Part shown: positions 1 through 64,000 of the stretch, piece by piece
Position numbering within the stretch: the stretch's first letter is position 1
Layout of the letters: each line of letters begins with the position of its first letter
From: Terriglobia bacterium
Lineage (GTDB): Bacteria; Acidobacteriota; Terriglobia; Bryobacterales; Bryobacteraceae
Reading direction: 5' to 3'
Length of the DNA stretch: 64,000 nucleotides
NCBI GenBank assembly: GCA_021325235.1
Contig: JAJPHN010000051.1
Location: 124,001 to 188,000 of the forward strand
The notes under the pieces: generated by a model
The model's input: the letters and a program-made list of their open reading frames with translations, nothing else
Databases searched by the model: none
Told to the model about the DNA's origin: nothing
Program-made: the position numbers and the translations under genes

Positions 1-1
1 T

Positions 2-1888
2 CCGGCTGGGCTCGAAGTTCAGAAGTACACGATCGATGCGCAGATCAATCCGCGCACGCAGTCGCTCGACGCTACCGCACGGATTGCGTTCACGCCCTCG
101 GACACCCTCAGCGACGCGACTTTCGAACTGAACAACGCGCTCAACGTCTCGAAAGCGGCCGATTGCAGCGGTAAGCCGCTGGCCACCTCGCGCAACACGC
201 AGGACTTCACGATTCACGTGACCTTCACGAGCCCGGTGCCGAAAGGGCAGGCCTGCGAAATCGCGATCAGCTACAGCGGCAAGCTGACCGGCGATGAAGA
301 TTCGCCCGTGTCCGGCATCAAATTCGCCGCGCTTCATCCGGACTTCGGTTATCTGCTGTATCCGGCGCGCTGGTTTCCGGTGGCCGGCTACACCACCGAC
401 CGCTTCAGCGCCGACCTGCACATCACCACGCCCGCCGATTACAAAGTGCTTGCAAGCGGCGACGAGAAAACGGATGCTGCGCGCAGCGGCACGGTGTATT
501 CGTTCCATTACGACAAGCCTAGTTTTCCGGGCAGCATCGCGGTCGTGAAAGGGGACGGCACGCGCGTCAGCTCGCAGGGCATTACGACTCAGGTTTACTT
601 CCGCGGCAGCGAGGCAGCGGACGCTCAGTCCTATGGCGATGAGACGGGCAAGATCATGTCGTTCCTCACCAATGAATACGGGCTCGCGCCCCAGGCCAAC
701 CTGGCGCTGGTGGAGACTGAAGCGGGTGCTGTCAACGGCTATTCCGCGCCCGGCATCATCTTCCTTTCTCCGGGCTCCATCAGCAGGACGGTGAACACGC
801 GTGTGCTCACAAACCAGCTCTCGCGGCAGTGGTGGGGCGTCCTGGTTTCGCCCGCCAATCGCAATCACATCTGGCTTGAGAACGGTCCGGCGCGCTATTC
901 CGAACTGCTCTATATGGAGCACACTGCAGGCACGGGCGCGGCTGAAGCCGAAATCAAGAACACTTATGTGGAAGCCCTGACGGTAAAAGATCCGCCCGTG
1001 CTGCAGGCCGCCCGGCTCGACGATTATTCGCCCGAGTACTGGGCGCTCACCGCCGCGAAAGGCGCCGCCGTTCTGAACATGCTGCGCAGCGTGGTGGGCG
1101 ATGCCAATTTCAAGAAGGGCATGCACGCCTTCATCGATAAGTACAGCTGGCAATCGGTCACCAGCGAAGAGTTCCGTAAGGTGATGGAACAGGTCTCGGG
1201 GCAGGATCTGCGCTACTTCTTCATTCAGTGGCTGGAGTCGAGCGGCTCGCCCGAGTTCAAGCTCGAATACACCGTCTTCCGCACGCAGAAAGGCTTTCGC
1301 GTAGTCGGCAAGATCAACCAGGATCTCGATACGTTTCGCATGCCGGTCGATCTGCGCATCGATACCGAAGGCAATCCGGAGGACAAGACCATCGAAGTTA
1401 CGGGCACCTCATCCGAGTTCAGCGTGGATACGTTCGGCAAGCCGCGCAAGCTGACGCTCGATCCGAATCATGTTCTGCTGCGCACCGATCCGAGCATGCA
1501 GGTTGCAGTGGCGATCAAGCGCGGCGAGCAATTTGTGGCGATTGGCGATTACGCCAATGCGCTCCGCGAATATCAGAAGGCGCTCGAGGTGAATCGCAAC
1601 AGCTCGCTCGCCCACTACCGAATTGGCGAGCTCTTCTTCAAGCAGAACAATTTTCAGTCTGCGGCCAACGAGTTTCGCGCGGCCATTAACGGCGACCTCG
1701 ATCCGAAGTGGACCGAGGTCTGGTCGCACGTCAATCTCGGCAAGATCTTTGATGTTACTGGCCAGCGCGACCGGGCCGTGAACGAGTACAAGCTAGCGAT
1801 TCGCACGCACGACAACACCGGCGGAGCGCAGGACGAAGCCGGCAAGTACTCGACGCATCCCTACGAGCAGAAGAACTCGGAGACGTAG
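2..1888 (+). CDS. M1 aminopeptidase-like protein with TPR tail, 5' partial, zinc site lost
   Basis: The reading frame is open from base 2, so the gene begins before the window; the GTG at 218 is internal. The first ~100 visible residues resemble the beta-sandwich N-terminal domain of M1 (gluzincin) peptidases. The catalytic-like domain follows, and its QWWG landmark and the later LENGPARYSE stretch are recognisable. Where M1 enzymes carry HEXXH directly before QWWG, this protein reads NQLSR (bases 812-826). The later zinc-ligand region NEGFA reads ENGPA. It therefore should not bind the catalytic zinc and is probably a pseudo-peptidase. The last ~110 residues look like TPR helices, which suggests a protein-binding role. 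Family fold is fairly sure; function is unknown. Confidence 0.8.
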   Translation, partial: PAGLEVQKYTIDAQINPRTQSLDATARIAFTPSDTLSDATFELNNALNVSKAADCSGKPLATSRNTQDFTIHVTFTSPVPKGQACEIAISYSGKLTGDEDSPVSGIKFAALHPDFGYLLYPARWFPVAGYTTDRFSADLHITTPADYKVLASGDEKTDAARSGTVYSFHYDKPSFPGSIAVVKGDGTRVSSQGITTQVYFRGSEAADAQSYGDETGKIMSFLTNEYGLAPQANLALVETEAGAVNGYSAPGIIFLSPGSISRTVNTRVLTNQLSRQWWGVLVSPANRNHIWLENGPARYSELLYMEHTAGTGAAEAEIKNTYVEALTVKDPPVLQAARLDDYSPEYWALTAAKGAAVLNMLRSVVGDANFKKGMHAFIDKYSWQSVTSEEFRKVMEQVSGQDLRYFFIQWLESSGSPEFKLEYTVFRTQKGFRVVGKINQDLDTFRMPVDLRIDTEGNPEDKTIEVTGTSSEFSVDTFGKPRKLTLDPNHVLLRTDPSMQVAVAIKRGEQFVAIGDYANALREYQKALEVNRNSSLAHYRIGELFFKQNNFQSAANEFRAAINGDLDPKWTEVWSHVNLGKIFDVTGQRDRAVNEYKLAIRTHDNTGGAQDEAGKYSTHPYEQKNSET

Positions 1889-1923
1889 ACCGTTAATTTT
1901 TAGAAGACGCTGCGGCAGCCCGC

Positions 1924-2889
1924 TCAGGCCCGTTTTCGCAAACGCCAGAACACCGCCACGCCGCCTAACGCCAGTAAGCCGATCGAGGCGGGCTCTGGCG
2001 TGGAGGTCGCATTCAGCGCAGCAAACGCCGCGTCGGCCACCAGCGCATGCCCCTGCGTCGTCGGATGCAGGCCATCCCAGAACAGATATCCGGCATCGTC
2101 GGCCACGCTCTGGCCCTGCGCGCCCTGGGTCACGTTGGTGAAGCCGTACCCACCCGGGTTGCCGATGATCTTAGAGAAGAGTGTGCCGATGTCTACTCCG
2201 GTTACTGCGATTCCCTGGGTGCGAAGCGCCGCAATGTCGGCCGCCCATTCGCTATCGAACGCCACCGAGGCCGCGTTCAACGCAGATTTGGCAGGAGCGC
2301 CGCGCGGTGTGTCGCCGAGCAGGGGCACGTTCAGCCAGAGGAAATTGACTGCACCTTCGCCATGCAGCGTCTTGATATCGGCTTCGATATTGTCGGCCGC
2401 CGTAATCGGGTTATTGCCGTTGAAGATGTCGTTGGCGCCGGCCCAGAGCGCGTACAGATCGGTCGAGGACGCGCCGCCCGGATGGGTCGAGGTGAACAGT
2501 GCGAGCTGGTTGCCCACGTCCTGCGGATTAGCCGTCCCGGTCTGCGCGCCTGCGACCGCGTAGTTCGTTCCGCCCAGGCCCGAAAGCACCGGCAGCGGAT
2601 CCGCTACGCCGAGTTTGCTCGCCAGCTGGTCGATCCAGAGTCCCTGCGGTCCGGCCGCTTTCGGCGTGGTGTTCGGCCCGTCTGAGTAATATTGCGTGGT
2701 CAGGCCGTTGGAAAAGGTGTACTTGCCGTAATTCGAGCCGGGCAGCGCGCCGAGCGAAACGATGTAAGCGTTGCCGTTATCGGTAAGACTGTCGCCAAAG
2801 GCCACGATCCCGGTGAAGGAGCTCGCGAAGGCCGGCGCAAATGGAGTGAGCAGAAGTACAGCAGTCAGGACGAAAGAACCAGAGCGCAT
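1924..2889 (-). CDS. GDSL/SGNH-family hydrolase with PEP-CTERM anchor
   Basis: 321 aa. A signal peptide ends near FAPAFAS. Block I of the SGNH esterases follows as FGDSLTDNGNAY with the nucleophilic Ser, and block V is DGLHPTTQGH with the Asp/His pair. The C terminus is a PEP-CTERM sorting signal: TPEPAS, a hydrophobic stretch and an RLRKRA basic tail. It is likely an exported esterase or lipase processed by an exosortase; the substrate cannot be told. A TAAGGG ribosome site lies just before the ATG. It is convergent with the upstream M1-like gene. Confidence 0.88.
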   Translation of the reverse strand: MRSGSFVLTAVLLLTPFAPAFASSFTGIVAFGDSLTDNGNAYIVSLGALPGSNYGKYTFSNGLTTQYYSDGPNTTPKAAGPQGLWIDQLASKLGVADPLPVLSGLGGTNYAVAGAQTGTANPQDVGNQLALFTSTHPGGASSTDLYALWAGANDIFNGNNPITAADNIEADIKTLHGEGAVNFLWLNVPLLGDTPRGAPAKSALNAASVAFDSEWAADIAALRTQGIAVTGVDIGTLFSKIIGNPGGYGFTNVTQGAQGQSVADDAGYLFWDGLHPTTQGHALVADAAFAALNATSTPEPASIGLLALGGVAVFWRLRKRA

Positions 2890-3083
2890 GGCCCTTACGG
2901 TATCATGTTCGCGCTCGGATTCGAGGTAATGGAACGTTTAGGCTGGTTCCCGGTGCAAAATACGCGAACGCGCGCGGCTCCGTTAGCTCCTCGATGTCTT
3001 GAACTGGCTTACAGAGCCGCGACGGTGAAGGAGCGATCAGCAGATCGCATTTTGCACCGAAAAGTAGGCTATAGGCTAGAGAG

Positions 3084-5120
3084 ATGCGTTTGCTTTGCGC
3101 GCTTTTCTTCACTCTCGCGTTGTCGTGTGCACTCGCGCAGGAGACTCCGCTGAAAACTCTTCCGTACACGCCGAGTCTCGAGACCGCGTTCATGGATCGG
3201 AGCGCAAATCCCTGCGTCAACTTCTACCAGTACGCCTGCGGCAACTGGAACAAGCTCAATCCTATTCCCGCCGACCAGGCCGCCTGGGACGTCTACGCCA
3301 AAATGGCCGACGATAATCTGCGCTTTCTGTGGGGAACGCTCGAGCAGGCGGCCCGAGGCGGATCGGCGCGCACTGCCAACGAGCAGAAGATCGGCGATTA
3401 TTTCGGCGCGTGTATGGATACGGCAGCGATCGACGCCGCCGGTGCCAAACCGCTCGATCCGGCCCTCGCCAGAATCGCGGCGCTGAAATCCACTGACGAT
3501 ATCGGCGCCTATATCGGCGAGCAACACAGGGAGGGTACTTCGCGCAACGCGCTCTTTGGCTTCACCTCCGAGCAGGACTTCGACAATTCCTCGCAGATGA
3601 TGGCGTTTGCTGCTGCCGGCGGCCTCGGATTGCCCGATCGCGATTACTACACAAAGACCGACGCCAAGTCGCAGGAAATTCGGCAACGATACGTGGCCCA
3701 CGTCGCCCGCATGCTCGTGCTGCTCGGCGAAAACGCGAGCGACGCCGATACCGATGCGCGCGCGGTCATGCAGATCGAAACCGCCTTCGCCAATGCCTCC
3801 CTCACACGCACCGAGAAACGCAATCCGTACAACCTGAAGCACAAAATGAGCCGCGAGGAATTGCAGCGGACTACGCCCGCGTTCGACTGGGATGCCTACC
3901 TGAAGGCCGTGGATGCGCCTGCTTTCACGACGGTGAACGTCACGGAGCCGAAATTTTTCGATGAGCTGAACCGGCAGCTGAAAGCACGGAAGCTCGCCGA
4001 GTGGCGTGCCTATTTCCGCTGGCACCTGGTTCACAGTCACGCGCAATTTCTCTCAAGTCCGTTTGAAAAGGAAAGCTTTGCGTTTTATAGCGAGTATCTG
4101 CAGGGCGCCAAAGCTATGCCGGCGCGCTGGAAGAAGTGTACGCGGCTGGTGGACCACCAGCTCGGCGAAGCGCTCGGTCAGGTATTCGTGGCAAAAACAT
4201 TCGGCCCGCAGACGAAGCAGGACGCCTTGCAGATGGTTGAGGCGATCGAGGCCGAAATGAAGCGCGATCTCGAAGATCTCTCCTGGATGAGCGAGCCCAC
4301 TCGCCAGCAGGCGCTCGCCAAGCTGGGCACGATGGTCAACAAAATCGGCTATCCGGACAAATGGCGCGATTACAGCTCGGTCGAGATTACGCCGCGTGAG
4401 TTCATGACCGACGTCCGGCATGCCGCCGCGTTCGAAGAACATCGCACGCTGAACAAGATCGGCAAACCGGTCGACCGCAGCGAGTGGGGCATGACGCCGC
4501 CCACCGTCAATGCCTATTACGATCCGCAGATGAACGACATCAATTTCCCGGCGGGCGTGCTGCAGCCGCCGCTGTTCGACGCGAAACTCGATGCCGCGCC
4601 CAATTACGGTAACACCGGATCGACCATGGGTCACGAGCTGACGCATGGCTTCGATGATGAAGGCCGCCAGTTCGACGCACAGGGCAATCTGCGCGACTGG
4701 TGGACAGCGGCCGACGCCAAAGCGTTTGAAGATCGCGTCGCCTGCGTCCGGGATCAATATGCCCAGTACGTGATTGTAGATGATATTCACATCAACAGCA
4801 GGCTGACGCTGGGAGAAGACGTGGCGGACCTGGGCGGAACGATGCTGGCCTATTTGGCCTGGAAACACGTCACGGCCGGACAGGATTTGAAACCGCAGGA
4901 CGGCCTGACGCCGGATCAGCGCTTCTTCGTCGGCATGGCGCAGTGGGCCTGCGGCGATGAGCGGCCGGAACTGAAGCGAATGCGGGCCATCACCGACCCG
5001 CATTCGCCGCTCGAGTACCGGGTGAACGGCGTCGTGGCTAACCTGCCGCAGTTTGCCGAAGCGTTCGGATGCAAAGCCGGGCAGCCTATGTTACGAACGA
5101 AACCGTGCCGGGTGTGGTGA
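3084..5120 (+). CDS. M13 family (neprilysin/PepO-type) zinc metallopeptidase
   Basis: 678 aa, the usual length for the family. A signal peptide (MRLLCALFFTLALS...) precedes the M13 N-terminal domain with NPCVNFYQYACGNW. The catalytic domain has HELTH (His517, Glu518, His521) and GEDVADLGG, where Glu578 is the third zinc ligand. The C terminus ends with the typical FGCKAGQPM segment. It should be an exported oligopeptidase acting on short peptides. The gene stands alone, with only a weak ribosome site before the ATG. Confidence 0.95.
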   Translation: MRLLCALFFTLALSCALAQETPLKTLPYTPSLETAFMDRSANPCVNFYQYACGNWNKLNPIPADQAAWDVYAKMADDNLRFLWGTLEQAARGGSARTANEQKIGDYFGACMDTAAIDAAGAKPLDPALARIAALKSTDDIGAYIGEQHREGTSRNALFGFTSEQDFDNSSQMMAFAAAGGLGLPDRDYYTKTDAKSQEIRQRYVAHVARMLVLLGENASDADTDARAVMQIETAFANASLTRTEKRNPYNLKHKMSREELQRTTPAFDWDAYLKAVDAPAFTTVNVTEPKFFDELNRQLKARKLAEWRAYFRWHLVHSHAQFLSSPFEKESFAFYSEYLQGAKAMPARWKKCTRLVDHQLGEALGQVFVAKTFGPQTKQDALQMVEAIEAEMKRDLEDLSWMSEPTRQQALAKLGTMVNKIGYPDKWRDYSSVEITPREFMTDVRHAAAFEEHRTLNKIGKPVDRSEWGMTPPTVNAYYDPQMNDINFPAGVLQPPLFDAKLDAAPNYGNTGSTMGHELTHGFDDEGRQFDAQGNLRDWWTAADAKAFEDRVACVRDQYAQYVIVDDIHINSRLTLGEDVADLGGTMLAYLAWKHVTAGQDLKPQDGLTPDQRFFVGMAQWACGDERPELKRMRAITDPHSPLEYRVNGVVANLPQFAEAFGCKAGQPMLRTKPCRVW

Positions 5121-5130
5121 GGGCCGCGTC

Positions 5131-5768
5131 TCACGGTCTCGTGCGCCGCCACACTCCGCCGAAGCGCGCGTTCAGTCCACCGCATTTGGCGCTATCGGCT
5201 GCAAGGATGTAGTCGCCGATCAGCCTGAGATCCATCGTGCACGCAGATTCTCCTGAGCCCTCGACGTAATGCAGCGTATTGCCGCTTGGCTTCGCTTCGC
5301 CGGCGATTTCACCCGTGTGCTGGCTGCCGTTTAAGCCGTCCCAGACGGCCGTTCCGTCGAGCATCAACGAGTGGCGATCCTTAGATAACCGGATGTGAAC
5401 CAGATTCGCCCCGCCCCGTCAGGTGCCGGTCCAGGCAGCGAACGGCGGATTCGCATCGGCATTGACTTCTGACAGATCGTCCGAGCGGATCCACGCCGGT
5501 CCGACGCCATCGTGAAAGGTGAGATAGCCGCACGTCCAGCCATGAGCGCGGTGATCGAGTTCGAGCGGATCGCCCGCGTGCGCCTGGTAAGAGGAGCACT
5601 TGCCGCTCGCGTAGCATTGCCACGCGAGCGCTGTAAGCGGCTTGACTGCGAACAGGCGCGGAGAGCCCGAAGCGCCCGCCTGGAGGGCACATGGTTCGAG
5701 AGGATGATCCTGAGCGTAGGAAAGGGCAGCCAGCAGAACGGTCAAAGGCAGAACGTGCGCATGGCCAT
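5131..5768 (-). pseudogene. Exported SH3-like/hypothetical protein gene, disrupted twice
   Basis: A coding frame is readable across the stretch but is broken at two places. First, the ATG codons at 5768 and 5762 lead into MRTFCL, then hit a stop; one extra T in the CTTTG run would join them to TVLLAALSYAQ, a normal signal peptide. Second, after AAWTGT an in-frame TGA (5421-5419) stands where a Trp codon is expected; the same frame continues as RGGANLVHIRLSKD and on to ...GGVWRRTRP. The 638 nt plus one base is divisible by three, giving a 212-aa ancestral product. A central segment (WTCGYLTFHDGVGPAWI) resembles an SH3-like fold. Two independent lesions favour a decaying gene over a single sequencing error. 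Confidence 0.65.
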
Positions 5769-5771
5769 TGC

Positions 5772-6083
5772 TCAGCTTCGCTGTCGGCGCGGCATATCGA
5801 TGCCGTACGCGCGCTCGCTTCCGCGCGTAACGACCAGCAGTGTCAAAAGCGTTCCGGGGAATCCGAAGATGAAGGTGACGACTTTCCAGAACGTACTGCC
5901 GGTCGCCTGAGCTCGCATTGCGGTGAAGCTCAGATTCGCGAAGATCCATAAGGCCGATACGCCGCTCTCGCTGCCGGTTGGCACGCTGGACCGGTCCTGC
6001 GCCATGGCGAAAGAGCTGAGTGCCGTCAGCAGCAGACCGAATCGCCAGAAAGGAGTACGGAGTGAATTGAGACTGTCGCGCAT
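5772..6083 (-). CDS. Small membrane protein, unknown function
   Basis: 103 aa from the ATG at 6083. The N terminus looks like a signal peptide (WRFGLLLTALSSFAMAQ). Two hydrophobic segments follow (ALWIFANLSFTAM and VVTFIFGFPGTLLTLLVV), then a short basic tail ending PRRQRS. I do not recognise the family. It lies between the aldo/keto reductase and the broken gene, all on the minus strand, with gaps of 11 and 3 bases, so one transcript is likely. Confidence 0.6.
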   Translation of the reverse strand: MRDSLNSLRTPFWRFGLLLTALSSFAMAQDRSSVPTGSESGVSALWIFANLSFTAMRAQATGSTFWKVVTFIFGFPGTLLTLLVVTRGSERAYGIDMPRRQRS

Positions 6084-6094
6084 GCCATACCCGC

Positions 6095-7063
6095 CTATTC
6101 GTAAAAATTGCGCCGCCATTGGTGGCGCTTGAGAATCGCCAGCGTCTTCGCATCGAGCATGCCGCCGCTGGAGGCGCGACAACTGCTCTCGACGGTCTGC
6201 ACGCGGCGCATGCCGGGAATCACAGACGTGACAGCTTTGTTGGACAGACAGAAGCGCAATGCAATCTGCGGAAGCGTGCCGGGTACACCCGCCAGGTCGC
6301 GTTTCAACGCTTCGACGTGTTCCACCACCTGGCGTTTGCGGTCACCGCGAAAATACGATTCGCGAAATTCGCCTGGCGCAAACTGCGTGTCCTCGGTAAT
6401 CGTTCCCGTGAGGCCGCCTTCATCGAGCGGCACACGCGCAAGCACGCCGACCTTGTGCTTCACGCACAGCGGAAACAGCTTCTCTTCGGCACTCTGATCG
6501 AAGATGTTGTAGATCACCTGAACCGCCGTAAAGAGCCCGCTGCTGACCGCCTGCAGCGCCGAATTGGGATCGTGCTCGCTGACCGAAACGCCGAAATGGC
6601 GCACTTTGCCGCTCGCGCGCAGATCTTCGATCGCGCGGCGCCACTCATCGCGGTCGATCCACGCGTCGGTCCAGACGTGAAACTGCTGCAAGTAGATCTG
6701 CTCCACCCCGAGATTGCGCAGGCTCTGCTCGGTCGATTCGACGATGTAGTCGTACGGGAAAACATCTTCAATCGGCATCGACGGCGTGGCTGGCCAGGTG
6801 CGATTCTTAGGCGGCACTTTGGTCGCGATGTACACGTTATGGAACGTCTCGCGCACCACACGGCCCACCAGCTGTTCGCTGTGCCCATCGCCATAAGCAA
6901 GCGCGGTATCCACCAGATTCACGCCGAGCTCAAAAGCCCGCCGCAAAGCGCGAACAGACTCGTCGTCGGCACCGCCCAGCCATTGCTTGCCGCCGATGCC
7001 CCACGCACCGTAGCCGATTTCGCTCACTTCCGCTTCTGTTGGTCCGAGTTTTCGATAGTGCAT
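6095..7063 (-). CDS. Aldo/keto reductase
   Basis: 322 aa when started at the ATG at 7063 (MHYRKLGPTEAEVSEIGYGAW); the frame is open further upstream but lacks family sequence there. Family landmarks are the VDTALAYGDGHSE catalytic Asp/Tyr segment, the ATKVPP lysine strand, and the C-terminal ALRFCLSNKAVTSVIPG cofactor region. It should be a cytoplasmic NADPH-dependent carbonyl reductase with a (beta/alpha)8 barrel. Substrate unknown. Confidence 0.93.
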   Translation of the reverse strand: MHYRKLGPTEAEVSEIGYGAWGIGGKQWLGGADDESVRALRRAFELGVNLVDTALAYGDGHSEQLVGRVVRETFHNVYIATKVPPKNRTWPATPSMPIEDVFPYDYIVESTEQSLRNLGVEQIYLQQFHVWTDAWIDRDEWRRAIEDLRASGKVRHFGVSVSEHDPNSALQAVSSGLFTAVQVIYNIFDQSAEEKLFPLCVKHKVGVLARVPLDEGGLTGTITEDTQFAPGEFRESYFRGDRKRQVVEHVEALKRDLAGVPGTLPQIALRFCLSNKAVTSVIPGMRRVQTVESSCRASSGGMLDAKTLAILKRHQWRRNFYE

Positions 7064-7098
7064 AAAGAAAAGACTCTCGGCGAGCCGAAAATGCAAAG

Positions 7099-7140
7099 AA
7101 AAAGGCCGCCGCGGTACGTTATACCACGGCGGCCTTTTTT
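7099..7140 (-). terminator. Intrinsic terminator after the cold-shock gene
   Basis: Arms at 7104-7116 and 7122-7134 form a 13-bp GC-rich stem with one mismatch. Runs of T flank it in both orientations, so it can stop the cold-shock transcript on the minus strand and could also act on the plus strand. Confidence 0.85.
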
Positions 7141-7154
7141 GAACTGGTCAGTGG

Positions 7155-7358
7155 TTATGGCCGATTGACGTTTTCGGCCTGCAGACCCTTGGGTCCGCGT
7201 TTTACTTCGAACTCCACTTCAGCGCCCTCTTCCAGAGTGCGGTAGCCATTCATCTGGATGGCTGAAAAATGCACAAAAACATCGTCGCCATTGGAGCGCT
7301 GGATAAATCCATAACCCTTGGCGGCGTTAAACCACTTGACAACACCTTTTTCTCTCAC
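7155..7358 (-). CDS. CspA-family cold-shock protein
   Basis: 67 aa, full length for a single cold-shock domain. RNP1 is KGYGFI and RNP2 is VFVHFSAI. It binds single-stranded RNA or DNA and acts as an RNA chaperone. Translation starts at GTG 7358, preceded by AGGAGA nine bases upstream. The gene is monocistronic: it has its own promoter, a leader of about 115 nt and a strong terminator. Confidence 0.96.
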
Positions 7359-7474
7359 TTACTAAATCTCCTGTCTCTTGATGCGAGAGGATGTTTCAGT
7401 TCACCCGGCAGGAGAGCAGAGCCCTCCTTGGAGTCGGGCTCGCAGTAGTACAACCAGCTTGCATCGAAAATCTG
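7359..7474 (-). promoter_or_regulatory. Structured 5' leader of the cold-shock mRNA
   Basis: The leader holds alternating CTCC and GGAG segments that can pair in more than one way. TCTCCTG in the mRNA (genome 7415-7409) is perfectly complementary over seven bases to CAGGAGA (7373-7367), which contains the Shine-Dalgarno sequence. The same pyrimidine block can instead pair with AGGAG further upstream. Such mutually exclusive pairings fit the thermo-responsive leaders known for cspA-type genes. That function is inferred; no fold was computed. Confidence 0.5.
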
Positions 7475-7480
7475 CATTGG

Positions 7481-7510
7481 AGTGTAGCAAAAGCGGGCGG
7501 TTTGAGGCAA
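7481..7510 (-). promoter_or_regulatory. Sigma-70-like promoter for the cold-shock gene
   Basis: On the minus strand a TTGCCT -35 box (7510-7505) and a TACACT -10 box (7486-7481) are separated by 18 bases. The predicted start near 7474 gives a leader of about 115 nt. Confidence 0.55.
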
Positions 7511-7609
7511 GGGAATTCTGCGCAAATTTCCGTTAAATCAACAATTTAAGCTCCCTTACGTTACTGCAGTACTAGCCCGTACTGGAGCTGTCATGGAGAT
7601 GAAAACTGC

Positions 7610-8320
7610 TCAGGAAGTCGCGCCGGTAGCCGAGCCTTGCGAAGTTGCTTCGGGTTTGGCGGAGAGGCGTGCAGCGGCTGCACTGCGCAGATTTTCGGGC
7701 GAGGGAACGGTGAGCAGACGCCGCGAGAGTTTCAACAATCCCCGGCGCTCGAGCTGATTCAGGGTAGTGGAGGTCGTCTCGCGTGTAGCGCCGATCAGGT
7801 CGGCGAGCTCGAGCTGCGTAATCGGGATCTGGAAGCCGCTGCCGTTCGCAACCGGCGTCAGCAACGTGGAGAGCTGGGCCAGATAATGCAGGATTCGATA
7901 CTCCACATCGTGGAGGCACAGCAACTCGACTTTCTCGGCGAGCTCGCGCTTGCGCGTCAGCAGATAGCTCACCAGTTCCCGGCCGATTTCGCCGTCTCCG
8001 CTCAAGGCATCGAGCAGCGCCTGGCGCGGGATCCGAAGCAAAGAAGCGGGGGTGATCGCCATTGCTTCGGCGTAGTAGCTACCGTCCCCGCCAAGAGCTT
8101 CTTCCCCGATCAGCTGGCCAGGGCCGCAGATCGAAAGAATGATACGGCCGCCGGAGCCATTCGAGCGTGTCAGCTTGACAAGCCCTTTTTCGACGAGATA
8201 AACAGTGTCGGCCGGCTGGGACTGGGCGTAGATTATGGCACAGCGCTCGAGCGAGGCCAGCGTGCTGACGCCCGGCAAGGCCCGAATCCCATCCTGAGCC
8301 GCTGATCGGAGTGAATTCAC
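7610..8320 (-). CDS. Crp/Fnr-family transcriptional regulator
   Basis: 236 aa from GTG 8320, which has AGGGAAG eight bases upstream; the longer open frame into the tyrA end is not needed. The N-terminal half is a cyclic-nucleotide-binding-type jelly roll (DTVYLVEKGLVKLTR, GQLIGEEAL). A dimerisation helix follows. The C-terminal winged helix carries the Crp/Fnr recognition signature ELADLIGATRETTSTTLNQLE. No Fnr-type Cys cluster is visible at the N terminus, so it is not an obvious Fe-S sensor. It starts 13 bases after tyrA and is probably the last gene of the aromatic operon. Confidence 0.9.
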   Translation of the reverse strand: MNSLRSAAQDGIRALPGVSTLASLERCAIIYAQSQPADTVYLVEKGLVKLTRSNGSGGRIILSICGPGQLIGEEALGGDGSYYAEAMAITPASLLRIPRQALLDALSGDGEIGRELVSYLLTRKRELAEKVELLCLHDVEYRILHYLAQLSTLLTPVANGSGFQIPITQLELADLIGATRETTSTTLNQLERRGLLKLSRRLLTVPSPENLRSAAAARLSAKPEATSQGSATGATS

Positions 8321-8333
8321 GGTTGCTTCCCTT

Positions 8334-9239
8334 TCATCCGGCACTCGATTGTGAATCGGATCGCGAGCCGGGTCGTTGTGAGGCTGACAAATCTGCGGGC
8401 GTAGTACACCTGAGTCGACGAAGCTCCGTCGCCCAAGCAGATCCAACCTCAAACAATTCCACTAACCTATCACTTTCATGCAAGGCTTGCAAATCGGTCA
8501 GTACTGTTCTAAACGCGTCGAGGGCGGCGGCCACGTTCTCGCGATTGGTGCGCAGAATCGGCATCCAGAGGTCGGCCGAGCTCATTGCAAGCCGCGTCAT
8601 GTCGAGCAGGCCGGTGCCGAAGATCTGCTCGAGATGCGGATCGCGTCGCGCAGCCAGCGTGGCAGCCAGAGCCGTCGAGATCAGCTGCGGAAGATGAGAG
8701 GTCAGAGCAACCGTACGATCGTGCTCGCCAGGATGCATTTCGATCACGTCCGCGCCGATACGAGCAAGCCAGCTCTTGAACTCGCGGACCGGTTCCGATG
8801 GCGGCGCAAGCGGTGTGAGAACGTAAGGCCGCGCGCGAAAGAGGCTCGCTTCGGCTGCTTCCGCTCCGCGCGATTCTTTCCCGGCCATGGGATGTCCGCC
8901 GAGAAACTGGCTGGCCTCGAAGCATTCGACCGCTTTGTTTACGATCGACTGCTTGGTGCTGCCGGCGTCGGTTAGCAGGGTATCGGGGCGCACGAGGCCG
9001 GCCAGCTGTTCGATCGTGGTGAGGATGCGATCGACGGGTTGCGCGAGATAGATGAGATCGGCTTGGGAAGCGGCTTCCCCCAGGCTGGCCGCACGTGTGA
9101 TAGCGCCCTTGCGGAGCCCGGCCCGAATCGCATCAGGCGAACTGACACCGATCAGGTCACCTTCGAATCCTGCCTCGCGCAAGGCCAAACCGAACGAAGC
9201 CCCAATCAGACCGACTCCGGCAATGGCGACGGTCTTCAT
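8334..9239 (-). CDS. tyrA: Prephenate dehydrogenase
   Basis: 301 aa from ATG 9239, which overlaps the DAHP synthase stop by four bases (ATGA). An NAD-binding [14 protein letters not shown] motif opens the protein. The substrate region includes TDAGSTKQ and [12 protein letters not shown], and the helical domain carries [15 protein letters not shown]. It converts prephenate to 4-hydroxyphenylpyruvate for tyrosine synthesis. No ACT domain is visible. An arogenate preference cannot be excluded. Confidence 0.95.
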
Positions 9240-10252
9240 GCCGGGCGACGCCCCACGGCCTCGGCGACACGCGCGGTTTCGCGCATCATCTCCTGATACT
9301 GGTCGGGGCGGAGCGTCTGTGCGCCATCGCTGGCAGCGCGGTCGGGATCGGGATGTACTTCGACGAGCAGCCCGTCGGCTCCGGCCGCGATGGCAGCGCG
9401 TGCCATGGGCAAAACACAATCGCGCTTGCCGGTGCCGTGCGAAGGATCGGCAATGACGGGCAGATGCGTGAGCCGTTTCAACACCGGAATCGCCGAGATG
9501 TCCATGGTGTTGCGGGTGGCCGTTTCGAAGGTGCGGATGCCGCGTTCGCAGACCATCACTTCGTAGTTGCCGCCGGACATGATGTATTCGGCCGAAAGCA
9601 GCAACTCTTCGATCGTGGCGGCGATGCCGCGTTTCAGCAGAACCGGTTTGCGAATCTTTCCGAGCTCACGCAGCAGGTTGAAGTTCTGCATGTTGCGCGC
9701 GCCGACCTGCAGGATGTCGGAATACTCGACCAGCAGCGGTATCTGGACCTGGTCCATCACCTCGCTGACGACCAGGAGATTGTGTCGATCGGCGGCACGG
9801 CGCATGATCTGGAGGCCATGTTCGCCGAGCCCCTGGAAACTGTAGGGCGAACTGCGCGGCTTGAAGGCTCCGCCGCGAATGACCCGCGCCCCACCCTTCG
9901 CGACAAACTCGGCGCAGGCTTCGATCTGCTGATCGCTCTCCACGCTGCACGGTCCGGCCATGGTGACGATAGCGGGGCCGCCGATCTCGACGTCGCGAAT
10001 TTTGATGATCGTTCCAGCCGGCTTGAAGTGGCGGCTGGCGAGCTTGTATGCCGAAACGATGCGATGACATTCCTTGACGCCGTCCAGCACTTCGAGCACA
10101 GCGGGATCAAAATCGTCCTGCGGGCCAACACCGCCGAGTACGGTATGACGGACACCGGTGGAGCGGTGGACGGTGAAGCCCATTTCGACCAGGCGGTCGA
10201 TAACGGCTTCGGTCTGGGCCTCGGTGGCCCCTTCTTCCATGACAACTAGCAT
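9236..10252 (-). CDS. aroF: 3-deoxy-7-phosphoheptulonate synthase, type I-beta
   Basis: 338 aa. Residues 1-70 form the ferredoxin-like N-terminal regulatory domain ([20 protein letters not shown]). The KDO8P/DAHP synthase barrel follows with [36 protein letters not shown] and [10 protein letters not shown]. It condenses PEP with erythrose 4-phosphate, the first step of the shikimate pathway. It overlaps the chorismate mutase gene by seven bases. The domain order fits the DAHP synthase form found in many Gram-positive and acidobacterial genomes. Confidence 0.95.
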
Positions 10253-10566
10253 TCGTCTTTTCTCTGAATTTCGTCCTGCGGCGAGATGATTTTGAGCTGC
10301 TGCACGGTACGCATTTCATCGATGATGCGCTCGAAGATGCGTTTGACGGCATCGGGCGGAAGCGGACCGGGGTTGTGGCCGAGAACGTTGGCGAAGACCT
10401 GATCTTCGCGCTTCGGCTCGTAGACCGCCATATGGAGCGCCTGCTTGATGCGGCCAATTTCCTCAACCACAGTAGTGCGCTGATTGATCAGCTTGAGAAG
10501 TTCGAGGTCGAGCGCGTCGATGCGGTCGCGGCAACGCGCGAGATCGTCACGCGAATATTCGGTCAT
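10246..10566 (-). CDS. Chorismate mutase, AroQ class
   Basis: 106 aa, the size of a free-standing AroQ domain. Visible features are [27 protein letters not shown], the [11 protein letters not shown] catalytic helix and the C-terminal [10 protein letters not shown] helix. It converts chorismate to prephenate, the substrate of the neighbouring TyrA. Its start overlaps the trpA stop by four bases. Confidence 0.93.
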
Positions 10567-11363
10567 TGGGAATGAAGCGGCTTTGTCAGAGATGCAGTGA
10601 ACGCTTCGAGGCGCGCAGCCAGATCGGGCGCCGAAGCGTTCTCCTCAATGAAGCGTACCAGCGCGCTGCCCACGACTACGCCATCGGTCAGCGAGGCGAC
10701 TTCTTTAACCTGCTCGGGCGTGCTGATGCCGAAACCGACAGCGAGCGGCAGATCCGTGAGCGGACGCAGTCGATGGATCAGCGGCTCGATGGCGCTTGAA
10801 ACCTGCTCCTGCGCGCCGGTGACGCCGGTACGCGAGACGAGATAGATAAAGCCGGACGAATGTTCGGCCACGAGCTGCAGGCGGCGATCGCTGCTGGTGG
10901 GCGCAGCGAGAAAGACCGTGTCGAGGCCGAAGCGGCGCAATTGGCGAACGGGTTCGGCAGCTTCTTCCACACTTAGATCCGTGAGCAGCACTCCGTCGAC
11001 GCCGGCTTCGGATGCGTCACGCGCCAGGCGCTCAAAACCGTAGCGCATGAGTGGGTTCATGTAGCTGAAGAGGATGATCGGAACCTGCGAAGTACGGCGG
11101 ATTTCGCGCACGCTTTCGAGCAGCCGGGGGAGATTCGCGCCGGCCCGCAGGGCGCGTTCGGAGGCGCGCTGGATGACGGGACCATCGGCAATAGGATCGG
11201 AGAACGGAACGCCGAGTTCGATGAGACTTGCGCCGCCGTGTTCGAGCGCGTGGATCAGAGAAACGGTGTGCCCAGGCGTCGGATCGCCACCGGTGATATA
11301 GGCGATGAAGGCTTTCTTATTTTGAAAGGCTTTCTGGACGCGGCTGGTTTCGGTCTGCGTCAT
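10563..11363 (-). CDS. trpA: Tryptophan synthase alpha chain
   Basis: 266 aa from ATG 11363, which overlaps the trpB stop by four bases; the longer open frame is inside trpB. Motifs are [32 protein letters not shown] with the catalytic Glu and Asp, and [11 protein letters not shown] in the phosphate-binding loop. It cleaves indole-glycerol phosphate to indole, which is channelled to TrpB. Confidence 0.97.
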
Positions 11364-12640
11364 CGAAGATCCACTCTCGAGTCTTCGCCTCGCTGACAAA
11401 ACGCGGGCTCATCCTGCATGTGCTCGCGATAGATGCTGATGTCTTTATCGCCGCGGCCAGAGATGTTCACGACATATATTTTGCCTTTGTCGGAGGGTGC
11501 GCGGCGGATCGCTTCGGCAACGGCGTGGGAGGATTCGAGCGCGGGAATGATGCCTTCGGTGCGCGCCAGCGTGCGAGCTGCCGCGAGCGCATCTGCATCC
11601 GCCACAGCAACGTATTCACAGCGCTTCTGATCGTGCAGCCAGGCGTGCTCGGGGCCGACGGAGGCGTAATCGAGTCCGGCCGAGACGGAATGCGTCAATC
11701 CGACCTGCCCATTTTCGTCCTGCAGCAGATAACTGAAGGTGCCGTGCAGCACGCCGGGCGCACCGCCGCTGAAACGCGCTGCGTGATCGCCGAGTGCGCT
11801 GCCGCGTCCACCGGCTTCGACGCCGATCAGTTGTACCGCGGCATCGTTGACGAAGGGATAAAACATGCCGATGGCGTTGCTGCCGCCGCCTACGCAGGCA
11901 AAGATCGTGTCGGGTAAGCGGCCGATCCGCTCGAGCGACTGCGCGCGTGCTTCATCGCCGATCACGCGCTGGAAATCGCGCACCATCATCGGATAGGGAT
12001 GCGCACCCAGGGCGGAGCCGAGCAGATAATGCGTTGTGGCGATGTGGGTGACCCAGTCGCGCATCGCTTCGCTGATCGCGTCCTTGAGCGTGCGGCTGCC
12101 GTTTGAGACAGGCACAACCTTTGCGCCCAGGAGACGCATGCGGAAGACGTTCGGCTCCTGCCGGCGCATGTCTTCTTCGCCCATGTAGACGATGCATTCC
12201 ATGCCGAAAAGCGCGCAGACGGTGGCAGCGGCCACGCCGTGCTGTCCGGCCCCGGTTTCGGCGATGATGCGCGTTTTGCCCATGCGCCGGGCGAGCAGAA
12301 TCTGACCCAGACAGTTGTTGATTTTGTGCGCGCCGGTATGCAGCAGGTCTTCGCGTTTGAGCCAGATGTCCGCACCGCCGAGCCTCGCGCTCAGGCGCTT
12401 GGCGAAATAGAGCGGCGTCGGACGGCCGGCGTAGTTGTGCAGCAGATCGGCCAACTGGCGCTCGAACTCCTCGTCTTCGCGCGCGGCTTGGTAGGCCTGC
12501 TCGAGCTCTTCGAGCGGCGACATCAGCACTTCGGGAACAAATCGGCCGCCATAGGGACCGAAGTGGCCGCCGGCATCGGGCACCGCGGCGCCGCGCCAGG
12601 CTCTTTCTTCGTGCCGAAGGTGGGGAAAAACGGAACTCAC
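11360..12640 (-). CDS. trpB: Tryptophan synthase beta chain
   Basis: 426 aa. The opening [14 protein letters not shown] is diagnostic of TrpB1. The PLP lysine is K106 in GAHKINN. The phosphate-binding loop [10 protein letters not shown] and the [10 protein letters not shown] segment are intact. It joins indole with serine to give tryptophan. It overlaps trpF and trpA by four bases each. Confidence 0.98.
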
Positions 12641-13242
12641 GGTGTTACCTCTTCGAAAGCGGCTGCGGCGGCGCGCGCTGCTTCCACAAACTGACGAACT
12701 TTGGCGGGATCTTTCACGCCGGGGCGCGCTTCGAGGCGGGAAGACGCATCGACACCGATGGGGCGGCCCATTTCAATCGCCTCGGCAACATTGCTCGCAT
12801 CGAGACCGCCGGCGATGATCACAGGCTGCCAGAAGCGCGTGGCCAGTTGCCAGTCGAAGGTGCGCCCGGTACCGCCGTGTGCCTCGGTATCGAGCACGAG
12901 GGCTTCGGCCACGAGCGATTCCGAGGGATCGGCCGTGCTCGCGGCGAGCGCACGCCAAGTGCGGTGCGCGAGGGAGGGCACGTGTTTACCGTGCAGCTGC
13001 ACCACATCGAGCGGCGCGCGGTCGATCGCCTCGCGCAGTTCCATTTCGGATGGCTCGAGAAAGACGCCGACTTTGAGAATGTTGTCGGGCAGCGAGCAGG
13101 CGATTTGGCGAACGGTTTCGAGCGTGACGGCGCGCGGGCTGTGCCGGTAGAAAACAAAGCCAAGCGCGCTGGCACCGGCGGCGACGGCCATCTCGGCGTC
13201 TCGCTCATTCGTGATGCCGCAGACCTTGACGATGAAACTCAT
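12637..13242 (-). CDS. trpF: Phosphoribosylanthranilate isomerase
   Basis: 201 aa, a single (beta/alpha)8 domain. [12 protein letters not shown] carries the catalytic Cys, and [19 protein letters not shown] and [10 protein letters not shown] are family motifs. It isomerises phosphoribosylanthranilate to CdRP. It overlaps both neighbours by four bases. Confidence 0.96.
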
Positions 13243-14030
13243 GCGGCGCCTCGCAGAGATCGGAGCGCAGCGGCCGGATCGGAGGAGCGCATCAGCGATT
13301 CGCCCACCAGGAACGCGTGGTAGCCGGCGGCGGAAAGCGTCTCGACATGTTCCTGAGTGAAGATGCCGCTTTCACTCACGCGAACGGCCTCCGCCGGCAT
13401 GAGATAACTGAGCCGGACCGAGGTGTCGAGATCGACTTCGAATGTCTCCAGATTCCGATTGTTGACGCCGATGATCTCCGCGCCGGAGTCGATGGCTTTG
13501 CGCAGTTCGTCGGCGTCGTGAACTTCGACCAGCGACGCCATCTGCAGCTCAGCGGCAAGCTCGCGAAAGCGCGTGAGCTCTTCGGTTTCGAGCACAGCGG
13601 CAATAAGCAGGATCGCGTCGGCGCCATGCGCGGCGGCTTCGTAGATTTGCAGCCGGTCGATGGTGAAATCTTTGCGCAGAACGGGCAGGGTGACAGCCGC
13701 GCGGGCCGCTTCCAGATCGTGCAGTGAGCCTTGGAAATACTGCCGATCCGTGAGCACGCTGAGAGCCGCCGCACCTCCTTCTTCGTAGGCATGCGCGAGA
13801 AAAGCCGGATGATAATTCGCGGCCAGAACGCCCTTGCTGGGCGAGGCTTTCTTGGATTCGGCGATGATGGCGGGCTGCGCGGCGGTTAAGGCTGCTTTGA
13901 AATCGCGTGACGGCTTGCGATTGAGGGCTTCGCGTTCGAGCGCGGCGGTGTGCTCGCGCAGATCTTCCAGTTCCCGGCGCTTATGCTGAACGATTTCGGC
14001 CAAAATGCCGGAACAAAGCGAAGGTGTCAC
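13239..14030 (-). CDS. trpC: Indole-3-glycerol phosphate synthase
   Basis: 263 aa from GTG 14030. IIAESKKASPSKG contains the catalytic lysine; LRKDFTID, GADAILLIAA, GVNNRNLETFEVD and VSESGI follow in the expected order. It closes the indole ring from CdRP. It is the first trp gene in this operon; trpE, trpG and trpD are not in the window and must lie elsewhere. Confidence 0.97.
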   Translation of the reverse strand: MTPSLCSGILAEIVQHKRRELEDLREHTAALEREALNRKPSRDFKAALTAAQPAIIAESKKASPSKGVLAANYHPAFLAHAYEEGGAAALSVLTDRQYFQGSLHDLEAARAAVTLPVLRKDFTIDRLQIYEAAAHGADAILLIAAVLETEELTRFRELAAELQMASLVEVHDADELRKAIDSGAEIIGVNNRNLETFEVDLDTSVRLSYLMPAEAVRVSESGIFTQEHVETLSAAGYHAFLVGESLMRSSDPAAALRSLRGAA

Positions 14031-14062
14031 GGAGAACCTTTATCGTAACAACCCAAAGAAGG

Positions 14063-16285
14063 TTAGCGGAACAGGCCCAGGGTGCGGGTTCCGAGCTGTT
14101 TCGGGTGATCGGCGGGGCGGCCTTCGAAGGTGGGAATCGACCGGACTGTGTGCCGGTTGAGGAGATCGTAGATTTCGCCGCGCGTGACAGAAATGTTTTG
14201 AATGGGCCCGGCTCCGATTTGATACGGAAGGATGCCGGAGTAGCCGGCCCTGAAAATAATTGCTTCCGGACGGCCGTCGCGAATACGCAGATAAACGCGG
14301 CTGGCGTGATTCACGGCCATGGTCGCTTCGGCGTTCCAATCCTTCGGCCAGCTTTGCGCGAGATAGAGAGCGTCGCTGGTCTGAAACGCAAGCGCGTCCT
14401 GAAGCGCAGCGGCGACAACGCCAAGCTGTTCGCGATAGAACTCAGGCCCGACAAAATGCGCGAGGCCCGAAGGATAGGCCTGATATTTCTCGGTCAGTCG
14501 CAGTAGCGCGGTTTTCATCTCATTCGACAAGCCGATGTGGGCGGCGTCGAGCGGGTCGTAGCTCCAGTCATTTTGAAATTTGTTGGGGCGGCGTTGCCAA
14601 GTGCGGATCGCGAGCGGGTCGCGGGGACCGATCAACTGATAAGGCCAGACCGGTTCTAGACCAAGATTCTCGCTGTTGTGAACGGGCGCGCCGGGATCGT
14701 AGGACTGGGCGAGGACCTGTTCGCCGGGCGCTCCTTCCAACGGCAAATCGACAACATGGGCGAGTGCCTGGCGGGCTCGATCCGCGAGATCGGCGTCGCG
14801 GTGCAGGATTTTCGAGGCTTCGATCACCGCTGGGAACAGCGTGCGCATGGCGCAGATGTCGGTGATGGGGTCGCGGACGTCCCACTGATTCTCGTGGGCA
14901 TTGGAGGGAGCGGTGTGCAGTTTGCCGTCGGAACCGGTTTTCGCGTAGGCCAGCAGGAAGCGCGCAGCTGCGGCGATGACGGGATAGTTTTGCGCGAGGA
15001 AGGCCCGATCGTCGGTCAGCAGATATTGGCGCCAAATCCAGAGCGACACCTCCGCGCCGGTCGATAGCGTGCGCGCGTTGTAGTAGGGCGGCCAGGTCGC
15101 GTCACAGTCGTGCGCCGGTTTGGTCCATTGTTCGGCTTCGATACCCACGCCGTTGAAGCGCATGGTTTCGGGGACGCAGATGCCGGGGCGATTCGCCATG
15201 TACTCGCGGGTCCAGCGCTCGATGTTGGCGAGATTGTCGCGATAGAGACGAAAATACGGCGCGTTCAGCTGGGGTACGCCTGCGCCGAGATTAGCGGCGA
15301 CCTGCATGCGCAGATTCCAGTGCCAGTACGCGGCGGGATCCCACTGATGAAAATCCCGCGCGGAGGAAAAGAGATCACCGACGCCGGCCTGAGAACCGGG
15401 AAAACGATCGCCGCTCTCGGCGGCGGCTAAGAAAAGGTCGAGCGCGCGCAGATTTTCGAAATACTCAGCCGAATGATCGGCGGATTCAAGCTTCATGAGC
15501 GCGCTGTGCTGCCAGAATTGATTCCACCAGAGGCGGTGCGCGGTGTCGGGAGCGGCACGGATTTTATCGAGCAGGAGTTGAGTGGCTGAGCGCGCGTCGC
15601 CGCCCTTCCAAGTCGGGGCCGCGATCCAGATGCGAAAAGAGCCGTCCGCTTCGGGGAGAAACGAGAGCTGGGGTTCGTGGGGATCGCGCGGCACGGCGCG
15701 CACATTTCTTCCTTTCACGGCGACAGCGGCCAGCGAACCAAATCTTTCACCGCTGGAGCCGAGCGCCGTATCATCCTTCCAGGTTTCGCTCAGCAACGCG
15801 AACGACGGATTGGCTTCGCCTCTCGGCTGGCGCGGCGGCCAGAGACGCAATCGAACGCTCTGCGGGGCATCGCCGGCGCCTTTCACATCGATAACCACGG
15901 CATCGAGCTCGCTATCGACCCACACGGTAGCCTGCATGCTGCCGCCCGACTCGCGCAATTCGCCGTTATAGAGATCTACCCGGGCCTGGTAGTCGGGCGC
16001 GTGGATCAACCGTGCGAGTCCGGGTACGACAATCTGCCCCGGCGACAAGCGGCGCGGCAGCGTATCGGCGCGATTGAGCTGAATCGTCATCCCGTCTTCG
16101 GACCAGATCGCGACTCCGAGGCGGCCATTGCCCAGCGGCATGGCTTCTTCCGCTTTGAGGTTGGGGCGTTCGAGAATGAGATCAGAGCGCCCGACGACGC
16201 CAGCCACGTCCGCTCCGAGTAGTGCCGCGCTCGACAGCGCGGCCAGGGCGAGATAGGAGAGACGGAACTTCACTCTCCGTAGCAT
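14063..16285 (-). CDS. GH95-like/DUF5703-type exported glycoside hydrolase
   Basis: 740 aa with a signal peptide (LSYLALAALSSAALLGAD). The N-terminal part (AMPLGNGRLGVAIWSEDG, QLNRADTLPRR) resembles the beta-sandwich of GH95/DUF5703 proteins. The C-terminal half looks like an (alpha/alpha)6 barrel with NAHENQWDVRDPITDICAMRTL near the place where GH95 enzymes hold their catalytic residues. It may act on a deoxy-sugar or related glycan; substrate not assignable. It ends only 32 bases before trpC on the same strand, so some read-through is possible, and it is divergent from hemD with just 12 bases between starts. Confidence 0.7.
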   Translation of the reverse strand: MLRRVKFRLSYLALAALSSAALLGADVAGVVGRSDLILERPNLKAEEAMPLGNGRLGVAIWSEDGMTIQLNRADTLPRRLSPGQIVVPGLARLIHAPDYQARVDLYNGELRESGGSMQATVWVDSELDAVVIDVKGAGDAPQSVRLRLWPPRQPRGEANPSFALLSETWKDDTALGSSGERFGSLAAVAVKGRNVRAVPRDPHEPQLSFLPEADGSFRIWIAAPTWKGGDARSATQLLLDKIRAAPDTAHRLWWNQFWQHSALMKLESADHSAEYFENLRALDLFLAAAESGDRFPGSQAGVGDLFSSARDFHQWDPAAYWHWNLRMQVAANLGAGVPQLNAPYFRLYRDNLANIERWTREYMANRPGICVPETMRFNGVGIEAEQWTKPAHDCDATWPPYYNARTLSTGAEVSLWIWRQYLLTDDRAFLAQNYPVIAAAARFLLAYAKTGSDGKLHTAPSNAHENQWDVRDPITDICAMRTLFPAVIEASKILHRDADLADRARQALAHVVDLPLEGAPGEQVLAQSYDPGAPVHNSENLGLEPVWPYQLIGPRDPLAIRTWQRRPNKFQNDWSYDPLDAAHIGLSNEMKTALLRLTEKYQAYPSGLAHFVGPEFYREQLGVVAAALQDALAFQTSDALYLAQSWPKDWNAEATMAVNHASRVYLRIRDGRPEAIIFRAGYSGILPYQIGAGPIQNISVTRGEIYDLLNRHTVRSIPTFEGRPADHPKQLGTRTLGLFR

Positions 16286-16297
16286 ATTGGAGGCAAC

Positions 16298-17125
16298 ATG
16301 TCCCTTTCAGGTCTGCGGGTCTTGAGTCTGGAGAGCAGGCGCGCGGCTGAAATCGAAACGCTGATTCGCAAGCAGGGCGGCGAGCCGTTCGTGGCGCCAT
16401 CGGTGGAAGAGCGCGCGCTGGCGGATCACTCGGATGCGTTCCGGCTGGCGGAAGAGCTGGAAAGCGGCCGGATCGAGATGCTGATCCTGACCACCGGCGT
16501 CGGGCTTTCGTTCTGGCGCGAGGTGGTGGGGAGCGGGCGCGCCGATGCGGCCTTGCGCAAAACGAAGCTGCTGACGCGCGGACCGAAACCGAGCGCGGTA
16601 CTGCGAAGCGCGGGCATTGCCCCCGATATCACGATTCCGGAGCCCAATACCTGGCGCGAGATTGTGGAAGCTGTGCGCGGCCGTGCGGAGCGCAGGCTGG
16701 CGATACAGGAGTACGGGCGGCCGAACCAGCAACTGGTGGAAGCGCTGCGCGAGCAGGGCGCGCAGGTGGAGACGTTTGCGCTGTATCGTTGGGAACTGCC
16801 GGCCGACACGCGTCTGCTGCGACAAGCCGCGCACAAGCTGTCGCGGAACGAATTCGATCTGGTGCTTTTTACTTCGGGCGTACAGCTCGATCACCTGTTC
16901 GCTATCGCCGAAGAAGAGAAACTGGCGGAAGAGGTAAAGCGCGCCCTGGCGGAGCGGGTCGTGATCGCGTCCATTGGCCCCATCATGAACGAGGCGCTCG
17001 CCGGGCGCGGTTTGAAGGCGGATATTGTGCCGGAATCGCCGAAGATGGGCGCTCTGGTTTATGCGGCGGCCGAATTGGCAGCGGGAGCGCTGGAACGCAA
17101 ACGCGCCGTCAGCTCAGGATCGTGA
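16298..17125 (+). CDS. hemD: Uroporphyrinogen-III synthase
   Basis: 275 aa. Two pseudo-symmetric Rossmann-like halves are visible: SLSGLRVLSLESRRAAEIETL at the start, and LILTTGVGLSFW in the first half with LVLFTSGVQLDHLF in the second. The late VVASIGPIMNEALAGRGLKADIVPE-type region is typical of HemD. It cyclises hydroxymethylbilane to uroporphyrinogen III, the precursor of both heme and siroheme. GGAGG precedes the ATG. Its 3' end overlaps vapC by 17 bases on the opposite strand. Confidence 0.88.
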   Translation: MSLSGLRVLSLESRRAAEIETLIRKQGGEPFVAPSVEERALADHSDAFRLAEELESGRIEMLILTTGVGLSFWREVVGSGRADAALRKTKLLTRGPKPSAVLRSAGIAPDITIPEPNTWREIVEAVRGRAERRLAIQEYGRPNQQLVEALREQGAQVETFALYRWELPADTRLLRQAAHKLSRNEFDLVLFTSGVQLDHLFAIAEEEKLAEEVKRALAERVVIASIGPIMNEALAGRGLKADIVPESPKMGALVYAAAELAAGALERKRAVSSGS

Positions 17126-17546
17126 GATGACGGCTCGCGGCTCCGTGCACCGCGCGGATCGGGATGGCGCCGTCGAAGGTGACGAGCCGGCCGTGATGTT
17201 TCACAGCCAGCGCGAGCAGGTGAACATCGGTGACGGCGCGGTGACTGGTCAGCGCATGTTTCTGGATGAGGGTCTCATCCAGCAGCGAAACGGTATCGGG
17301 CCAGAAGATGTGATGCGAGTCGGAGCAGAACGTCTGCAGGTGTTCGATCACGTCGGCGGGCGAGGCGCGCACGGTTGGATAGACGGGATTGCTCAACACG
17401 CGTACGCAACCGTTCAGCGTCTGCGGACAGGTGGCCCAGCCATGTTTGCGGTGTTGTGCAAACCAGCGATGCGCGGGCTCATGATGGACGTGCGCGGGGT
17501 CGAATAACGCGGCGAGCACGTTGACATCGAGCAGCGCCACGCTCAC
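17109..17546 (-). CDS. vapC: VapC-type PIN-domain ribonuclease toxin
   Basis: 145 aa. The PIN domain begins VALLDVNVLAALFDPAHVHH with the first acidic residue, and later has AVTDVHLLALAV and LVTFDGAIP with the remaining Asp residues. Length and order match TA-associated PIN proteins (TatD/VapC-like). It is expected to cut RNA and to be neutralised by the upstream VapB. Its start overlaps the vapB stop by four bases, the classical antitoxin-toxin arrangement. Confidence 0.88.
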   Translation of the reverse strand: MSVALLDVNVLAALFDPAHVHHEPAHRWFAQHRKHGWATCPQTLNGCVRVLSNPVYPTVRASPADVIEHLQTFCSDSHHIFWPDTVSLLDETLIQKHALTSHRAVTDVHLLALAVKHHGRLVTFDGAIPIRAVHGAASRHLTILS

Positions 17547-17770
17547 GATTCATCCCGCAGCGCATTGACCAAAGCCAGATCGGGCCGCTTTGCAGCCGGG
17601 ATTGGGGTGAACAGGGGCACGCCGTTTCGGGTGGTGCTCTCGACGCGTCGCACACTCAGACCGAGGCGAATGAGCTCGGAGACAGTTTCGCCGATGGTGT
17701 GGCCGTGCGCTTTGGCCAGCTCCTTGGCGGAATGGAGCAGATCGTCATCGAGTTCGAGGGTGGTGCGCAT
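17543..17770 (-). CDS. vapB: VapB-type ribbon-helix-helix antitoxin
   Basis: 75 aa from ATG 17770. MRTTLELDDDLLHSAKELAK is a ribbon-helix-helix DNA-binding fold, and the C-terminal part (FTPIPAAKRPDLALVNAL) should wrap the toxin. The ATG at 17785 would add five residues but lies inside the operator palindrome, so 17770 is preferred. Autoregulation through that palindrome is likely. Confidence 0.82.
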   Translation of the reverse strand: MRTTLELDDDLLHSAKELAKAHGHTIGETVSELIRLGLSVRRVESTTRNGVPLFTPIPAAKRPDLALVNALRDES

Positions 17771-17774
17771 GTGG

Positions 17775-17800
17775 TCATCATACATCAGCTTGTATGATGA
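17775..17800. promoter_or_regulatory. Palindromic operator of vapBC
   Basis: TCATCATACA (17775-17784) and TGTATGATGA (17791-17800) are a perfect 10-bp inverted repeat with a 6-bp spacer. It sits directly upstream of vapB, as expected for a ribbon-helix-helix autoregulatory site. Confidence 0.7.
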
Positions 17801-17828
17801 TTGATGTTTCTGATCTGGAAAAATTTAC

Positions 17829-17866
17829 GCAAGCGCTTACCGCGCTTGAGAAAAACTTGATATACT
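17829..17866 (+). promoter_or_regulatory. LacI-type operator overlapping a putative promoter
   Basis: GCAAGCGCTTAC (17829-17840) fits the central core of LacI-family operators, with eight of the ten fixed positions matching. It overlaps the expected -35 region (TTACCG, 17837) of a promoter whose -10 box is TATACT (17861-17866). This would place sugar-dependent repression upstream of the TonB-dependent receptor. The site also lies upstream of vapB on the other strand. Confidence 0.4.
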
Positions 17867-17943
17867 TGCAACCCAGTAGCCGTCCGCACGCCCGGTTATC
17901 TTGGCGCACGGCCGTCTGAGCTCAATTTCAGGGGGTGCAACGT

Positions 17944-20900
17944 ATGCATCGTAAAGGTTCATGTCGACCGATTCGTAGTATCGGCCATGTCCTGCTTTCT
18001 GCTTTTCTTCTACTGATGGCCGCCGGACTTGCCTGGTCACAGGCCGGCACATCAGGAACCATCGTAGGAACCATCACCGACCCTAGCGGGGCGGCGGTTC
18101 CCGGGGTGGCGATAACCATAACCAACACCGACACCAATGCCGTCACGCAGATCAAGAGCGGCGGCAATGGCGACTATGTGGCGGCGGACCTGCCGGTCGG
18201 TCACTACACGGTCAAAGCGGAGGCGCAAGGCTTCAAAACAGCCGAGCAGACCAATATCACGCTGCAAGTCGGGCAGCGATTGAAGGTCGATATTCCGCTC
18301 GAAGTGGGCGCTACGACCGAAAGCATCACGGTAGAGGCAAATGCCGTGCAGGTGCAGTCCGAATCGGGCGAAGTCAGCTCGGTGATTACCGGACAGCAGG
18401 TCACGCAGCTGGCGACCAACGGACGCAGCATCTATTCGCTGGCGACGATTATTCCCGGCGCTTCGAGCAACATGAGCGACTTGAATGTGCCGACCTCAAC
18501 CGGCGGCGACTCGACAGTTGCGTTTAACGGTCTGCGGCAGAACCACAATCTCTGGTTGATCGACGGCGGCGAAGCTTCCGATCGCGGCGGCGCGGGCGGC
18601 ATGGACGTGATGCCCTCGGTGGATGCGATTGGCGAGTTCCGGGCGCTGACGTCGAACTACAGCTCGGATTTCGGACTCTCTTCGGCGGGCACGATGACGA
18701 TGGTCATCAAGTCGGGAACGAAGGATTTTCACGGCACGCTGTGGGAATTCAACCGCAATGACGCACTCGATGCAGCGAACTTCATCAACAACGCCAACAA
18801 CGTGAAGACTCCGGTGCTCCGCTTCAATACCTATGGCTTCAACGTCGGCGGACCGGTCTACATTCCGAAGGTCTACAACAAGAACCGTGACCGAACGTTC
18901 TTCTTCTACAACATGGAATGGCGCAAGCTGATCCAGGGCGGCAATGTGAACACGACGGTGCCGTGGACAAGCGCTTATACGGGCGATTTTTCAGGTACCG
19001 GGAAGACCATCTACCTGCCGACTTCGGCACAGGTGGGCGGCAACTCAGCTCTTGCATCCGCACTAACATCCGCTACTGGCGTGGCGTTAGGCGCACCATT
19101 CCCGGGCGACAAGATCCCCGCCAGCCTGCTGAACAAGAATGCTCAATTGCTGTTGCAAACCGGCATTTTCCCGGCGGCTAACGGCAACAATAATCAGTTC
19201 GTGGGCGGCTCCAATCTCCCGACAAATGTGCGGGAAGAGATCGTGCGCATCGACCATCGCTTCTCGGACAAGTTGTCCGTCTTCGGTCACCTGATTCTGG
19301 ACAGCGTGGACCAGACCTACGGAACATCAATGTGGAGCGGCGACAACGTGCCCACGGTCGGCAATACGTTCTCGAATCCCAGCTACCACGGCGTGGTTCA
19401 TGCCACGTGGTCGATCAGCCCGACACTGCTGAACGAAGTGGCCTATAACCAGAACGGCAACAAAATCAATATTCAGCCGGACGGTATCTATCAGCGGCCG
19501 AGCGGATTGAGTGTGGCCCAGCTTTTTGGTACGGACACTCGCATTCCATCAGTGAGCCTCAGCCAGCTCGGAACCAATTATGACGTGAGCAGCTGGCCCT
19601 GGACCAACAAAGCAGACGATTATCAGGTGCGCGACGATCTGTCCTGGATCAAGGGGGCACATCAGATCAAGATGGGCGCGAGTTGGGCGCTGTATAAGAA
19701 AGTCCAGGAGCTCTTCGGACAAACGCAGGGCGCTTTTACCTTCAACGGCCAGTACACGGGTGTCGACTTCGCCGACTTCCTGCTCGGCCTCTCGAGTTCC
19801 TACAGCGAACTCGCGCTGCAGGATAACGGCTACTGGAACAATATTTCGCCGGCAGCCTATATTCAGGACAACTGGAAGGTCAACAACCGGCTGACACTGA
19901 ATCTGGGCCTGCGCTGGGACGGTATTCCGCACACCTACGAAGCGCACGATCGCATGGCGAATTTCTATCCAGGACTTTACAATCCGGCAGATGCGGCGCA
20001 TCTAAGCTCGGACGGCAATTCAATCCTGGCGGGCAGTCCCGGTCTGGGCACGAGCCCGAACCCGGCACTCGCGGGCATTCCCTTCTATTTGAACGGGATC
20101 GGTCTCGAAGGGAAGAACGGCATTCCGAAGGGATTGGTAAAGGATCAATGGCTGAATTTTGGCCCGCGCATCGGCTTCGCTTACGGGCTCGATGATTCCG
20201 GCAAGACGGTGCTGCGAGGCGGCTTCGGCATCATGTACGAACGCATTCAGGGCAACGACATGTATAACGCGGGTCCGAACCAGCCCTTCAGCGCAACGGT
20301 TACGAATCCCAACGTTTACCTGAACAATCCCGCTATCAGCGTTCAGAACGGACAACCGGTTCCGACCACGTCGGCGTCGGTCGGCAGCATCACGGGCCTG
20401 GCTTACACCGATTACAAGAGCCCGGCGAGCTACCAATACAGCTTCGGGCTGCAACGCCAGCTCTCGGGCGACTCGGTGCTCTCGGTTTCTTATGTCGGTA
20501 ACGAGAACCGCCATCAGAACGACTATCGCGAAACCAACCTGCCGCCGGACAGCCAGAGCCTGCGCGCCTGCCTGATTCAGGGTCTGAGCAGTTGCCCTTA
20601 CAACACGACTCTCGCGTATCTTGGCTTCCACTCTCTGAAGATGTCGGAGAACGCCGAGAACGGCAACTACAACGGATTGCAGGTTGAGCTGCGATCGAAG
20701 ATCCGCAGTGATCTCCAGCTGCAGGCCGCTTATACGTTCTCGAAGGCGATGGACCCGGCGGGCTCCGTAGCCAGCTTTGGAGGGGACCTGTATACGGTTT
20801 CCGATCCCTATAACCGGCACTACGATTACGGTCCCGCGGGAAGCGACCGCACGCACATCGCGGTGATTAACTTCATCTACGATATGCCGTTCTTCCGCAA

Positions 20901-21375
20901 CAGCCAACACGCGTTCGTGCGGACCACGCTCGGCGGTTGGGAACTGTCCGGCATCGTGACGGCAGAATCGGGTCTGCCGCTGCAGATGACGCTGGGCGGT
21001 TCGCAGGGCAGCAACGGTATCGCCAACGCGACGAACCGGCCGAATGTGGTGGGGACGCTGACCTACCCGCACACAGTATCGGAGTGGTTCAATACCAGCG
21101 CCTTCGGGGCACCTGCTCTCGGAGCATGGGGCGATCTGGGGAGCGGCGTGGTGCGCGGACCCGGCCGCGACAACTGGAACGTTTCGCTGTTCAAACGCTT
21201 CATCTTCAGCGAACAGCACCAGCGCGAATTCCAGCTGCGTTTTGAAACGTACAACACGTTCAATCACACGCAGTTCAACGGCATCAGCACCAGTTTCTCG
21301 TCGAGCAACTTCGGGCAGGTGACGAGCGTGTGGGATCCGCGCGTGTTCCAGCTTGGAGCGAAGCTGCTGTTCTAG
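17944..21375 (+). CDS. TonB-dependent receptor with carboxypeptidase-regulatory-like domain
   Basis: 1143 aa from ATG 17944, preceded by AGGGGG. A signal peptide ends at AGLAWSQ. Residues ~30-115 form a CarboxypepD_reg-like/Cna-B fold (GTIVGTITDPSGAAVPGVAI). A plug follows (NGRSIYSLATIIPG, LIDGGEASDRGG), then a long 22-strand barrel region that ends in an aromatic residue (QLGAKLLF). This is the oar/SusC-like outer-membrane importer class expanded in Acidobacteria, probably for oligosaccharide uptake. No SusD partner is adjacent. The stop overlaps cobA convergently by four bases. Confidence 0.93.
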   Translation: MHRKGSCRPIRSIGHVLLSAFLLLMAAGLAWSQAGTSGTIVGTITDPSGAAVPGVAITITNTDTNAVTQIKSGGNGDYVAADLPVGHYTVKAEAQGFKTAEQTNITLQVGQRLKVDIPLEVGATTESITVEANAVQVQSESGEVSSVITGQQVTQLATNGRSIYSLATIIPGASSNMSDLNVPTSTGGDSTVAFNGLRQNHNLWLIDGGEASDRGGAGGMDVMPSVDAIGEFRALTSNYSSDFGLSSAGTMTMVIKSGTKDFHGTLWEFNRNDALDAANFINNANNVKTPVLRFNTYGFNVGGPVYIPKVYNKNRDRTFFFYNMEWRKLIQGGNVNTTVPWTSAYTGDFSGTGKTIYLPTSAQVGGNSALASALTSATGVALGAPFPGDKIPASLLNKNAQLLLQTGIFPAANGNNNQFVGGSNLPTNVREEIVRIDHRFSDKLSVFGHLILDSVDQTYGTSMWSGDNVPTVGNTFSNPSYHGVVHATWSISPTLLNEVAYNQNGNKINIQPDGIYQRPSGLSVAQLFGTDTRIPSVSLSQLGTNYDVSSWPWTNKADDYQVRDDLSWIKGAHQIKMGASWALYKKVQELFGQTQGAFTFNGQYTGVDFADFLLGLSSSYSELALQDNGYWNNISPAAYIQDNWKVNNRLTLNLGLRWDGIPHTYEAHDRMANFYPGLYNPADAAHLSSDGNSILAGSPGLGTSPNPALAGIPFYLNGIGLEGKNGIPKGLVKDQWLNFGPRIGFAYGLDDSGKTVLRGGFGIMYERIQGNDMYNAGPNQPFSATVTNPNVYLNNPAISVQNGQPVPTTSASVGSITGLAYTDYKSPASYQYSFGLQRQLSGDSVLSVSYVGNENRHQNDYRETNLPPDSQSLRACLIQGLSSCPYNTTLAYLGFHSLKMSENAENGNYNGLQVELRSKIRSDLQLQAAYTFSKAMDPAGSVASFGGDLYTVSDPYNRHYDYGPAGSDRTHIAVINFIYDMPFFRNSQHAFVRTTLGGWELSGIVTAESGLPLQMTLGGSQGSNGIANATNRPNVVGTLTYPHTVSEWFNTSAFGAPALGAWGDLGSGVVRGPGRDNWNVSLFKRFIFSEQHQREFQLRFETYNTFNHTQFNGISTSFSSSNFGQVTSVWDPRVFQLGAKLLF

Positions 21376-22139
21376 AGACCGCTTACTGACGTGCGCGGCT
21401 CTGTTTCGGAGTCTGAGTGACTGCGGAACAGGGTCGCGCATTTTTCGTTTTGAAGCGCCCAGCCGGCCAGCAATATCGCCGGACTCTCGGGCGCTTTCGC
21501 ATCTCTGAGCTCACCCACCGTGGTGCGCACGATCGCCTGGTCCGGGCGCGAGACACGGCTCACAATGACACACGGTGTGTCGGGCGTAACGCCTTGCGCG
21601 AGCCACTGTTCGGCAATAGCCGCGAGATTGCTGCCGGGCATGTAGACGATGCGCGTGGGCGGAAACTCGGCGTTGGGCTTGTCGGCGTGATGACCGGTCA
21701 CAAGCAGCACACTGGACGCAGCATCGCGGCTGGTGAGCGATGCTCCGAAAGCGGCTGCTGCAGCCATCGCGGACGAAATCCCGGGCACGACTTCATACGG
21801 AATTCCGGCCGATCGTAAAGCAGCGATTTCTTCTCCGGCACGCCCAAAAATCAGCGGATCGCCGCTCTTGAGCCGCACCACGGCGAGGTCACGGCGCGCG
21901 CTTTCGACCAGCTTCTGATTGATTTCCGCCTGTGTGACACGCCTGGCCCCGCAGCGCTTCCCGACGCTGACGACCAGCGCGTGACCGGCGGCGAGCGCGA
22001 GCACATCTTCGGAAACCAGATCGTCGTGATAGACCACATCGGCCGTCTCGAGCAGCGCGGCGGCTTTGCGCGTCAGTAACTCCGGATCGCCCGGACCAGC
22101 GCCCACCAGATACACAATGCCTTTCTGCGCGACAGTCAT
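21372..22139 (-). CDS. cobA: Uroporphyrinogen-III C-methyltransferase
   Basis: 255 aa from ATG 22139. Motifs include VYLVGAGPGDPELLT, RLKSGDPLIFGRAGEE, the VPGISSAMAAAAAFG SAM-binding region and SSVLLVTGH. It adds two methyl groups to uroporphyrinogen III to give precorrin-2, feeding siroheme for the reductase encoded upstream. It overlaps the precorrin-2 dehydrogenase gene by four bases. The ~25-residue C-terminal tail (ATLFRSHSDSETEP...) is not conserved sequence. Confidence 0.94.
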   Translation of the reverse strand: MTVAQKGIVYLVGAGPGDPELLTRKAAALLETADVVYHDDLVSEDVLALAAGHALVVSVGKRCGARRVTQAEINQKLVESARRDLAVVRLKSGDPLIFGRAGEEIAALRSAGIPYEVVPGISSAMAAAAAFGASLTSRDAASSVLLVTGHHADKPNAEFPPTRIVYMPGSNLAAIAEQWLAQGVTPDTPCVIVSRVSRPDQAIVRTTVGELRDAKAPESPAILLAGWALQNEKCATLFRSHSDSETEPRTSVSGL

Positions 22140-22750
22140 GCGGATGGACGCAGAAGAGCGCGGCAGGGACATGTTTCAGCATCGCAGATCTCGCGCTTGG
22201 CGAGCTCGCGCAGCAACGAGATACGCTCAGGGCCGGGAGGGACAGACTGATTTATGTGCCGCCGCAGCTCGCCGAGTTTTTCCAGCCACTTGCCGGTATC
22301 GCCCGGCAGCGCTTCGTCGATCTCACGTTTGAGCTGCTGCGCGAAAGCGGGACTCTCACCGGCTGTTGAAATGCCGATCTGCAATGCGCCGCGGCGCACG
22401 ATGGAGCCGAAATAGAAATCGCAGTACTCGGGATCGTCGACCACGTTGACCAGCTTGCCCGCGGCGACCGCCTCGCGATAGATGCGATGGTTCAGATCGC
22501 GATCGTTCGTGGCGGCGATGATGAAAGCCGCGCTTTCGAGATCCTGCGGCTGGTACGCTTTGATTCGCAGCGTGATGCGAGATTCGCCCGCGAGCTCCTG
22601 AATTTCGCGTGATGCTTCACGCGCAACCACCCGCACTGCAGTGCCGCATTCCAGCAGCACGCGCACCTTTTCGAGAGCAATGTTGCCGCCCCCGACCACC
22701 AGACACGGCCGGCCTTCCATTTTGAAAAAAACAGGGAGCAGCGGCGTCAC
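22136..22750 (-). CDS. Precorrin-2 dehydrogenase/sirohydrochlorin ferrochelatase (CysG N-terminal type)
   Basis: 204 aa. A Rossmann start (CLVVGGGNIALEKVRVLL) binds NAD, IIAATNDRDLNHRI and VVDDPEYCDFYFGSIV follow, and ISTAGESPAFAQQLKREIDEAL is the CysG/Met8 signature. It oxidises precorrin-2 and inserts iron to make siroheme. Unlike E. coli CysG, the methyltransferase is a separate gene (the next one). A C-terminal CDAETCPC segment is unusual and might bind metal. Confidence 0.93.
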   Translation of the reverse strand: MTPLLPVFFKMEGRPCLVVGGGNIALEKVRVLLECGTAVRVVAREASREIQELAGESRITLRIKAYQPQDLESAAFIIAATNDRDLNHRIYREAVAAGKLVNVVDDPEYCDFYFGSIVRRGALQIGISTAGESPAFAQQLKREIDEALPGDTGKWLEKLGELRRHINQSVPPGPERISLLRELAKREICDAETCPCRALLRPSA

Positions 22751-24408
22751 TCGCCGACCCCGACCGGGACTCGCTCCGTACGCGCCGCCACTTCTCCGGC
22801 GAGTAGACCGCGCAGCTCGTCGTTGCTGTGGCGGCGGAAGAAGCCCTGCAGACTTTCATCCGGCAGACGCTCGTCCATATAGGCTGTGAGCAGACGTTCC
22901 AGAGCTTCGGGCACTTCCTCCGCCACACACCGATAGGGGATGGGACGCGCAATGGCGGCCTGCTCGCCGACTCCGCCGCCGACAACGAAGCCGTAAGCAT
23001 CCACCAGCGCGCCGTTGCTCTTCACTTTCTTGCCGTCGAGACCGACATCGGCGATCCAGTGCTGGCCGCAGCTATTCGGACAGCCCGTCACATGCAGCTT
23101 CAGTTGCTGATCGAAGGCGGGCAGGCGAACTTCCATTTCGTCGACCAGCCAGCGTGCAAATTCCTTGGTTTCGGTGATGGCGAGTTTGCAAAATTCCGTA
23201 CCGGTGCAGGTAATGGCGCCGCGCCAGAACGGCGAACCATCTACGCGGAGCTGGATATCCTGCAGACCTTTGATGAGCGCGTCGACGTTCTGCCGCGAGA
23301 TATTCAGGAACAGCAGATTCTGCGCGGTCGTGGTGCGTAGTTCGCCATTGCCGAAACGATCGGCGAGATCGGCCGCTGCCTCGAGTTGATCGCCCGTGAG
23401 CCGGCCGCGCAGAACAGACGCGCCGACATAATAGAGATCCTGCTGCTTCTGCCGGTGCACCCCTACGTGGTCGCGAACGGCGCCGCTCGGAATTTCCTCG
23501 TCAGGCGCCGAATCAAGACGGAAGGGCAGACGCGCGTGTAATTCGTCGAGAAAGCGTTCGGCCGTCCAGCCTTCTCGCAGAAAAAGATACTTCAGGCGAG
23601 CGCGTTCGCGATGTTCGCGCAGGCATTGCTGGTCGCGGAAAATAGCGGTGGTCGCTTTGAGAACGTCGAGCGCCTGCGGCACGGGCACGAAGGCGTTGAG
23701 GCGAACGGCCAAGTGCGGCTCGCTCGAAAGGCCGCCTCCGACACGCAGCGAAAAGCCAATCTCGCGACCGCGACGCACGGGGGTGAGCGCGATGTCGTTG
23801 ATCTCGGGGTACGTGCACCAGACCGGGCAGCCTGTCACGCAGATTTTGAACTTACGCGGCAAATTGTAGAACTCGCTGTTCCCCGAAAGCAGCCGGTAGG
23901 CGCCGAGCGCGACTTGAGAAGCATCGAGAATTTCGTTCTGCTGTACGCCGGCTAGTGGGCACCCCGTAACATTGCGTACGACGTCGCCGCATGCCCCGCG
24001 CGACGAGAGGCCCACCGACGTAATCGTATCGATGACGTCCGGCAAGCCCTCCACCGGAATCCAGTGCAGCTGAATGCTCTGGCGAGTAGTGATATCGGCC
24101 AGATTGCGGCCCCATTTCTTGCTCAGCGAAGCAAGCGCGCGCAGTTGACCTGAGTTGATGCGGCCGTTGGGGATGGCGGTGCGGAGCATGAAGTAGTCCG
24201 TCGCCTTTCCTTCGCCGCCTTTTCCGCCGAGCGCGCCGGCGCCATCGCCCTGTGTATAAATTCCCCACCAGCGGAAATACAGGCCCGTCCATTCGGGCAG
24301 GACGCTCGCCCGGCCGTTGCGTGCAAAGGTCCGGATCTCGTCGAGTGCATCCCAGGGATTCTTCTCGAGCTTGAGCCGTTCGACACGCTGGGCCTTAGTC
24401 TCGGTCAA
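22747..24408 (-). CDS. Siroheme/[4Fe-4S] nitrite or sulfite reductase
   Basis: 553 aa. Two ferredoxin-like half-domains alternate with two siroheme domains. [14 protein letters not shown] and [13 protein letters not shown] lie in the first half. The cluster ligands are in [11 protein letters not shown] (Cys-X5-Cys) and TGCPNSCGQ (Cys-X3-Cys). It performs the six-electron reduction of sulfite or nitrite with ferredoxin. Its operon also makes siroheme. The two substrates cannot be separated by eye. Translation probably starts at TTG 24408; AAGGAG lies about 12 bases upstream, a long spacing. It overlaps the next gene by four bases. Confidence 0.9.
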
Positions 24409-24471
24409 AGTGATTGCTGCTCCTTGCGGGGTTTGTGCCTGATTGCGATAGGGATACTAGGCTTTCTTCAT

Positions 24472-24509
24472 GATAAAACAAATCGGCCCCGGAGGAGATG
24501 CCAGGGCCG
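24472..24509 (-). terminator. Intrinsic terminator hairpin in the leader of the siroheme/reductase operon
   Basis: On the minus strand CGGCCCTGG (24509-24501) pairs with CCGGGGCCG (24492-24484): nine pairs including one G-U, with an 8-nt loop. ATTTGTTTTATC follows. It lies about 65 bases before the reductase start, so it would stop transcription before that gene, like an attenuator. The plus strand lacks a T-run, so it is not a terminator for that direction. Confidence 0.6.
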
Positions 24510-24555
24510 GACAACGCGGGCTGCAGAGCCACCGTCTCGCGCCGTCTTTGGCACC

Positions 24556-25542
24556 ATGTTAGGCAGCGGACCTCGCGTTTTGAAAACGACTACGATCGCA
24601 CCGGCTGCCGCTATCAGCCGCTACACCGACTTCAGCCGTGAAGACTGGAGTGCGCTGCGTGCGAATACGCCGCTGCTGCTGAGCGAAGCTGAGCTGAGTG
24701 CGCTGCGCGGTGTCAATGAGCAGGTTTCGCTGCGCGAGGTTGAGGACATTTTTGTTCCGCTCTCACGCCTGCTGAATCTGCACGTAGCGGCGGTGCAGCA
24801 TCTATATGGAGCCCGGCGGGAGTTTCTCGGCTCTGCCACACCGCGCAAAGTTCCGTACATCATCGGAATCGCGGGCAGCGTTGCGGTCGGCAAAAGCACG
24901 TTTTCCCGTGTGTTGCGAGCGTGCCTGGCGCGCTGGCCGGACCATGTCCGGGTCGATCTGGTTACCACCGACGGTTTTCTGTTTCCAAACGAAATTCTCG
25001 AAGCGCGCGGGCTCATGCAGCGCAAAGGCTTTCCGGAGAGTTACGATCAGCGCCGGCTGCTGCAGTTCCTGGCGGAGATCAAGTCGGGCGTTCCGATTGT
25101 TCACGCCCCGGTCTACTCGCATCTGCACTACAACATTGTTCCCGGCGCGGTGCAGGCGGTCGAACAACCCGACATTCTGATCCTGGAAGGTCTGAATGTG
25201 CTGCAATCGCCGCTCGGGCCGCGCGATTCCTCGCGTGTCTTTGTATCGGACTTCTTCGATTTTTCGATTTATCTCGATGCCGATCCCGGCACGATCGAGC
25301 GCTGGTATGTGGAGCGCTTTCTGCGGCTGCGGGAGACGGTGTTTCAAAATCCGAATTCCTATTTTCACCGCTACGCTCATCTTTCGGAAGAAGAAGCGAT
25401 CCAAACGGCGCGACAGATCTGGCGCGACATTAATCTGGTCAATCTGCGGGAGAACATTCAACCGACTCGCGAGCGCGCGCATTTGATTCTGGAGAAAGCG
25501 GCTTATCACGGCGTCGAGCGGGTGCGGCTGCGCTGGGTTTAA
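24556..25542 (+). CDS. coaA: Type I pantothenate kinase
   Basis: 328 aa from ATG 24556; the open frame upstream lacks family sequence. The P-loop is GSVAVGKST (residues 107-115). [30 protein letters not shown] and [11 protein letters not shown] are type I CoaA motifs in order. It phosphorylates pantothenate with ATP, the first step of CoA synthesis. It is divergent from the reductase operon. Confidence 0.96.
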
Positions 25543-25547
25543 ATCTG

Positions 25548-25575
25548 CAATATTTCAGCCTGCGCTGAAATATTG
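25548..25575. promoter_or_regulatory. Perfect palindrome upstream of the ArsR-type gene
   Basis: CAATATTTCAGC (25548-25559) and GCTGAAATATTG (25564-25575) are perfectly inverted over 12 bp with a 4-bp spacer. It starts five bases after coaA and ends 27 bases before the regulator start. The AT-rich dyad resembles ArsR-family operators. It could in principle also act as a coaA terminator, but no T-run follows. Confidence 0.6.
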
Positions 25576-25602
25576 GCGAGCACTGGCGCCTATGCTGAAG
25601 GC

Positions 25603-26305
25603 GTGACCGGAAAATATACGCTTGCTTCCGTAGCAGCGCTGCTCGCCGATCCGGTGCGGGCGGCGATCATGACGGTGCTCCTGGACCAACGGCCATCGCC
25701 ATCGGGCGAGCTGGCACGGGCAGCCAATATTTCTGCACAATCGGCCAGCATGCATGTGGCGCAGCTGCTCCGCAGGCGGATTGGTGCAGGTGGCGCGGGA
25801 CGGGCGGCATCGCTACTACGCGATCGCTTCGGCCGACGTCGCGCACGCCATGGAAGCGCTGGGCGCGATTGCGAGCAGACGGACGCGCAAACCGCTGGGC
25901 GAAGATGATGCGATCTGCTACGCGCGCACCTGCTACGACCATCTCGCCGGAAAGCTGGCGATTGAACTGGCGGACGCATTCGAAAGCCGGGCTCTCATTG
26001 TGCCGGATGGGCGCCGGTACCGGGTGACCGGGCGCGGACGGGATTTTGTGCGCGAATGGCAGATCGATGCCGACGAGCTGAAGCGGGGCCGGAGAGCGTT
26101 TGCGATCCGCTGCCTGGATTGGACCGAGCGCCGTAACCACCTGGCTGGCGCGCTCGGAGCAGCCATTTGCGAGAGGCTGTTGGCAGAGCGTTGGATCAAG
26201 CGCCTGCCAGGGACGCGAGCGGTACGTCTGACGGGTAAAGGCGCTGAAGAATTGACCAGCCTGTTAGGCCGGAAATCCCGAAGCATGCTTTGGAGGGTGG
26301 TATGA
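25603..26305 (+). pseudogene. ArsR-type winged-helix regulator, one-base frameshift
   Basis: The first frame gives YTLASVAALLADPVRAAIM, the SGELARAANISAQSASMH recognition helix and VAQLL. The family sequence then continues one base later as AGGLVQVARDGRHRYYAIA. Removing one C at about 25771 joins them into a 233-aa protein. The rest carries CYARTCYDHLAGKLA and RCLDWTERRNHLAGALGAA, a C-terminal layout known in longer ArsR relatives; the Cys residues could be sensory. Without the correction the wing is lost, so the gene is inactive or the base is a sequencing error. The stop overlaps the flavin reductase start by four bases. Confidence 0.75.
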
Positions 26306-26964
26306 ATCGCTCCGGGAATGGGGGCATGCAACACGATAACGAAGCCCAACGCGAATTGCGAACGATTGAGCCGAAGATTCTGTATTTCGGAAATCCAGTG
26401 GCGCTCATCAGTTCGCTCAATGAAGACAGCACGCCGAATCTCGCGCCCATTTCGTCTTTCTGGGCGCTCGGCTGGACGATGACGCTGGGGCTGCTGAACG
26501 ATACCAAGACTCTTGCGAATCTGCGCGCGCGCCCGGAGTGCGTGGTGAACCTGCCTGCGCCCGATATGTGGGAGCAGGTGGAAAGGTTAGCGCCGTTGAC
26601 CGGGCTCAATCCTGTACCGAAAGAAAAGGCCCGCCAATTTCGTCACGAGAAGAATAAGTTCGGCGTGGCAAACTTCACGGCGGTTGGGAGCGAGATTGTG
26701 TCGGCGCCGCGAGTTCGCGAATGTCCCGTGCAGATGGAAGCGCGAACGAAAGAGATTCACGCTTTACACGGTGAGGCGCGTCTGAACCGGCTCGGGGGCG
26801 GAGCAGCGGTCGAGGTGGAGATTCTGCGAGTGCACGTGCGCGAAGATTTCGTCCTCAAAGATCACTATGTTGATCCCGAGAAATGGCAGCCGCTCATCTA
26901 CAACTTCCGGCACTATTTCGGCCTGAGCGAAGAACTGGGTAAAACATTTCGAGCAGAAATCTGA
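26302..26964 (+). CDS. Flavin reductase-like (FMN-binding split-barrel) protein
   Basis: 220 aa from ATG 26302, which has GGAGG upstream. NPVALISSLNEDSTPNLAP and SSFWALGWTMTLGL are typical of the flavin reductase-like split barrel, and NLPAPDMWEQVERLA and FTAVGSEIVSAPRVREC continue the family pattern. It probably binds FMN and reduces an unknown substrate. It is translationally coupled to the ArsR-type gene, so its expression may answer to that regulator. Confidence 0.85.
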   Translation: MNRSGNGGMQHDNEAQRELRTIEPKILYFGNPVALISSLNEDSTPNLAPISSFWALGWTMTLGLLNDTKTLANLRARPECVVNLPAPDMWEQVERLAPLTGLNPVPKEKARQFRHEKNKFGVANFTAVGSEIVSAPRVRECPVQMEARTKEIHALHGEARLNRLGGGAAVEVEILRVHVREDFVLKDHYVDPEKWQPLIYNFRHYFGLSEELGKTFRAEI

Positions 26965-26974
26965 GCGAATCGCC

Positions 26975-27051
26975 TGGTGGGCGGTGACGGGATCGAACCA
27001 TCGACCTCCTGCTTGTAAGGCAGGCGCTCTAACCGGCTGAGCTAACCGCCC
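26975..27051 (-). tRNA. tRNA-Val (anticodon TAC)
   Basis: A 77-nt cloverleaf on the minus strand including an encoded CCA end. Acceptor GGGCGGT pairs with ACCGCCC. The D arm is TAGCTCAGCCGGTTAGAG. The anticodon stem CCTGC/GCAGG encloses CTTACAA, giving anticodon TAC. The T arm includes GGTTCGATCCC. Confidence 0.95.
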
Positions 27052-27248
27052 ATTACGCGGACTCCTTGATTCTACTATTGGGGCGTTCTGGCGGATCTGC
27101 GGTAGCTGCAGCAGGTCTGCCCATTTGCAGAACGCTGCATTCCCGTATGGAAACAAGGCATAAATGTCACAGACGCGGAACGAGGGTGCGAGCTACATTT
27201 CCCTAAGTCAGTGCTGGCTCTCGAAGCAGGCGACTGAACCGGAGATCT

Positions 27249-27935
27249 ATGCGCAGATTTTCTCTGATAATGGGTGTTCTGATTTCAGCCGTGTGCCAAC
27301 TATCGGCTTCCAGCATCACGACGTTGACATTTGAGGGCATGCAGGACCAGGAACAGATTCTGGACTATTACGACGGCGGCCTCGGCGGAGATAACAGCGG
27401 CCCCGGACCAAGCTACGGAATCACGTTCGGTCCGTATGCGTTGGCGCTTATCAGCGACGCCCAGGGTGGAAGTGGCAATTTTTCCGGTCAGCCATCCGGC
27501 AAGACCGCTCTGTTCTTTCAAAATCAGCCGAGTGTCGCAAACGATGTGATGAACGTGGCCGGGGGATTTAGCACCGGGCTGTCGTTCTATTACACAGCTA
27601 TTTACGCGGGCGGTACCGTGCAGGTCTATAGCGGCGCGAACGGAACCGGCAGCCTGCTCGCGACCCTGGTTCTACCGCAGACGCCAAGTACTCCGGGAAC
27701 ACCGCCCTGCAATAGCACTGATGCTTTTTGCCCATGGGAACCATTTGGCGCAAGTTTCAGCGGGACGGCGCACTCAGTTGTCTTCGCGGGAGCAGCGAAT
27801 CAGGTCGGATTTGACAACCTTACGCTTGGTTCCGTGAGCCCGGTGTCCACTCCTGAGCCAGAATCGGCGTGGCTTCTGGTGATCGGCGGCGCGCTGCTGT
27901 TTCAGTACGCCAGCTGTAAGCGCAAAGCTCCGTGA
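27249..27935 (+). CDS. PEP-CTERM exported protein, unknown function
   Basis: 228 aa. A signal peptide (LIMGVLISAVCQLSAS) is followed by a beta-rich region beginning LTFEGMQDQEQILDYYDGG. This resembles exported NPCBM/jelly-roll PEP-CTERM proteins in which the FEG motif opens the fold. The C terminus is a sorting signal: TPEPES, a hydrophobic helix and CKRKAP. GGAG precedes the ATG. The next gene overlaps its stop. Confidence 0.82.
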   Translation: MRRFSLIMGVLISAVCQLSASSITTLTFEGMQDQEQILDYYDGGLGGDNSGPGPSYGITFGPYALALISDAQGGSGNFSGQPSGKTALFFQNQPSVANDVMNVAGGFSTGLSFYYTAIYAGGTVQVYSGANGTGSLLATLVLPQTPSTPGTPPCNSTDAFCPWEPFGASFSGTAHSVVFAGAANQVGFDNLTLGSVSPVSTPEPESAWLLVIGGALLFQYASCKRKAP

Positions 27936-29365
27936 AGTGTGTTGTTTTGCTGCTGCTCTCGGCCGTTGCTTATGGCCAGAGTGCGGCGGGACTGCCGGCA
28001 CAGCTTCAACAGGTGCTGGTGTATCGAGAAGCGTATCCACTGGCGCTCGATGGTGCATGGAAGGAAGCCAGGCTGCTGCTCGAAATGCAGCGGCCTTTGC
28101 AGGCCAGGCAAGTTCTCGAAGAAGCGTGCAATGCGCATCCAGGTTCGCTCGAATGTCTGGCATTCGAAGCCGAGATCTGTGAAAGGCTGAACCAGATTGA
28201 GGACGCCAAGGAGCTTCTGACACGCTGCACGCGGCTCGCGCCGGATGATCCCCGAGTCTGGAAATGGCTCGGCGATCTTGAGTTGCGGCGCAAGGATCCT
28301 GCCGCTGCCGCCGCGTTTGGCAAAGCGGCCGATTTGCGGCCGAACGACGCACAGGCGTGGGCGGGAATGGCGGCTGCCGAACAGGAAGCCGGGCGGAACG
28401 CGAAAGCCCGATTGCATTTCGAAAAGGCAGCGGCGCTGAATGTGGACTGCAAGCGGCCCAATGCGATGGTCTATCTGCTGTATGGCGATTACTTTCGCGA
28501 GAGCGGAGAATGGCGCCGAGGCATCGACCAATATACAAGCGCGCTGGCCCTCGACCGAAGCCTGGGTGGAGCGTACCTTGGACGCGGGCGTTGCCGAATG
28601 GAACTCGGCGAGTACGAAGCCGCGCGTCAAGACCTTACCCGGTGTGAGCGCGAGCCGGCGCTCCGGCTGGAGGCGATCAATCTGCTCTTCAAGATTTACA
28701 AGGCGGAGAGAAATACGGATCAGGCGCAGCGTTATGCACGCGAGATTCAGAAACTTTCGGACGAAAAAATGAAACGAGACGCCACCGCGAACGAAGTGGC
28801 TTCGGCGCTGGCGCATGGAGCGGAACTACTCGGGCAAGGTCAAATCAACGAGGCGGAGAAAGTTTACGAAGCGCTGGCGCGTGAGCACCCGGAGGCCGCG
28901 ACGGCTTACGAAGGTATCGCGCGCGCCTTTGCCCAAGCGGGACATTACAGTGAGGCGGAGAGGGCCATCCGTACTTATCTCAGTTCGGTTTCCGAGGATG
29001 CGGCCGGGCACGTTCTGCTCGGGAAAATTTTGCTGAACGAACATCGAGCGGCAGAAGCCGAGCCGGAATTTCGATCCGCCGAGCGGCTGGATCCGATGTT
29101 GGTTGAGGCACAGGTCGGCGACGCAGCGTGCCAGATTGTTTCCGGCAAGTACAGCCGAGCGGTTGAGACGCTGCGGAGAGCCGTAAGCCTACCGTCTGCG
29201 AGTGAGTCCTCACGCCTCATGCTGAGCGAAGCGCTATATAAGAGCGGCAAGCCGGATGCAGCGCGGAAGGAGTTGGAACAGGTGCTTCAGTCCGATCCCT
29301 CGAACGGCCGTGCTCTGCAAATGAAGCAGGCAATCGAGCAGGGTGGAGCTTTACCTAAACCCTAA
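27932..29365 (+). CDS. Exported TPR-repeat protein
   Basis: 477 aa from GTG 27932, overlapping the previous stop (GTGA). A short signal peptide (VVLLLLSAVAYGQ) precedes about ten TPR units, for example PNDAQAWAGMAAAEQEAGR, SLGGAYLGRGRCRMELGEY and PEAATAYEGIARAFAQAGH. TPR arrays scaffold protein complexes; here it is likely periplasmic and tied to the surrounding secreted proteins. Confidence 0.85.
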   Translation: MKCVVLLLLSAVAYGQSAAGLPAQLQQVLVYREAYPLALDGAWKEARLLLEMQRPLQARQVLEEACNAHPGSLECLAFEAEICERLNQIEDAKELLTRCTRLAPDDPRVWKWLGDLELRRKDPAAAAAFGKAADLRPNDAQAWAGMAAAEQEAGRNAKARLHFEKAAALNVDCKRPNAMVYLLYGDYFRESGEWRRGIDQYTSALALDRSLGGAYLGRGRCRMELGEYEAARQDLTRCEREPALRLEAINLLFKIYKAERNTDQAQRYAREIQKLSDEKMKRDATANEVASALAHGAELLGQGQINEAEKVYEALAREHPEAATAYEGIARAFAQAGHYSEAERAIRTYLSSVSEDAAGHVLLGKILLNEHRAAEAEPEFRSAERLDPMLVEAQVGDAACQIVSGKYSRAVETLRRAVSLPSASESSRLMLSEALYKSGKPDAARKELEQVLQSDPSNGRALQMKQAIEQGGALPKP

Positions 29366-29459
29366 CTCCGAAAACAAGGCGCAATCGTTATATAGCTACA
29401 CAGCGGAAAAGCGGCAAAATCGCCAACGAGAAATCATTCTCCTCCGAGGAGGCAACTTC

Positions 29460-32339
29460 TTGTTTCCAGCAAATAGATCTTTCCGTACGGCGTGCCCGCT
29501 GCTTCTGCTCGCTGCGCTGCCGGTTTTCGCGCAGAACACGGGCGAAGTGCTCGATTACACGACGAGCTGGGTTGGGAATTCATTCGGCGGCAATAACCCG
29601 ACGCCAAATGCAATCCGCAAGCACGTGCCGCTCGACATTGACGGTATTTATGTGACTCCGGACGGCAAGGTCTACACCAACACGGGCTGGGACGAAGGCG
29701 GCCGGGCGATTACGACCTTTCAAAATGGCGACATTGTCAACTCGCTGAACAATGTAAATCAGAATGATGGCGGCGGCGACAACGGCGGCGGTGCGGCCAT
29801 TGCCGTCGATGACAAATATATTTACGCCGGCGAAGGATTGCCGGGTCAAGGGACCGGCATCCAGATCAAAAACATCAGCGATCACTCGAACGCCAGCGTG
29901 AGCCTGACCGGCAGCACGACTTTGAACCGGAGTCACGAAGTCTATGGCATCGCGCTTTGGAACAAGAAGCTATATGTGACCGAGGGCGATTTCAACCTGG
30001 TGGATGTATTCGACACGAACACGCTGGCGCTAGTACAGACGTTCAGCGTTCAGAATCCGGCGCGCATCGCGGTCGATAGTACGGGCGGCATCTGGATCAG
30101 TCATCTGGACACCAGCGTGCTTCCGGGACGCAGTCCCTTTGGCCGATTCGGGACGCCGGTAATCGATCACTATGACGCTTTCGGGCGATTGATCTCGTCT
30201 CTTCAGGTCGCGGATGAGGCGGATGTCACTGCTATTTGGATCGACAGCACAAACCGGCTGTTTGTAGCCGATAACGGGGCCGATAAGAACATCAAGATCT
30301 ACAAAGACATCCTTACGGATCCCGTACTTTATTCCACCTTCGGGACGAAAGGCGGTGTATACGAGGGGAGCGATCCGGGTGTGCGCGGCCCCCAACGTTT
30401 TCGCGGCATAGTTGGGGTCGGCACGGATCTGCAGGGGAATATCTATGTCGCCCAAAACAGTTTTGGTCCAAACTATCCGGACCGCGGCTCGAGTGGACAA
30501 GGAAATGTGATGGAGGCCTATTCGCCGTCGGGTGTTCGTAGTTGGCAGTTGCAGGGGCTGGAGTTTGTGACGATGGGCGGAGTTGATCCGCAGTCCGACA
30601 CCGACTTCTACGATGGCTACCATCACTTCGCGATGGATTACTCGCAGCCGCCGGGGAAGGAGGCGACGTTTGTTGCGGATACGGTGAATTCGGATCTGTA
30701 TCCGGAAGACATCCGCTTAACGAATACGAACGGCAGCACGGCGCAGGTACAGCGGATTCAGGGGCGAAAATTTTTGTTCGTTTCAGATCAGGCGGGTGGA
30801 TACCTGGCCATTTTTCGTTTCGATCCAGCGCTGGGAGAAACGGCCATTCCATGCGGCGGCATCGATTATGGCGCGTTCCAAAAGTATTACAACGACTGGA
30901 TTGTGCAGCCGATGAACGGCGAATTCATCTGGCGCGATCTGAATGGCGACGGCAAGCCCGAGCTCAACGAATTTCAGCAGCCATTTCTGACGCGGCACGT
31001 CGACGGCCAGGTCTGGTGGCCCGATAGCAACGGTGATATCTGGCAACTGACGTACTATGCCGACAAGGAGCCGCGCGAACTACATTTCCGGAGATACGTT
31101 TTCCAGGGCTTCGACTCATTTGGTGCGCCGAAGTACGATTACGGGCACGTGATGTATTACGACGTGCCCGCTCCGCTGAGCGACGTGGATAAGATTGCGT
31201 TTTTCCCGAACGAAACCGAAGGCGGAACGCTGTTTTTGGGCGGCGACTCCAATGGCACAGGAGCCTACACCAAGATCGCGCGCTACGACCATTGGGATCT
31301 CGGCAATCGCAAAGCTAGCTGGGTAACCTCGCTGCCGTGGGATCCCGATCCGAACAACACCTGGTCGCCGAATTCGTTTGCAGTCGCGGGCGAATTTCTT
31401 TTCCAGGACTTCTGGGTCCCGCACTACATCGAGGTATATAGTGCAAAGACGGGCGCCTATGTAGGACGGATACAGCCTGGTGACAACGTGGGCGGAGTTC
31501 CGAACGTGGGAAACACCGATGTGCCCGAGTCGATTGAAGCACATCAGCGCGCCAACGGCGAATACCTGATTACGCAGGAAGAGGATTATCAGGCGAAGAT
31601 ACTGCTGTACCGCTGGACGCCTCCTGCGACGCTTCCGACTTACACGCCGCCTGCTCCGCCCGCCGGGCTGACAGTTACGTCGGGCGAGCTTACAACGTTG
31701 TCATGGGACGCGGTGCCGAACGCGCTTGTTTACTACCTGTATCGCGCCGAGAAGAAAAGCGGCCCATACAAGGTCGTATGGACCGGGCCGGCGAACACGA
31801 CCAGTCTGCCAACCGATGTGACAGTCGGCAAGACCTATTACTACAAACTGCAGGTACAAACGGAGATCGGCTTCAGCGCGAAGTCCACGGAGATTGCGAT
31901 TCTGGCGACTCCGCAGGCAACCGCGTATCCGGCCGATAAGGCGAACTACACCTCACCTGCCTTTACGGTCGGCTGCTCGCTTTGCTTTGACGGGCAGCGG
32001 CTTGGAGATGTTGCGCAGGGTGTCACGATCACCTTCAGTAATGTGGCTGTGACTAAGGCCGGTACTTATGCGGTTCGCATTTATTATGTGAACGGAAACA
32101 ATCCCTGGAGTACGAACCCACCGATCACGTCACCGACAATCGATTATGCCGTGAATGGGAGCGCGCCTGCAGTTTCGCCCGATCTTGTGTTTACAGGCGA
32201 CTGGAACACGCCGGGCTACGTCACCGTCAATGTTTCTCTAAATGCTGGGACGAACACGTTCGTGCTGAGCGTGCCATCCAATGCGCCCACCGGAACGGCG
32301 GATATCGACGGCATACTGGTGCCTCCCTCGCCTGAGTAG
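29460..32339 (+). CDS. Exported beta-propeller protein with Fn3 and carbohydrate-binding-like C terminus
   Basis: 959 aa from TTG 29460, chosen because GAGGAGG stands seven bases upstream and the product then starts with a clean signal peptide ending PVFAQ. Residues ~30-700 carry NHL/beta-propeller-like repeats (GIYVTPDGKVYTNTGWDEGG, GIWISHLDTS, IWIDSTNRLFVADNGADKN) and a Ca-binding-like DLNGDGKPELNEF. A fibronectin type III domain follows (PPAGLTVTSGELTTLSWDAV). The last ~130 residues look like a CBM6/35-type jelly roll (VRIYYVNGNNPW, ADIDGILV). It may bind or cleave polysaccharide; no catalytic assignment is possible. Confidence 0.75.
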   Translation: MFPANRSFRTACPLLLLAALPVFAQNTGEVLDYTTSWVGNSFGGNNPTPNAIRKHVPLDIDGIYVTPDGKVYTNTGWDEGGRAITTFQNGDIVNSLNNVNQNDGGGDNGGGAAIAVDDKYIYAGEGLPGQGTGIQIKNISDHSNASVSLTGSTTLNRSHEVYGIALWNKKLYVTEGDFNLVDVFDTNTLALVQTFSVQNPARIAVDSTGGIWISHLDTSVLPGRSPFGRFGTPVIDHYDAFGRLISSLQVADEADVTAIWIDSTNRLFVADNGADKNIKIYKDILTDPVLYSTFGTKGGVYEGSDPGVRGPQRFRGIVGVGTDLQGNIYVAQNSFGPNYPDRGSSGQGNVMEAYSPSGVRSWQLQGLEFVTMGGVDPQSDTDFYDGYHHFAMDYSQPPGKEATFVADTVNSDLYPEDIRLTNTNGSTAQVQRIQGRKFLFVSDQAGGYLAIFRFDPALGETAIPCGGIDYGAFQKYYNDWIVQPMNGEFIWRDLNGDGKPELNEFQQPFLTRHVDGQVWWPDSNGDIWQLTYYADKEPRELHFRRYVFQGFDSFGAPKYDYGHVMYYDVPAPLSDVDKIAFFPNETEGGTLFLGGDSNGTGAYTKIARYDHWDLGNRKASWVTSLPWDPDPNNTWSPNSFAVAGEFLFQDFWVPHYIEVYSAKTGAYVGRIQPGDNVGGVPNVGNTDVPESIEAHQRANGEYLITQEEDYQAKILLYRWTPPATLPTYTPPAPPAGLTVTSGELTTLSWDAVPNALVYYLYRAEKKSGPYKVVWTGPANTTSLPTDVTVGKTYYYKLQVQTEIGFSAKSTEIAILATPQATAYPADKANYTSPAFTVGCSLCFDGQRLGDVAQGVTITFSNVAVTKAGTYAVRIYYVNGNNPWSTNPPITSPTIDYAVNGSAPAVSPDLVFTGDWNTPGYVTVNVSLNAGTNTFVLSVPSNAPTGTADIDGILVPPSPE

Positions 32340-32361
32340 ATGAAATGCCTTGAAGGAGGGA

Positions 32362-35088
32362 ATGCGAGACTCGGAGCCCGGACCGCCGCAGCGTCTATCG
32401 CGGCGTGCAGTCTGCAAGCTGTTTGGGACAGCATCGTTAGCCGCTCCCTTCAAGGGTGCAACGGCGAGGCGTTATCGATCGCGCCTGATAGCGGGCGCCT
32501 ACACGGTCCGCCTGGAGTTCGGCGAGACCAGCTACCGCTTCGTGGAGCGCCAAGGATGGCGTTTCGAATCGGTCCGGGTGCGCGGGCGGGTAGTGGCTCT
32601 GCCGCTCGATCCGGCGAACAGCTTTTACCAGCAAAGCGGGTCCGCGCACTCCTTTCAACAGATCAGCGAGCCTGGTGAGCCGGTGCGAGTGCGGTTTCTG
32701 TTTGCATCGGGCGCAGCCGTGACGTTCGCGGCGGAGGAAGCAACGCCGCTACCGTTTGTCCGGCAGAGCTTCGAGGGGGTGCCTGAACCCATGTGCGCGT
32801 GGCGCACGCCGGGTGAGGATCCCAATCAGCACGGAGCCTGGGTGACGCGCGGCGAAACTGCTACGGATGCCGAGCAGCGAGACGTTTTTATCGACGCCAG
32901 TGGAGGGCTGCTTTTTAGACACAGCCTGGCCGGAGACCTGGATACGGCGTATGTCTTTCGATTCAAACTGAAGCGGAATATCGATCCGCAGGGCCGCACC
33001 GAGCAGCGCACCGGAACCTTCTTTGGGAGCCGGCGCGTACGCGGCAACACGGGATTTGCCGGGTGCTGGCAGGTGCGGCTCGGAGCGGATCAGCCGAAAG
33101 AGTTTTCGATACTCTTCGATCGCGATCTCGGCGGGCGTTTGCATCATGTGTGCGACCGCTACTATGCGGCGGCCGTAGATGCCCAACTCGATTTGGGTGC
33201 GGTACGAAGCGATTACGATCCGTACCGCGCGCTCGAGTGGATGCCGGTTCGTCTTTCGTGCCCGGAATCACTGATCCCGCAGTGTGGCTGGCACATGGAA
33301 GAGTACCCGCGAGCAGCTTATCCGTACGGGCACGATTGCGGCATCCAGACTGCCGCTCTACTCGCTTTTGAGGGCCACGCCACCGGACGCGACTGGGAAA
33401 AGTACTTCGGCCAGTGGGCGATGGAACAGATGCCACTCTGGGGCTCACGTGACGGCGCGGGGTTTTTCACCGAACGGCCGGGGGGCTGGACACGCTGGGC
33501 CGGGAACAGCGATTACACGAATTGCTTTCCGCTACTCGAAGGCGGCAACTGGACCGACTCCGAACATCTGTATCACACGGCCGTACTGTTTGGCGATGCG
33601 GACCTCAAGGCGAAAGCGCTCGGGCTGATGAAGCACGATGTTCACGTCAAGCTTGATCTGGAGCGAATGTATTTCCCTCCCTGCTGGAATCCACTGAGCG
33701 GAAAATTGGAAGATCATCGGGACGACTGGGAAACGACCGCCGGCGTCGCCTATTGCGCGGAGGTTTGCTCGGAAATCCTGTTCCGGGAAACACGAGATCC
33801 GCAATACCTCGCGATCGCAGACCGCATCACAGACTGGTTCTTGCGCCAGCTCTGGCCCGAGCAGCGGATGAATTACCTGCATCCGAGTGTCAATACGTAT
33901 CACTGCTTCATGGGTCCTATCGTACGCGCGCTCGTACATCGCTACGAACGGCAGCACGACACCCGTTTTCTCGAAATCGCGCAGGATATGGCGTGGGTGA
34001 TGATTCTTACGCTGGCCACCACGGTGGACCAAGATCCGGCGGGTCGCTCGCTGACGGGCGTAACCTGCGTCGGGGTGCGCGGGTGCGTTGATTACGACTG
34101 CGCGCCAAATCTGTGCCACGAGAAAGATCAGGCGTTTCTCGATATCGCGGGCGCGCTGCTGCCCTACGTAAGCACCGCCGGCTACGCCAAACTTCTCGCG
34201 ATGCAGCACCTGGTACTGCCGCGGGACTCCTGGGAGCAGGCATTCGGCATTCAGGAGCAGCGTGATTTGAATCTGCGGACCAACTACGACAACTATGCCC
34301 GTGCAATGGCCAACCTGGCGTTTGCATTGAATCGATCAAGCGAGCCGAGCATTCCCGCATACGAGTTGCTCGTTCCGCGGCGCGACCGAGCGATACGCAC
34401 GCGGCGCGAAGTTTATCTGGTCAACGGGACTGAGCGCGATCGTGAAACCACACTCCAGGTACGTTTTCTGCATCCGGGACTCTACCGCGTACGAGTGGAA
34501 GGCGCGCCTCCGGCGAGCTACCATTCCGGGGAGCTGGAACGACGCGGCCTACGCGTGCTTGTCAGCGCGAATTCGCTGCGGCGGGTGTCTGTGGCGGCAG
34601 AACGGCTCGAAAAAACATCGCGTGCGTCGGCAACCGACGGCCGGCAGACCTGGCTGAGCGATCTTGAGCCGTATGCGGCCCAGCGCGGGACTGGTCTGCC
34701 ACAGAGGGTTTATGGCCGCGATCGCAGCTTCAATGGAAACCCGCTGCGTTTGAAAGATCAGATCTACGGCAAAGGGCTGGGTCTCGCTGCCAATACGGTC
34801 CTGCTCTATGCAGTCGAACGGAGATACCGGCAATTCACGGCGCATTTCGGAATTGACCCGGACACTTCGGGCCGCCGCCCCGAGCCATCTGTCAACCTGA
34901 CAATCTTCGTGGATGGCCGTTGTCACTTCGCGAGCGGGCCAACGTCGGCCCAAACGCCAGTCCAGGCAATTGAAATCAGCCTCGCGGGGGTCAGCATGCT
35001 TACGCTGCGCCTTGCGGGAAATTGGGACAACGATGGCGATCTCAGCAACGATCTTGCCAATCTGGTCGACGCGCAACTGGTGTCCTGA
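32362..35088 (+). CDS. Glycosidase-like protein with C-terminal NPCBM module
   Basis: 908 aa from ATG 32362. SRRAVCKLFGTAS near the N terminus resembles a twin-arginine signal. A beta-sandwich comes first. Residues ~290-680 read like an (alpha/alpha)6 barrel (GYGHDCGIQTAALLAFEGHA-like, DYTNCFPLLEGGNWTDSEHL, FPPCWNPLSGKLEDHRDDWE). The C terminus is an NPCBM carbohydrate-binding module (TWLSDLEPYAAQRG, KDQIYGKGLGLAANT, LRLAGNWDNDGDLSNDLANL). It is probably an exported glycan-active enzyme; I cannot place it in a GH family. AAGGAGGG is only two bases from the ATG. Confidence 0.7.
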   Translation: MRDSEPGPPQRLSRRAVCKLFGTASLAAPFKGATARRYRSRLIAGAYTVRLEFGETSYRFVERQGWRFESVRVRGRVVALPLDPANSFYQQSGSAHSFQQISEPGEPVRVRFLFASGAAVTFAAEEATPLPFVRQSFEGVPEPMCAWRTPGEDPNQHGAWVTRGETATDAEQRDVFIDASGGLLFRHSLAGDLDTAYVFRFKLKRNIDPQGRTEQRTGTFFGSRRVRGNTGFAGCWQVRLGADQPKEFSILFDRDLGGRLHHVCDRYYAAAVDAQLDLGAVRSDYDPYRALEWMPVRLSCPESLIPQCGWHMEEYPRAAYPYGHDCGIQTAALLAFEGHATGRDWEKYFGQWAMEQMPLWGSRDGAGFFTERPGGWTRWAGNSDYTNCFPLLEGGNWTDSEHLYHTAVLFGDADLKAKALGLMKHDVHVKLDLERMYFPPCWNPLSGKLEDHRDDWETTAGVAYCAEVCSEILFRETRDPQYLAIADRITDWFLRQLWPEQRMNYLHPSVNTYHCFMGPIVRALVHRYERQHDTRFLEIAQDMAWVMILTLATTVDQDPAGRSLTGVTCVGVRGCVDYDCAPNLCHEKDQAFLDIAGALLPYVSTAGYAKLLAMQHLVLPRDSWEQAFGIQEQRDLNLRTNYDNYARAMANLAFALNRSSEPSIPAYELLVPRRDRAIRTRREVYLVNGTERDRETTLQVRFLHPGLYRVRVEGAPPASYHSGELERRGLRVLVSANSLRRVSVAAERLEKTSRASATDGRQTWLSDLEPYAAQRGTGLPQRVYGRDRSFNGNPLRLKDQIYGKGLGLAANTVLLYAVERRYRQFTAHFGIDPDTSGRRPEPSVNLTIFVDGRCHFASGPTSAQTPVQAIEISLAGVSMLTLRLAGNWDNDGDLSNDLANLVDAQLVS

Positions 35089-35233
35089 GCGCGCACCCAA
35101 CTGCCTTTCCTCATAATCGCTAACACGATATTTATAGATGTTCTTGCCGAAAGCGCTGTACTTTCATTACACGCGAAATCTCATTCAAGAGATCGAGCAA
35201 TCTCCCGGTCTCCGGGTGGGAGGAAAACTTTCC

Positions 35234-38200
35234 ATGAAGCTGTCTGGTGCAGTCTGTGCGGCGCTTCTGCTGCTCCCGTTACTCTCAATGGCGCAGGCTG
35301 GTTCCGGCTCCATCGGGGGGCTGGTGACCGACCCGAGCGGCGCCGCGGTACCCAATGCCACCGTCGATGTGATCAACACCGCAACCGCTGAGAAGCATGA
35401 GTTCAAAACGCTGAACGACGGCCGGTATCTGGTCCCGCAATTACTGCCGGGCACCTATGAAGTGACGGTAAATGCGCAGGGATTTAAGCGGTACGATCGC
35501 ACGGGAATCGTCCTGCAGGTCGGGGACGCGCTGAACGTGCCGGTGGCGCTCGAAGTCGGCTCGACTACCGAGACGATTAACGTCAGCGGTCAGACGCCGC
35601 TTCTTAATACGGAGAACGCTGAGACGGGCGCGGTGATCGATAACGTGAATATCATGAATCAGCCCCAGCTCGACCGCGATCCGTTCGGGCTGGTGAGACT
35701 TTCGGGTAATGTTCTGGGCGGCGTGAATCCCAACAATCAGCAGGACCTGAGAATCAACGGCGGACGCACGAGCAGCGTTGAATTTTACGTGGACGGGAAC
35801 GTCGTCACAACCGGGCGGGCCCACAACCTGACCACACAGACACCCTCAATGGACGCTGTGGATCAGTTCAAGGTTGTAACCAACGGCGTTTCAGCGGAGT
35901 TTGGACGCGTCTCGGGCGGCTATGTCGAGTTGATCTCAAAATCCGGAAGCAATCAATACCACGGCGATCTTTACGAGTACTTTCAGAATGACCTTTTTAA
36001 CGCCAGCTCGTGGTACAACAACGCCACCGGAACACCCAAAGCGAAGTTCCATCAGAACGACTACGGCTTTACGCTGGGCGGTCCGGTTCGGATTCCCAAG
36101 CTCTACAACGGCAGAGACAAAACATTTTTCTTTGTCGATAACGAATACTTCGTTAGCCGGTCAGCGGGTAACGCAGTGGTCGGCTCCATGCCCACGGCTG
36201 CAGAGCGTAGCGGTGATTTCACGAATACTTACACGATCGGCCAGATTACCGATCCGAACAATCCCAACGCTACGATCACCGCAAAGATACCGACGCTGAT
36301 GTACGATCCAAACGGCCGTTACGGTACAACGCAGGTGCCGAATCCATTCGATGGGAATCTTGGGTATCCGCGGCTTGATCTTCTCGGGGGCGACGGAAAG
36401 CATGTACCGGCCCACCTCATTTCCCCGACATCGGCAGCAATCCTGAGCCTGCTCCCGATGCCCAATCAGGCGCCAAACCTCGGGCTCGGAAGCGATGCAA
36501 ACAACTACATCACGACTCAGAACGGAACCGGGGATAATTTCCGCATCGGCGTACGGCTCGATCAGGTGATTTCAGACAAGCAGCGGCTTTCCATTCAGTT
36601 TCGCCGGTACGACACGAACGGCGGTACAACCCGCGTCGGCGGCCCGCTCTTCACCGCGAACCAGACTAACTCCAACGGCGGCGATAACGGCAGCGTGAAT
36701 TACGACTACGCTTACACGCCGACGTTCCTGATCAACGCGCGCGCTTCCGTCTTATTCAATCCTTATGTGAATGGAGCTCTTTTGCCCGTCAGCACCACTG
36801 CTGCCGCGCTGAAAATTCCCTCGGTCTATGAAGGAATCATCGGTCCGAACAACATTCCGCAGGTACAGATCGATTTTATGGGCGTAGGTTCTGCTGCGGC
36901 CGGAATCGGCGGCTACTACTCCGGAACGAATCAGGCCAACCAGATGAATTCCACCACCTACGACTTCAATCTGGCAGCTACTAAGATCCTGAGCCATCAC
37001 ACCATCAAGTTCGGCTTTGAAACGCGCCGCTATTACGATAATTTCCTGCAGTTCGGGTATGGCGGCATTCCCAATCTGATTACCTTCGACGCTAACCCGG
37101 TAGCGTTCAACTCCGGCGACCATGGTTTCGAGAGTGTTGGCAGCGTAGGGAACTCCCTTGGTGCATTTGAATTGGGAATCGCGGACTGGAATAACGCCTC
37201 GGGCACCGCTACGCGCGCCATGAACGTCAACTACAACGCGCTGTTCGTACAGGACGATTTCAAGGTTACTCCGAAACTGACCGTCAATATGGGGTTGCGC
37301 TGGGACGCGGAAGGCCCGACTACCGAACGCCACGACAAGATTTACTTCTGGGATCAGAACGCGCCGTCGCCATTCACAATCGATCCTAAGTTCAACTGGC
37401 AAAGCGCGCTCTCGGCTGCCGGTCTTCCAACAAGCATCCCTGCGCCTGCCTGGGTAACGCAGGGGCTTCCGAGCGGTGCCGTGATGATTGCCGGCACCAA
37501 CTGGTTTCCGTCTCGCACGCCGCAAGCGCTCGATCTACACCAGTTTGCCCCGCGTTTAGGTATCGCCTATCAGCTCAACTCGAAAACTGTCGTGCGCGCA
37601 TTTGGGGGCGTGATGTACCTGCCGACGACGGGCGATGCCGGCAGTTACTCGACCGCAAGCTCCAACATCCCGCTCGCCAACGCGGCGCAATCCGCATGGC
37701 ATGCCTCAAACGATAATATGCGCCACTACATCTCGACGTGGAACAATCCGTTCCCGCTGCCTGGCGATATCACCTACTATACGAGGGATCCCGTGGTAGC
37801 GAACGTGCAGGCCTCGATCAATCCCGGTCCAAGCCCGTTCAGCCGTTACATGCACATGCCGCATGAATTTGACTGGGGCTTCAATATCCAGCGGCAGCTA
37901 CCGTGGCAGTTTGTAGCTGAAGCAGCATATACGGCAAATCGAGGCGTGGGTTTGCTTGCGCCCGACCTGATCAGTACCTACCCGCGGAATCTGTTCACTC
38001 CGGCGTATTCAAGCGTCATGACGACTCCTTTGCAGTCTCCCATTCTGCTGAACGGGCAATACGTGCCACAAAACGGCACGCTTGGGCCGACTCAACAGCT
38101 CGGTATTCTCGAATATCCGTATCCGCAATATGCCACAGTGAATGTGCTCGGAACCAATATGGGCAGTTCCATGTACAACGCCTTTAATCTACGCATTGAG

Positions 38201-38995
38201 CGGCGTTTCACGGATGGCATCTCGATACTGATGAATTACACCTACAGCCATTTGCTCGATAATGTCGGCGGTCCCGAGGCGGACAGCGGCGGCGGCCCGA
38301 CTGCGGGCGGGCAGGGGCAGAAGCCTTACCAGACGCTTGCACCCGGCGTACTGGCGGTATGGGGTCTAAGCGCTAACGACATCCCGAACCGGCTGAGCGT
38401 GGCCTACAATTATCAGTTTCCAGTGGGCAGGGGACGCCGCTGGCTGGGAAGTCCGCAGGGATTTGGACAGCATCTACTGGAGGGCATCGTGGGCGGTTGG
38501 CAGTTCTCCGGTTACAGCACGTACAACAGCGGCAGTCCGGTGATCTGGGGCAGCAATACCAGCAACTCGAGCAATACCATCTCGGTAAACACTACCTTCG
38601 GCAGCTACACAAGTTCCGATCACAATCCGGCAAATTCGGGCTATAAGGGGGATAATGGCGCGTTACTGTCGCCGACCGGCTCGATCGCAAGTCTTACGCC
38701 GCGTTTCGACGCGACCAAGGTGACCGGCGCCAAATCGTTCGTGTACGGCAATCTTCCGCCGCTCGATCCCAATCTGCGGAACCCGCCTTTCTATCAAACC
38801 GACCTCTCGCTGATGAAAAACTTCAACTTCACGGAGGCAAGATATCTGCAGTTCCGGATCGAATCTGCCAATGCGTTTAACATCCGGGGTTTCGGCGGCT
38901 ACGATTCCACCATTGGCGATCCCGCGTTTGGCTTAATTACCAGTGCGGGCAACGGCCCGCGAAACCTGCAATTTTCGGCGCGTATTATCTTCTAG
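35234..38995 (+). CDS. TonB-dependent receptor with carboxypeptidase-regulatory-like domain
   Basis: 1253 aa from ATG 35234 with GGAGG upstream. A signal peptide ends at LLSMAQ. The N-terminal regulatory-like fold reads GSIGGLVTDPSGAAVPNATV. A plug region (VEFYVDGNVVTTGRAHNL, VSAEFGRVSGGYVELISKSG) is followed by the barrel, which ends with an aromatic residue (NLQFSARIIF). It should import a ligand across the outer membrane with TonB energy. It sits between the NPCBM protein and a CRTAC1 protein, all on the plus strand, which suggests glycan uptake. Confidence 0.93.
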   Translation: MKLSGAVCAALLLLPLLSMAQAGSGSIGGLVTDPSGAAVPNATVDVINTATAEKHEFKTLNDGRYLVPQLLPGTYEVTVNAQGFKRYDRTGIVLQVGDALNVPVALEVGSTTETINVSGQTPLLNTENAETGAVIDNVNIMNQPQLDRDPFGLVRLSGNVLGGVNPNNQQDLRINGGRTSSVEFYVDGNVVTTGRAHNLTTQTPSMDAVDQFKVVTNGVSAEFGRVSGGYVELISKSGSNQYHGDLYEYFQNDLFNASSWYNNATGTPKAKFHQNDYGFTLGGPVRIPKLYNGRDKTFFFVDNEYFVSRSAGNAVVGSMPTAAERSGDFTNTYTIGQITDPNNPNATITAKIPTLMYDPNGRYGTTQVPNPFDGNLGYPRLDLLGGDGKHVPAHLISPTSAAILSLLPMPNQAPNLGLGSDANNYITTQNGTGDNFRIGVRLDQVISDKQRLSIQFRRYDTNGGTTRVGGPLFTANQTNSNGGDNGSVNYDYAYTPTFLINARASVLFNPYVNGALLPVSTTAAALKIPSVYEGIIGPNNIPQVQIDFMGVGSAAAGIGGYYSGTNQANQMNSTTYDFNLAATKILSHHTIKFGFETRRYYDNFLQFGYGGIPNLITFDANPVAFNSGDHGFESVGSVGNSLGAFELGIADWNNASGTATRAMNVNYNALFVQDDFKVTPKLTVNMGLRWDAEGPTTERHDKIYFWDQNAPSPFTIDPKFNWQSALSAAGLPTSIPAPAWVTQGLPSGAVMIAGTNWFPSRTPQALDLHQFAPRLGIAYQLNSKTVVRAFGGVMYLPTTGDAGSYSTASSNIPLANAAQSAWHASNDNMRHYISTWNNPFPLPGDITYYTRDPVVANVQASINPGPSPFSRYMHMPHEFDWGFNIQRQLPWQFVAEAAYTANRGVGLLAPDLISTYPRNLFTPAYSSVMTTPLQSPILLNGQYVPQNGTLGPTQQLGILEYPYPQYATVNVLGTNMGSSMYNAFNLRIERRFTDGISILMNYTYSHLLDNVGGPEADSGGGPTAGGQGQKPYQTLAPGVLAVWGLSANDIPNRLSVAYNYQFPVGRGRRWLGSPQGFGQHLLEGIVGGWQFSGYSTYNSGSPVIWGSNTSNSSNTISVNTTFGSYTSSDHNPANSGYKGDNGALLSPTGSIASLTPRFDATKVTGAKSFVYGNLPPLDPNLRNPPFYQTDLSLMKNFNFTEARYLQFRIESANAFNIRGFGGYDSTIGDPAFGLITSAGNGPRNLQFSARIIF

Positions 38996-39004
38996 AAGAG
39001 CGAA

Positions 39005-39039
39005 GCTGCGGGACGCGAACTCCGAACGTGTCCCGCAGC
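39005..39039 (+). repeat. Inverted repeat between receptor and CRTAC1 gene
   Basis: GCTGCGGGAC (39005-39014) and GTCCCGCAGC (39030-39039) form a perfect 10-bp stem with a 15-nt loop. No T-run follows, so it is more likely an mRNA-stabilising or attenuating hairpin than an intrinsic terminator. It ends nine bases before the next ATG, where no Shine-Dalgarno is visible. Confidence 0.6.
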
Positions 39040-39048
39040 CGGCTGTAA

Positions 39049-40719
39049 ATGCGCGCAGGAATTCTGATCGGCCTTCTTTCCGTTTCCGCTCTGCTCTTCT
39101 ACGGAACTGAAGCAAGCACCATCCGCTTCGAAGATGCAACAGCAAAGAGCGGCGTTTCCTTTATCACGCGCAATTCCGCCACTCCGAATAAGAACCAGAT
39201 CGAAACGATGGTCGCTGGAGTCGCTCTGATCGATTACGATCAGGATGGCTATCCCGATATCTACCTCGTCAACGGCGCGGAGATCCCTTCTCTGGCGAAA
39301 ACGTCTTCCGCGTACTGGAACGGCCTGTATCACAACAACCACGACGGCACATTCACAGACGTAACCGAACGCGCCGGCGTGCAGGGCGCGGGATACGGCA
39401 TGGGCGTCGCGGTAGGCGATTACGACAACGACGGCTATCCCGATCTCTTCCTGGCAAACGTCACCGGCAATCAACTTTTTCACAACAATCGCGACGGCAC
39501 GTTCACGGAAGTAACCCGCGCGGCCGGCGTGGAAGGCGCGAACTACAAGGGCAAGAAGATGTGGTCGACCGCCGCGGGCTGGTTCGATTACAACAATGAT
39601 GGACGGCTCGACCTTTTCGTCGTGAACTACTGCGTCTGGGGCGTGAACCAGGATCCGTACTGTTCGTCCCCGAAGGGCGGCCGCTCGTATTGCAGCCCGC
39701 GTTTTTACGAGCCGCTCCATAACACCCTCTATCGCAACGACGGCAACGGCCATTTCACGGACGTTTCCGACGAGACCGGAATTGCGAAGAGCTTCGGGCG
39801 CGGCATGAGCGTCTCGTTTGCCGATTACGACGGCGACGGTTTTCTCGACGCGTTCGTAGCGAACGACAACGATGCCAATTTTCTGTTTCACAACATCGGG
39901 GGCAAGCGTTTCGAGGAAGTCGGGACGGAGGCCGGCATCGCGTATAACGATAACGGCAAAGCGCTCTCCGGTATGGGTTCCGATTTTCGGGACGTGAACA
40001 ACGACGGGCGGCCGGACATTTGGCACACCGCTGTGGAGCACGAGACGTTTCCGCTGTATCTGAACATGGGCAAGCTTTTCTTTGCCGCCGGCGCATCGAG
40101 CGGGTTGGATCGCTGCACGGTCAACATGTCGGGCTGGGGTAATGGCATCTTCGATTTCGATAACGACGGCTGGAAGGATTTGTTTGTCGCGCGTTCGAAC
40201 GTGCTCGATAACATAGCCGATCTCGGCACTGGGCGCGAGTACTTCGAGCCGAATTCTGTGTTTCGCAATCTAGGCAATGGTCAGTTTGAGGATGTGAGCG
40301 CCCAGGCTGGTCCGGATTTTCAGGCAGCGGCAGCACATCGCGGCGTAGCGTTCGGCGATCTGGACAACGATGGGCGGATCGATGCGGTTGTGAGCGTGCT
40401 CGGCGGCAACGTGAAGGTGCTGCGAAATGTTTCGGCTAACTCGAATCACTGGCTTGTGCTGAAACTGCGCGGAACCCGCAGCAACCGGATGGGACTGGGC
40501 GCGCAGATCCGCCTCACTACCGAAGGCGGCAAGGCGCAGTGGAACGAGGCAACTACCAGCGTCGGCTACGCGAGCTCGAGCGACGCGCGCGTGCATTTTG
40601 GTTTAGGCGCCGCCGCTTTGGTACGCGAACTCGAGATTCGCTGGCCGAGCGGCATACGGCAGACAGTACGCAATGTAAGAGCGGATCAGATGCTCACCGT
40701 CGAGGAAGCCGCGCCATGA
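39049..40719 (+). CDS. CRTAC1-family protein (VCBS/FG-GAP repeats, ASPIC/UnbV tail), copy 1
   Basis: 556 aa with an N-terminal signal (ILIGLLSVSALLFYGTEAS). Several Ca-binding repeats are visible, such as DYDQDGYPDIYLVNG, DYDNDGYPDLFLANV and DYDGDGFLDAFVAND, which form an integrin-like propeller. The C terminus is an ASPIC/UnbV domain (GLGAAALVRELEIRWPSG). The family is exported and abundant in Acidobacteria and Planctomycetes, with no settled function. The stop overlaps the following TPR gene by four bases. Confidence 0.9.
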   Translation: MRAGILIGLLSVSALLFYGTEASTIRFEDATAKSGVSFITRNSATPNKNQIETMVAGVALIDYDQDGYPDIYLVNGAEIPSLAKTSSAYWNGLYHNNHDGTFTDVTERAGVQGAGYGMGVAVGDYDNDGYPDLFLANVTGNQLFHNNRDGTFTEVTRAAGVEGANYKGKKMWSTAAGWFDYNNDGRLDLFVVNYCVWGVNQDPYCSSPKGGRSYCSPRFYEPLHNTLYRNDGNGHFTDVSDETGIAKSFGRGMSVSFADYDGDGFLDAFVANDNDANFLFHNIGGKRFEEVGTEAGIAYNDNGKALSGMGSDFRDVNNDGRPDIWHTAVEHETFPLYLNMGKLFFAAGASSGLDRCTVNMSGWGNGIFDFDNDGWKDLFVARSNVLDNIADLGTGREYFEPNSVFRNLGNGQFEDVSAQAGPDFQAAAAHRGVAFGDLDNDGRIDAVVSVLGGNVKVLRNVSANSNHWLVLKLRGTRSNRMGLGAQIRLTTEGGKAQWNEATTSVGYASSSDARVHFGLGAAALVRELEIRWPSGIRQTVRNVRADQMLTVEEAAP

Positions 40720-41864
40720 TCGTGCTGCCGTTGCTGCTGTTTTTGCAGAGCGATACCGGCCGCCTTCAGTTCGAACATGCAAACGAACTTGCGCAGCAAG
40801 GGCATTGCGAACAGGCAGAACCGATCTATCGCGAGCTTGCACAGAAATACCCAAACAAGCCGGCAATCCCGTTCGCGCTCGGGCAATGCCAATTTCAGGC
40901 CAAGGACTATCTCGCGGCAGCAGGTTCGTTCCAAGCCGCGCTCGCGCTCGATCCCACCGCTTCTGTTGCGGCCGCAATGCGCGGGGCGGCGCTGGGCATG
41001 GCGGGTAAGATGCCCGAAGCGCTCGAGCAATTGCGCGCGGCTACGCGGCAGGATGCGTCCATCGAGCCCGCGTTTCGCATGCTCGGGATGTTTGAAGTGG
41101 AAAGCGGCCAGAGCGGACCGGAGGCTCTGGAGGCACTGAAGCGGGCCGTATCACTCGATAGCTCCGACGAGCGGGCGCATTACTGGCTCGGGCAGGGGCT
41201 GCTGGCAACCAGGGATTTCGAGGAGGCGGCGGCTGAGTTCGAAGCGGCGCTGCGGTTGCAGCGCAGCGACCCCGAGGCCGAGCTGGGACACGCGGAGGCG
41301 TTGCGAGCGGCAGGTCAGCCCGAGCGTGCGCTGGGTGAGTTCCAGAGTGTGCTCCAGCGTTCGCCGTCGTGGGGAAAGGCGCTGCTCGGAGCCGCACGCT
41401 GCGATTACGATCTGCAGCGCTTTCCGGAAGCTTTGCGCCTGGCCGAAGCGGCGCATGGAAAAGTAACCGATCTGGAAGAGAAGCGAGCAGCAGTCTGGCT
41501 CCTGGCTAGGCTCTATCGTGCACAAAATGAGATCGCGAAGGCACAGCAGATGGAAGCGGAACTGGCCGCGATGGAACGCGACATGGCCGATCGGCTTACG
41601 CACTTCCGCATGCTTCAGGAAGAAGCTGCACGCTACCGCACGGCTGGCGATTACGCGAAAGTGGCGGCAACGCTCGAGCAGGCGCTGAAGATCGAGCAAC
41701 GTCAGGACTCGCTGGTGGTACTCGGAGATGCGTATCGCAAGCTCGGGCGGTCAAAGGATGCGGCGCAGTGCTATCTTCGCGCGCTGGCCGTTGGTCCGGA
41801 GCAGCCCGAAATTACGCAAAGGCTGGCGGCAACCCGCGCAGATCTTGGGCGCCAGTCGCGCTGA
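40716..41864 (+). CDS. TPR-repeat protein coupled to CRTAC1 copy 1
   Basis: 382 aa from ATG 40716, inside the stop of the CRTAC1 gene. A short hydrophobic start (MIVLPLLLFLQ) may be a signal peptide. TPR motifs run almost to the end (LAQQGHCEQAEPIYRELAQ, ERAHYWLGQGLLATRDFEEA, DSLVVLGDAYRKLGRSKDA). Coupling suggests that it works with the CRTAC1 protein. It is tail-to-tail with another TPR gene, with no space between them. Confidence 0.85.
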   Translation: MIVLPLLLFLQSDTGRLQFEHANELAQQGHCEQAEPIYRELAQKYPNKPAIPFALGQCQFQAKDYLAAAGSFQAALALDPTASVAAAMRGAALGMAGKMPEALEQLRAATRQDASIEPAFRMLGMFEVESGQSGPEALEALKRAVSLDSSDERAHYWLGQGLLATRDFEEAAAEFEAALRLQRSDPEAELGHAEALRAAGQPERALGEFQSVLQRSPSWGKALLGAARCDYDLQRFPEALRLAEAAHGKVTDLEEKRAAVWLLARLYRAQNEIAKAQQMEAELAAMERDMADRLTHFRMLQEEAARYRTAGDYAKVAATLEQALKIEQRQDSLVVLGDAYRKLGRSKDAAQCYLRALAVGPEQPEITQRLAATRADLGRQSR

Positions 41865-42791
41865 TCATTGATTACCGGAATGCGCAATAACCCATTGCTG
41901 CTCGCGTTCGGCTTGAGCGGTTCGTCCCGCTGCAAAGTAAAGCCGGGCCAGCAGAACATGTGCCGCTCGAATCCCGTCGGCATCGCTGCCCTGGCCCGCG
42001 AGCGCCTGCTCGGCCTGCACAATCGCCTTATCACGCTCGCCCTTTCGGTCCAGATATTTCGCTTTACTCAGATGTGCGGGGCCGTATTGCGGGGATTTGC
42101 GGATGATCTCGTCCAATATCTGCTGCGCCTTCGCGTCCTGATTGCGGCGCGTCAGAAAATCTGCGTACTGGAAGGCGGTGGCAGGATCAAATGAGCTCGA
42201 ATTTTCATTCAAACGGTTCGATTGCTCAAAATCCGCCTGGGCCGCCTGCGTCTGATTCAGACGATCTTCGCAGAGCCCTTTCAGCGTGTGCATTTGAAGA
42301 CGCGCAGTATCGTTCAGCCCCGATAAATTCAGAGCTCGCTTCTCTTCCGCGATGCAGACCGGCTCGCGATTATTCAGATACGCCCATTGTGCATAGAAGT
42401 GGTGCGACTCCGGGTCGCCCGGCAACGCGCTGGCTGCCTTCTCCAACAACTGACCCACTTCCGTGCTGTCAGGATGATCGCGAAGAAGTGCTTCGCCGAG
42501 GCTGCGCTCGAGCAGAGGAGAATCCGGAATGCGTTGTAAGCCCTCGCGCAGCACTGTTATCGCCTGTTGTGTCTGGCCGGTTCGGATATAGCAATCGGAA
42601 ACGAGCCGGTACGCTGGCTCCTGATTCGGTCCTTTTGCCGCCAGCAGAGGCCCCAGCAACTCTGGCAGAGGCGCGCAATTTCCCGCGCGCATCAGCTGAA
42701 AGCCTTCGGCGAGGGTGCTGTTCTCGGTTTGCGCGTGCGCGGGCTGTACGATCAGCAGCACCGCTGCAAGTATGAGCAAATTGCAAACCAT
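41865..42791 (-). CDS. Exported TPR-repeat protein
   Basis: 308 aa from ATG 42791; a TTG at 42809 would add six residues. The signal peptide is MVCNLLILAAVLLIVQPAHAQ. TPR-like helices follow (EPAYRLVSDCYIRTGQTQQAI, DGIRAAHVLLARLYFAAGRTAQA). It is divergent from CRTAC1 copy 2, with about 40 bases between the two starts. Its stop abuts that of the TPR gene on the other strand. Confidence 0.82.
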   Translation of the reverse strand: MVCNLLILAAVLLIVQPAHAQTENSTLAEGFQLMRAGNCAPLPELLGPLLAAKGPNQEPAYRLVSDCYIRTGQTQQAITVLREGLQRIPDSPLLERSLGEALLRDHPDSTEVGQLLEKAASALPGDPESHHFYAQWAYLNNREPVCIAEEKRALNLSGLNDTARLQMHTLKGLCEDRLNQTQAAQADFEQSNRLNENSSSFDPATAFQYADFLTRRNQDAKAQQILDEIIRKSPQYGPAHLSKAKYLDRKGERDKAIVQAEQALAGQGSDADGIRAAHVLLARLYFAAGRTAQAEREQQWVIAHSGNQ

Positions 42792-42833
42792 CGTAACGAT
42801 CAACCCCAAAGGATGCCATAGAGCGACTCAGAA

Positions 42834-44507
42834 ATGCTCGTTCCGTTCATTCGCCGAATCGGGCCAACAGTATCAATCCTCCTTGCGGGCGTGGCGCTGG
42901 CTGTTCTCATCTGCGGTACCCCGGCTAGCCTTCCCCTCCGGTTTGAGGACGCCGCTCGGGAAAGCGGGCTTAACTTCGTACTCGACAATTCAGCCACACC
43001 GCTGAAACATCAAATCGAAACGATGATCGGAGGCGTCGCGGTGCTCGACTACAATCACGACGGACGTCCCGATATCTACTTTGTCAACGGCGCGCGCTTA
43101 CCGGACATGGACAAGTCCGAGCCGAAATTCTGGAACCGCTTATACCGCAACGATGGACGAGGGAAGTTCACGGACGTAACCGATCAAGCGGGCGTACGCG
43201 GTGTCGGTTACGGTATGGGCGTCGCAGTTGGCGATTACGATAACGATGGCTACCCCGACATCTACATAGCCGGTGCGAATCGGAATCAGTTGCTCCATAA
43301 TAATCGGGATGGCACCTTCAGCGATGTGACAGAAAAAGCAGGTGTGGCGGGCCTTCTGCGGAGCTCCGGGAAAAAGCCGCTGGCGGTAAGCGCAGGCTGG
43401 TTCGATTACAACAACGATGGATTGCTCGATCTATTTGTCGTCAATTACCTCGACTGGTCCATGGATCATGAGCCACCCTGCTACTCGAACCACATCCGGG
43501 CTTATTGTTCGCCTGCAAGTTATCAAGGCGAACCAAGCATGCTGTTTCGCAACAACGGCGATGGCACATTCACTGACGTTTCCGAAAGCTCAGGAATCAG
43601 CCGCTATACCGGAAAGGGCATGGGGGAGGCGTTTGCGGATTACGACGGCGACGGCTATACCGATATCTTCGTCGCCAATGACACGTATCGCAATTTTCTC
43701 TTCCATAACCGGCGCGATGGCACGTTCGAAGAAGTGGGCATCCTCGCTGGAATTGCGTATAACGAGAACGGGAAATCAATAGCCGGCATGGGGGCCGATT
43801 TCCGCGATGTAGACAATGACGGGCGCCCCGACCTTTTTGTCACGGGCATGATCAACGACACATTTCCGCTGTTTCGCAATTCAGCGGAGGGCTTTACGGA
43901 CATCACGAGCCGCGCTGGCCTCACACACGCGACCCTGCGCCTGACTGGATGGAGCAACGGTATTTTCGATCTGGACAATGATGGCTGGAAAGATCTCTTC
44001 ACTGCGAACGCTGGCATCCTTGATAACTCGCGCGAGATCGATGGCACGGATTATCTACAGCGGAATCTGGTTCTGCGGAATGAGGGCGGAAGCCGCTTCG
44101 AGCCGGTTCCAATCTCCCGGCATGCGGCAGCCCATCGTGGCGCCGCTTTTGCTGACTTCGACGGTGACGGCAAGGTGGACATTGTCGTGAGCGTCTTGAA
44201 CGGGCCGGCGGAACTGCTGCTGAATCGCAGCCCGAATGCTAATCACTGGCTCGATATCGAACTTGAAGGAACCAAAAGCAATCGCGATGGATTAGGCGCG
44301 CGGATCGCGGTACGCACTTCCTCGGGTACGCAGTACAATCACGCCACGACCAGCGTCGGCTACGGCTGTTCGAGCGATAAGCGCGTCCATTTTGGGCTGG
44401 GCACTGCAACGCGCACTACCGAAATCAGAGTGCTTTGGCCCAGCGGCCGAAAGCAAATTCTGAACGATATCGCTGCTGATCAAGTCTTGCACATTCGCGA
44501 ACCCTAA
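42834..44507 (+). CDS. CRTAC1-family protein, copy 2
   Basis: 557 aa, same architecture and almost the same length as the copy at 39 kb. A signal/anchor segment (VSILLAGVALAVLICGTPAS) is followed by NSATPLKHQIETMIGGVAVL, repeats such as DYNHDGRPDIYFVNG, DYDNDGYPDIYIAGA and DYDGDGYTDIFVAND, and an ASPIC/UnbV tail (GLGTATRTTEIRVLWPSGRK). The two are clearly paralogues. It precedes two glycoside hydrolase-like genes on the same strand. Confidence 0.9.
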   Translation: MLVPFIRRIGPTVSILLAGVALAVLICGTPASLPLRFEDAARESGLNFVLDNSATPLKHQIETMIGGVAVLDYNHDGRPDIYFVNGARLPDMDKSEPKFWNRLYRNDGRGKFTDVTDQAGVRGVGYGMGVAVGDYDNDGYPDIYIAGANRNQLLHNNRDGTFSDVTEKAGVAGLLRSSGKKPLAVSAGWFDYNNDGLLDLFVVNYLDWSMDHEPPCYSNHIRAYCSPASYQGEPSMLFRNNGDGTFTDVSESSGISRYTGKGMGEAFADYDGDGYTDIFVANDTYRNFLFHNRRDGTFEEVGILAGIAYNENGKSIAGMGADFRDVDNDGRPDLFVTGMINDTFPLFRNSAEGFTDITSRAGLTHATLRLTGWSNGIFDLDNDGWKDLFTANAGILDNSREIDGTDYLQRNLVLRNEGGSRFEPVPISRHAAAHRGAAFADFDGDGKVDIVVSVLNGPAELLLNRSPNANHWLDIELEGTKSNRDGLGARIAVRTSSGTQYNHATTSVGYGCSSDKRVHFGLGTATRTTEIRVLWPSGRKQILNDIAADQVLHIREP

Positions 44508-44581
44508 GCTGCGTGTCCGCAAGGAAAAGCGGCAGAAATCTTACAGACGCATCTGCGCCATTTGATCGAAGCTTGAGATTT

Positions 44582-46726
44582 ATGTGTTCGTTGCCCTTGC
44601 TCACGATCGTGTTGACGCTTCTGGCGTCCGGCTCTGCTGCGGCAGAACCGATCGTTATTGGCGGTCCCGCACTGAAGCTCGAGTTTACGAACGACAACTC
44701 TCGATTACTTCTGGTTCAAATGCGCAAAGGCGACGATCGGCCTCTTCTCTTTCGCGATGGGGACGGGAAAACGCCCGGACCGGGTCCGGTGGGCAACCCA
44801 TTCGCAATTGTGATCCGGAACGGGCCCCATAAAGGGCAGTGGGGACCGGCTTCGTTTCGCGTACTGAAGTTGCAAACGGCGAACGATTGCCTGATTGCCT
44901 ACCTTGCTCACGATGAATTGCCGCTTGCGCTCATTCTCGAAGTTTCGGTAGAAGGTAGCGTTGCGACGTGGCGCGGGCAGGTCCTCTGGAACGGTTCGGA
45001 TCCCGTCGAGATCGATACGTATCTTCCGCTCTTCTCGCGCACTCGCTTCTCCTCTCCGCAAACGGACCGGCTGCTGACCGCCGAAGTCTCCGGCATGGCG
45101 CTCAACTCGCTTGGCGACGTCAATTTTTCGGATGCATACATCGGCAGCCTCTCCGCGCCGCTGTTTCTGGTTGAGGGAGGCGGGCGCGGCCTGGCTGTTG
45201 TCGATCAGAATCGAGCCGAGTATGCCGCGGACCCGGGCGACTGTGCACTGCGTGGACAGGTCGTCGGCAACACGTTCCCGATCTCGGATATGCCGTGGGA
45301 TGAACGAAAGCCGAAAGGCGGCGCGAGCGGACCATTTATCGGAATCCGCTACACGCGCTGGTTTCGTTCTATTTCGGAAGCCGGAGGAGAAGCGGAATGG
45401 GCACAGGCGGAAAAAGTTCCGGACACTCCGCCCGTCCGCAAATTGGGCGATGCAGTGGACATCGGACCCGTACGCACTTACGCCTATCACGGCTCATGGC
45501 AGAACGGCGGATTATGGCTCCGTCACGAGCGCAGCAGCGTTCTCTTCCGTGCCTCGGCCGCCGAGTGGTATCGCAACAATACCTTCATCTCTGAAGACAT
45601 GGGCGATCGCATGCTGAAAGCCGGCGAATCGTTCTACGATTATGCGAAGGTGCTGGCCAACAAGCAGCGCATGGGTTCGGACCTGTTCGCGATTCCGGGT
45701 TTCAGCGAACCCGAGATCCTGGGCAGCACTGCGAATTTCCTTAATCGTGGAGATTATATTTTTCCAGCCGGCAACCTGGGCGGCCTTGATGCAGAGCGCG
45801 AAGGCATTGCCGCCCTTCATCGTCAAAACGGGCATCTGCTGTATTACGTCGAGGGTCTGATCGTATGGAAGCGCTCACGTATCGGACGAACATGGGCCCG
45901 CGATTGGGCCATCATGAACGAAGACGGAACCTTTTCGGAGAGCTATAAAGGCTTTTACGACATGTGTCCGGCAGCGCCAGGATGGCAGGAATGGCTGGCG
46001 AAAACACTGGCCCAGATCGTAAAGGATTCAAATGTAGACGGGTTCTTCATCGATTCACTGACAGCCACGAACAATCATCGCTGTTTCAATCCCGCGCATC
46101 ATCATCCGCATCCGGACGTCTGGACGTGGGGCGTGCGGCAGTTGCTCGCCCGGGTGCGCGGGGAAGTCGATCGAGTCAATCCTTCGACGGTTCTATTCAC
46201 TGAAGGTGAGGCCGATCTCGCGCGCGAATTCACGGATGGCTTTATTACCCACAGCGCCTTCTGGAATCACGGCACATTCACGGAACCCCTTCTGCGCTTC
46301 ATTTATCCGCCGATGAAAGCCTATGAGAGCTGGGGTTACGGGAAGAATCCGCAGCGCAACCACATTTTCAACGCCGTGAACGGCGAGTACATCTATGCGC
46401 ACGATTCGGAAACCGATATCATGGCGCCGATTTCGCTTGCCACCCGGCACGTCTACAATGCGTATCCGGAGATCACGCACGCTCAGATGCTTGCTGCCGA
46501 TCTAGCTTGCACGGGATGTATCGCGGCGCTTTTTGACGGCGGGAACGGGCCGATTTTGACCGTTGGAAATTCGGCCGGAACCGCAGTAAATGGGACTGTA
46601 AAAATACCGGCATCGGGAACGGTCTTATTCGATCGTGTCACCGGAGTTCATATCGAAGTCGAGAACGGACAAGCATCGATTCCTTTGCAGGGATGGGAGT
46701 TCCGCGCCTTTGAAATACGTCCCTGA
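44582..46726 (+). CDS. DUF6259-like exported glycoside hydrolase
   Basis: 714 aa from ATG 44582. The signal peptide ends near GSAAAEP. The first ~270 residues look like a galactose-mutarotase-type beta-sandwich. A TIM-barrel-like region follows: MNEDGTFSESYKGFYDMCP, VDGFFIDSLTATNNHRCFNP with an Asp at a barrel-strand end, and STVLFTEGEADLARE with a Glu at another. These are plausible catalytic acids, as in clan-D/A-like glycosidases. A small C-terminal beta domain ends the protein. Its 3' end overlaps the alpha-galactosidase gene, so the two are co-expressed. Confidence 0.7.
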   Translation: MCSLPLLTIVLTLLASGSAAAEPIVIGGPALKLEFTNDNSRLLLVQMRKGDDRPLLFRDGDGKTPGPGPVGNPFAIVIRNGPHKGQWGPASFRVLKLQTANDCLIAYLAHDELPLALILEVSVEGSVATWRGQVLWNGSDPVEIDTYLPLFSRTRFSSPQTDRLLTAEVSGMALNSLGDVNFSDAYIGSLSAPLFLVEGGGRGLAVVDQNRAEYAADPGDCALRGQVVGNTFPISDMPWDERKPKGGASGPFIGIRYTRWFRSISEAGGEAEWAQAEKVPDTPPVRKLGDAVDIGPVRTYAYHGSWQNGGLWLRHERSSVLFRASAAEWYRNNTFISEDMGDRMLKAGESFYDYAKVLANKQRMGSDLFAIPGFSEPEILGSTANFLNRGDYIFPAGNLGGLDAEREGIAALHRQNGHLLYYVEGLIVWKRSRIGRTWARDWAIMNEDGTFSESYKGFYDMCPAAPGWQEWLAKTLAQIVKDSNVDGFFIDSLTATNNHRCFNPAHHHPHPDVWTWGVRQLLARVRGEVDRVNPSTVLFTEGEADLAREFTDGFITHSAFWNHGTFTEPLLRFIYPPMKAYESWGYGKNPQRNHIFNAVNGEYIYAHDSETDIMAPISLATRHVYNAYPEITHAQMLAADLACTGCIAALFDGGNGPILTVGNSAGTAVNGTVKIPASGTVLFDRVTGVHIEVENGQASIPLQGWEFRAFEIRP

Positions 46727-47897
46727 TCGCATCCTGATCGCGTTCTGCGCGCTTCTTTTTGTGCCCGTGCTCTCCCGCGCACAATTGGCGGCCACTCCGC
46801 CCATGGGCTGGAATTCCTGGGAAACCTTCCGTCTCAACATCAGCGAGCAGCTAATCCGTTCTATCGCCGACGCCATGGTTGCTACCGGAATGAAGGAAGC
46901 TGGTTACGAGTACGTAATCGTCGATGCCGGATGGAAGGCCGCGGCGCGTAACGCGGATGGAACACTTGCCGTGAATGCAGCCCGTTTTCCTTCGGGCATG
47001 AAAGTGCTCGGCGACTATATCCACGCGCGCGGATTGAAATTCGGCCTGTACACCGATGCTGGGCGTAAGGACTGTGTGGCTGGAACGCCCGGCAGCCTCG
47101 GGCATGAAGAAACGGATGCCCGCACATTCGCTGCCTGGGGCGTCGATTTCGTTAAGGAAGACTGGTGCAATTCGGAGGGACTGAACGCACGCGCAGTGTA
47201 CTACAAGATGTACGCGGCTCTGCGAGCAACGGGACGGCCCATCGTTTTCAGCATTTGCGAATGGGGCGACAACAAACCGTGGCAGTGGGCGCCCGCATTC
47301 GCGCAAATGTGGCGTACCACAGGCGACGACAAGCCTTGCTGGGACTGCGGCCGCGAAACGATGAACAAACCCGGCGGCTATCCGCGCGGCTGGACGCTGA
47401 TTCTCGATGCGCAGATTCCGCTGGCGCGCTATGCTGCGCCGGGCCACTGGAACGATCCCGACATGCTCGAAGTTGGCCAGCCAGGTTTAACTATCGAGGA
47501 GTCACGCGCGCAGTTTAGCCTTTGGGCCATTCTCGCTGCTCCGCTCATCGCCACAAACGATTTGCGCTCCATGCGGCCGGCAATCTGTTCCATTCTCCTG
47601 AACAAGCAAGTGATCGCGGTAGACCAGGACAAACTCGGGCGGCAGGGCCATCGCATCAGCTCCCGCGATGGCGTGGAGATCTGGATTCGCGAGCTGAGTG
47701 GCGGCGACCGAGCAATCGTGCTTTTCAATCGCAACGAACGCGAGCGCGCACCGCATTTCCGTTGGAGTGAGATCGGCGGTGCCGGAACTTTACGCGATCT
47801 CTGGCGTGACACCGCAGTGCCTGCCGACCGAAACGGCTTCAAGGCCACCATACCTGCGCACGGTGTTCGAATGTTCCGCATCCACCCGCATTCCTGA
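46710..47897 (+). CDS. GH27 alpha-galactosidase
   Basis: 395 aa if started at TTG 46710, which gives a signal peptide (ILIAFCALLFVPVLSRAQ); the start is uncertain because only GGGAG lies 12 bases away. TPPMGWNSW, VDAGWK and GLYTDAGRKDC are GH27 motifs. The nucleophile is D151 in DFVKEDWCN, and the acid/base is the Asp in GHWNDPDMLEVG. It removes terminal alpha-galactose (or alpha-N-acetylgalactosamine) from glycans. A C-terminal beta domain is present. It overlaps the DUF6259-like gene by 17 bases. Confidence 0.92.
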   Translation: MKYVPDRILIAFCALLFVPVLSRAQLAATPPMGWNSWETFRLNISEQLIRSIADAMVATGMKEAGYEYVIVDAGWKAAARNADGTLAVNAARFPSGMKVLGDYIHARGLKFGLYTDAGRKDCVAGTPGSLGHEETDARTFAAWGVDFVKEDWCNSEGLNARAVYYKMYAALRATGRPIVFSICEWGDNKPWQWAPAFAQMWRTTGDDKPCWDCGRETMNKPGGYPRGWTLILDAQIPLARYAAPGHWNDPDMLEVGQPGLTIEESRAQFSLWAILAAPLIATNDLRSMRPAICSILLNKQVIAVDQDKLGRQGHRISSRDGVEIWIRELSGGDRAIVLFNRNERERAPHFRWSEIGGAGTLRDLWRDTAVPADRNGFKATIPAHGVRMFRIHPHS

Positions 47898-47902
47898 TCA
47901 CT

Positions 47903-49558
47903 TCAGCGCGCGTCTTCCCGGATGTGCAGAATGCGATCGCATGCCGGATGCCGGATGATCTGTTCGGTACCGCTCGGCCAGCGAATCTGAATTTCGCGAA
48001 TGCCGATTTCCGCACCCAATCCGAAGTGGGCGCGGCGATCGCTCGAAGACATAAATCCCGAACTCGTGCCTACCTGCGTAGAAAGTGTCCGGCCGGAGTT
48101 GGTGACGAGCTTGAGGCGCGCACCTATTGCATCGCGGTTACTTCGAGTGCCGGTGAGATCGAGCGTGATCCAGTGATTGTTACTCCCCGAATTGAGCAGG
48201 ATCCTAGGCGTCTCGTTCAGTCCCGTAATCACCAGGTCCGGGGCGCCGTCATTGTTCAGGTCCGCGCGAGCGCTGCCGCGGTGGAAGCCGATGGGCAGAA
48301 AATCCGGTCCCATTCTGTCCGAGACGTCGCTGAACGAGCGTCCCGCGTCGTTATGCCACATCGTATCGTGCTGCTTCGCGTTCGCACCGAGGTAATCCAC
48401 ATCGCCATTCGCCGAGTAAATGTCGGGCCAACCGTCGTTATCGTAATCGATGAAATGCGTGCTCCAGCCGGAAAAACTTCGGCTGAGCCGCTCGATGCCC
48501 GTCCGCGGCGATACATAGCTGAAAAGCCGGCCACGCTCGTTGTGAAAAAGCGCGAAGGTCTGCGCGTCGAGATCGTTGTAGAAGATGTCGGGCCAGCCAT
48601 CGTTGTCGTAGTCCGCCGTATCCGCGCCCATACCGGATACCGTCGAACCATTTTCGTTGTATGCCACGCCGTAGAGCAATCCCACTTCCTCGAACTTCCC
48701 GTGTCCGCGATTGAGATAAAGGAAATTGCGTTCCGTGTCGTTGGCGATGAAGACATCCATCAGCCCGTCGCCATTGAAATCGGCGGCCACGATGCCCATA
48801 CCCTTGCCGGCTGATTTGCCGAACCCCGAATTCTCGGTAACGTCCTCGAACTTGCCATGCCCCAGGTTGTGATAGAGCCGGTTTGGTGTGCTGCGATAAC
48901 GCGTGGGACTGCAGTAAACTTCAGTGATTCCGTCCGAAGCGAAACATCGAATATCGCTCTCCGGCGTCCAGGTGGTGTATTCGGAGACCGCAAGGTCCAG
49001 TAAGCCGTCGTTATCGTAATCGAACCAGACCGCTGCGACACTGATGATATCTCGCGGCTTGGTGTCGATTCCTGACATTGCGGTCACATCGCTGAACGTG
49101 CCGTCGCCGTTGTTGTGATAGAGAACATCGCGTCCGGCGCTCGCCAGGAAGAGGTCCGGATGTCCGTCATTGTCGTAATCGCCAACGGCAATCCCGAAGC
49201 TGTAGCTTAGCTTCGCACCCTCAAGCCCGGCTTTTCGGGTTACCTCATCGAAAGTGCCGTCGCCGCGATTGCGCAGGAGCGCGTTGAAGTAAGAGGGATC
49301 CGTCTTGCGCAACTCGGGGAGCGGCGAACCGTTTGTGAAGAACAGATCGATGTTGCCGTCGCCGTCGTAATCAAAGGCCGCAACCCCGCCGCACATGCTG
49401 CCGACGAAATACTTGTGTCCCGGATAGCCGTTTCGGGTTCTATACGAGAACCGCGACAGCATCGCGACGTTCCTGAACTGTGGCCGAGTGTTTGCGCCGC
49501 CGGTCTCCACAGCAGCAAGAATCGCGCCCAGCAACGTGGCAGCAAACAGCCATTTCAT
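47903..49558 (-). CDS. CRTAC1-family protein, copy 3
   Basis: 551 aa from ATG 49558. Signal peptide MKWLFAATLLGAILAAVE. Repeats include DYDGDGNIDLFFTNG, DYDNDGHPDLFLASA and DFNGDGLMDVFIAND, and an ASPIC/UnbV tail ends the protein (GLGAEIGIREIQIRWPSG). It is more divergent than copies 1 and 2, lacking their NSATP(N/L)K start. It is translationally coupled to the SDR gene of the apiose operon (ATGA overlap), so it may be expressed with apiose catabolism. Confidence 0.9.
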   Translation of the reverse strand: MKWLFAATLLGAILAAVETGGANTRPQFRNVAMLSRFSYRTRNGYPGHKYFVGSMCGGVAAFDYDGDGNIDLFFTNGSPLPELRKTDPSYFNALLRNRGDGTFDEVTRKAGLEGAKLSYSFGIAVGDYDNDGHPDLFLASAGRDVLYHNNGDGTFSDVTAMSGIDTKPRDIISVAAVWFDYDNDGLLDLAVSEYTTWTPESDIRCFASDGITEVYCSPTRYRSTPNRLYHNLGHGKFEDVTENSGFGKSAGKGMGIVAADFNGDGLMDVFIANDTERNFLYLNRGHGKFEEVGLLYGVAYNENGSTVSGMGADTADYDNDGWPDIFYNDLDAQTFALFHNERGRLFSYVSPRTGIERLSRSFSGWSTHFIDYDNDGWPDIYSANGDVDYLGANAKQHDTMWHNDAGRSFSDVSDRMGPDFLPIGFHRGSARADLNNDGAPDLVITGLNETPRILLNSGSNNHWITLDLTGTRSNRDAIGARLKLVTNSGRTLSTQVGTSSGFMSSSDRRAHFGLGAEIGIREIQIRWPSGTEQIIRHPACDRILHIREDAR

Positions 49559-50328
49559 CTGCGTAGCGTAAGGGGATGATACAACGACTGTCCGCCATCC
49601 ACCGAGATCACCTGTCCTGTCACATGCCGGGCCTCTTCCGAAGCGAGCCACACAACCGTATGCGCGTGATCTTCGGCTTCAGCAAGCGTTCCGGTGGGGA
49701 TCATGGTCAGGTAGTCCTCGATTGCTACATTGCGAGCGGCGGCCGTGTCGCGTAGCATGGCCGAGTCCGTCATGCCCGGACAGATACAGTTCACGGTTAT
49801 TCCATGTGGTGCTGCTTCCACGGCCAGACAGCGCGCGAAATGAATCGCAGCCGCTTTGGCTGCGCAATACGCGATCTGATTCGTGCGCGTGATCCATCCG
49901 GCGATAGAAGAAATCACCACGATTCGACCAGCTCGCTGCATCGTCATGCGTCGTAACGCGGCTTGCGAGCACAGAAATACTCCCTTCGCATCCACCGCAA
50001 AGGTTTCATCCCAGTCCTGCTCGGGGAGGGTTTCACACGAACCGGCACGAAATACGCCAGCGTTGTTTACCAGCAACCACAACGGTCCAAAGCGCTGCTC
50101 GGCGGCTTCAAAGAGGTTTTGCACATCTGCTGGTCGCGTGACATCGGCTGCTAGACCAGCCACCTCGAATCTGTCCTGCTTCAGCTTCTGTTCCGCGATT
50201 TCGGTCGCCTCCGGATCGCGATCGTTGATCACGACGCGCATTCCTCGCTCGCACAAGACCCGCGAAATGACAAACCCGATCCCGCGTGCGGCACCTGTGA
50301 CCAGAGCGGTTTTCCCGGCCAGGCTCAC
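49555..50328 (-). CDS. SDR-family oxidoreductase
   Basis: 257 aa from GTG 50328. Classical SDR features: TGAARGIG (residues 11-18), NNAG (88-91), catalytic Ser140/141, Tyr154 and Lys158 (YCAAK), and a C-terminal VISVDGGQS. It should reduce or oxidise a small alcohol or ketone with NAD(P). It is co-transcribed with the ketopantoate-reductase-like gene (GTGA overlap) and downstream of the apionate genes. In that context it may act on a C4 sugar such as erythrulose; this is inference. Confidence 0.9.
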   Translation of the reverse strand: MSLAGKTALVTGAARGIGFVISRVLCERGMRVVINDRDPEATEIAEQKLKQDRFEVAGLAADVTRPADVQNLFEAAEQRFGPLWLLVNNAGVFRAGSCETLPEQDWDETFAVDAKGVFLCSQAALRRMTMQRAGRIVVISSIAGWITRTNQIAYCAAKAAAIHFARCLAVEAAPHGITVNCICPGMTDSAMLRDTAAARNVAIEDYLTMIPTGTLAEAEDHAHTVVWLASEEARHVTGQVISVDGGQSLYHPLTLRR

Positions 50329-51260
50329 TCGGCCTCTCCGTGGGTCGCGGGGCGCCGGTACTCGCGTCCTTTCATCAACTCCGTGATCGCTGTATTGTAT
50401 GGCGCCGAGAGCCCAAGCGTTTCGCTTTCTCGCGCCACGTATCCATTCAGCGCATCGATTTCGGTGCGCCGCCCGCGAGCCAGGTGCTGCGCCATCGAGA
50501 CGCGGTGAAATTTATGCGAGCAGTACTCTTTCACTGTCGCAACCGGATCCGGGTCATCGAGCACTATGCCTTTTGCCTTCGCGAGCGCCAAGGCTTCCTC
50601 CAGAACTCTTGTCTGGAACTGGTCAAGCTCCGGTACTTTCCGGATGTGTCCCGGACGCAGACCAGTGATCGCGCATATTGCATTGATTCCGCAGTTGTGG
50701 ACGAACTTGCTCCAGATTGTGGCAATGATATCCTCCACTAACACCGGATGCAGCCCGGCGCGCTCGAAGAGATCGCATACTCTGAGCAGCCGCGCGGAAC
50801 GCGAGTGGTCCAACTCACCCAGGTAGGTTGGTCCATTATTCGTATGGCGAACGAAACCGGGTTCAGCAATATCCCCGCTCTGGAAACTGAGCCCGGCGAG
50901 TACCCGCCGGGGGCCCACAACCTCGCTCAGAATCTCGATGTTCCCCATACCGTTTTGAATCGTGAGGCAGAAGCCTTCGGGCTTGAGCACCTGACTCGCC
51001 GCCTGAGCTGCATCGCGCGTAGAATACGCATTGACGGCTATCAGTACCGCATCGGCAGAAGGCGCCCGCTGCGCATCGGTGAAAGCCTCTGCGCGAATTT
51101 CAAAACTGCCTGTCAGGCCCTCAACTCGCAACCCGTTCTCGGCGATGCGCTCGATGTGTTCCTTCCAGATATCTACGAACGCGACCTGCACACCTATTCG
51201 CGCCAGATTGCCGCCGTAAACGCAACCCATGTTCCCGGCGCCGATGATCACCCATTGCAT
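50325..51260 (-). CDS. Ketopantoate reductase-like (ApbA/PanE family) oxidoreductase
   Basis: 311 aa. GAGNMG (residues 7-12) is the nucleotide-binding loop, IQNGMGN is the ApbA active-site Asn segment, and IIATIWSKFVHNCGINAICAITG supplies the catalytic Lys. The family makes pantoate, but its genomic place between an SDR and the apionate enzymes argues for another 2-keto substrate. It starts nine bases after the TIM-barrel gene. Confidence 0.88.
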   Translation of the reverse strand: MQWVIIGAGNMGCVYGGNLARIGVQVAFVDIWKEHIERIAENGLRVEGLTGSFEIRAEAFTDAQRAPSADAVLIAVNAYSTRDAAQAASQVLKPEGFCLTIQNGMGNIEILSEVVGPRRVLAGLSFQSGDIAEPGFVRHTNNGPTYLGELDHSRSARLLRVCDLFERAGLHPVLVEDIIATIWSKFVHNCGINAICAITGLRPGHIRKVPELDQFQTRVLEEALALAKAKGIVLDDPDPVATVKEYCSHKFHRVSMAQHLARGRRTEIDALNGYVARESETLGLSAPYNTAITELMKGREYRRPATHGEAE

Positions 51261-51269
51261 GGTTTTTTC

Positions 51270-52067
51270 TCAGTCTGCGATAAGCGTCCGGAGATAACGA
51301 ATGCTCTCCTCGCACCAGCGCTTCTCTTTCGCTGCGGTTTCTTCGAGGGTCGATTCGGGCGGCGGCCAGAGTTCGAGAATGACGGTTCCTGTAGCGCCAA
51401 GCGACCCCAGCCGTTCAAGGAGACAACGCACATCCAGCATGCCTTTTCCGGCCGGCGCGCCGCTGATCCGAAATCCCATCTGATGCGGTTCGCGCACAAC
51501 GATGAAATCCTTGATATGCAGACTGACCGTCTGAGGGCCCAGAGTCTCCACGATCTGCTCGGGTCCTTCAAGCGCGCCAAAAGAGTTGGCCGTATCGAGA
51601 CAGATCCCGACATGTGCGTCCGCTATTTCGCTGATAATCGCTGAGAGGACGCGCGCGCGAAATCGGTCGTGATTCTCCAGAGCGAGCGTGACACCTGCGT
51701 CGCGCAGACGGGGCACGATTGCCCGCACTACGCGCACGACCTCGGCCGGCGGGGGCTCATAGCCGGGAGCATCGATGACGGCCCGCAGAGTCCGCGAATT
51801 GCATGCGCCGCAAAGTTGGATGTATTCCTCAATCTTGCGCTCCGAAAGGCCGCGCAGCCCCAATTCCAGTTCGATTCCCGCCCGATCCGCCACATCGCGA
51901 ATGACTGAGATTTGCTTCGAATCCGCCTGATGCAGCGGAATATTATCCGCGATTTGCACAACGTGTAGCCCTAATTCCTGCGCACGCCGGATCAGACCTG
52001 CGGCATCCATGCAACCGGCATTCAGCTGCCATGCGCACGCGTATGACCCGAGGCCGAGCCTTCTCAT
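51270..52067 (-). CDS. Xylose-isomerase-like TIM-barrel protein, candidate 3-oxo-isoapionate decarboxylase
   Basis: 265 aa. Metal ligands expected in this superfamily are present: Glu131 (LENHDRF), Asp158 (GICLDTANS), His184 (SLHIKDF) and Glu232 (VILELW). The start (LGLGSYACAW) and VVQIADNIPLH are typical of sugar-phosphate isomerase/epimerase-like proteins. It overlaps the ApnO-like gene by four bases. OiaC, which decarboxylates 3-oxo-isoapionate to L-erythrulose, is a member of this fold, so the position strongly suggests that role. A generic epimerase is the alternative. Confidence 0.7.
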   Translation of the reverse strand: MRRLGLGSYACAWQLNAGCMDAAGLIRRAQELGLHVVQIADNIPLHQADSKQISVIRDVADRAGIELELGLRGLSERKIEEYIQLCGACNSRTLRAVIDAPGYEPPPAEVVRVVRAIVPRLRDAGVTLALENHDRFRARVLSAIISEIADAHVGICLDTANSFGALEGPEQIVETLGPQTVSLHIKDFIVVREPHQMGFRISGAPAGKGMLDVRCLLERLGSLGATGTVILELWPPPESTLEETAAKEKRWCEESIRYLRTLIAD

Positions 52068-52915
52068 TTGCGGCCGAATGTTGCCGCCGAGGTGATCGCT
52101 TTGATTTCGCCCAGTACGTTCTCCGGCTCAAAGACTCTCTTCCAATCCGGTTGCAGCAAAAACTTCTTGCCGCGTTCGATGGCCAGCAGGGCACCGTCAG
52201 AGAACGGTGAGCCTACGTATCCGAACAGAATGCCGATATCGATATTGATGTGGCCGAGAATGAAATCGCGCGCAGCTTCTTCCGGTACTCCGCGCTCTAC
52301 CGCTTCGTCAATAGCTTCTTTGATGACCACCATGCACGTGGCAACCACGGTTTCCGAGAGCGCCGGCTCAAGAATCGCCATCTGCTCCACGGTGACGCGA
52401 TGCGCCTTCATCACGGGCGCGAACATCTCGCGGCAGATCGCCTCGCCGACCGCATAGTCGCTTTCCGGCCCCTGCATCAGGGCGCAGACAATATTCTGCC
52501 GCGCCCTAATCGCTCCGAAGAAATCGCGGCGCGCTTCAGGATCGGTCTCATCGTTCACCACCGGCGGATGACAAGGGTGCGTGACGAAGTAAGTAATGTC
52601 TGCGCGCTCCGGCAAGTCGCCGCTGTAGGGAGCAGCCGGATCAAGGCAGATGACCATAGCGCCGCTGCGCAGGCCGGAAACGATCGAAGGCGCAATACTG
52701 CCGATCAGTGCATCGGGTAGCGCAAGAATCGCGATATCGGCCGCGGCCACGGCCTGATCGTGCGGTGTGATCTCCAGACCGCGAGCGTGCAACCGCTCAA
52801 TGCCAGCCGCACTGATCTCGACATAAAGCAGGTTATGCTCCGAGCGGCGCAGGTTCTCGGCGATACGGCATCCCATTTTGCCGCCTGCGCCGAACACAGC
52901 AATGGTGCGTGCCAT
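52064..52915 (-). CDS. apnO: D-apionate oxidoisomerase candidate (phosphogluconate dehydrogenase C-terminal family)
   Basis: 283 aa. The Rossmann loop is GAGGKMG (residues 9-15). THPCHPPVVNDE, ALMQGPESDYA and LEPALSETVVATC are motifs of the PGDH_C-type family that includes ApnO. ApnO oxidises and rearranges D-apionate to 3-oxo-isoapionate with NAD. The divergent neighbour is an ApnL-type lactonase, which supplies D-apionate, so the assignment is supported by context as well as by sequence. Other members of the family are uncharacterised. Confidence 0.78.
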   Translation of the reverse strand: MARTIAVFGAGGKMGCRIAENLRRSEHNLLYVEISAAGIERLHARGLEITPHDQAVAAADIAILALPDALIGSIAPSIVSGLRSGAMVICLDPAAPYSGDLPERADITYFVTHPCHPPVVNDETDPEARRDFFGAIRARQNIVCALMQGPESDYAVGEAICREMFAPVMKAHRVTVEQMAILEPALSETVVATCMVVIKEAIDEAVERGVPEEAARDFILGHINIDIGILFGYVGSPFSDGALLAIERGKKFLLQPDWKRVFEPENVLGEIKAITSAATFGRK

Positions 52916-53060
52916 GTAGCCATTCTAGGCATCCGCAGACACTCAATTCTGTGTGCTTTGCGGCGGAGTTTCCAATGGATCGATCAGTATCGTAATAGAA
53001 CCGCACAGTTTCCTCAGAGCTTTCAGGCACCGGCCTTCAGTAGACTGGAAATCCATCCAG

Positions 53061-54608
53061 ATGCCCCCGCCCGCCGTCCACGAGTTGCGCGCCGGATTGC
53101 TCATGTGTCAGTACACGAAAGGCTCTGTGCGCCACATTCGGTTGGGCAACTGCGAAATTCTCCAGCATGTCTATTTCGCCCTCCGCGGCCAGCGCTGGGA
53201 AACCATACCGCTTCTGATTAAACGAGAAGAAATTCGAGCGCGTGATCTCAGCTTCGAAATAGAGCTTGAAGTCGAGCACAAAGAGGGTGAACTCGCGTTT
53301 TTCTGGCGCGGACGGATCACCGGAACCGAAGACGGACGCATCTCGTATGCAACAACGGGCGAGGCGCAAAGCGATTTTCTGCGCAATCGCATTGGACTGT
53401 GCGTCCTGCATCCTGCCCAAAGTTGCCGCGGTCTCGAATGTATGCTCTTGCATGCCGACGGTTCCACTGAAATCAGCCGCTTCCCCGATTTGATCTCGCC
53501 ACATCAGCCGTTCTTCAATCTGCGCGGCATCACGTACCGTCCGATACCGGGCATAACCGCTGAAACGCTCTTTGGCGGCGACGTGTTCGAAACGGAAGAC
53601 CAGCGCAACTGGAGCGACGCCTCGTTCAAAACATATTCCACTCCGCTGTCAATCCAGTATCCGGCGCAGGTGCGGCGCGGTGACGAAGTCTCACAGCAGG
53701 TTGAGCTGCGTGTGACGGCAGAGTCACCCATGCAAAGCGCCGCAGCTCATTCGCCGGTCAGCATCGCCGTGGACACGGAAGCCGCTTCCCCGATGCCATG
53801 GCTCGGTGTCGTTTGGGAACCTCAGATTCCGATCGGCGGCTTCGATTTTTTCCGGCTTGAGCTGGATCTGAGAAAACCTGGCTGGCAAGACGATCTGGCG
53901 CAGGCTGCCGCGATCGGTGTACGGCTCGAAATCGCCGCGCTGGCGACCAGCAAAGCTGATCTCGAAAACCTGCGGTCTGTCGTTGAGCCATTTCTTGCAA
54001 AAGTCATCCGGTTCGCTGTCTTCGACCCCGTAACAAATGTTTCAGATCCTGCCTTGCTCGCCGTGACCCGCTCGCTCTTGGCTCCGCTGCCCGTAGGCGG
54101 CGGATCGCATAAGTACTTCGCTGAACTGAATCGTAATCGCGAAATTGCATTGGGCGGCGATTTCGTTGTTTGGCCTGTCGATCCGCAGGTGCATGCTGAT
54201 GACGCGGAAACAGCGATCGAAAATCTCGCCGGTCAAACTCCGCAACTGGAAACAGCACGAAGCTTCTGCGGCAATCGCGGTCTACACATTTCGCCCGTCG
54301 CGGTGCCGAAATTCGACGGTAACGAGGGCTGGTGCACCATCTGCCTGAAAAATCTCGCTCTCGCAGGAGCCCGCTCGCTGACGTTTGCGCGCGCGCTGCC
54401 ACTGATCGAGGAAGTCGCTCGGTTTCGGGCGGATCAGGTTGTGGCCTGTACATCTTCAGATCCGCTCGCAGCCGATGCACTGATTCTGCGTAAAGGCCGG
54501 AAGTCGTTCGCCTGGGTGGTGAATTTGCGTAATCGAGCGCAGAACGTCGAACTTGCAAACCGCTCGTTTTCACTCGATTCATACGGAATTGTTCGGGTCC
54601 AGTTGTAG
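53061..54608 (+). CDS. apnL: D-apionate lactonase (ApnL family)
   Basis: 515 aa from ATG 53061; the longer open frame upstream is not family sequence. The N-terminal domain has SVRHIRLGNCEILQHVYFA and the family landmark ETEDQRNWSDASFKTY (residues 177-192), also ISPHQPF. The middle barrel has VGGGSHKYFAELNRNR (345-360) and DPQVHADD (374-381). A small beta domain closes it. ApnL hydrolyses D-apionolactone, the product of D-apiose dehydrogenase, to D-apionate. The barrel seems compact. No signal peptide, so cytoplasmic. It is followed after seven bases by the dehydrogenase candidate. Confidence 0.85.
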   Translation: MPPPAVHELRAGLLMCQYTKGSVRHIRLGNCEILQHVYFALRGQRWETIPLLIKREEIRARDLSFEIELEVEHKEGELAFFWRGRITGTEDGRISYATTGEAQSDFLRNRIGLCVLHPAQSCRGLECMLLHADGSTEISRFPDLISPHQPFFNLRGITYRPIPGITAETLFGGDVFETEDQRNWSDASFKTYSTPLSIQYPAQVRRGDEVSQQVELRVTAESPMQSAAAHSPVSIAVDTEAASPMPWLGVVWEPQIPIGGFDFFRLELDLRKPGWQDDLAQAAAIGVRLEIAALATSKADLENLRSVVEPFLAKVIRFAVFDPVTNVSDPALLAVTRSLLAPLPVGGGSHKYFAELNRNREIALGGDFVVWPVDPQVHADDAETAIENLAGQTPQLETARSFCGNRGLHISPVAVPKFDGNEGWCTICLKNLALAGARSLTFARALPLIEEVARFRADQVVACTSSDPLAADALILRKGRKSFAWVVNLRNRAQNVELANRSFSLDSYGIVRVQL

Positions 54609-54615
54609 AGGGTAA

Positions 54616-55641
54616 ATGCCCCCGCTTCGTTTCGCGCTCTTCGGCACTGGTTTCTGGTCGAGATTCCAGCTTGCCGCCTGGCAGGAGGTTGGCGGCGTCG
54701 AATGCGTTGCTCTCGCCAATCGCACCGCGGACAAGGCAGTGCGCGTCGCAGATGATCTCGGGCTACGGGCCCACATCTACACGGACCCGGAAGCGCTCCT
54801 CGCGAACGAGCAGCTCGATTTCGTCGATGTCGTGAGCAGCGTCGAAACGCACGGTCCGCTGGTGCACTTGGCCGCCGCGCACGGCTTACCTGTCATTTGC
54901 CAGAAACCGCTCGCTGATGACTGGCGCCAGGTGCAGAATATGGTGCGCGAGTGCGAACGCCGCGCGCTCCCGTTTTTCGTGCATGAAAACTGGCGATGGC
55001 AGGCGCCCATACGGAAAGTAAAGCAGTTGCTTTTGCGTCCTGAAGCCGGCCCTGTCTATCGCGGGCGGCTGCGCATGGTGAGCTCGTTCCCGATCTTCGA
55101 AAATCAGCCCTCGCTCAAAACGCTGGAGCGCTTTCTTGTGATGGATATGGGTTCCCACATCCTGGATGTAGTGCGGTTTCTCTTTGGCGAGCCCGCCAGC
55201 ATCTATTGCACACTCGCCCGAGTACGGCCTGACATCCAGGGTGAAGATGTCGCAACGATTATCCTCAGAACGGCCACGAACGCCACGATCGTCTGCGAAC
55301 TCGGTTACGCCGGCACACCCCTCGAACACGACCACTTCCCGCAGACCGTGGCCTTTATCGAATGCAGAGATGCTTCGATCGAGCTTGGCCCGCATTATTG
55401 CGTGCGCCTGACAACCAAGCGCGGAACGGAAACCCTGCGCGCTGCTCCGGCACGCTATGAATGGTCCGATCCTGCCTACGAAGTGGTGCACGCCAGCATT
55501 GTCGATTGCCACCGCGACCTGCTGGCTGGCCTGCGCGGTCAGCACGAACCGGAAACCAGTGCCGCCGACAATCTCAAAACGATGCGCCTCGTCTTCAGCG
55601 CATACGATTCGGCGCAGACGAACCGTGTGATCGAACTCTAG
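54616..55641 (+). CDS. apsD: Gfo/Idh/MocA oxidoreductase, candidate D-apiose dehydrogenase
   Basis: 341 aa with AGAGGG before the ATG. GTGFWSRFQLAAW is the nucleotide-binding start. The QKP triad (96-98) replaces the common EKP, and VHENWRWQ (122-129) and DMGSHILDVVRFLFG line the active site. ApsD, which oxidises D-apiose to D-apionolactone with NAD, belongs to this family. The gene is in the same two-gene unit as apnL, so its product would be the lactonase's substrate. Dehydrogenases of this family vary widely in substrate, so the symbol is provisional. The stop overlaps that of the GH140 gene by four bases. Confidence 0.75.
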   Translation: MPPLRFALFGTGFWSRFQLAAWQEVGGVECVALANRTADKAVRVADDLGLRAHIYTDPEALLANEQLDFVDVVSSVETHGPLVHLAAAHGLPVICQKPLADDWRQVQNMVRECERRALPFFVHENWRWQAPIRKVKQLLLRPEAGPVYRGRLRMVSSFPIFENQPSLKTLERFLVMDMGSHILDVVRFLFGEPASIYCTLARVRPDIQGEDVATIILRTATNATIVCELGYAGTPLEHDHFPQTVAFIECRDASIELGPHYCVRLTTKRGTETLRAAPARYEWSDPAYEVVHASIVDCHRDLLAGLRGQHEPETSAADNLKTMRLVFSAYDSAQTNRVIEL

Positions 55642-56933
55642 CGGCGCTCCAATTCAAGGACCAGAACCCAGTCGTTGCCGCGCGCATACGGGCCCGGCGC
55701 TTGCCACAGCAACTCGCGATTTTCAGGATGTGCTTCCCGCATTGCGCCCGTGCGCGGATCGAACCACCTGCTGCTCGCAATTTCAGGCAAGCCCGACTTT
55801 CGCAGGCGAATCGTGCCGCCCCCTGGGAGGTAAGCGACGATTATTCCTTCCGCGCCTGCGACACCGGCGTGCTGCCATCCATCTTGAGAATTGTCGACGA
55901 CCAGCGAGTCAGCTGGCCTGAGCGATAGAAAGTCGAGATTTGAAAAAAGCTCGCGCACGTACCGCATCTGCTCCGCTCCGGGCAGATCCAGAGCGCTTCG
56001 CCAGTCGCCGTGCGCAAACCCGATTGCCTCTCGCTGGTGCGTGAGCATTTGCCAGACTGCATGACACCCGTACGTATGCCCGCAGGCTCCTGCCAGCAAC
56101 GCCCAGTACGCCGCCTGGCGCACATCATAATCATCGAAGTAGCCTTTTTCATCCGGCTTCCAGTCGACCGGATGATCTTCGTAACGCGGTTCGCCGTCGA
56201 GCACGGGCTTGGAAGGCTTGAGCCCGTAATCACGCCCGACATTCAGATAGTTCGGAAAATCACGGCTGTGGTGGCCGGATTGGATCATGTTGAAATCAAG
56301 CCACGGTTCGTTGTGTAGCTGGGAGGAGGAGCCAACGCCCGGTGGGTGAAAAGTAATAAGATGCGCACCGCGGTCGCCTGCGCGCAGTCCTTGCGCCATC
56401 GCACGCCAGATCGCTTCCACCCCGCAGGGCGAGCGGTCGCCACCGAGAATCCAGACGATGTTTTGCGCCTGCCGGTAGCGTTCGCCGAGCAGGAATCCGT
56501 AAGCGCGCGCATTTTCTTCGTTGAAGATGATACGCGGAGGCGCCTTTTCCCATGGCGCCGCAACCACTTTGTTTCCCCAAGTCGGGAGCAATCCGAGATA
56601 GAGTCCCTTTTCCGCGGCTCGTGCAACAGTCCAGTCCACGAGCTGAAAATAGCCTTCGTCGATGCGCCTTGGATCGAAGTCGATGAGCGGCCAACGCCCG
56701 TACGCGTTAGGAATCTCGAGGCCACCGAATTCAGCTAGTAGAACCGCCTGAATGACCGTGAAGCGCTTCGCAGCGCGGTTTTCGAGATAGAAATCGATCT
56801 CTTCACGCTTCAGCCTGTGAATTAACTCCCACGCCGTATCGCCCAGCCAGAAGAACGGTGCGCCATCTGCATGGACGAGAAAACGGCCGTTGTCTGAAAT
56901 GCGCAGCGGACCGCGGCTCAACTCTGCGGACAT
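55638..56933 (-). CDS. GH140 apiosidase-like glycoside hydrolase (DUF4038)
   Basis: 431 aa from ATG 56933, which overlaps the epimerase stop. An apiosidase-like TIM barrel begins ISDNGRFLVHADGAPFFWLGDTAWEL. The GGD acid/base region is WILGGDRSPC (Asp166) and the nucleophile region is VLDGEPRYE (Glu248), matching the Asp/Glu pair known in GH140. A C-terminal beta domain (putative collagen-binding type) contains IIVAYLPGGGTIRL. The founding member removes apiose from rhamnogalacturonan II side chains. No signal peptide is visible, which suggests a cytoplasmic enzyme acting on imported oligosaccharides. Confidence 0.85.
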   Translation of the reverse strand: MSAELSRGPLRISDNGRFLVHADGAPFFWLGDTAWELIHRLKREEIDFYLENRAAKRFTVIQAVLLAEFGGLEIPNAYGRWPLIDFDPRRIDEGYFQLVDWTVARAAEKGLYLGLLPTWGNKVVAAPWEKAPPRIIFNEENARAYGFLLGERYRQAQNIVWILGGDRSPCGVEAIWRAMAQGLRAGDRGAHLITFHPPGVGSSSQLHNEPWLDFNMIQSGHHSRDFPNYLNVGRDYGLKPSKPVLDGEPRYEDHPVDWKPDEKGYFDDYDVRQAAYWALLAGACGHTYGCHAVWQMLTHQREAIGFAHGDWRSALDLPGAEQMRYVRELFSNLDFLSLRPADSLVVDNSQDGWQHAGVAGAEGIIVAYLPGGGTIRLRKSGLPEIASSRWFDPRTGAMREAHPENRELLWQAPGPYARGNDWVLVLELERR

Positions 56934-57976
56934 GATTTCCGGCTGACTTCGGCGGTTTTTTCCATTGAGGCGCAGCTCTCTCGCCAAAGCCTGATCAGCT
57001 CATCGTAGAAGTGGTCGTCGTCCGAGTTGTCGAAACCGTAAGTTCGATCGACCCAGGCAATCGTCTCGGCCAGTCCCTCCCGCAGTGGAATCCTGCACGT
57101 GAACTCAAAATCGCGCTTCGCTGCTGAATTATCAAAAATGTTGTTGAACCGGAAATTGTCAGCCGCGGTCGCCGCGCGTGCCGGCCATAAGCGCGCAAGC
57201 AGATCGGTCGGTATATGCACGATCTCCGGATCAGGAGCGTTCATCGCGGCCGCAACCAGCCGCTGATACTGATCCCATGTAACCGTTTCATCGCCGCTCA
57301 GGTTATAAGCCCGGCCGAGTGTGCGTTCGCTCTCGGCAGCCTGCAGAAATGCTCGCGCAACATCTTCGATGTGGTAGGAAGTCCAGAGCGAAGATCCGTC
57401 GCCATGCACCACGATTGCTTTGCCTTTGCGGAGTCGATCGAGCAGTATGGTGCGCCCTCCAAGCGAGTGCACGATATGTCCGCGATGCGCACCGCCCGGG
57501 CCATAACAATGCACCAGACGAAGAGTCGTAAACGGGAATCCAGTGTCCTCGTAAGCGTCAAAGAGCAGTTCCTCGCATTTCGCCTTACCGCGACCGTAAT
57601 CGTTAATCCCTCCAAGCGGAGCATTCTCATCGATCGGATATTTCGCTGCGGGCTTGATGTATGCGTCGACTGTGCTCGCCACCAGCACACGCCCGGCACG
57701 CTTCGCGAAAACCTCGATAAGTCCGCGCGCGTCCTGCGGCTGGTAACAGATCATATCGAAAACGGCGTCGAAAGTTCCCGCCTTCGCCAGATCAGCCGCA
57801 AACTGGCGCGGGTCGGCGCGATCGCCCACGATTCGCCCAACTCCTTCGGGCAGCGGAATCGCCGCGAGCCCACGGTTGTAGACCACAACGTGATCTCCGC
57901 GCTCGAGCAACTGGCGCACCAGCGCTGTGCTGATCAGTCCCGTGCCGCCGATGACAAGCGCTCTCAAACTCTGCAC
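56918..57976 (-). CDS. NAD-dependent epimerase/dehydratase
   Basis: 352 aa from GTG 57976. An extended-SDR Rossmann start (ALVIGGTGLISTALVRQLLERG) and the IEDVARAFLQAA segment are present. In place of the usual YxxxK, the catalytic region is INDYGRGKAKCEELL, which still gives Tyr and Lys (YGRGK). Its fold class includes nucleotide-sugar epimerases and CSP41-like proteins. It overlaps the GH140 gene by 16 bases, so the two are made together; a role in apiose or nucleotide-sugar conversion is inferred only. Confidence 0.88.
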   Translation of the reverse strand: MQSLRALVIGGTGLISTALVRQLLERGDHVVVYNRGLAAIPLPEGVGRIVGDRADPRQFAADLAKAGTFDAVFDMICYQPQDARGLIEVFAKRAGRVLVASTVDAYIKPAAKYPIDENAPLGGINDYGRGKAKCEELLFDAYEDTGFPFTTLRLVHCYGPGGAHRGHIVHSLGGRTILLDRLRKGKAIVVHGDGSSLWTSYHIEDVARAFLQAAESERTLGRAYNLSGDETVTWDQYQRLVAAAMNAPDPEIVHIPTDLLARLWPARAATAADNFRFNNIFDNSAAKRDFEFTCRIPLREGLAETIAWVDRTYGFDNSDDDHFYDELIRLWRESCASMEKTAEVSRKSCPQS

Positions 57977-58121
57977 CCCGCCTGCTCTTTCCTATTCTCA
58001 GAAGCCGACTCGGGCCGCTTCTCTGAACATCTCGCTCCAGCCTGTAACGATGCTGCAAATCTCATAGACGTTCCCTTGGTTTCCACATCAAACTGGCAGT
58101 ATCCGAAGACACGCGATTCCA

Positions 58122-59471
58122 TTGCTGTTCCTGATTGTCGCCTTCAGCGCTCTGTCGACCGCGCAGGAATTTTCGCTTCTGCTCGGCCCAGCGGACGGCA
58201 TTTACAACATCCGCGCTTTCGGGGTCACCGGCGATGGCCATGCGGACGATACCGCTGCCATCCAGCGAGCCATCGACGCGGCCGCGACGAAAGGCGGCGT
58301 TGTCATCGTGCCCACGGGAAGATGGCTCTGCCGCGGTCATCTGGTGCTCAAAATGGGCGTGCACCTGGCCGGTATCAATCCCGCCCCGCAGTCCTGGGAA
58401 CCGCAAAGCGGTCCGATTCTGCTGCCCACCGGAGGGCGAGGCGACGAAAACGCGATGCCATTTCTCACAATGCGCAGCTCGACCTCGCTGACCGGGCTCA
58501 CGATCTACTATCCCGAACAGCGCGTCGAGAACATTCAGCCGTATCCCTGGACCATCCAGATCGACGCCGATCCCGCAGTAGCCGGCCAGGTCGCCTTCGA
58601 TAGCAAAATCGCGAACGTCACTCTTATCAACAGCTACGATGGCATTCGTGTCGGACCCCACGAGAATGGCCGCCATCGCATCTACGACGTCAACGGTTGC
58701 GTGCTGCATCGCGGCATCTTCGTCGACTGGACGGGTGATATCGGCCGCATCGAAAACGTGCAGTTTCATTCGCATTTCTGGGCGAACAAGGCATACGATG
58801 GCGACTGGAAAGCCGTCTTCGCCTACATGCAGCAAAATCTCGAAGGGTTTGTCTTCGGCCGCACCGATTGGGAATACGTGACCAACACATTCGTGTTTCC
58901 GGCGAAGGTTGGTTACCGTTTCATCGAAACCAGCAACGGCGCCGCCAACGGGCAGTTTTCCGGCATTGGCGCGCACGCAACGCAAACCGCGATACTGATC
59001 GAAGCCATTCAACCGCAGGGATTGCAAATTACCAACGGAGAATTCAACTCCCACCAGGTGGGCGCCGCAACGCAGATCGTCGTTGAAAGCCAGTGCCGCG
59101 GCAACGTTCGCTTCGTCAACTGTGGTTTTTGGGGACCCGTTGCCCACAACGCTGTTCTGCGCGGCAGCGGTTACGCCTCATTTGCGGATTGCTACTTTTC
59201 AAATGACGCGCCAACCTCGAACTACTCGATCGTGGCCGAAAACGGACGGCTGCAGATCGAAAACTGTACGTTCGATGCACGTTCGCGCGAGCGCAAGTCG
59301 GGCAACGCCCCGCCTCCGCGCGAAACGCATTTTCAGCCGCCTGCGATCGATCTCGGAGCCGGTGTACGTCAAGCCATCGTCACCGGCAACAACGGATTCT
59401 ACGGCGTACGCATCCGTAATCAGATCGGCGCACGCGCCATCATCGCCAACAATGAGCCTGCCCAGCATTAA
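58122..59471 (+). CDS. Pectate-lyase-like right-handed beta-helix protein
   Basis: 449 aa from TTG 58122. An in-frame stop at 58065 limits the start, and no ATG or GTG is available, so the start is uncertain. A short signal peptide (LFLIVAFSALSTAQ) is followed by the opening of GH28/pectate-lyase_3 proteins: YNIRAFGVTGDGHADDTAAIQRAIDAAATKGGVVIVPTG-type sequence, seen as NIRAFGVTGDGHADDTAAI. Repeated beta-helix coils follow (IENVQFHSHF, VRFVNCGFWG, LQIENCTFDA). It is likely secreted and pectin- or glycan-active. Its 3' end overlaps the transporter gene by 20 bases. Confidence 0.8.
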   Translation: MLFLIVAFSALSTAQEFSLLLGPADGIYNIRAFGVTGDGHADDTAAIQRAIDAAATKGGVVIVPTGRWLCRGHLVLKMGVHLAGINPAPQSWEPQSGPILLPTGGRGDENAMPFLTMRSSTSLTGLTIYYPEQRVENIQPYPWTIQIDADPAVAGQVAFDSKIANVTLINSYDGIRVGPHENGRHRIYDVNGCVLHRGIFVDWTGDIGRIENVQFHSHFWANKAYDGDWKAVFAYMQQNLEGFVFGRTDWEYVTNTFVFPAKVGYRFIETSNGAANGQFSGIGAHATQTAILIEAIQPQGLQITNGEFNSHQVGAATQIVVESQCRGNVRFVNCGFWGPVAHNAVLRGSGYASFADCYFSNDAPTSNYSIVAENGRLQIENCTFDARSRERKSGNAPPPRETHFQPPAIDLGAGVRQAIVTGNNGFYGVRIRNQIGARAIIANNEPAQH

Positions 59472-60687
59472 CGCGACAGCGAAACAGGCGACCGGTACTC
59501 AACGCGCTGTCGCGCCCATGCTCTACACCGTCTACTTCGTCTATTTTTTCTGCGGTATGACGCAGTGCTTTGAAGGTGTTTTCCTGCCCGAGTTCAAAAC
59601 GTATTTCGGACTCGACTACCAGCAGCAGATGTACACCATGTTTGCCAAGAACATTCCTTTCCTGTTCGCCGGCGCAATCGGCATTCTGCTTTCGCGCACG
59701 GGCTACCGCCGCTCTTTCGTTCTCGCGCTGCTCCTCTTTGCGGCCGGTACAACTCTGCTGGTACCGGGCTTAGCCGTCCGTCAGTATGCGATCGTTTTGA
59801 GCGGATTTCTGCTCATCGGGTTCGGATTCAACTTCGAGATGGTGGCGGGCAATCCGCTGCTGAGTGCTCTCGGCGCTCCTGAAACCGCTTCGAGCCGCCT
59901 CAATTTTGCCAACGCGCTCGGTGCAGTGGCCCAGATCATCGCTCCGCTGACCCTCGCCTGGATCATCCCCGCTTCGGCCATAACCGTAGCCAGTCGCGTG
60001 CCGTGGATGAAAGCCCTCTTTGCGGTTCTAGCAATTGCGCTACTCATGACTGCCTTATTTGTGGCGCGGATACACGCCCCCGCCGTCCAGCGCGGTGCCG
60101 ACTGCAAGAATTCCGAGCTATCGAAGGCACAATTGCCGCCTCGCGTCTATTACGGACTGGCGGCGATTACGCTATCGCTCGGCGCTGAAGCCGCTCTCTT
60201 CGGCTTCTATCGCAACTATCTCGAGGACCCCTCCGTGGGCGCCCTAGCCTCGAGTGCGTCGCAACGGCTCTTTACCGTCTACTTCGCCGTATTCGCGCTC
60301 GGCCGTTTGCTCGCGTCCTGGGCTCAGAAGAGAATCGCGCCATCCACTCATCTGCTGCTGAATCTTGCCACCGCAGTAGTCTTTATTGGAACAGCCATCG
60401 TGGCACACGGTACGGTTGCGATTATCGTCATGACCGCGATGGGATTCTGGGTGGCCAGTTTCTATCCCACTCTGTACTCGCTTGCGACGCGCGGACTCGG
60501 CGACCTGGAAGCCAAAGCTTCCGGCCTGCTAACGATGGGCTTTCTCGGCGCCGCTCTCTTTCCGGTATTACAAGGTAGAATCGCCGACCGCTTTGGGCTT
60601 TCCAATTCCTATGTGGCCACGCTGATCGCTTATGCACTGATCGGGATCCTGGTGCTCCGTTTGCGCCGCTCCGCCGCACACCTCTGA
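59452..60687 (+). CDS. FucP-like MFS sugar transporter
   Basis: 411 aa from ATG 59452. About twelve hydrophobic helices are visible. PMLYTVYFVYFFCGMTQCFEG opens the first helix, LLSRTGYRRSFVLALLLFAAG is the helix 2-3 loop, and GFWVASFYPTLYSLATRGLGD resembles the FucP family. It should be a proton-driven importer in the inner membrane. Coupling to the beta-helix gene and its neighbourhood suggest that it carries apiose or an apiose-containing sugar; the substrate is not shown by the sequence. Confidence 0.88.
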   Translation: MSLPSINATAKQATGTQRAVAPMLYTVYFVYFFCGMTQCFEGVFLPEFKTYFGLDYQQQMYTMFAKNIPFLFAGAIGILLSRTGYRRSFVLALLLFAAGTTLLVPGLAVRQYAIVLSGFLLIGFGFNFEMVAGNPLLSALGAPETASSRLNFANALGAVAQIIAPLTLAWIIPASAITVASRVPWMKALFAVLAIALLMTALFVARIHAPAVQRGADCKNSELSKAQLPPRVYYGLAAITLSLGAEAALFGFYRNYLEDPSVGALASSASQRLFTVYFAVFALGRLLASWAQKRIAPSTHLLLNLATAVVFIGTAIVAHGTVAIIVMTAMGFWVASFYPTLYSLATRGLGDLEAKASGLLTMGFLGAALFPVLQGRIADRFGLSNSYVATLIAYALIGILVLRLRRSAAHL

Positions 60688-60758
60688 ATATCCTACCCAA
60701 GCCAGCCTGCATTTTTGTCAGAATGGTGTCTCGGATTGTTACAGATCAATGCTAGACA

Positions 60759-60785
60759 CAGACGTACGCTTTCTTAGAACGTCTG
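60759..60785. promoter_or_regulatory. Inverted repeat upstream of the AraC gene
   Basis: CAGACGT (60759-60765) and ACGTCTG (60779-60785) are perfectly inverted, with centres 20 bp apart (two helical turns). It lies 26 bases before the AraC start and could be its operator. No other copies were searched for systematically. Confidence 0.35.
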
Positions 60786-60810
60786 CACTGCTTCCGCGTA
60801 GAGGATTACC

Positions 60811-61758
60811 TTGCGACACGCCCCGTTGAAGTGGCAACCGGCTTTCAGCCTGATCGAGCCCCAGATCAATGCTGAGGGAGTCCACATCTATCCCTTCGAG
60901 CACGATTTCCCAGTGGATGTCCGCTTCCTGACCTTCGCCGAGGAAGCCCAGATCCGGACCAATCGCCACGATTATTTCGAGCTCCTATACCTGCATTCGG
61001 GCGAGGTCGTCTATCAGGTGCAGGATCGCTATCACCGCATGTCGCCCGGTGACCTCTTCGTCATGGGCAGTCTTGCGATGCACCGCATGAGCGAATTCCC
61101 GCGTGGCAAAGTCAAGGCAGCGGTCTTGTATTTCCTGCCGGAACTGATCCGCGGCAACGATACAAACGGCATGGATATCGAATACCTCATGCCGTTCCTT
61201 GTGCAACACGGAAGTTTCCCGCACGTTGTGAAAGCGGCCACTGGCATCCCGGCTCAGCTGTTCGAGCTCATGCGCCGCGCCGCCGCCGAGTTGCCGATCT
61301 CTACCAATCGCGCGCGCCTGTCCGCGCAGACGTATCTGAAAATGATGCTGGTGCTGCTGCTCAATCACTATTCGGAATTTCGCGGCACCGAAGACATTTA
61401 TCTCAAGAAGGAGCGCAACCTGCAGCGGCTCCGGCCTGTCTTCGAACATATCGACCATCACTATGCCTGGCCCATTACGGTTCAGGATGTCGCGAGCAAG
61501 GTCCACATGAGCAAGTCCAGCTTCATGCGCTTCTTCAAGCAGGTCACCGGCCAGTCGTTTGTCACGTATCTGAATCAATTTCGCGTGTCCCGCGCTCAAA
61601 TTCTGCTGAAGACCACCGATAAATCGATCGCCGAGGTCAGCCAGGAAGTTGGCTTCTGCGACCAAAGCTACTTCGGCCTGCTGTTTCGCCGGCTCACCGG
61701 TCTCACGCCCCGTGAATACAAGTACCGGCTCGAAGAGAACCAGCGCCTTTCGGCCTAG
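60811..61758 (+). CDS. AraC-family transcriptional regulator
   Basis: 315 aa from TTG 60811; an in-frame TAG ten bases before makes this the first possible start, and GAGG precedes it. The N-terminal half is a cupin (FELLYLHSGEVVYQVQDRYHRMSPGDLFVM) that should bind a sugar. The C-terminal double helix-turn-helix includes VHMSKSSFMRFFKQVTGQSF and the closing FCDQSYFGLLFRRLTGLTPREYK. It is the likely activator of the surrounding apiose or pectin genes. Confidence 0.92.
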   Translation: MRHAPLKWQPAFSLIEPQINAEGVHIYPFEHDFPVDVRFLTFAEEAQIRTNRHDYFELLYLHSGEVVYQVQDRYHRMSPGDLFVMGSLAMHRMSEFPRGKVKAAVLYFLPELIRGNDTNGMDIEYLMPFLVQHGSFPHVVKAATGIPAQLFELMRRAAAELPISTNRARLSAQTYLKMMLVLLLNHYSEFRGTEDIYLKKERNLQRLRPVFEHIDHHYAWPITVQDVASKVHMSKSSFMRFFKQVTGQSFVTYLNQFRVSRAQILLKTTDKSIAEVSQEVGFCDQSYFGLLFRRLTGLTPREYKYRLEENQRLSA

Positions 61759-61848
61759 AAAACCCGCATTCTCACAATGGATTGCCCGATAGTCATAGAC
61801 CGCGCGTCGAGGCTGTCGCCATAATTCGACTAGTTCGCGCGTTTATTC

Positions 61849-64000
61849 ATGTGTCTCCGCCATCTCTGCGCCTTCCTGGTCTTCGCTTCGTTCGGCTCCA
61901 CTCTTTCAGCCCAAATGGTCACCGGCAGCGATATGACCGATTTCGGCAAATCGCTCGGGCTCGAGCCCGACCGGATCAGCCGAAGCTACACCATCCAGGA
62001 GTTGAGCTTCACCATCGCGGGCCATTCAGGGCCCAATGTGCTCTGGCCCGGCGAGCAATACGATTTGAAGCTGCTCTTCATCAACAAATCAAACCACCCG
62101 ATCCACGCCAGCGGAAGCATCGAAGTTATTCATTTCGGCACAAAGTCGAAACCGGGCGACATCTGGACTCCGGTTGTGTTTCCAATAGGCCGCGTTGCCC
62201 ATACCGAGCTTCATTTGGACATGCAACCGGGCGCGCAGCAAACGGTCGACGTGAGCCCCCGCATTCCGGAAACGTTCGGGGGGTACGCGCTAGTCGCAGA
62301 TTTCGGCCCGGAAGGCCGCAGTCTTGCTGCTACGCTCGTGCGGACTCTAAAACCCGATCAGGGGCGCGTGCAGTTCCCAACCTATGCGCTCGACCTCACC
62401 TGGGACGAGTTCATGAATGAAAACGTGCTCGCGCTTTTTGAAAAGCTCGGCATTAAAGGAGCACGCACCGGCGCCGGATTCTCATTGCGTGGTACAGGCG
62501 CGGCCGCGACGGATCGTTACCTGAACTGGGCCCAGAAGCATAACGTGACGGTTATGCTCACCCTCGCCAACGAGGATGCGCCCATGCCGCTTGGCCGGCC
62601 TCGACCATGGCTTTCGCCCGACGGGCACATGCTCGAAACGAAGGACGATCGCGCCTGGCTCCCGCAGTACGACGATGCGTTTTCAGGCTGGGTAGCAAAG
62701 CTTGTCTCGCAATACGGCTGGCCGCGCGGTCCGGTGAACGCCGTCGAGCTCTGGAATGAGCCCTGGGAAGGCATTTCGATATCGGGTTGGGGCGCAGACA
62801 TTCCACGTTATCGCGCGATCTACGAGCACATGGCGCATGGCGTCGAGCGTGCGCGCGCGGCCGCCGGCGCACAGGTCCTCATCGGTGGGGCCTGCTCCTC
62901 CACCAACACCCGCGACAAACTCTTTCCCGACGGCAACGACAAATTTCTGAAGTGGCTCGATTTTGTCAGCATTCACTACCAGCCGCTTTCAGCCGATCCC
63001 GCTCTCGTTCCCGAATGGATGAATCGCAAAGGTCCGTACGGGCGCGTCAAGGTGTGGGATACCGAAAGCTGGATCGCGAACTCCGAAGATCGCATCGCCG
63101 GCGTCCTCGCTTCGATGCGAGCTCAGGGCCAGGATCGAACCGCCGGTGTCTACGAGGGCAACGTTTATTCAAGCAAGAATGTCAAGCTTGGCAAGGAAAT
63201 CTACGGCGTAGTGCAGGCCTGGCCTCCCGCCGCAGCCCTTGCCGCAACCCAGAAGTTCATCGGGCAGCGATCGTTCCGCGAGATTCTCTTCAAAAACGGC
63301 CTGCCCTGGATATTTGTCTTCGATGGCCTGCACTCGAAGGACGACGGAACGCTCGTAATCGTCGGGGATCTCGGGGCGATCTATGATCCAGGGCGCACGC
63401 TGTTCCGAAACGTCAAGCCAAAACCGGATGCGGCACTACAGATAAGCGCCGGCCGTGGGAAGTTTGCCCTGTACGATTTCTACGGCAATCGCGTTGCTGC
63501 GGCTCGTAACCAGATCACCGTCCCGTTGAACGGCCTCGGCTACTTCTTGCGATCGAATGGCACGCCTGGCTCCTTCGAGCAGCTACTCTCGGCTGTGCGC
63601 GCCGCGCGTATCGAAGGCTACGATCCCGTCGATATTGCCGTGCGCGATTTCACGGCGCCTCTAGGCGAGCATCCCGCGCTGCGCGTCACGCTGACCAACG
63701 TGTTAAATCGCCCCGTTAACGGGCGTCTGCGCCTTACATCGACGGATCTCAGGTTCCCGAATGCATTCGATACAATCCGCCTCGAACCGAATCAGACCCG
63801 TGAGCTGGAAATTCCGGTCGCAAACAGCACTCCCAACAACGCCAATACCTACCCCATCGCGGTTCAGTTCGAAGCCTCAACCGGCGAACACGTTGAGCAT
63901 CGCGAGGACATTCATGCGAACGTGATTGCAAAGCGTACCGTCAAGGTGGACGGCGATTTCTCCGACTGGGCTGGAGTGCTGCCGCAAATTGCGCGCGGCG
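61849..64000 (+). CDS. Exported clan-A glycoside hydrolase, 3' partial
   Basis: 717 codons to the window edge with no stop. A signal peptide ends at TLSAQ. The first ~170 residues form a beta domain. The barrel then carries the acid/base Glu304 in ELWNEPW and the nucleophile Glu406 in VWDTESW, spacing typical of clan GH-A. A further beta region follows, and the last visible residues (VKVDGDFSDWAGVLPQ) open a CBM9-like module. The family cannot be fixed. It is preceded by the AraC gene on the same strand. Confidence 0.85.
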   Translation, partial: MCLRHLCAFLVFASFGSTLSAQMVTGSDMTDFGKSLGLEPDRISRSYTIQELSFTIAGHSGPNVLWPGEQYDLKLLFINKSNHPIHASGSIEVIHFGTKSKPGDIWTPVVFPIGRVAHTELHLDMQPGAQQTVDVSPRIPETFGGYALVADFGPEGRSLAATLVRTLKPDQGRVQFPTYALDLTWDEFMNENVLALFEKLGIKGARTGAGFSLRGTGAAATDRYLNWAQKHNVTVMLTLANEDAPMPLGRPRPWLSPDGHMLETKDDRAWLPQYDDAFSGWVAKLVSQYGWPRGPVNAVELWNEPWEGISISGWGADIPRYRAIYEHMAHGVERARAAAGAQVLIGGACSSTNTRDKLFPDGNDKFLKWLDFVSIHYQPLSADPALVPEWMNRKGPYGRVKVWDTESWIANSEDRIAGVLASMRAQGQDRTAGVYEGNVYSSKNVKLGKEIYGVVQAWPPAAALAATQKFIGQRSFREILFKNGLPWIFVFDGLHSKDDGTLVIVGDLGAIYDPGRTLFRNVKPKPDAALQISAGRGKFALYDFYGNRVAAARNQITVPLNGLGYFLRSNGTPGSFEQLLSAVRAARIEGYDPVDIAVRDFTAPLGEHPALRVTLTNVLNRPVNGRLRLTSTDLRFPNAFDTIRLEPNQTRELEIPVANSTPNNANTYPIAVQFEASTGEHVEHREDIHANVIAKRTVKVDGDFSDWAGVLPQIARG

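Follow-up and report, generated by a model that had tools for sequence, protein, structure and literature searches.

A ketopantoate-reductase-family dehydrogenase and a short-chain dehydrogenase as a possible redox module in a putative D-apiose utilisation island of a Terriglobia bacterium

Gene content and layout of the locus

The stretch of DNA analysed here (the window) comprises 64,000 nt of the Terriglobia bacterium assembly GCA_021325235.1 (contig JAJPHN010000051.1, positions 124,001-188,000). The following genes, with coordinates counted from the start of the window, are of concern:

49555..50328, minus strand: SDR, short-chain dehydrogenase of 257 aa with a GTG start (Pfam adh_short/adh_short_C2)
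50325..51260, minus strand: KPR, ketopantoate-reductase-family dehydrogenase of 311 aa (Pfam ApbA and ApbA_C)
51270..52067, minus strand: OiaC-like TIM barrel of the xylose-isomerase type, candidate 3-oxo-isoapionate decarboxylase, named from its position beside ApnO
52064..52915, minus strand: ApnO, D-apionate oxidoisomerase homologue (PGDH_C)
52953..54608, plus strand: putative D-apionate lactonase resembling ApnL (model score 233.5 bits, below the cut-off of 750)
54616..55641, plus strand: ApsD-like GFO/IDH/MocA dehydrogenase, candidate D-apiose dehydrogenase
55638..56987, minus strand: apiosidase-like glycosidase (PF13204)

The minus-strand genes in the order ApnO-OiaC-KPR-SDR form a tight operon within the apiose island, in which ApnO and OiaC overlap by ATGA, OiaC and KPR are separated by 9 nt and the stop of KPR and the start of SDR are joined in a GTGA overlap. 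An earlier note on this DNA had placed an SDR and a ketopantoate-reductase-like gene in the apionate operon, overlapping or adjoining the decarboxylase candidate. Both genes proved to be real and to lie at the same coordinates on the minus strand, and their Pfam families were confirmed with domain scores far above the cut-offs.

ApnO matched PDB entries 5t57 and 3c24 (E = 1.4e-91 and 2.7e-82) and was 70-74% identical to the ApnO of some loci of the RuBisCO-like type (the OiaK-OiaX route), which is closer than to the ApnO of most OiaC-type loci, a relation also seen in a tree. A RuBisCO-like route in the window was nevertheless ruled out, given that no OiaK-like or RuBisCO-like gene was found there by tblastn. 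For one further ApnO region, that of Sinorhizobium, the record has no annotation. The match of ApnL to the D-apionate lactonase model, below the cut-off, begins at residue 41, and the true start probably lies further in than the called ORF start. The gene at 54616..55641 is a candidate for the D-apiose dehydrogenase (ApsD). Compared with the TIM barrel in the ApnO-kinase cluster of Pantoea, the OiaC-like protein showed 26-27% identity, and with TIM barrels in transketolase-type clusters 33-36%; it matched no curated OiaC model, and because these identities are low, its decarboxylase name is a putative one. Among plasmids, 4 of 16 records with OiaC matches were examined.

The known decarboxylation route and the erythrulose kinase

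A D-apionate decarboxylation route through OiaC-LerK-LerI-DerI was reportedly described by Carter et al. in 2018. A gene set matching this route is present on pPAT9B04 of Pantoea sp. At-9b, where, as in the window, a PGDH_C protein (ApnO, 40% identical) stands beside an OiaC-like TIM barrel. The Pantoea operon also carries a DAK kinase and a TPI-family protein, with rpiB nearby, whereas the window has KPR and SDR in this place and DAK is unlinked.

A tblastn search of the window with one query each for DAK-, FGGY- and OiaK-type kinases gave no match, which agrees with the earlier note that no erythrulose kinase was seen here. The same note had named kinase genes just outside the window as evidence against its proposal; no DAK was matched by blastp in the 16 kb to the left, and on the right side the contig ends after 409 bases. 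A complete dihydroxyacetone-type kinase (Dak1+Dak2) was, however, present on another contig of the same genome. The stretches fetched beside 11 other OiaC-type loci (the window and G068 not counted), some of them cut by contig ends, likewise contained no DAK-, FGGY- or OiaK-type kinase when searched with one query each, so the local absence in the window is ordinary. The earlier proposal that redox takes the place of phosphorylation was not supported by these two results, and the idea that KPR and SDR replace a missing local kinase was weakened by the second.

DAK was found in 5/13 OiaC-type genomes vs 1/28 RuBisCO-like-type genomes, a comparison made without G007 and G030, whose Dak1 matches were below Pfam's cut-off, and this difference is expected if DAK serves erythrulose. 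Among KPR-bearing genomes, G067 and G068 of the order and the MAG described below gave no Dak1 match. In all, 8 of the 13 genomes that have ApnO and OiaC lack any Dak1 match, which leaves a gap in the predicted fate of L-erythrulose in this order.

Family and coenzyme motifs of KPR and SDR

KPR has both the ApbA and the ApbA_C domain, a feature of the PanE family, and scored 237.6 bits with the apbA_panE subfamily model, well over the cut-off of 141.35, while none of the PanE equivalog models among the matches listed was passed. In the alignment KPR retains K185, N189, N193, S255 and E267, which we take to be the catalytic Lys, Asn, Ser and Glu of ketopantoate reductases. After the second strand, where ketopantoate reductases have an arginine that presumably reflects NADPH use, KPR has D-I-W. 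This is part of a coenzyme motif D-x-W-x-x-H found also in 3wfi, 2ew2 and 8wl1, arginine being present there in 3hwr and 5hws. D-x-W occurs as well in the KPR homologues of G254 and G256 and is hence not specific; H188 and H259 were restricted to the KPR clade among 22 aligned rows. The NAD-dependent D-mandelate/D-2-hydroxyacid dehydrogenases of the family, 3wfi and 2ew2 (phmmer E = 1.4e-27 and 3.2e-30), share the motif and the catalytic residues with KPR but differ from it in clade. In the FastTree phylogeny the KPR clade stood next to the 3hwr group (support 0.853) and apart from these two enzymes, indicating that the shared D-x-W motif is not due to shared descent. A structure model of KPR had a pLDDT of 59.7 and was set aside.

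The KPR family requires an acid substrate and L-erythrulose has no carboxylate. Given that KPR keeps the residues of an enzyme for 2-oxo or 2-hydroxy acids, L-erythrulose is unlikely to be its substrate. The E. coli KPR was reportedly selected for 3-substituted 2-oxo acids.

SDR carries the motif N-D-x-D after the second strand, which we read as NAD-type. It matched 228 NCBIfam models, and none of the best 25 was passed at the cut-off; near misses were FabG (221.2 vs 222) and glucose 1-dehydrogenase (213.8 vs 215), and the GolD/DthD-family model was matched at 191.1 bits vs 286. With no listed model over its cut-off, assigning a substrate through family models gave nothing. On the best reading of its sequence SDR is a predicted NAD-type sugar or sugar-acid dehydrogenase, and it could still act on erythrulose.

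Distribution of the KPR-SDR pair

KPR orthologues were found in 3/257 genomes of the order (the organism's own, G067 and G068) and in one betaproteobacterial MAG, those of the three other genomes showing 66-68% identity. In every KPR-bearing genome SDR adjoins KPR and ApnO and OiaC lie within about 10 kb. SDR orthologues were present in four of the 257 genomes, that of G118 being located in another sugar locus. All genomes of the order with KPR or SDR orthologues fall among the 13 with an ApnO and OiaC locus (hypergeometric probability 1.0e-4 for KPR and 4.0e-6 for SDR, genomes being treated as independent and relatedness ignored). Four genomes, including one from another phylum, show the KPR-SDR linkage, and three gene arrangements occur among them. 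By this co-occurrence KPR and SDR belong to the apionate segment. The earlier note had proposed co-occurrence with ApnO and ApnL as a check, and seen from the KPR side it holds for ApnO and OiaC in all three genomes of the order and in the MAG. It does not hold in the other direction, as KPR is missing in 10 and SDR in 9 of the 13 OiaC-type genomes, which indicates that the pair is optional and that KPR is not needed for the route.

In a sample of the phylum the only KPR-bearing genome (1/396) was that of the window itself. Contigs were scanned for KPR orthologues with two short peptide patterns, which divergent ones may escape, and for SDR no more than 10 candidates were scored in each genome. 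Of 94 plasmid records with distant KPRs, 2 were examined (36% and 34%); their KPRs sit among CoA and shikimate genes and were uninformative on apiose. In the MAG the best ApsD match was only 25% identical, so its cluster may start from something else; this cluster also carries AraB- (ribulokinase-type) and AraD-type genes.

Proposed role and alternative explanations

From the named families, the apiosidase would free apiose, ApsD would oxidise it and ApnL would then open the lactone, ApnO would convert D-apionate to 3-oxo-isoapionate and OiaC would decarboxylate the latter to L-erythrulose, which in this genome would most simply be phosphorylated by the unlinked DAK kinase. 2-Oxo-apionate shares its skeleton with ketopantoate, the two methyls being replaced by a hydroxyl and a hydroxymethyl, and the C2 configuration of D-apionate is that of (R)-pantoate. 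Tentatively, and with somewhat more doubt than confidence, we read the locus as an island for the use of D-apiose in which KPR and SDR form a redox module within the apionate operon. KPR would then serve no pantothenate function; it would be an NAD(H)-dependent D-2-hydroxyacid dehydrogenase that takes C3-branched acids and acts at C2 of D-apionate/2-oxo-apionate, with SDR as an NAD-type companion. The task of KPR may be to salvage 2-oxo-apionate that escapes from ApnO; alternatively, KPR may give access to the C2 epimer, which SDR would oxidise. The operon structure, the KPR-SDR linkage, the coenzyme motif with the kept catalytic residues and the clade-specific H188 and H259, the distribution of PanB, the reported preference of the E. 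coli KPR and the DAK in the genome speak for this role. Against it speak the position of KPR in the tree, the passing of the apbA_panE model, KPR being the sole ApbA_C protein, the presence of PanB, the lack of KPR in most OiaC-type genomes, C2 oxidation being already covered by ApnO, the MAG cluster without a close ApsD, the low identities of the OiaC-like protein and the SDR orthologue of G118 in another sugar locus.

Several of these counterpoints would fit a ketopantoate reductase of the usual pantothenate pathway that merely came to lie in this operon, since KPR is the only ApbA_C protein in its own genome (G000), which has PanB. However, PanB had no match in the KPR-bearing G067 (99% complete) and G068 (91%), and G118, G075, G125, G127 and G166 have PanB and no ApbA_C protein. 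On this distribution and the NAD-type motif a pantothenate role was rejected, and with no PanE equivalog passed among the models listed we regard it as highly improbable. That both genes are passengers unrelated to apiose use would explain why most OiaC-type genomes lack them, yet their linkage across two phyla and several arrangements makes this improbable as well.

Greater, though still small, probability attaches to two explanations that involve other substrates. SDR, perhaps together with KPR, might handle L-erythrulose by redox, giving, for instance, a tetritol, or a C4 acid for KPR at C2, in place of the kinase and isomerases. The surroundings without a DAK-, FGGY- or OiaK-type kinase, the missing Dak1 matches in G067, G068 and the MAG and the sub-threshold GolD/DthD match are consistent with this, but the genome has a DAK, OiaC-type loci without KPR or SDR likewise show no kinase of these types nearby, the MAG cluster has a ribulokinase-type gene and the kept catalytic residues of KPR point to an acid; we consider it unlikely. 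Slightly less unlikely is that the pair supplies OiaC with a further sugar acid, either branched or of greater length (e.g. with a ketopentose made), the cluster not being for apiose only. This is suggested by the AraB- and AraD-type genes of the MAG and its lack of a close ApsD, by an AraD1/GguC gene divergent from KPR-SDR in G067 and by G031. In G031, where ApnO had no match, a KPR-family gene and an OiaC homologue (each about 35%) are neighbours and are accompanied by a sugar ABC transporter and a hydrolase of the FAH family. Against it, the clusters of the window and G068 contain apiose genes, and AraB- and AraD-type genes were not found in the other loci searched.

Significance

Apiose is a hallmark sugar of rhamnogalacturonan II. 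In an extension of the proposed role at apionate C2, a KPR-type NAD-dependent D-apionate 2-dehydrogenase and SDR might make or recover free 2-oxo-apionate and thereby enable certain bacteria, maybe G067 and G068 with no Dak1 match, to grow on apionate with no need of an erythrulose kinase of the DAK type; such a redox branch is at present rather improbable, and we found no report of one in apiose catabolism in the open-licence literature. A parallel is an apiose cluster of Escherichia, in which two oxidoreductases were likewise proposed to fill a gap by replacing apsI (PMC13001218). That cluster belongs to the apulose/transketolase route, both of its oxidoreductases are SDRs (30-32% identical to the SDR of the window) and no KPR is listed for it. 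Should KPR act on apionate, this would be a new activity for a family whose members, according to PMC4353338, were earlier misnamed as pantothenate enzymes, and the KPR-SDR linkage would serve as a marker to locate such clusters.

The apionate operon and its oxidoreductase genes

The two oxidoreductases, for which the earlier note had suggested redox processing of erythrulose or of an apiose branch product in place of phosphorylation, are encoded by genuine genes with strong Pfam matches at exactly the coordinates claimed. The cluster comprises:

51260-50325, minus strand, ketopantoate-reductase-family dehydrogenase (KPR)
50328-49555, minus strand, short-chain dehydrogenase (SDR)
Same operon, D-apionate oxidoisomerase homologue (ApnO) and candidate 3-oxo-isoapionate decarboxylase (OiaC)
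Divergent from the ApnO-OiaC-KPR-SDR operon, ApnL-like lactonase and ApsD-like candidate D-apiose dehydrogenase
Beyond this pair, minus strand, apiosidase-like gene
47903-49558, possible additional member, secreted-looking FG-GAP/ASPIC-UnbV-type protein (named by eye)

The operon junctions are tight (ATGA overlap, 9-nt gap and GTGA overlap), and the ATG of the 47903-49558 gene shares 4 nt (ATGA) with the SDR stop, which makes that gene a possible fifth member of the operon. The same place in G068, another genome of the order, holds an unrelated 1010-aa ORF with no Pfam match. Together with two more FG-GAP/ASPIC-UnbV-type genes (39049-40719 and 42834-44507), the window gene at 47903-49558 makes a group of three spanning about 10 kb, adjoined by glycosidase-like genes (by eye).

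The window ApnO matched PDB entries 5t57 and 3c24, and a PDB sequence search with OiaC gave no match. The OiaC structure model (pLDDT 82.8) was nearest to D-psicose 3-epimerase 2hk0 (TM-score 0.76, 17% identity). E131, D158, H184 and E232 were invariant among 10 aligned OiaC sequences including the window's, matching the pattern of metal-dependent barrels of its kind, in which such residues have a metal role. Identity to the window protein was 26-27% for the Pantoea TIM barrel beside ApnO and 33-36% for those of transketolase-type clusters (Shinella, Sinorhizobium, Salipiger). We infer that the window TIM barrel is OiaC from its position adjoining ApnO, and L-erythrulose is therefore only its putative product. 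Three alphaproteobacterial plasmid loci (L192, L193 and L194) combine an SDR, an OiaC-like TIM barrel and split transketolases; DAK-type (dihydroxyacetone-type kinase) genes are present in two of them as well.

Distribution of the KPR-SDR pair

ApnO homologues (53 matches) were found in 49 of the 257 genomes of the order, and 52 fetched loci were compared with the window. An OiaC-type locus occurred in 13 genomes and only RuBisCO-like-type loci (with OiaK- and/or RuBisCO-like genes) in 28; the remaining 8 fell into neither class or were mixed, some having loci truncated at contig ends. In L039, of the RuBisCO-like type, the OiaK- and RuBisCO-like genes scored 526.5 and 449.5 bits with the OiaK and OiaX models, below the 700-bit cut-offs. 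A RhaT-like gene, a candidate apiose or apionate transporter, accompanied OiaC in 9/13 OiaC-type loci (L079, L080, L074, L081-L083, L085, L086 and L042).

KPR matches (E <= 1e-40) were present in 15/257 genomes. Besides the window's own, only those of G067 and G068 were close (67%), and the remaining 12 were at 33-37%. SDR orthologues (>=60%) were found in 4/257 genomes, the three with a close KPR match and G118, where the gene lies in another sugar locus beside a weakly IolO-like TIM barrel. Only the window and G068 had both orthologues within one of the compared loci; in G067 the pair is separated by 5.7 kb from ApsD and by about 10 kb from ApnO, both belonging to that genome's own OiaC-type cluster. 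Among 396 genomes sampled from the phylum, no copy was found besides that of the window. A GTDB contig scan with two short peptide patterns returned three loci, G067 and G068 again (L186 and L187) and a betaproteobacterial MAG, L185, whose proteins were 79% (ApnO), 68% (KPR), 63% (SDR) and 50% (OiaC) identical to those of the window. The scan and these counts thus indicate that the pair is rare yet accompanies ApnO and OiaC, across phyla.

In L185, ribulokinase-type and AraD-type genes (1147-3413) adjoin OiaC-ApnO-KPR-SDR, and the 7.6-kb contig showed no AraA. In G067, KPR-SDR stands opposite a divergently oriented AraD1/GguC-family gene (L159, 11390-12388), which scored 415.6 bits against a cut-off of 340. 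In the G068 locus (L035), ApsD and ApnO are divergent and the 18 kb fetched held no ApnL match, so the lactonase there is absent or of a different type. In G031, of the window's genus and with no ApnO match in the genome, a KPR-family gene adjoins an OiaC homologue (about 35% each; L160, 1254-8514), along with a zinc alcohol dehydrogenase, an FAH-family hydrolase and periplasmic sugar-binding proteins.

Possible roles of KPR and SDR

The four KPR orthologues formed a single clade (support 1.000), adjoining the 3hwr group (0.853) and apart from 3wfi and 2ew2. At the coenzyme site the clade shares D-x-W-x-x-H with 3wfi, 2ew2 and 8wl1, in place of the arginine of 3hwr and 5hws; D-x-W also occurs outside the clade, in homologues of G254 and G256. 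In the alignment KPR retains K185, N189, N193, S255 and E267, and H188 and H259 are exclusive to the clade among the rows aligned.

2-Oxo-apionate corresponds to ketopantoate with its two methyls replaced by a hydroxyl and a hydroxymethyl, and D-apionate and (R)-pantoate have the same C2 configuration. We therefore read KPR as a candidate for action on C2 of apionate, before erythrulose is formed, and C2 redox would be the most economical mechanism. A pantothenate role is unlikely from the distribution of PanB, the source of ketopantoate, and of ApbA_C proteins (82/257 genomes): G067 and G068 have no PanB match and five genomes have PanB without any ApbA_C match, although the window genome has PanB and KPR is its sole ApbA_C protein. 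In related enzymes, PMC4230899 describes a D-mandelate dehydrogenase of a KPR-related family as highly active toward C3-branched keto acids, and PMC10127515 reports E. coli KPR tried for possible acceptance of 3-substituted 2-oxo acids.

The SDR has N-D-x-D after the second strand and a Y-x-x-x-K motif kept among orthologues, which we take to reflect NAD preference and a catalytic role, respectively. Candidate substrates are the C2 epimer, which it would oxidise, and erythrulose or a tetritol. PMC13001218 proposes two SDRs of an Escherichia apiose cluster as a substitute for apiose isomerase; the window SDR is no close kin of these (30-32%).

Kinases and the fate of erythrulose

The claim that no kinase is present held locally, although this is ordinary, since none of the tabulated OiaC-type loci had DAK, FGGY or OiaK genes within the stretches fetched; G125 carries a Dak1 gene on its ApnO contig, some 8 kb from ApnO and outside the stretch fetched. 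It failed genome-wide: contig C22 of the window genome encodes a single complete Dak1+Dak2 protein of 569 aa, and no apiose genes were seen in its surroundings. Dak1 was above cut-off in 36/257 genomes and was commoner in OiaC-type (5/13) than in RuBisCO-like-type genomes (1/28; Fisher p = 0.008) and than in the remainder of the order (p = 0.023). By comparison, the canonical-looking cluster of Pantoea sp. At-9b has adjacent DAK, TPI-family, TIM barrel and PGDH_C proteins, with rpiB nearby. LerK, LerI and DerI are described in PMC10733421, and PMC11747546 lists ApnO, OiaK and RuBisCO-like enzymes for a marine apiose user.

The redox interpretation is partly supported by the conservation of KPR-SDR with ApnO and OiaC, and weakened by the DAK elsewhere in the genome and the ordinary local absence of kinases. 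In the window genome erythrulose would be phosphorylated by the unlinked DAK. KPR-SDR is a conserved yet optional component of the apionate operon, and a DAK-free route may operate in the relatives with no Dak1 match (G067, G068 and the genome of L185).
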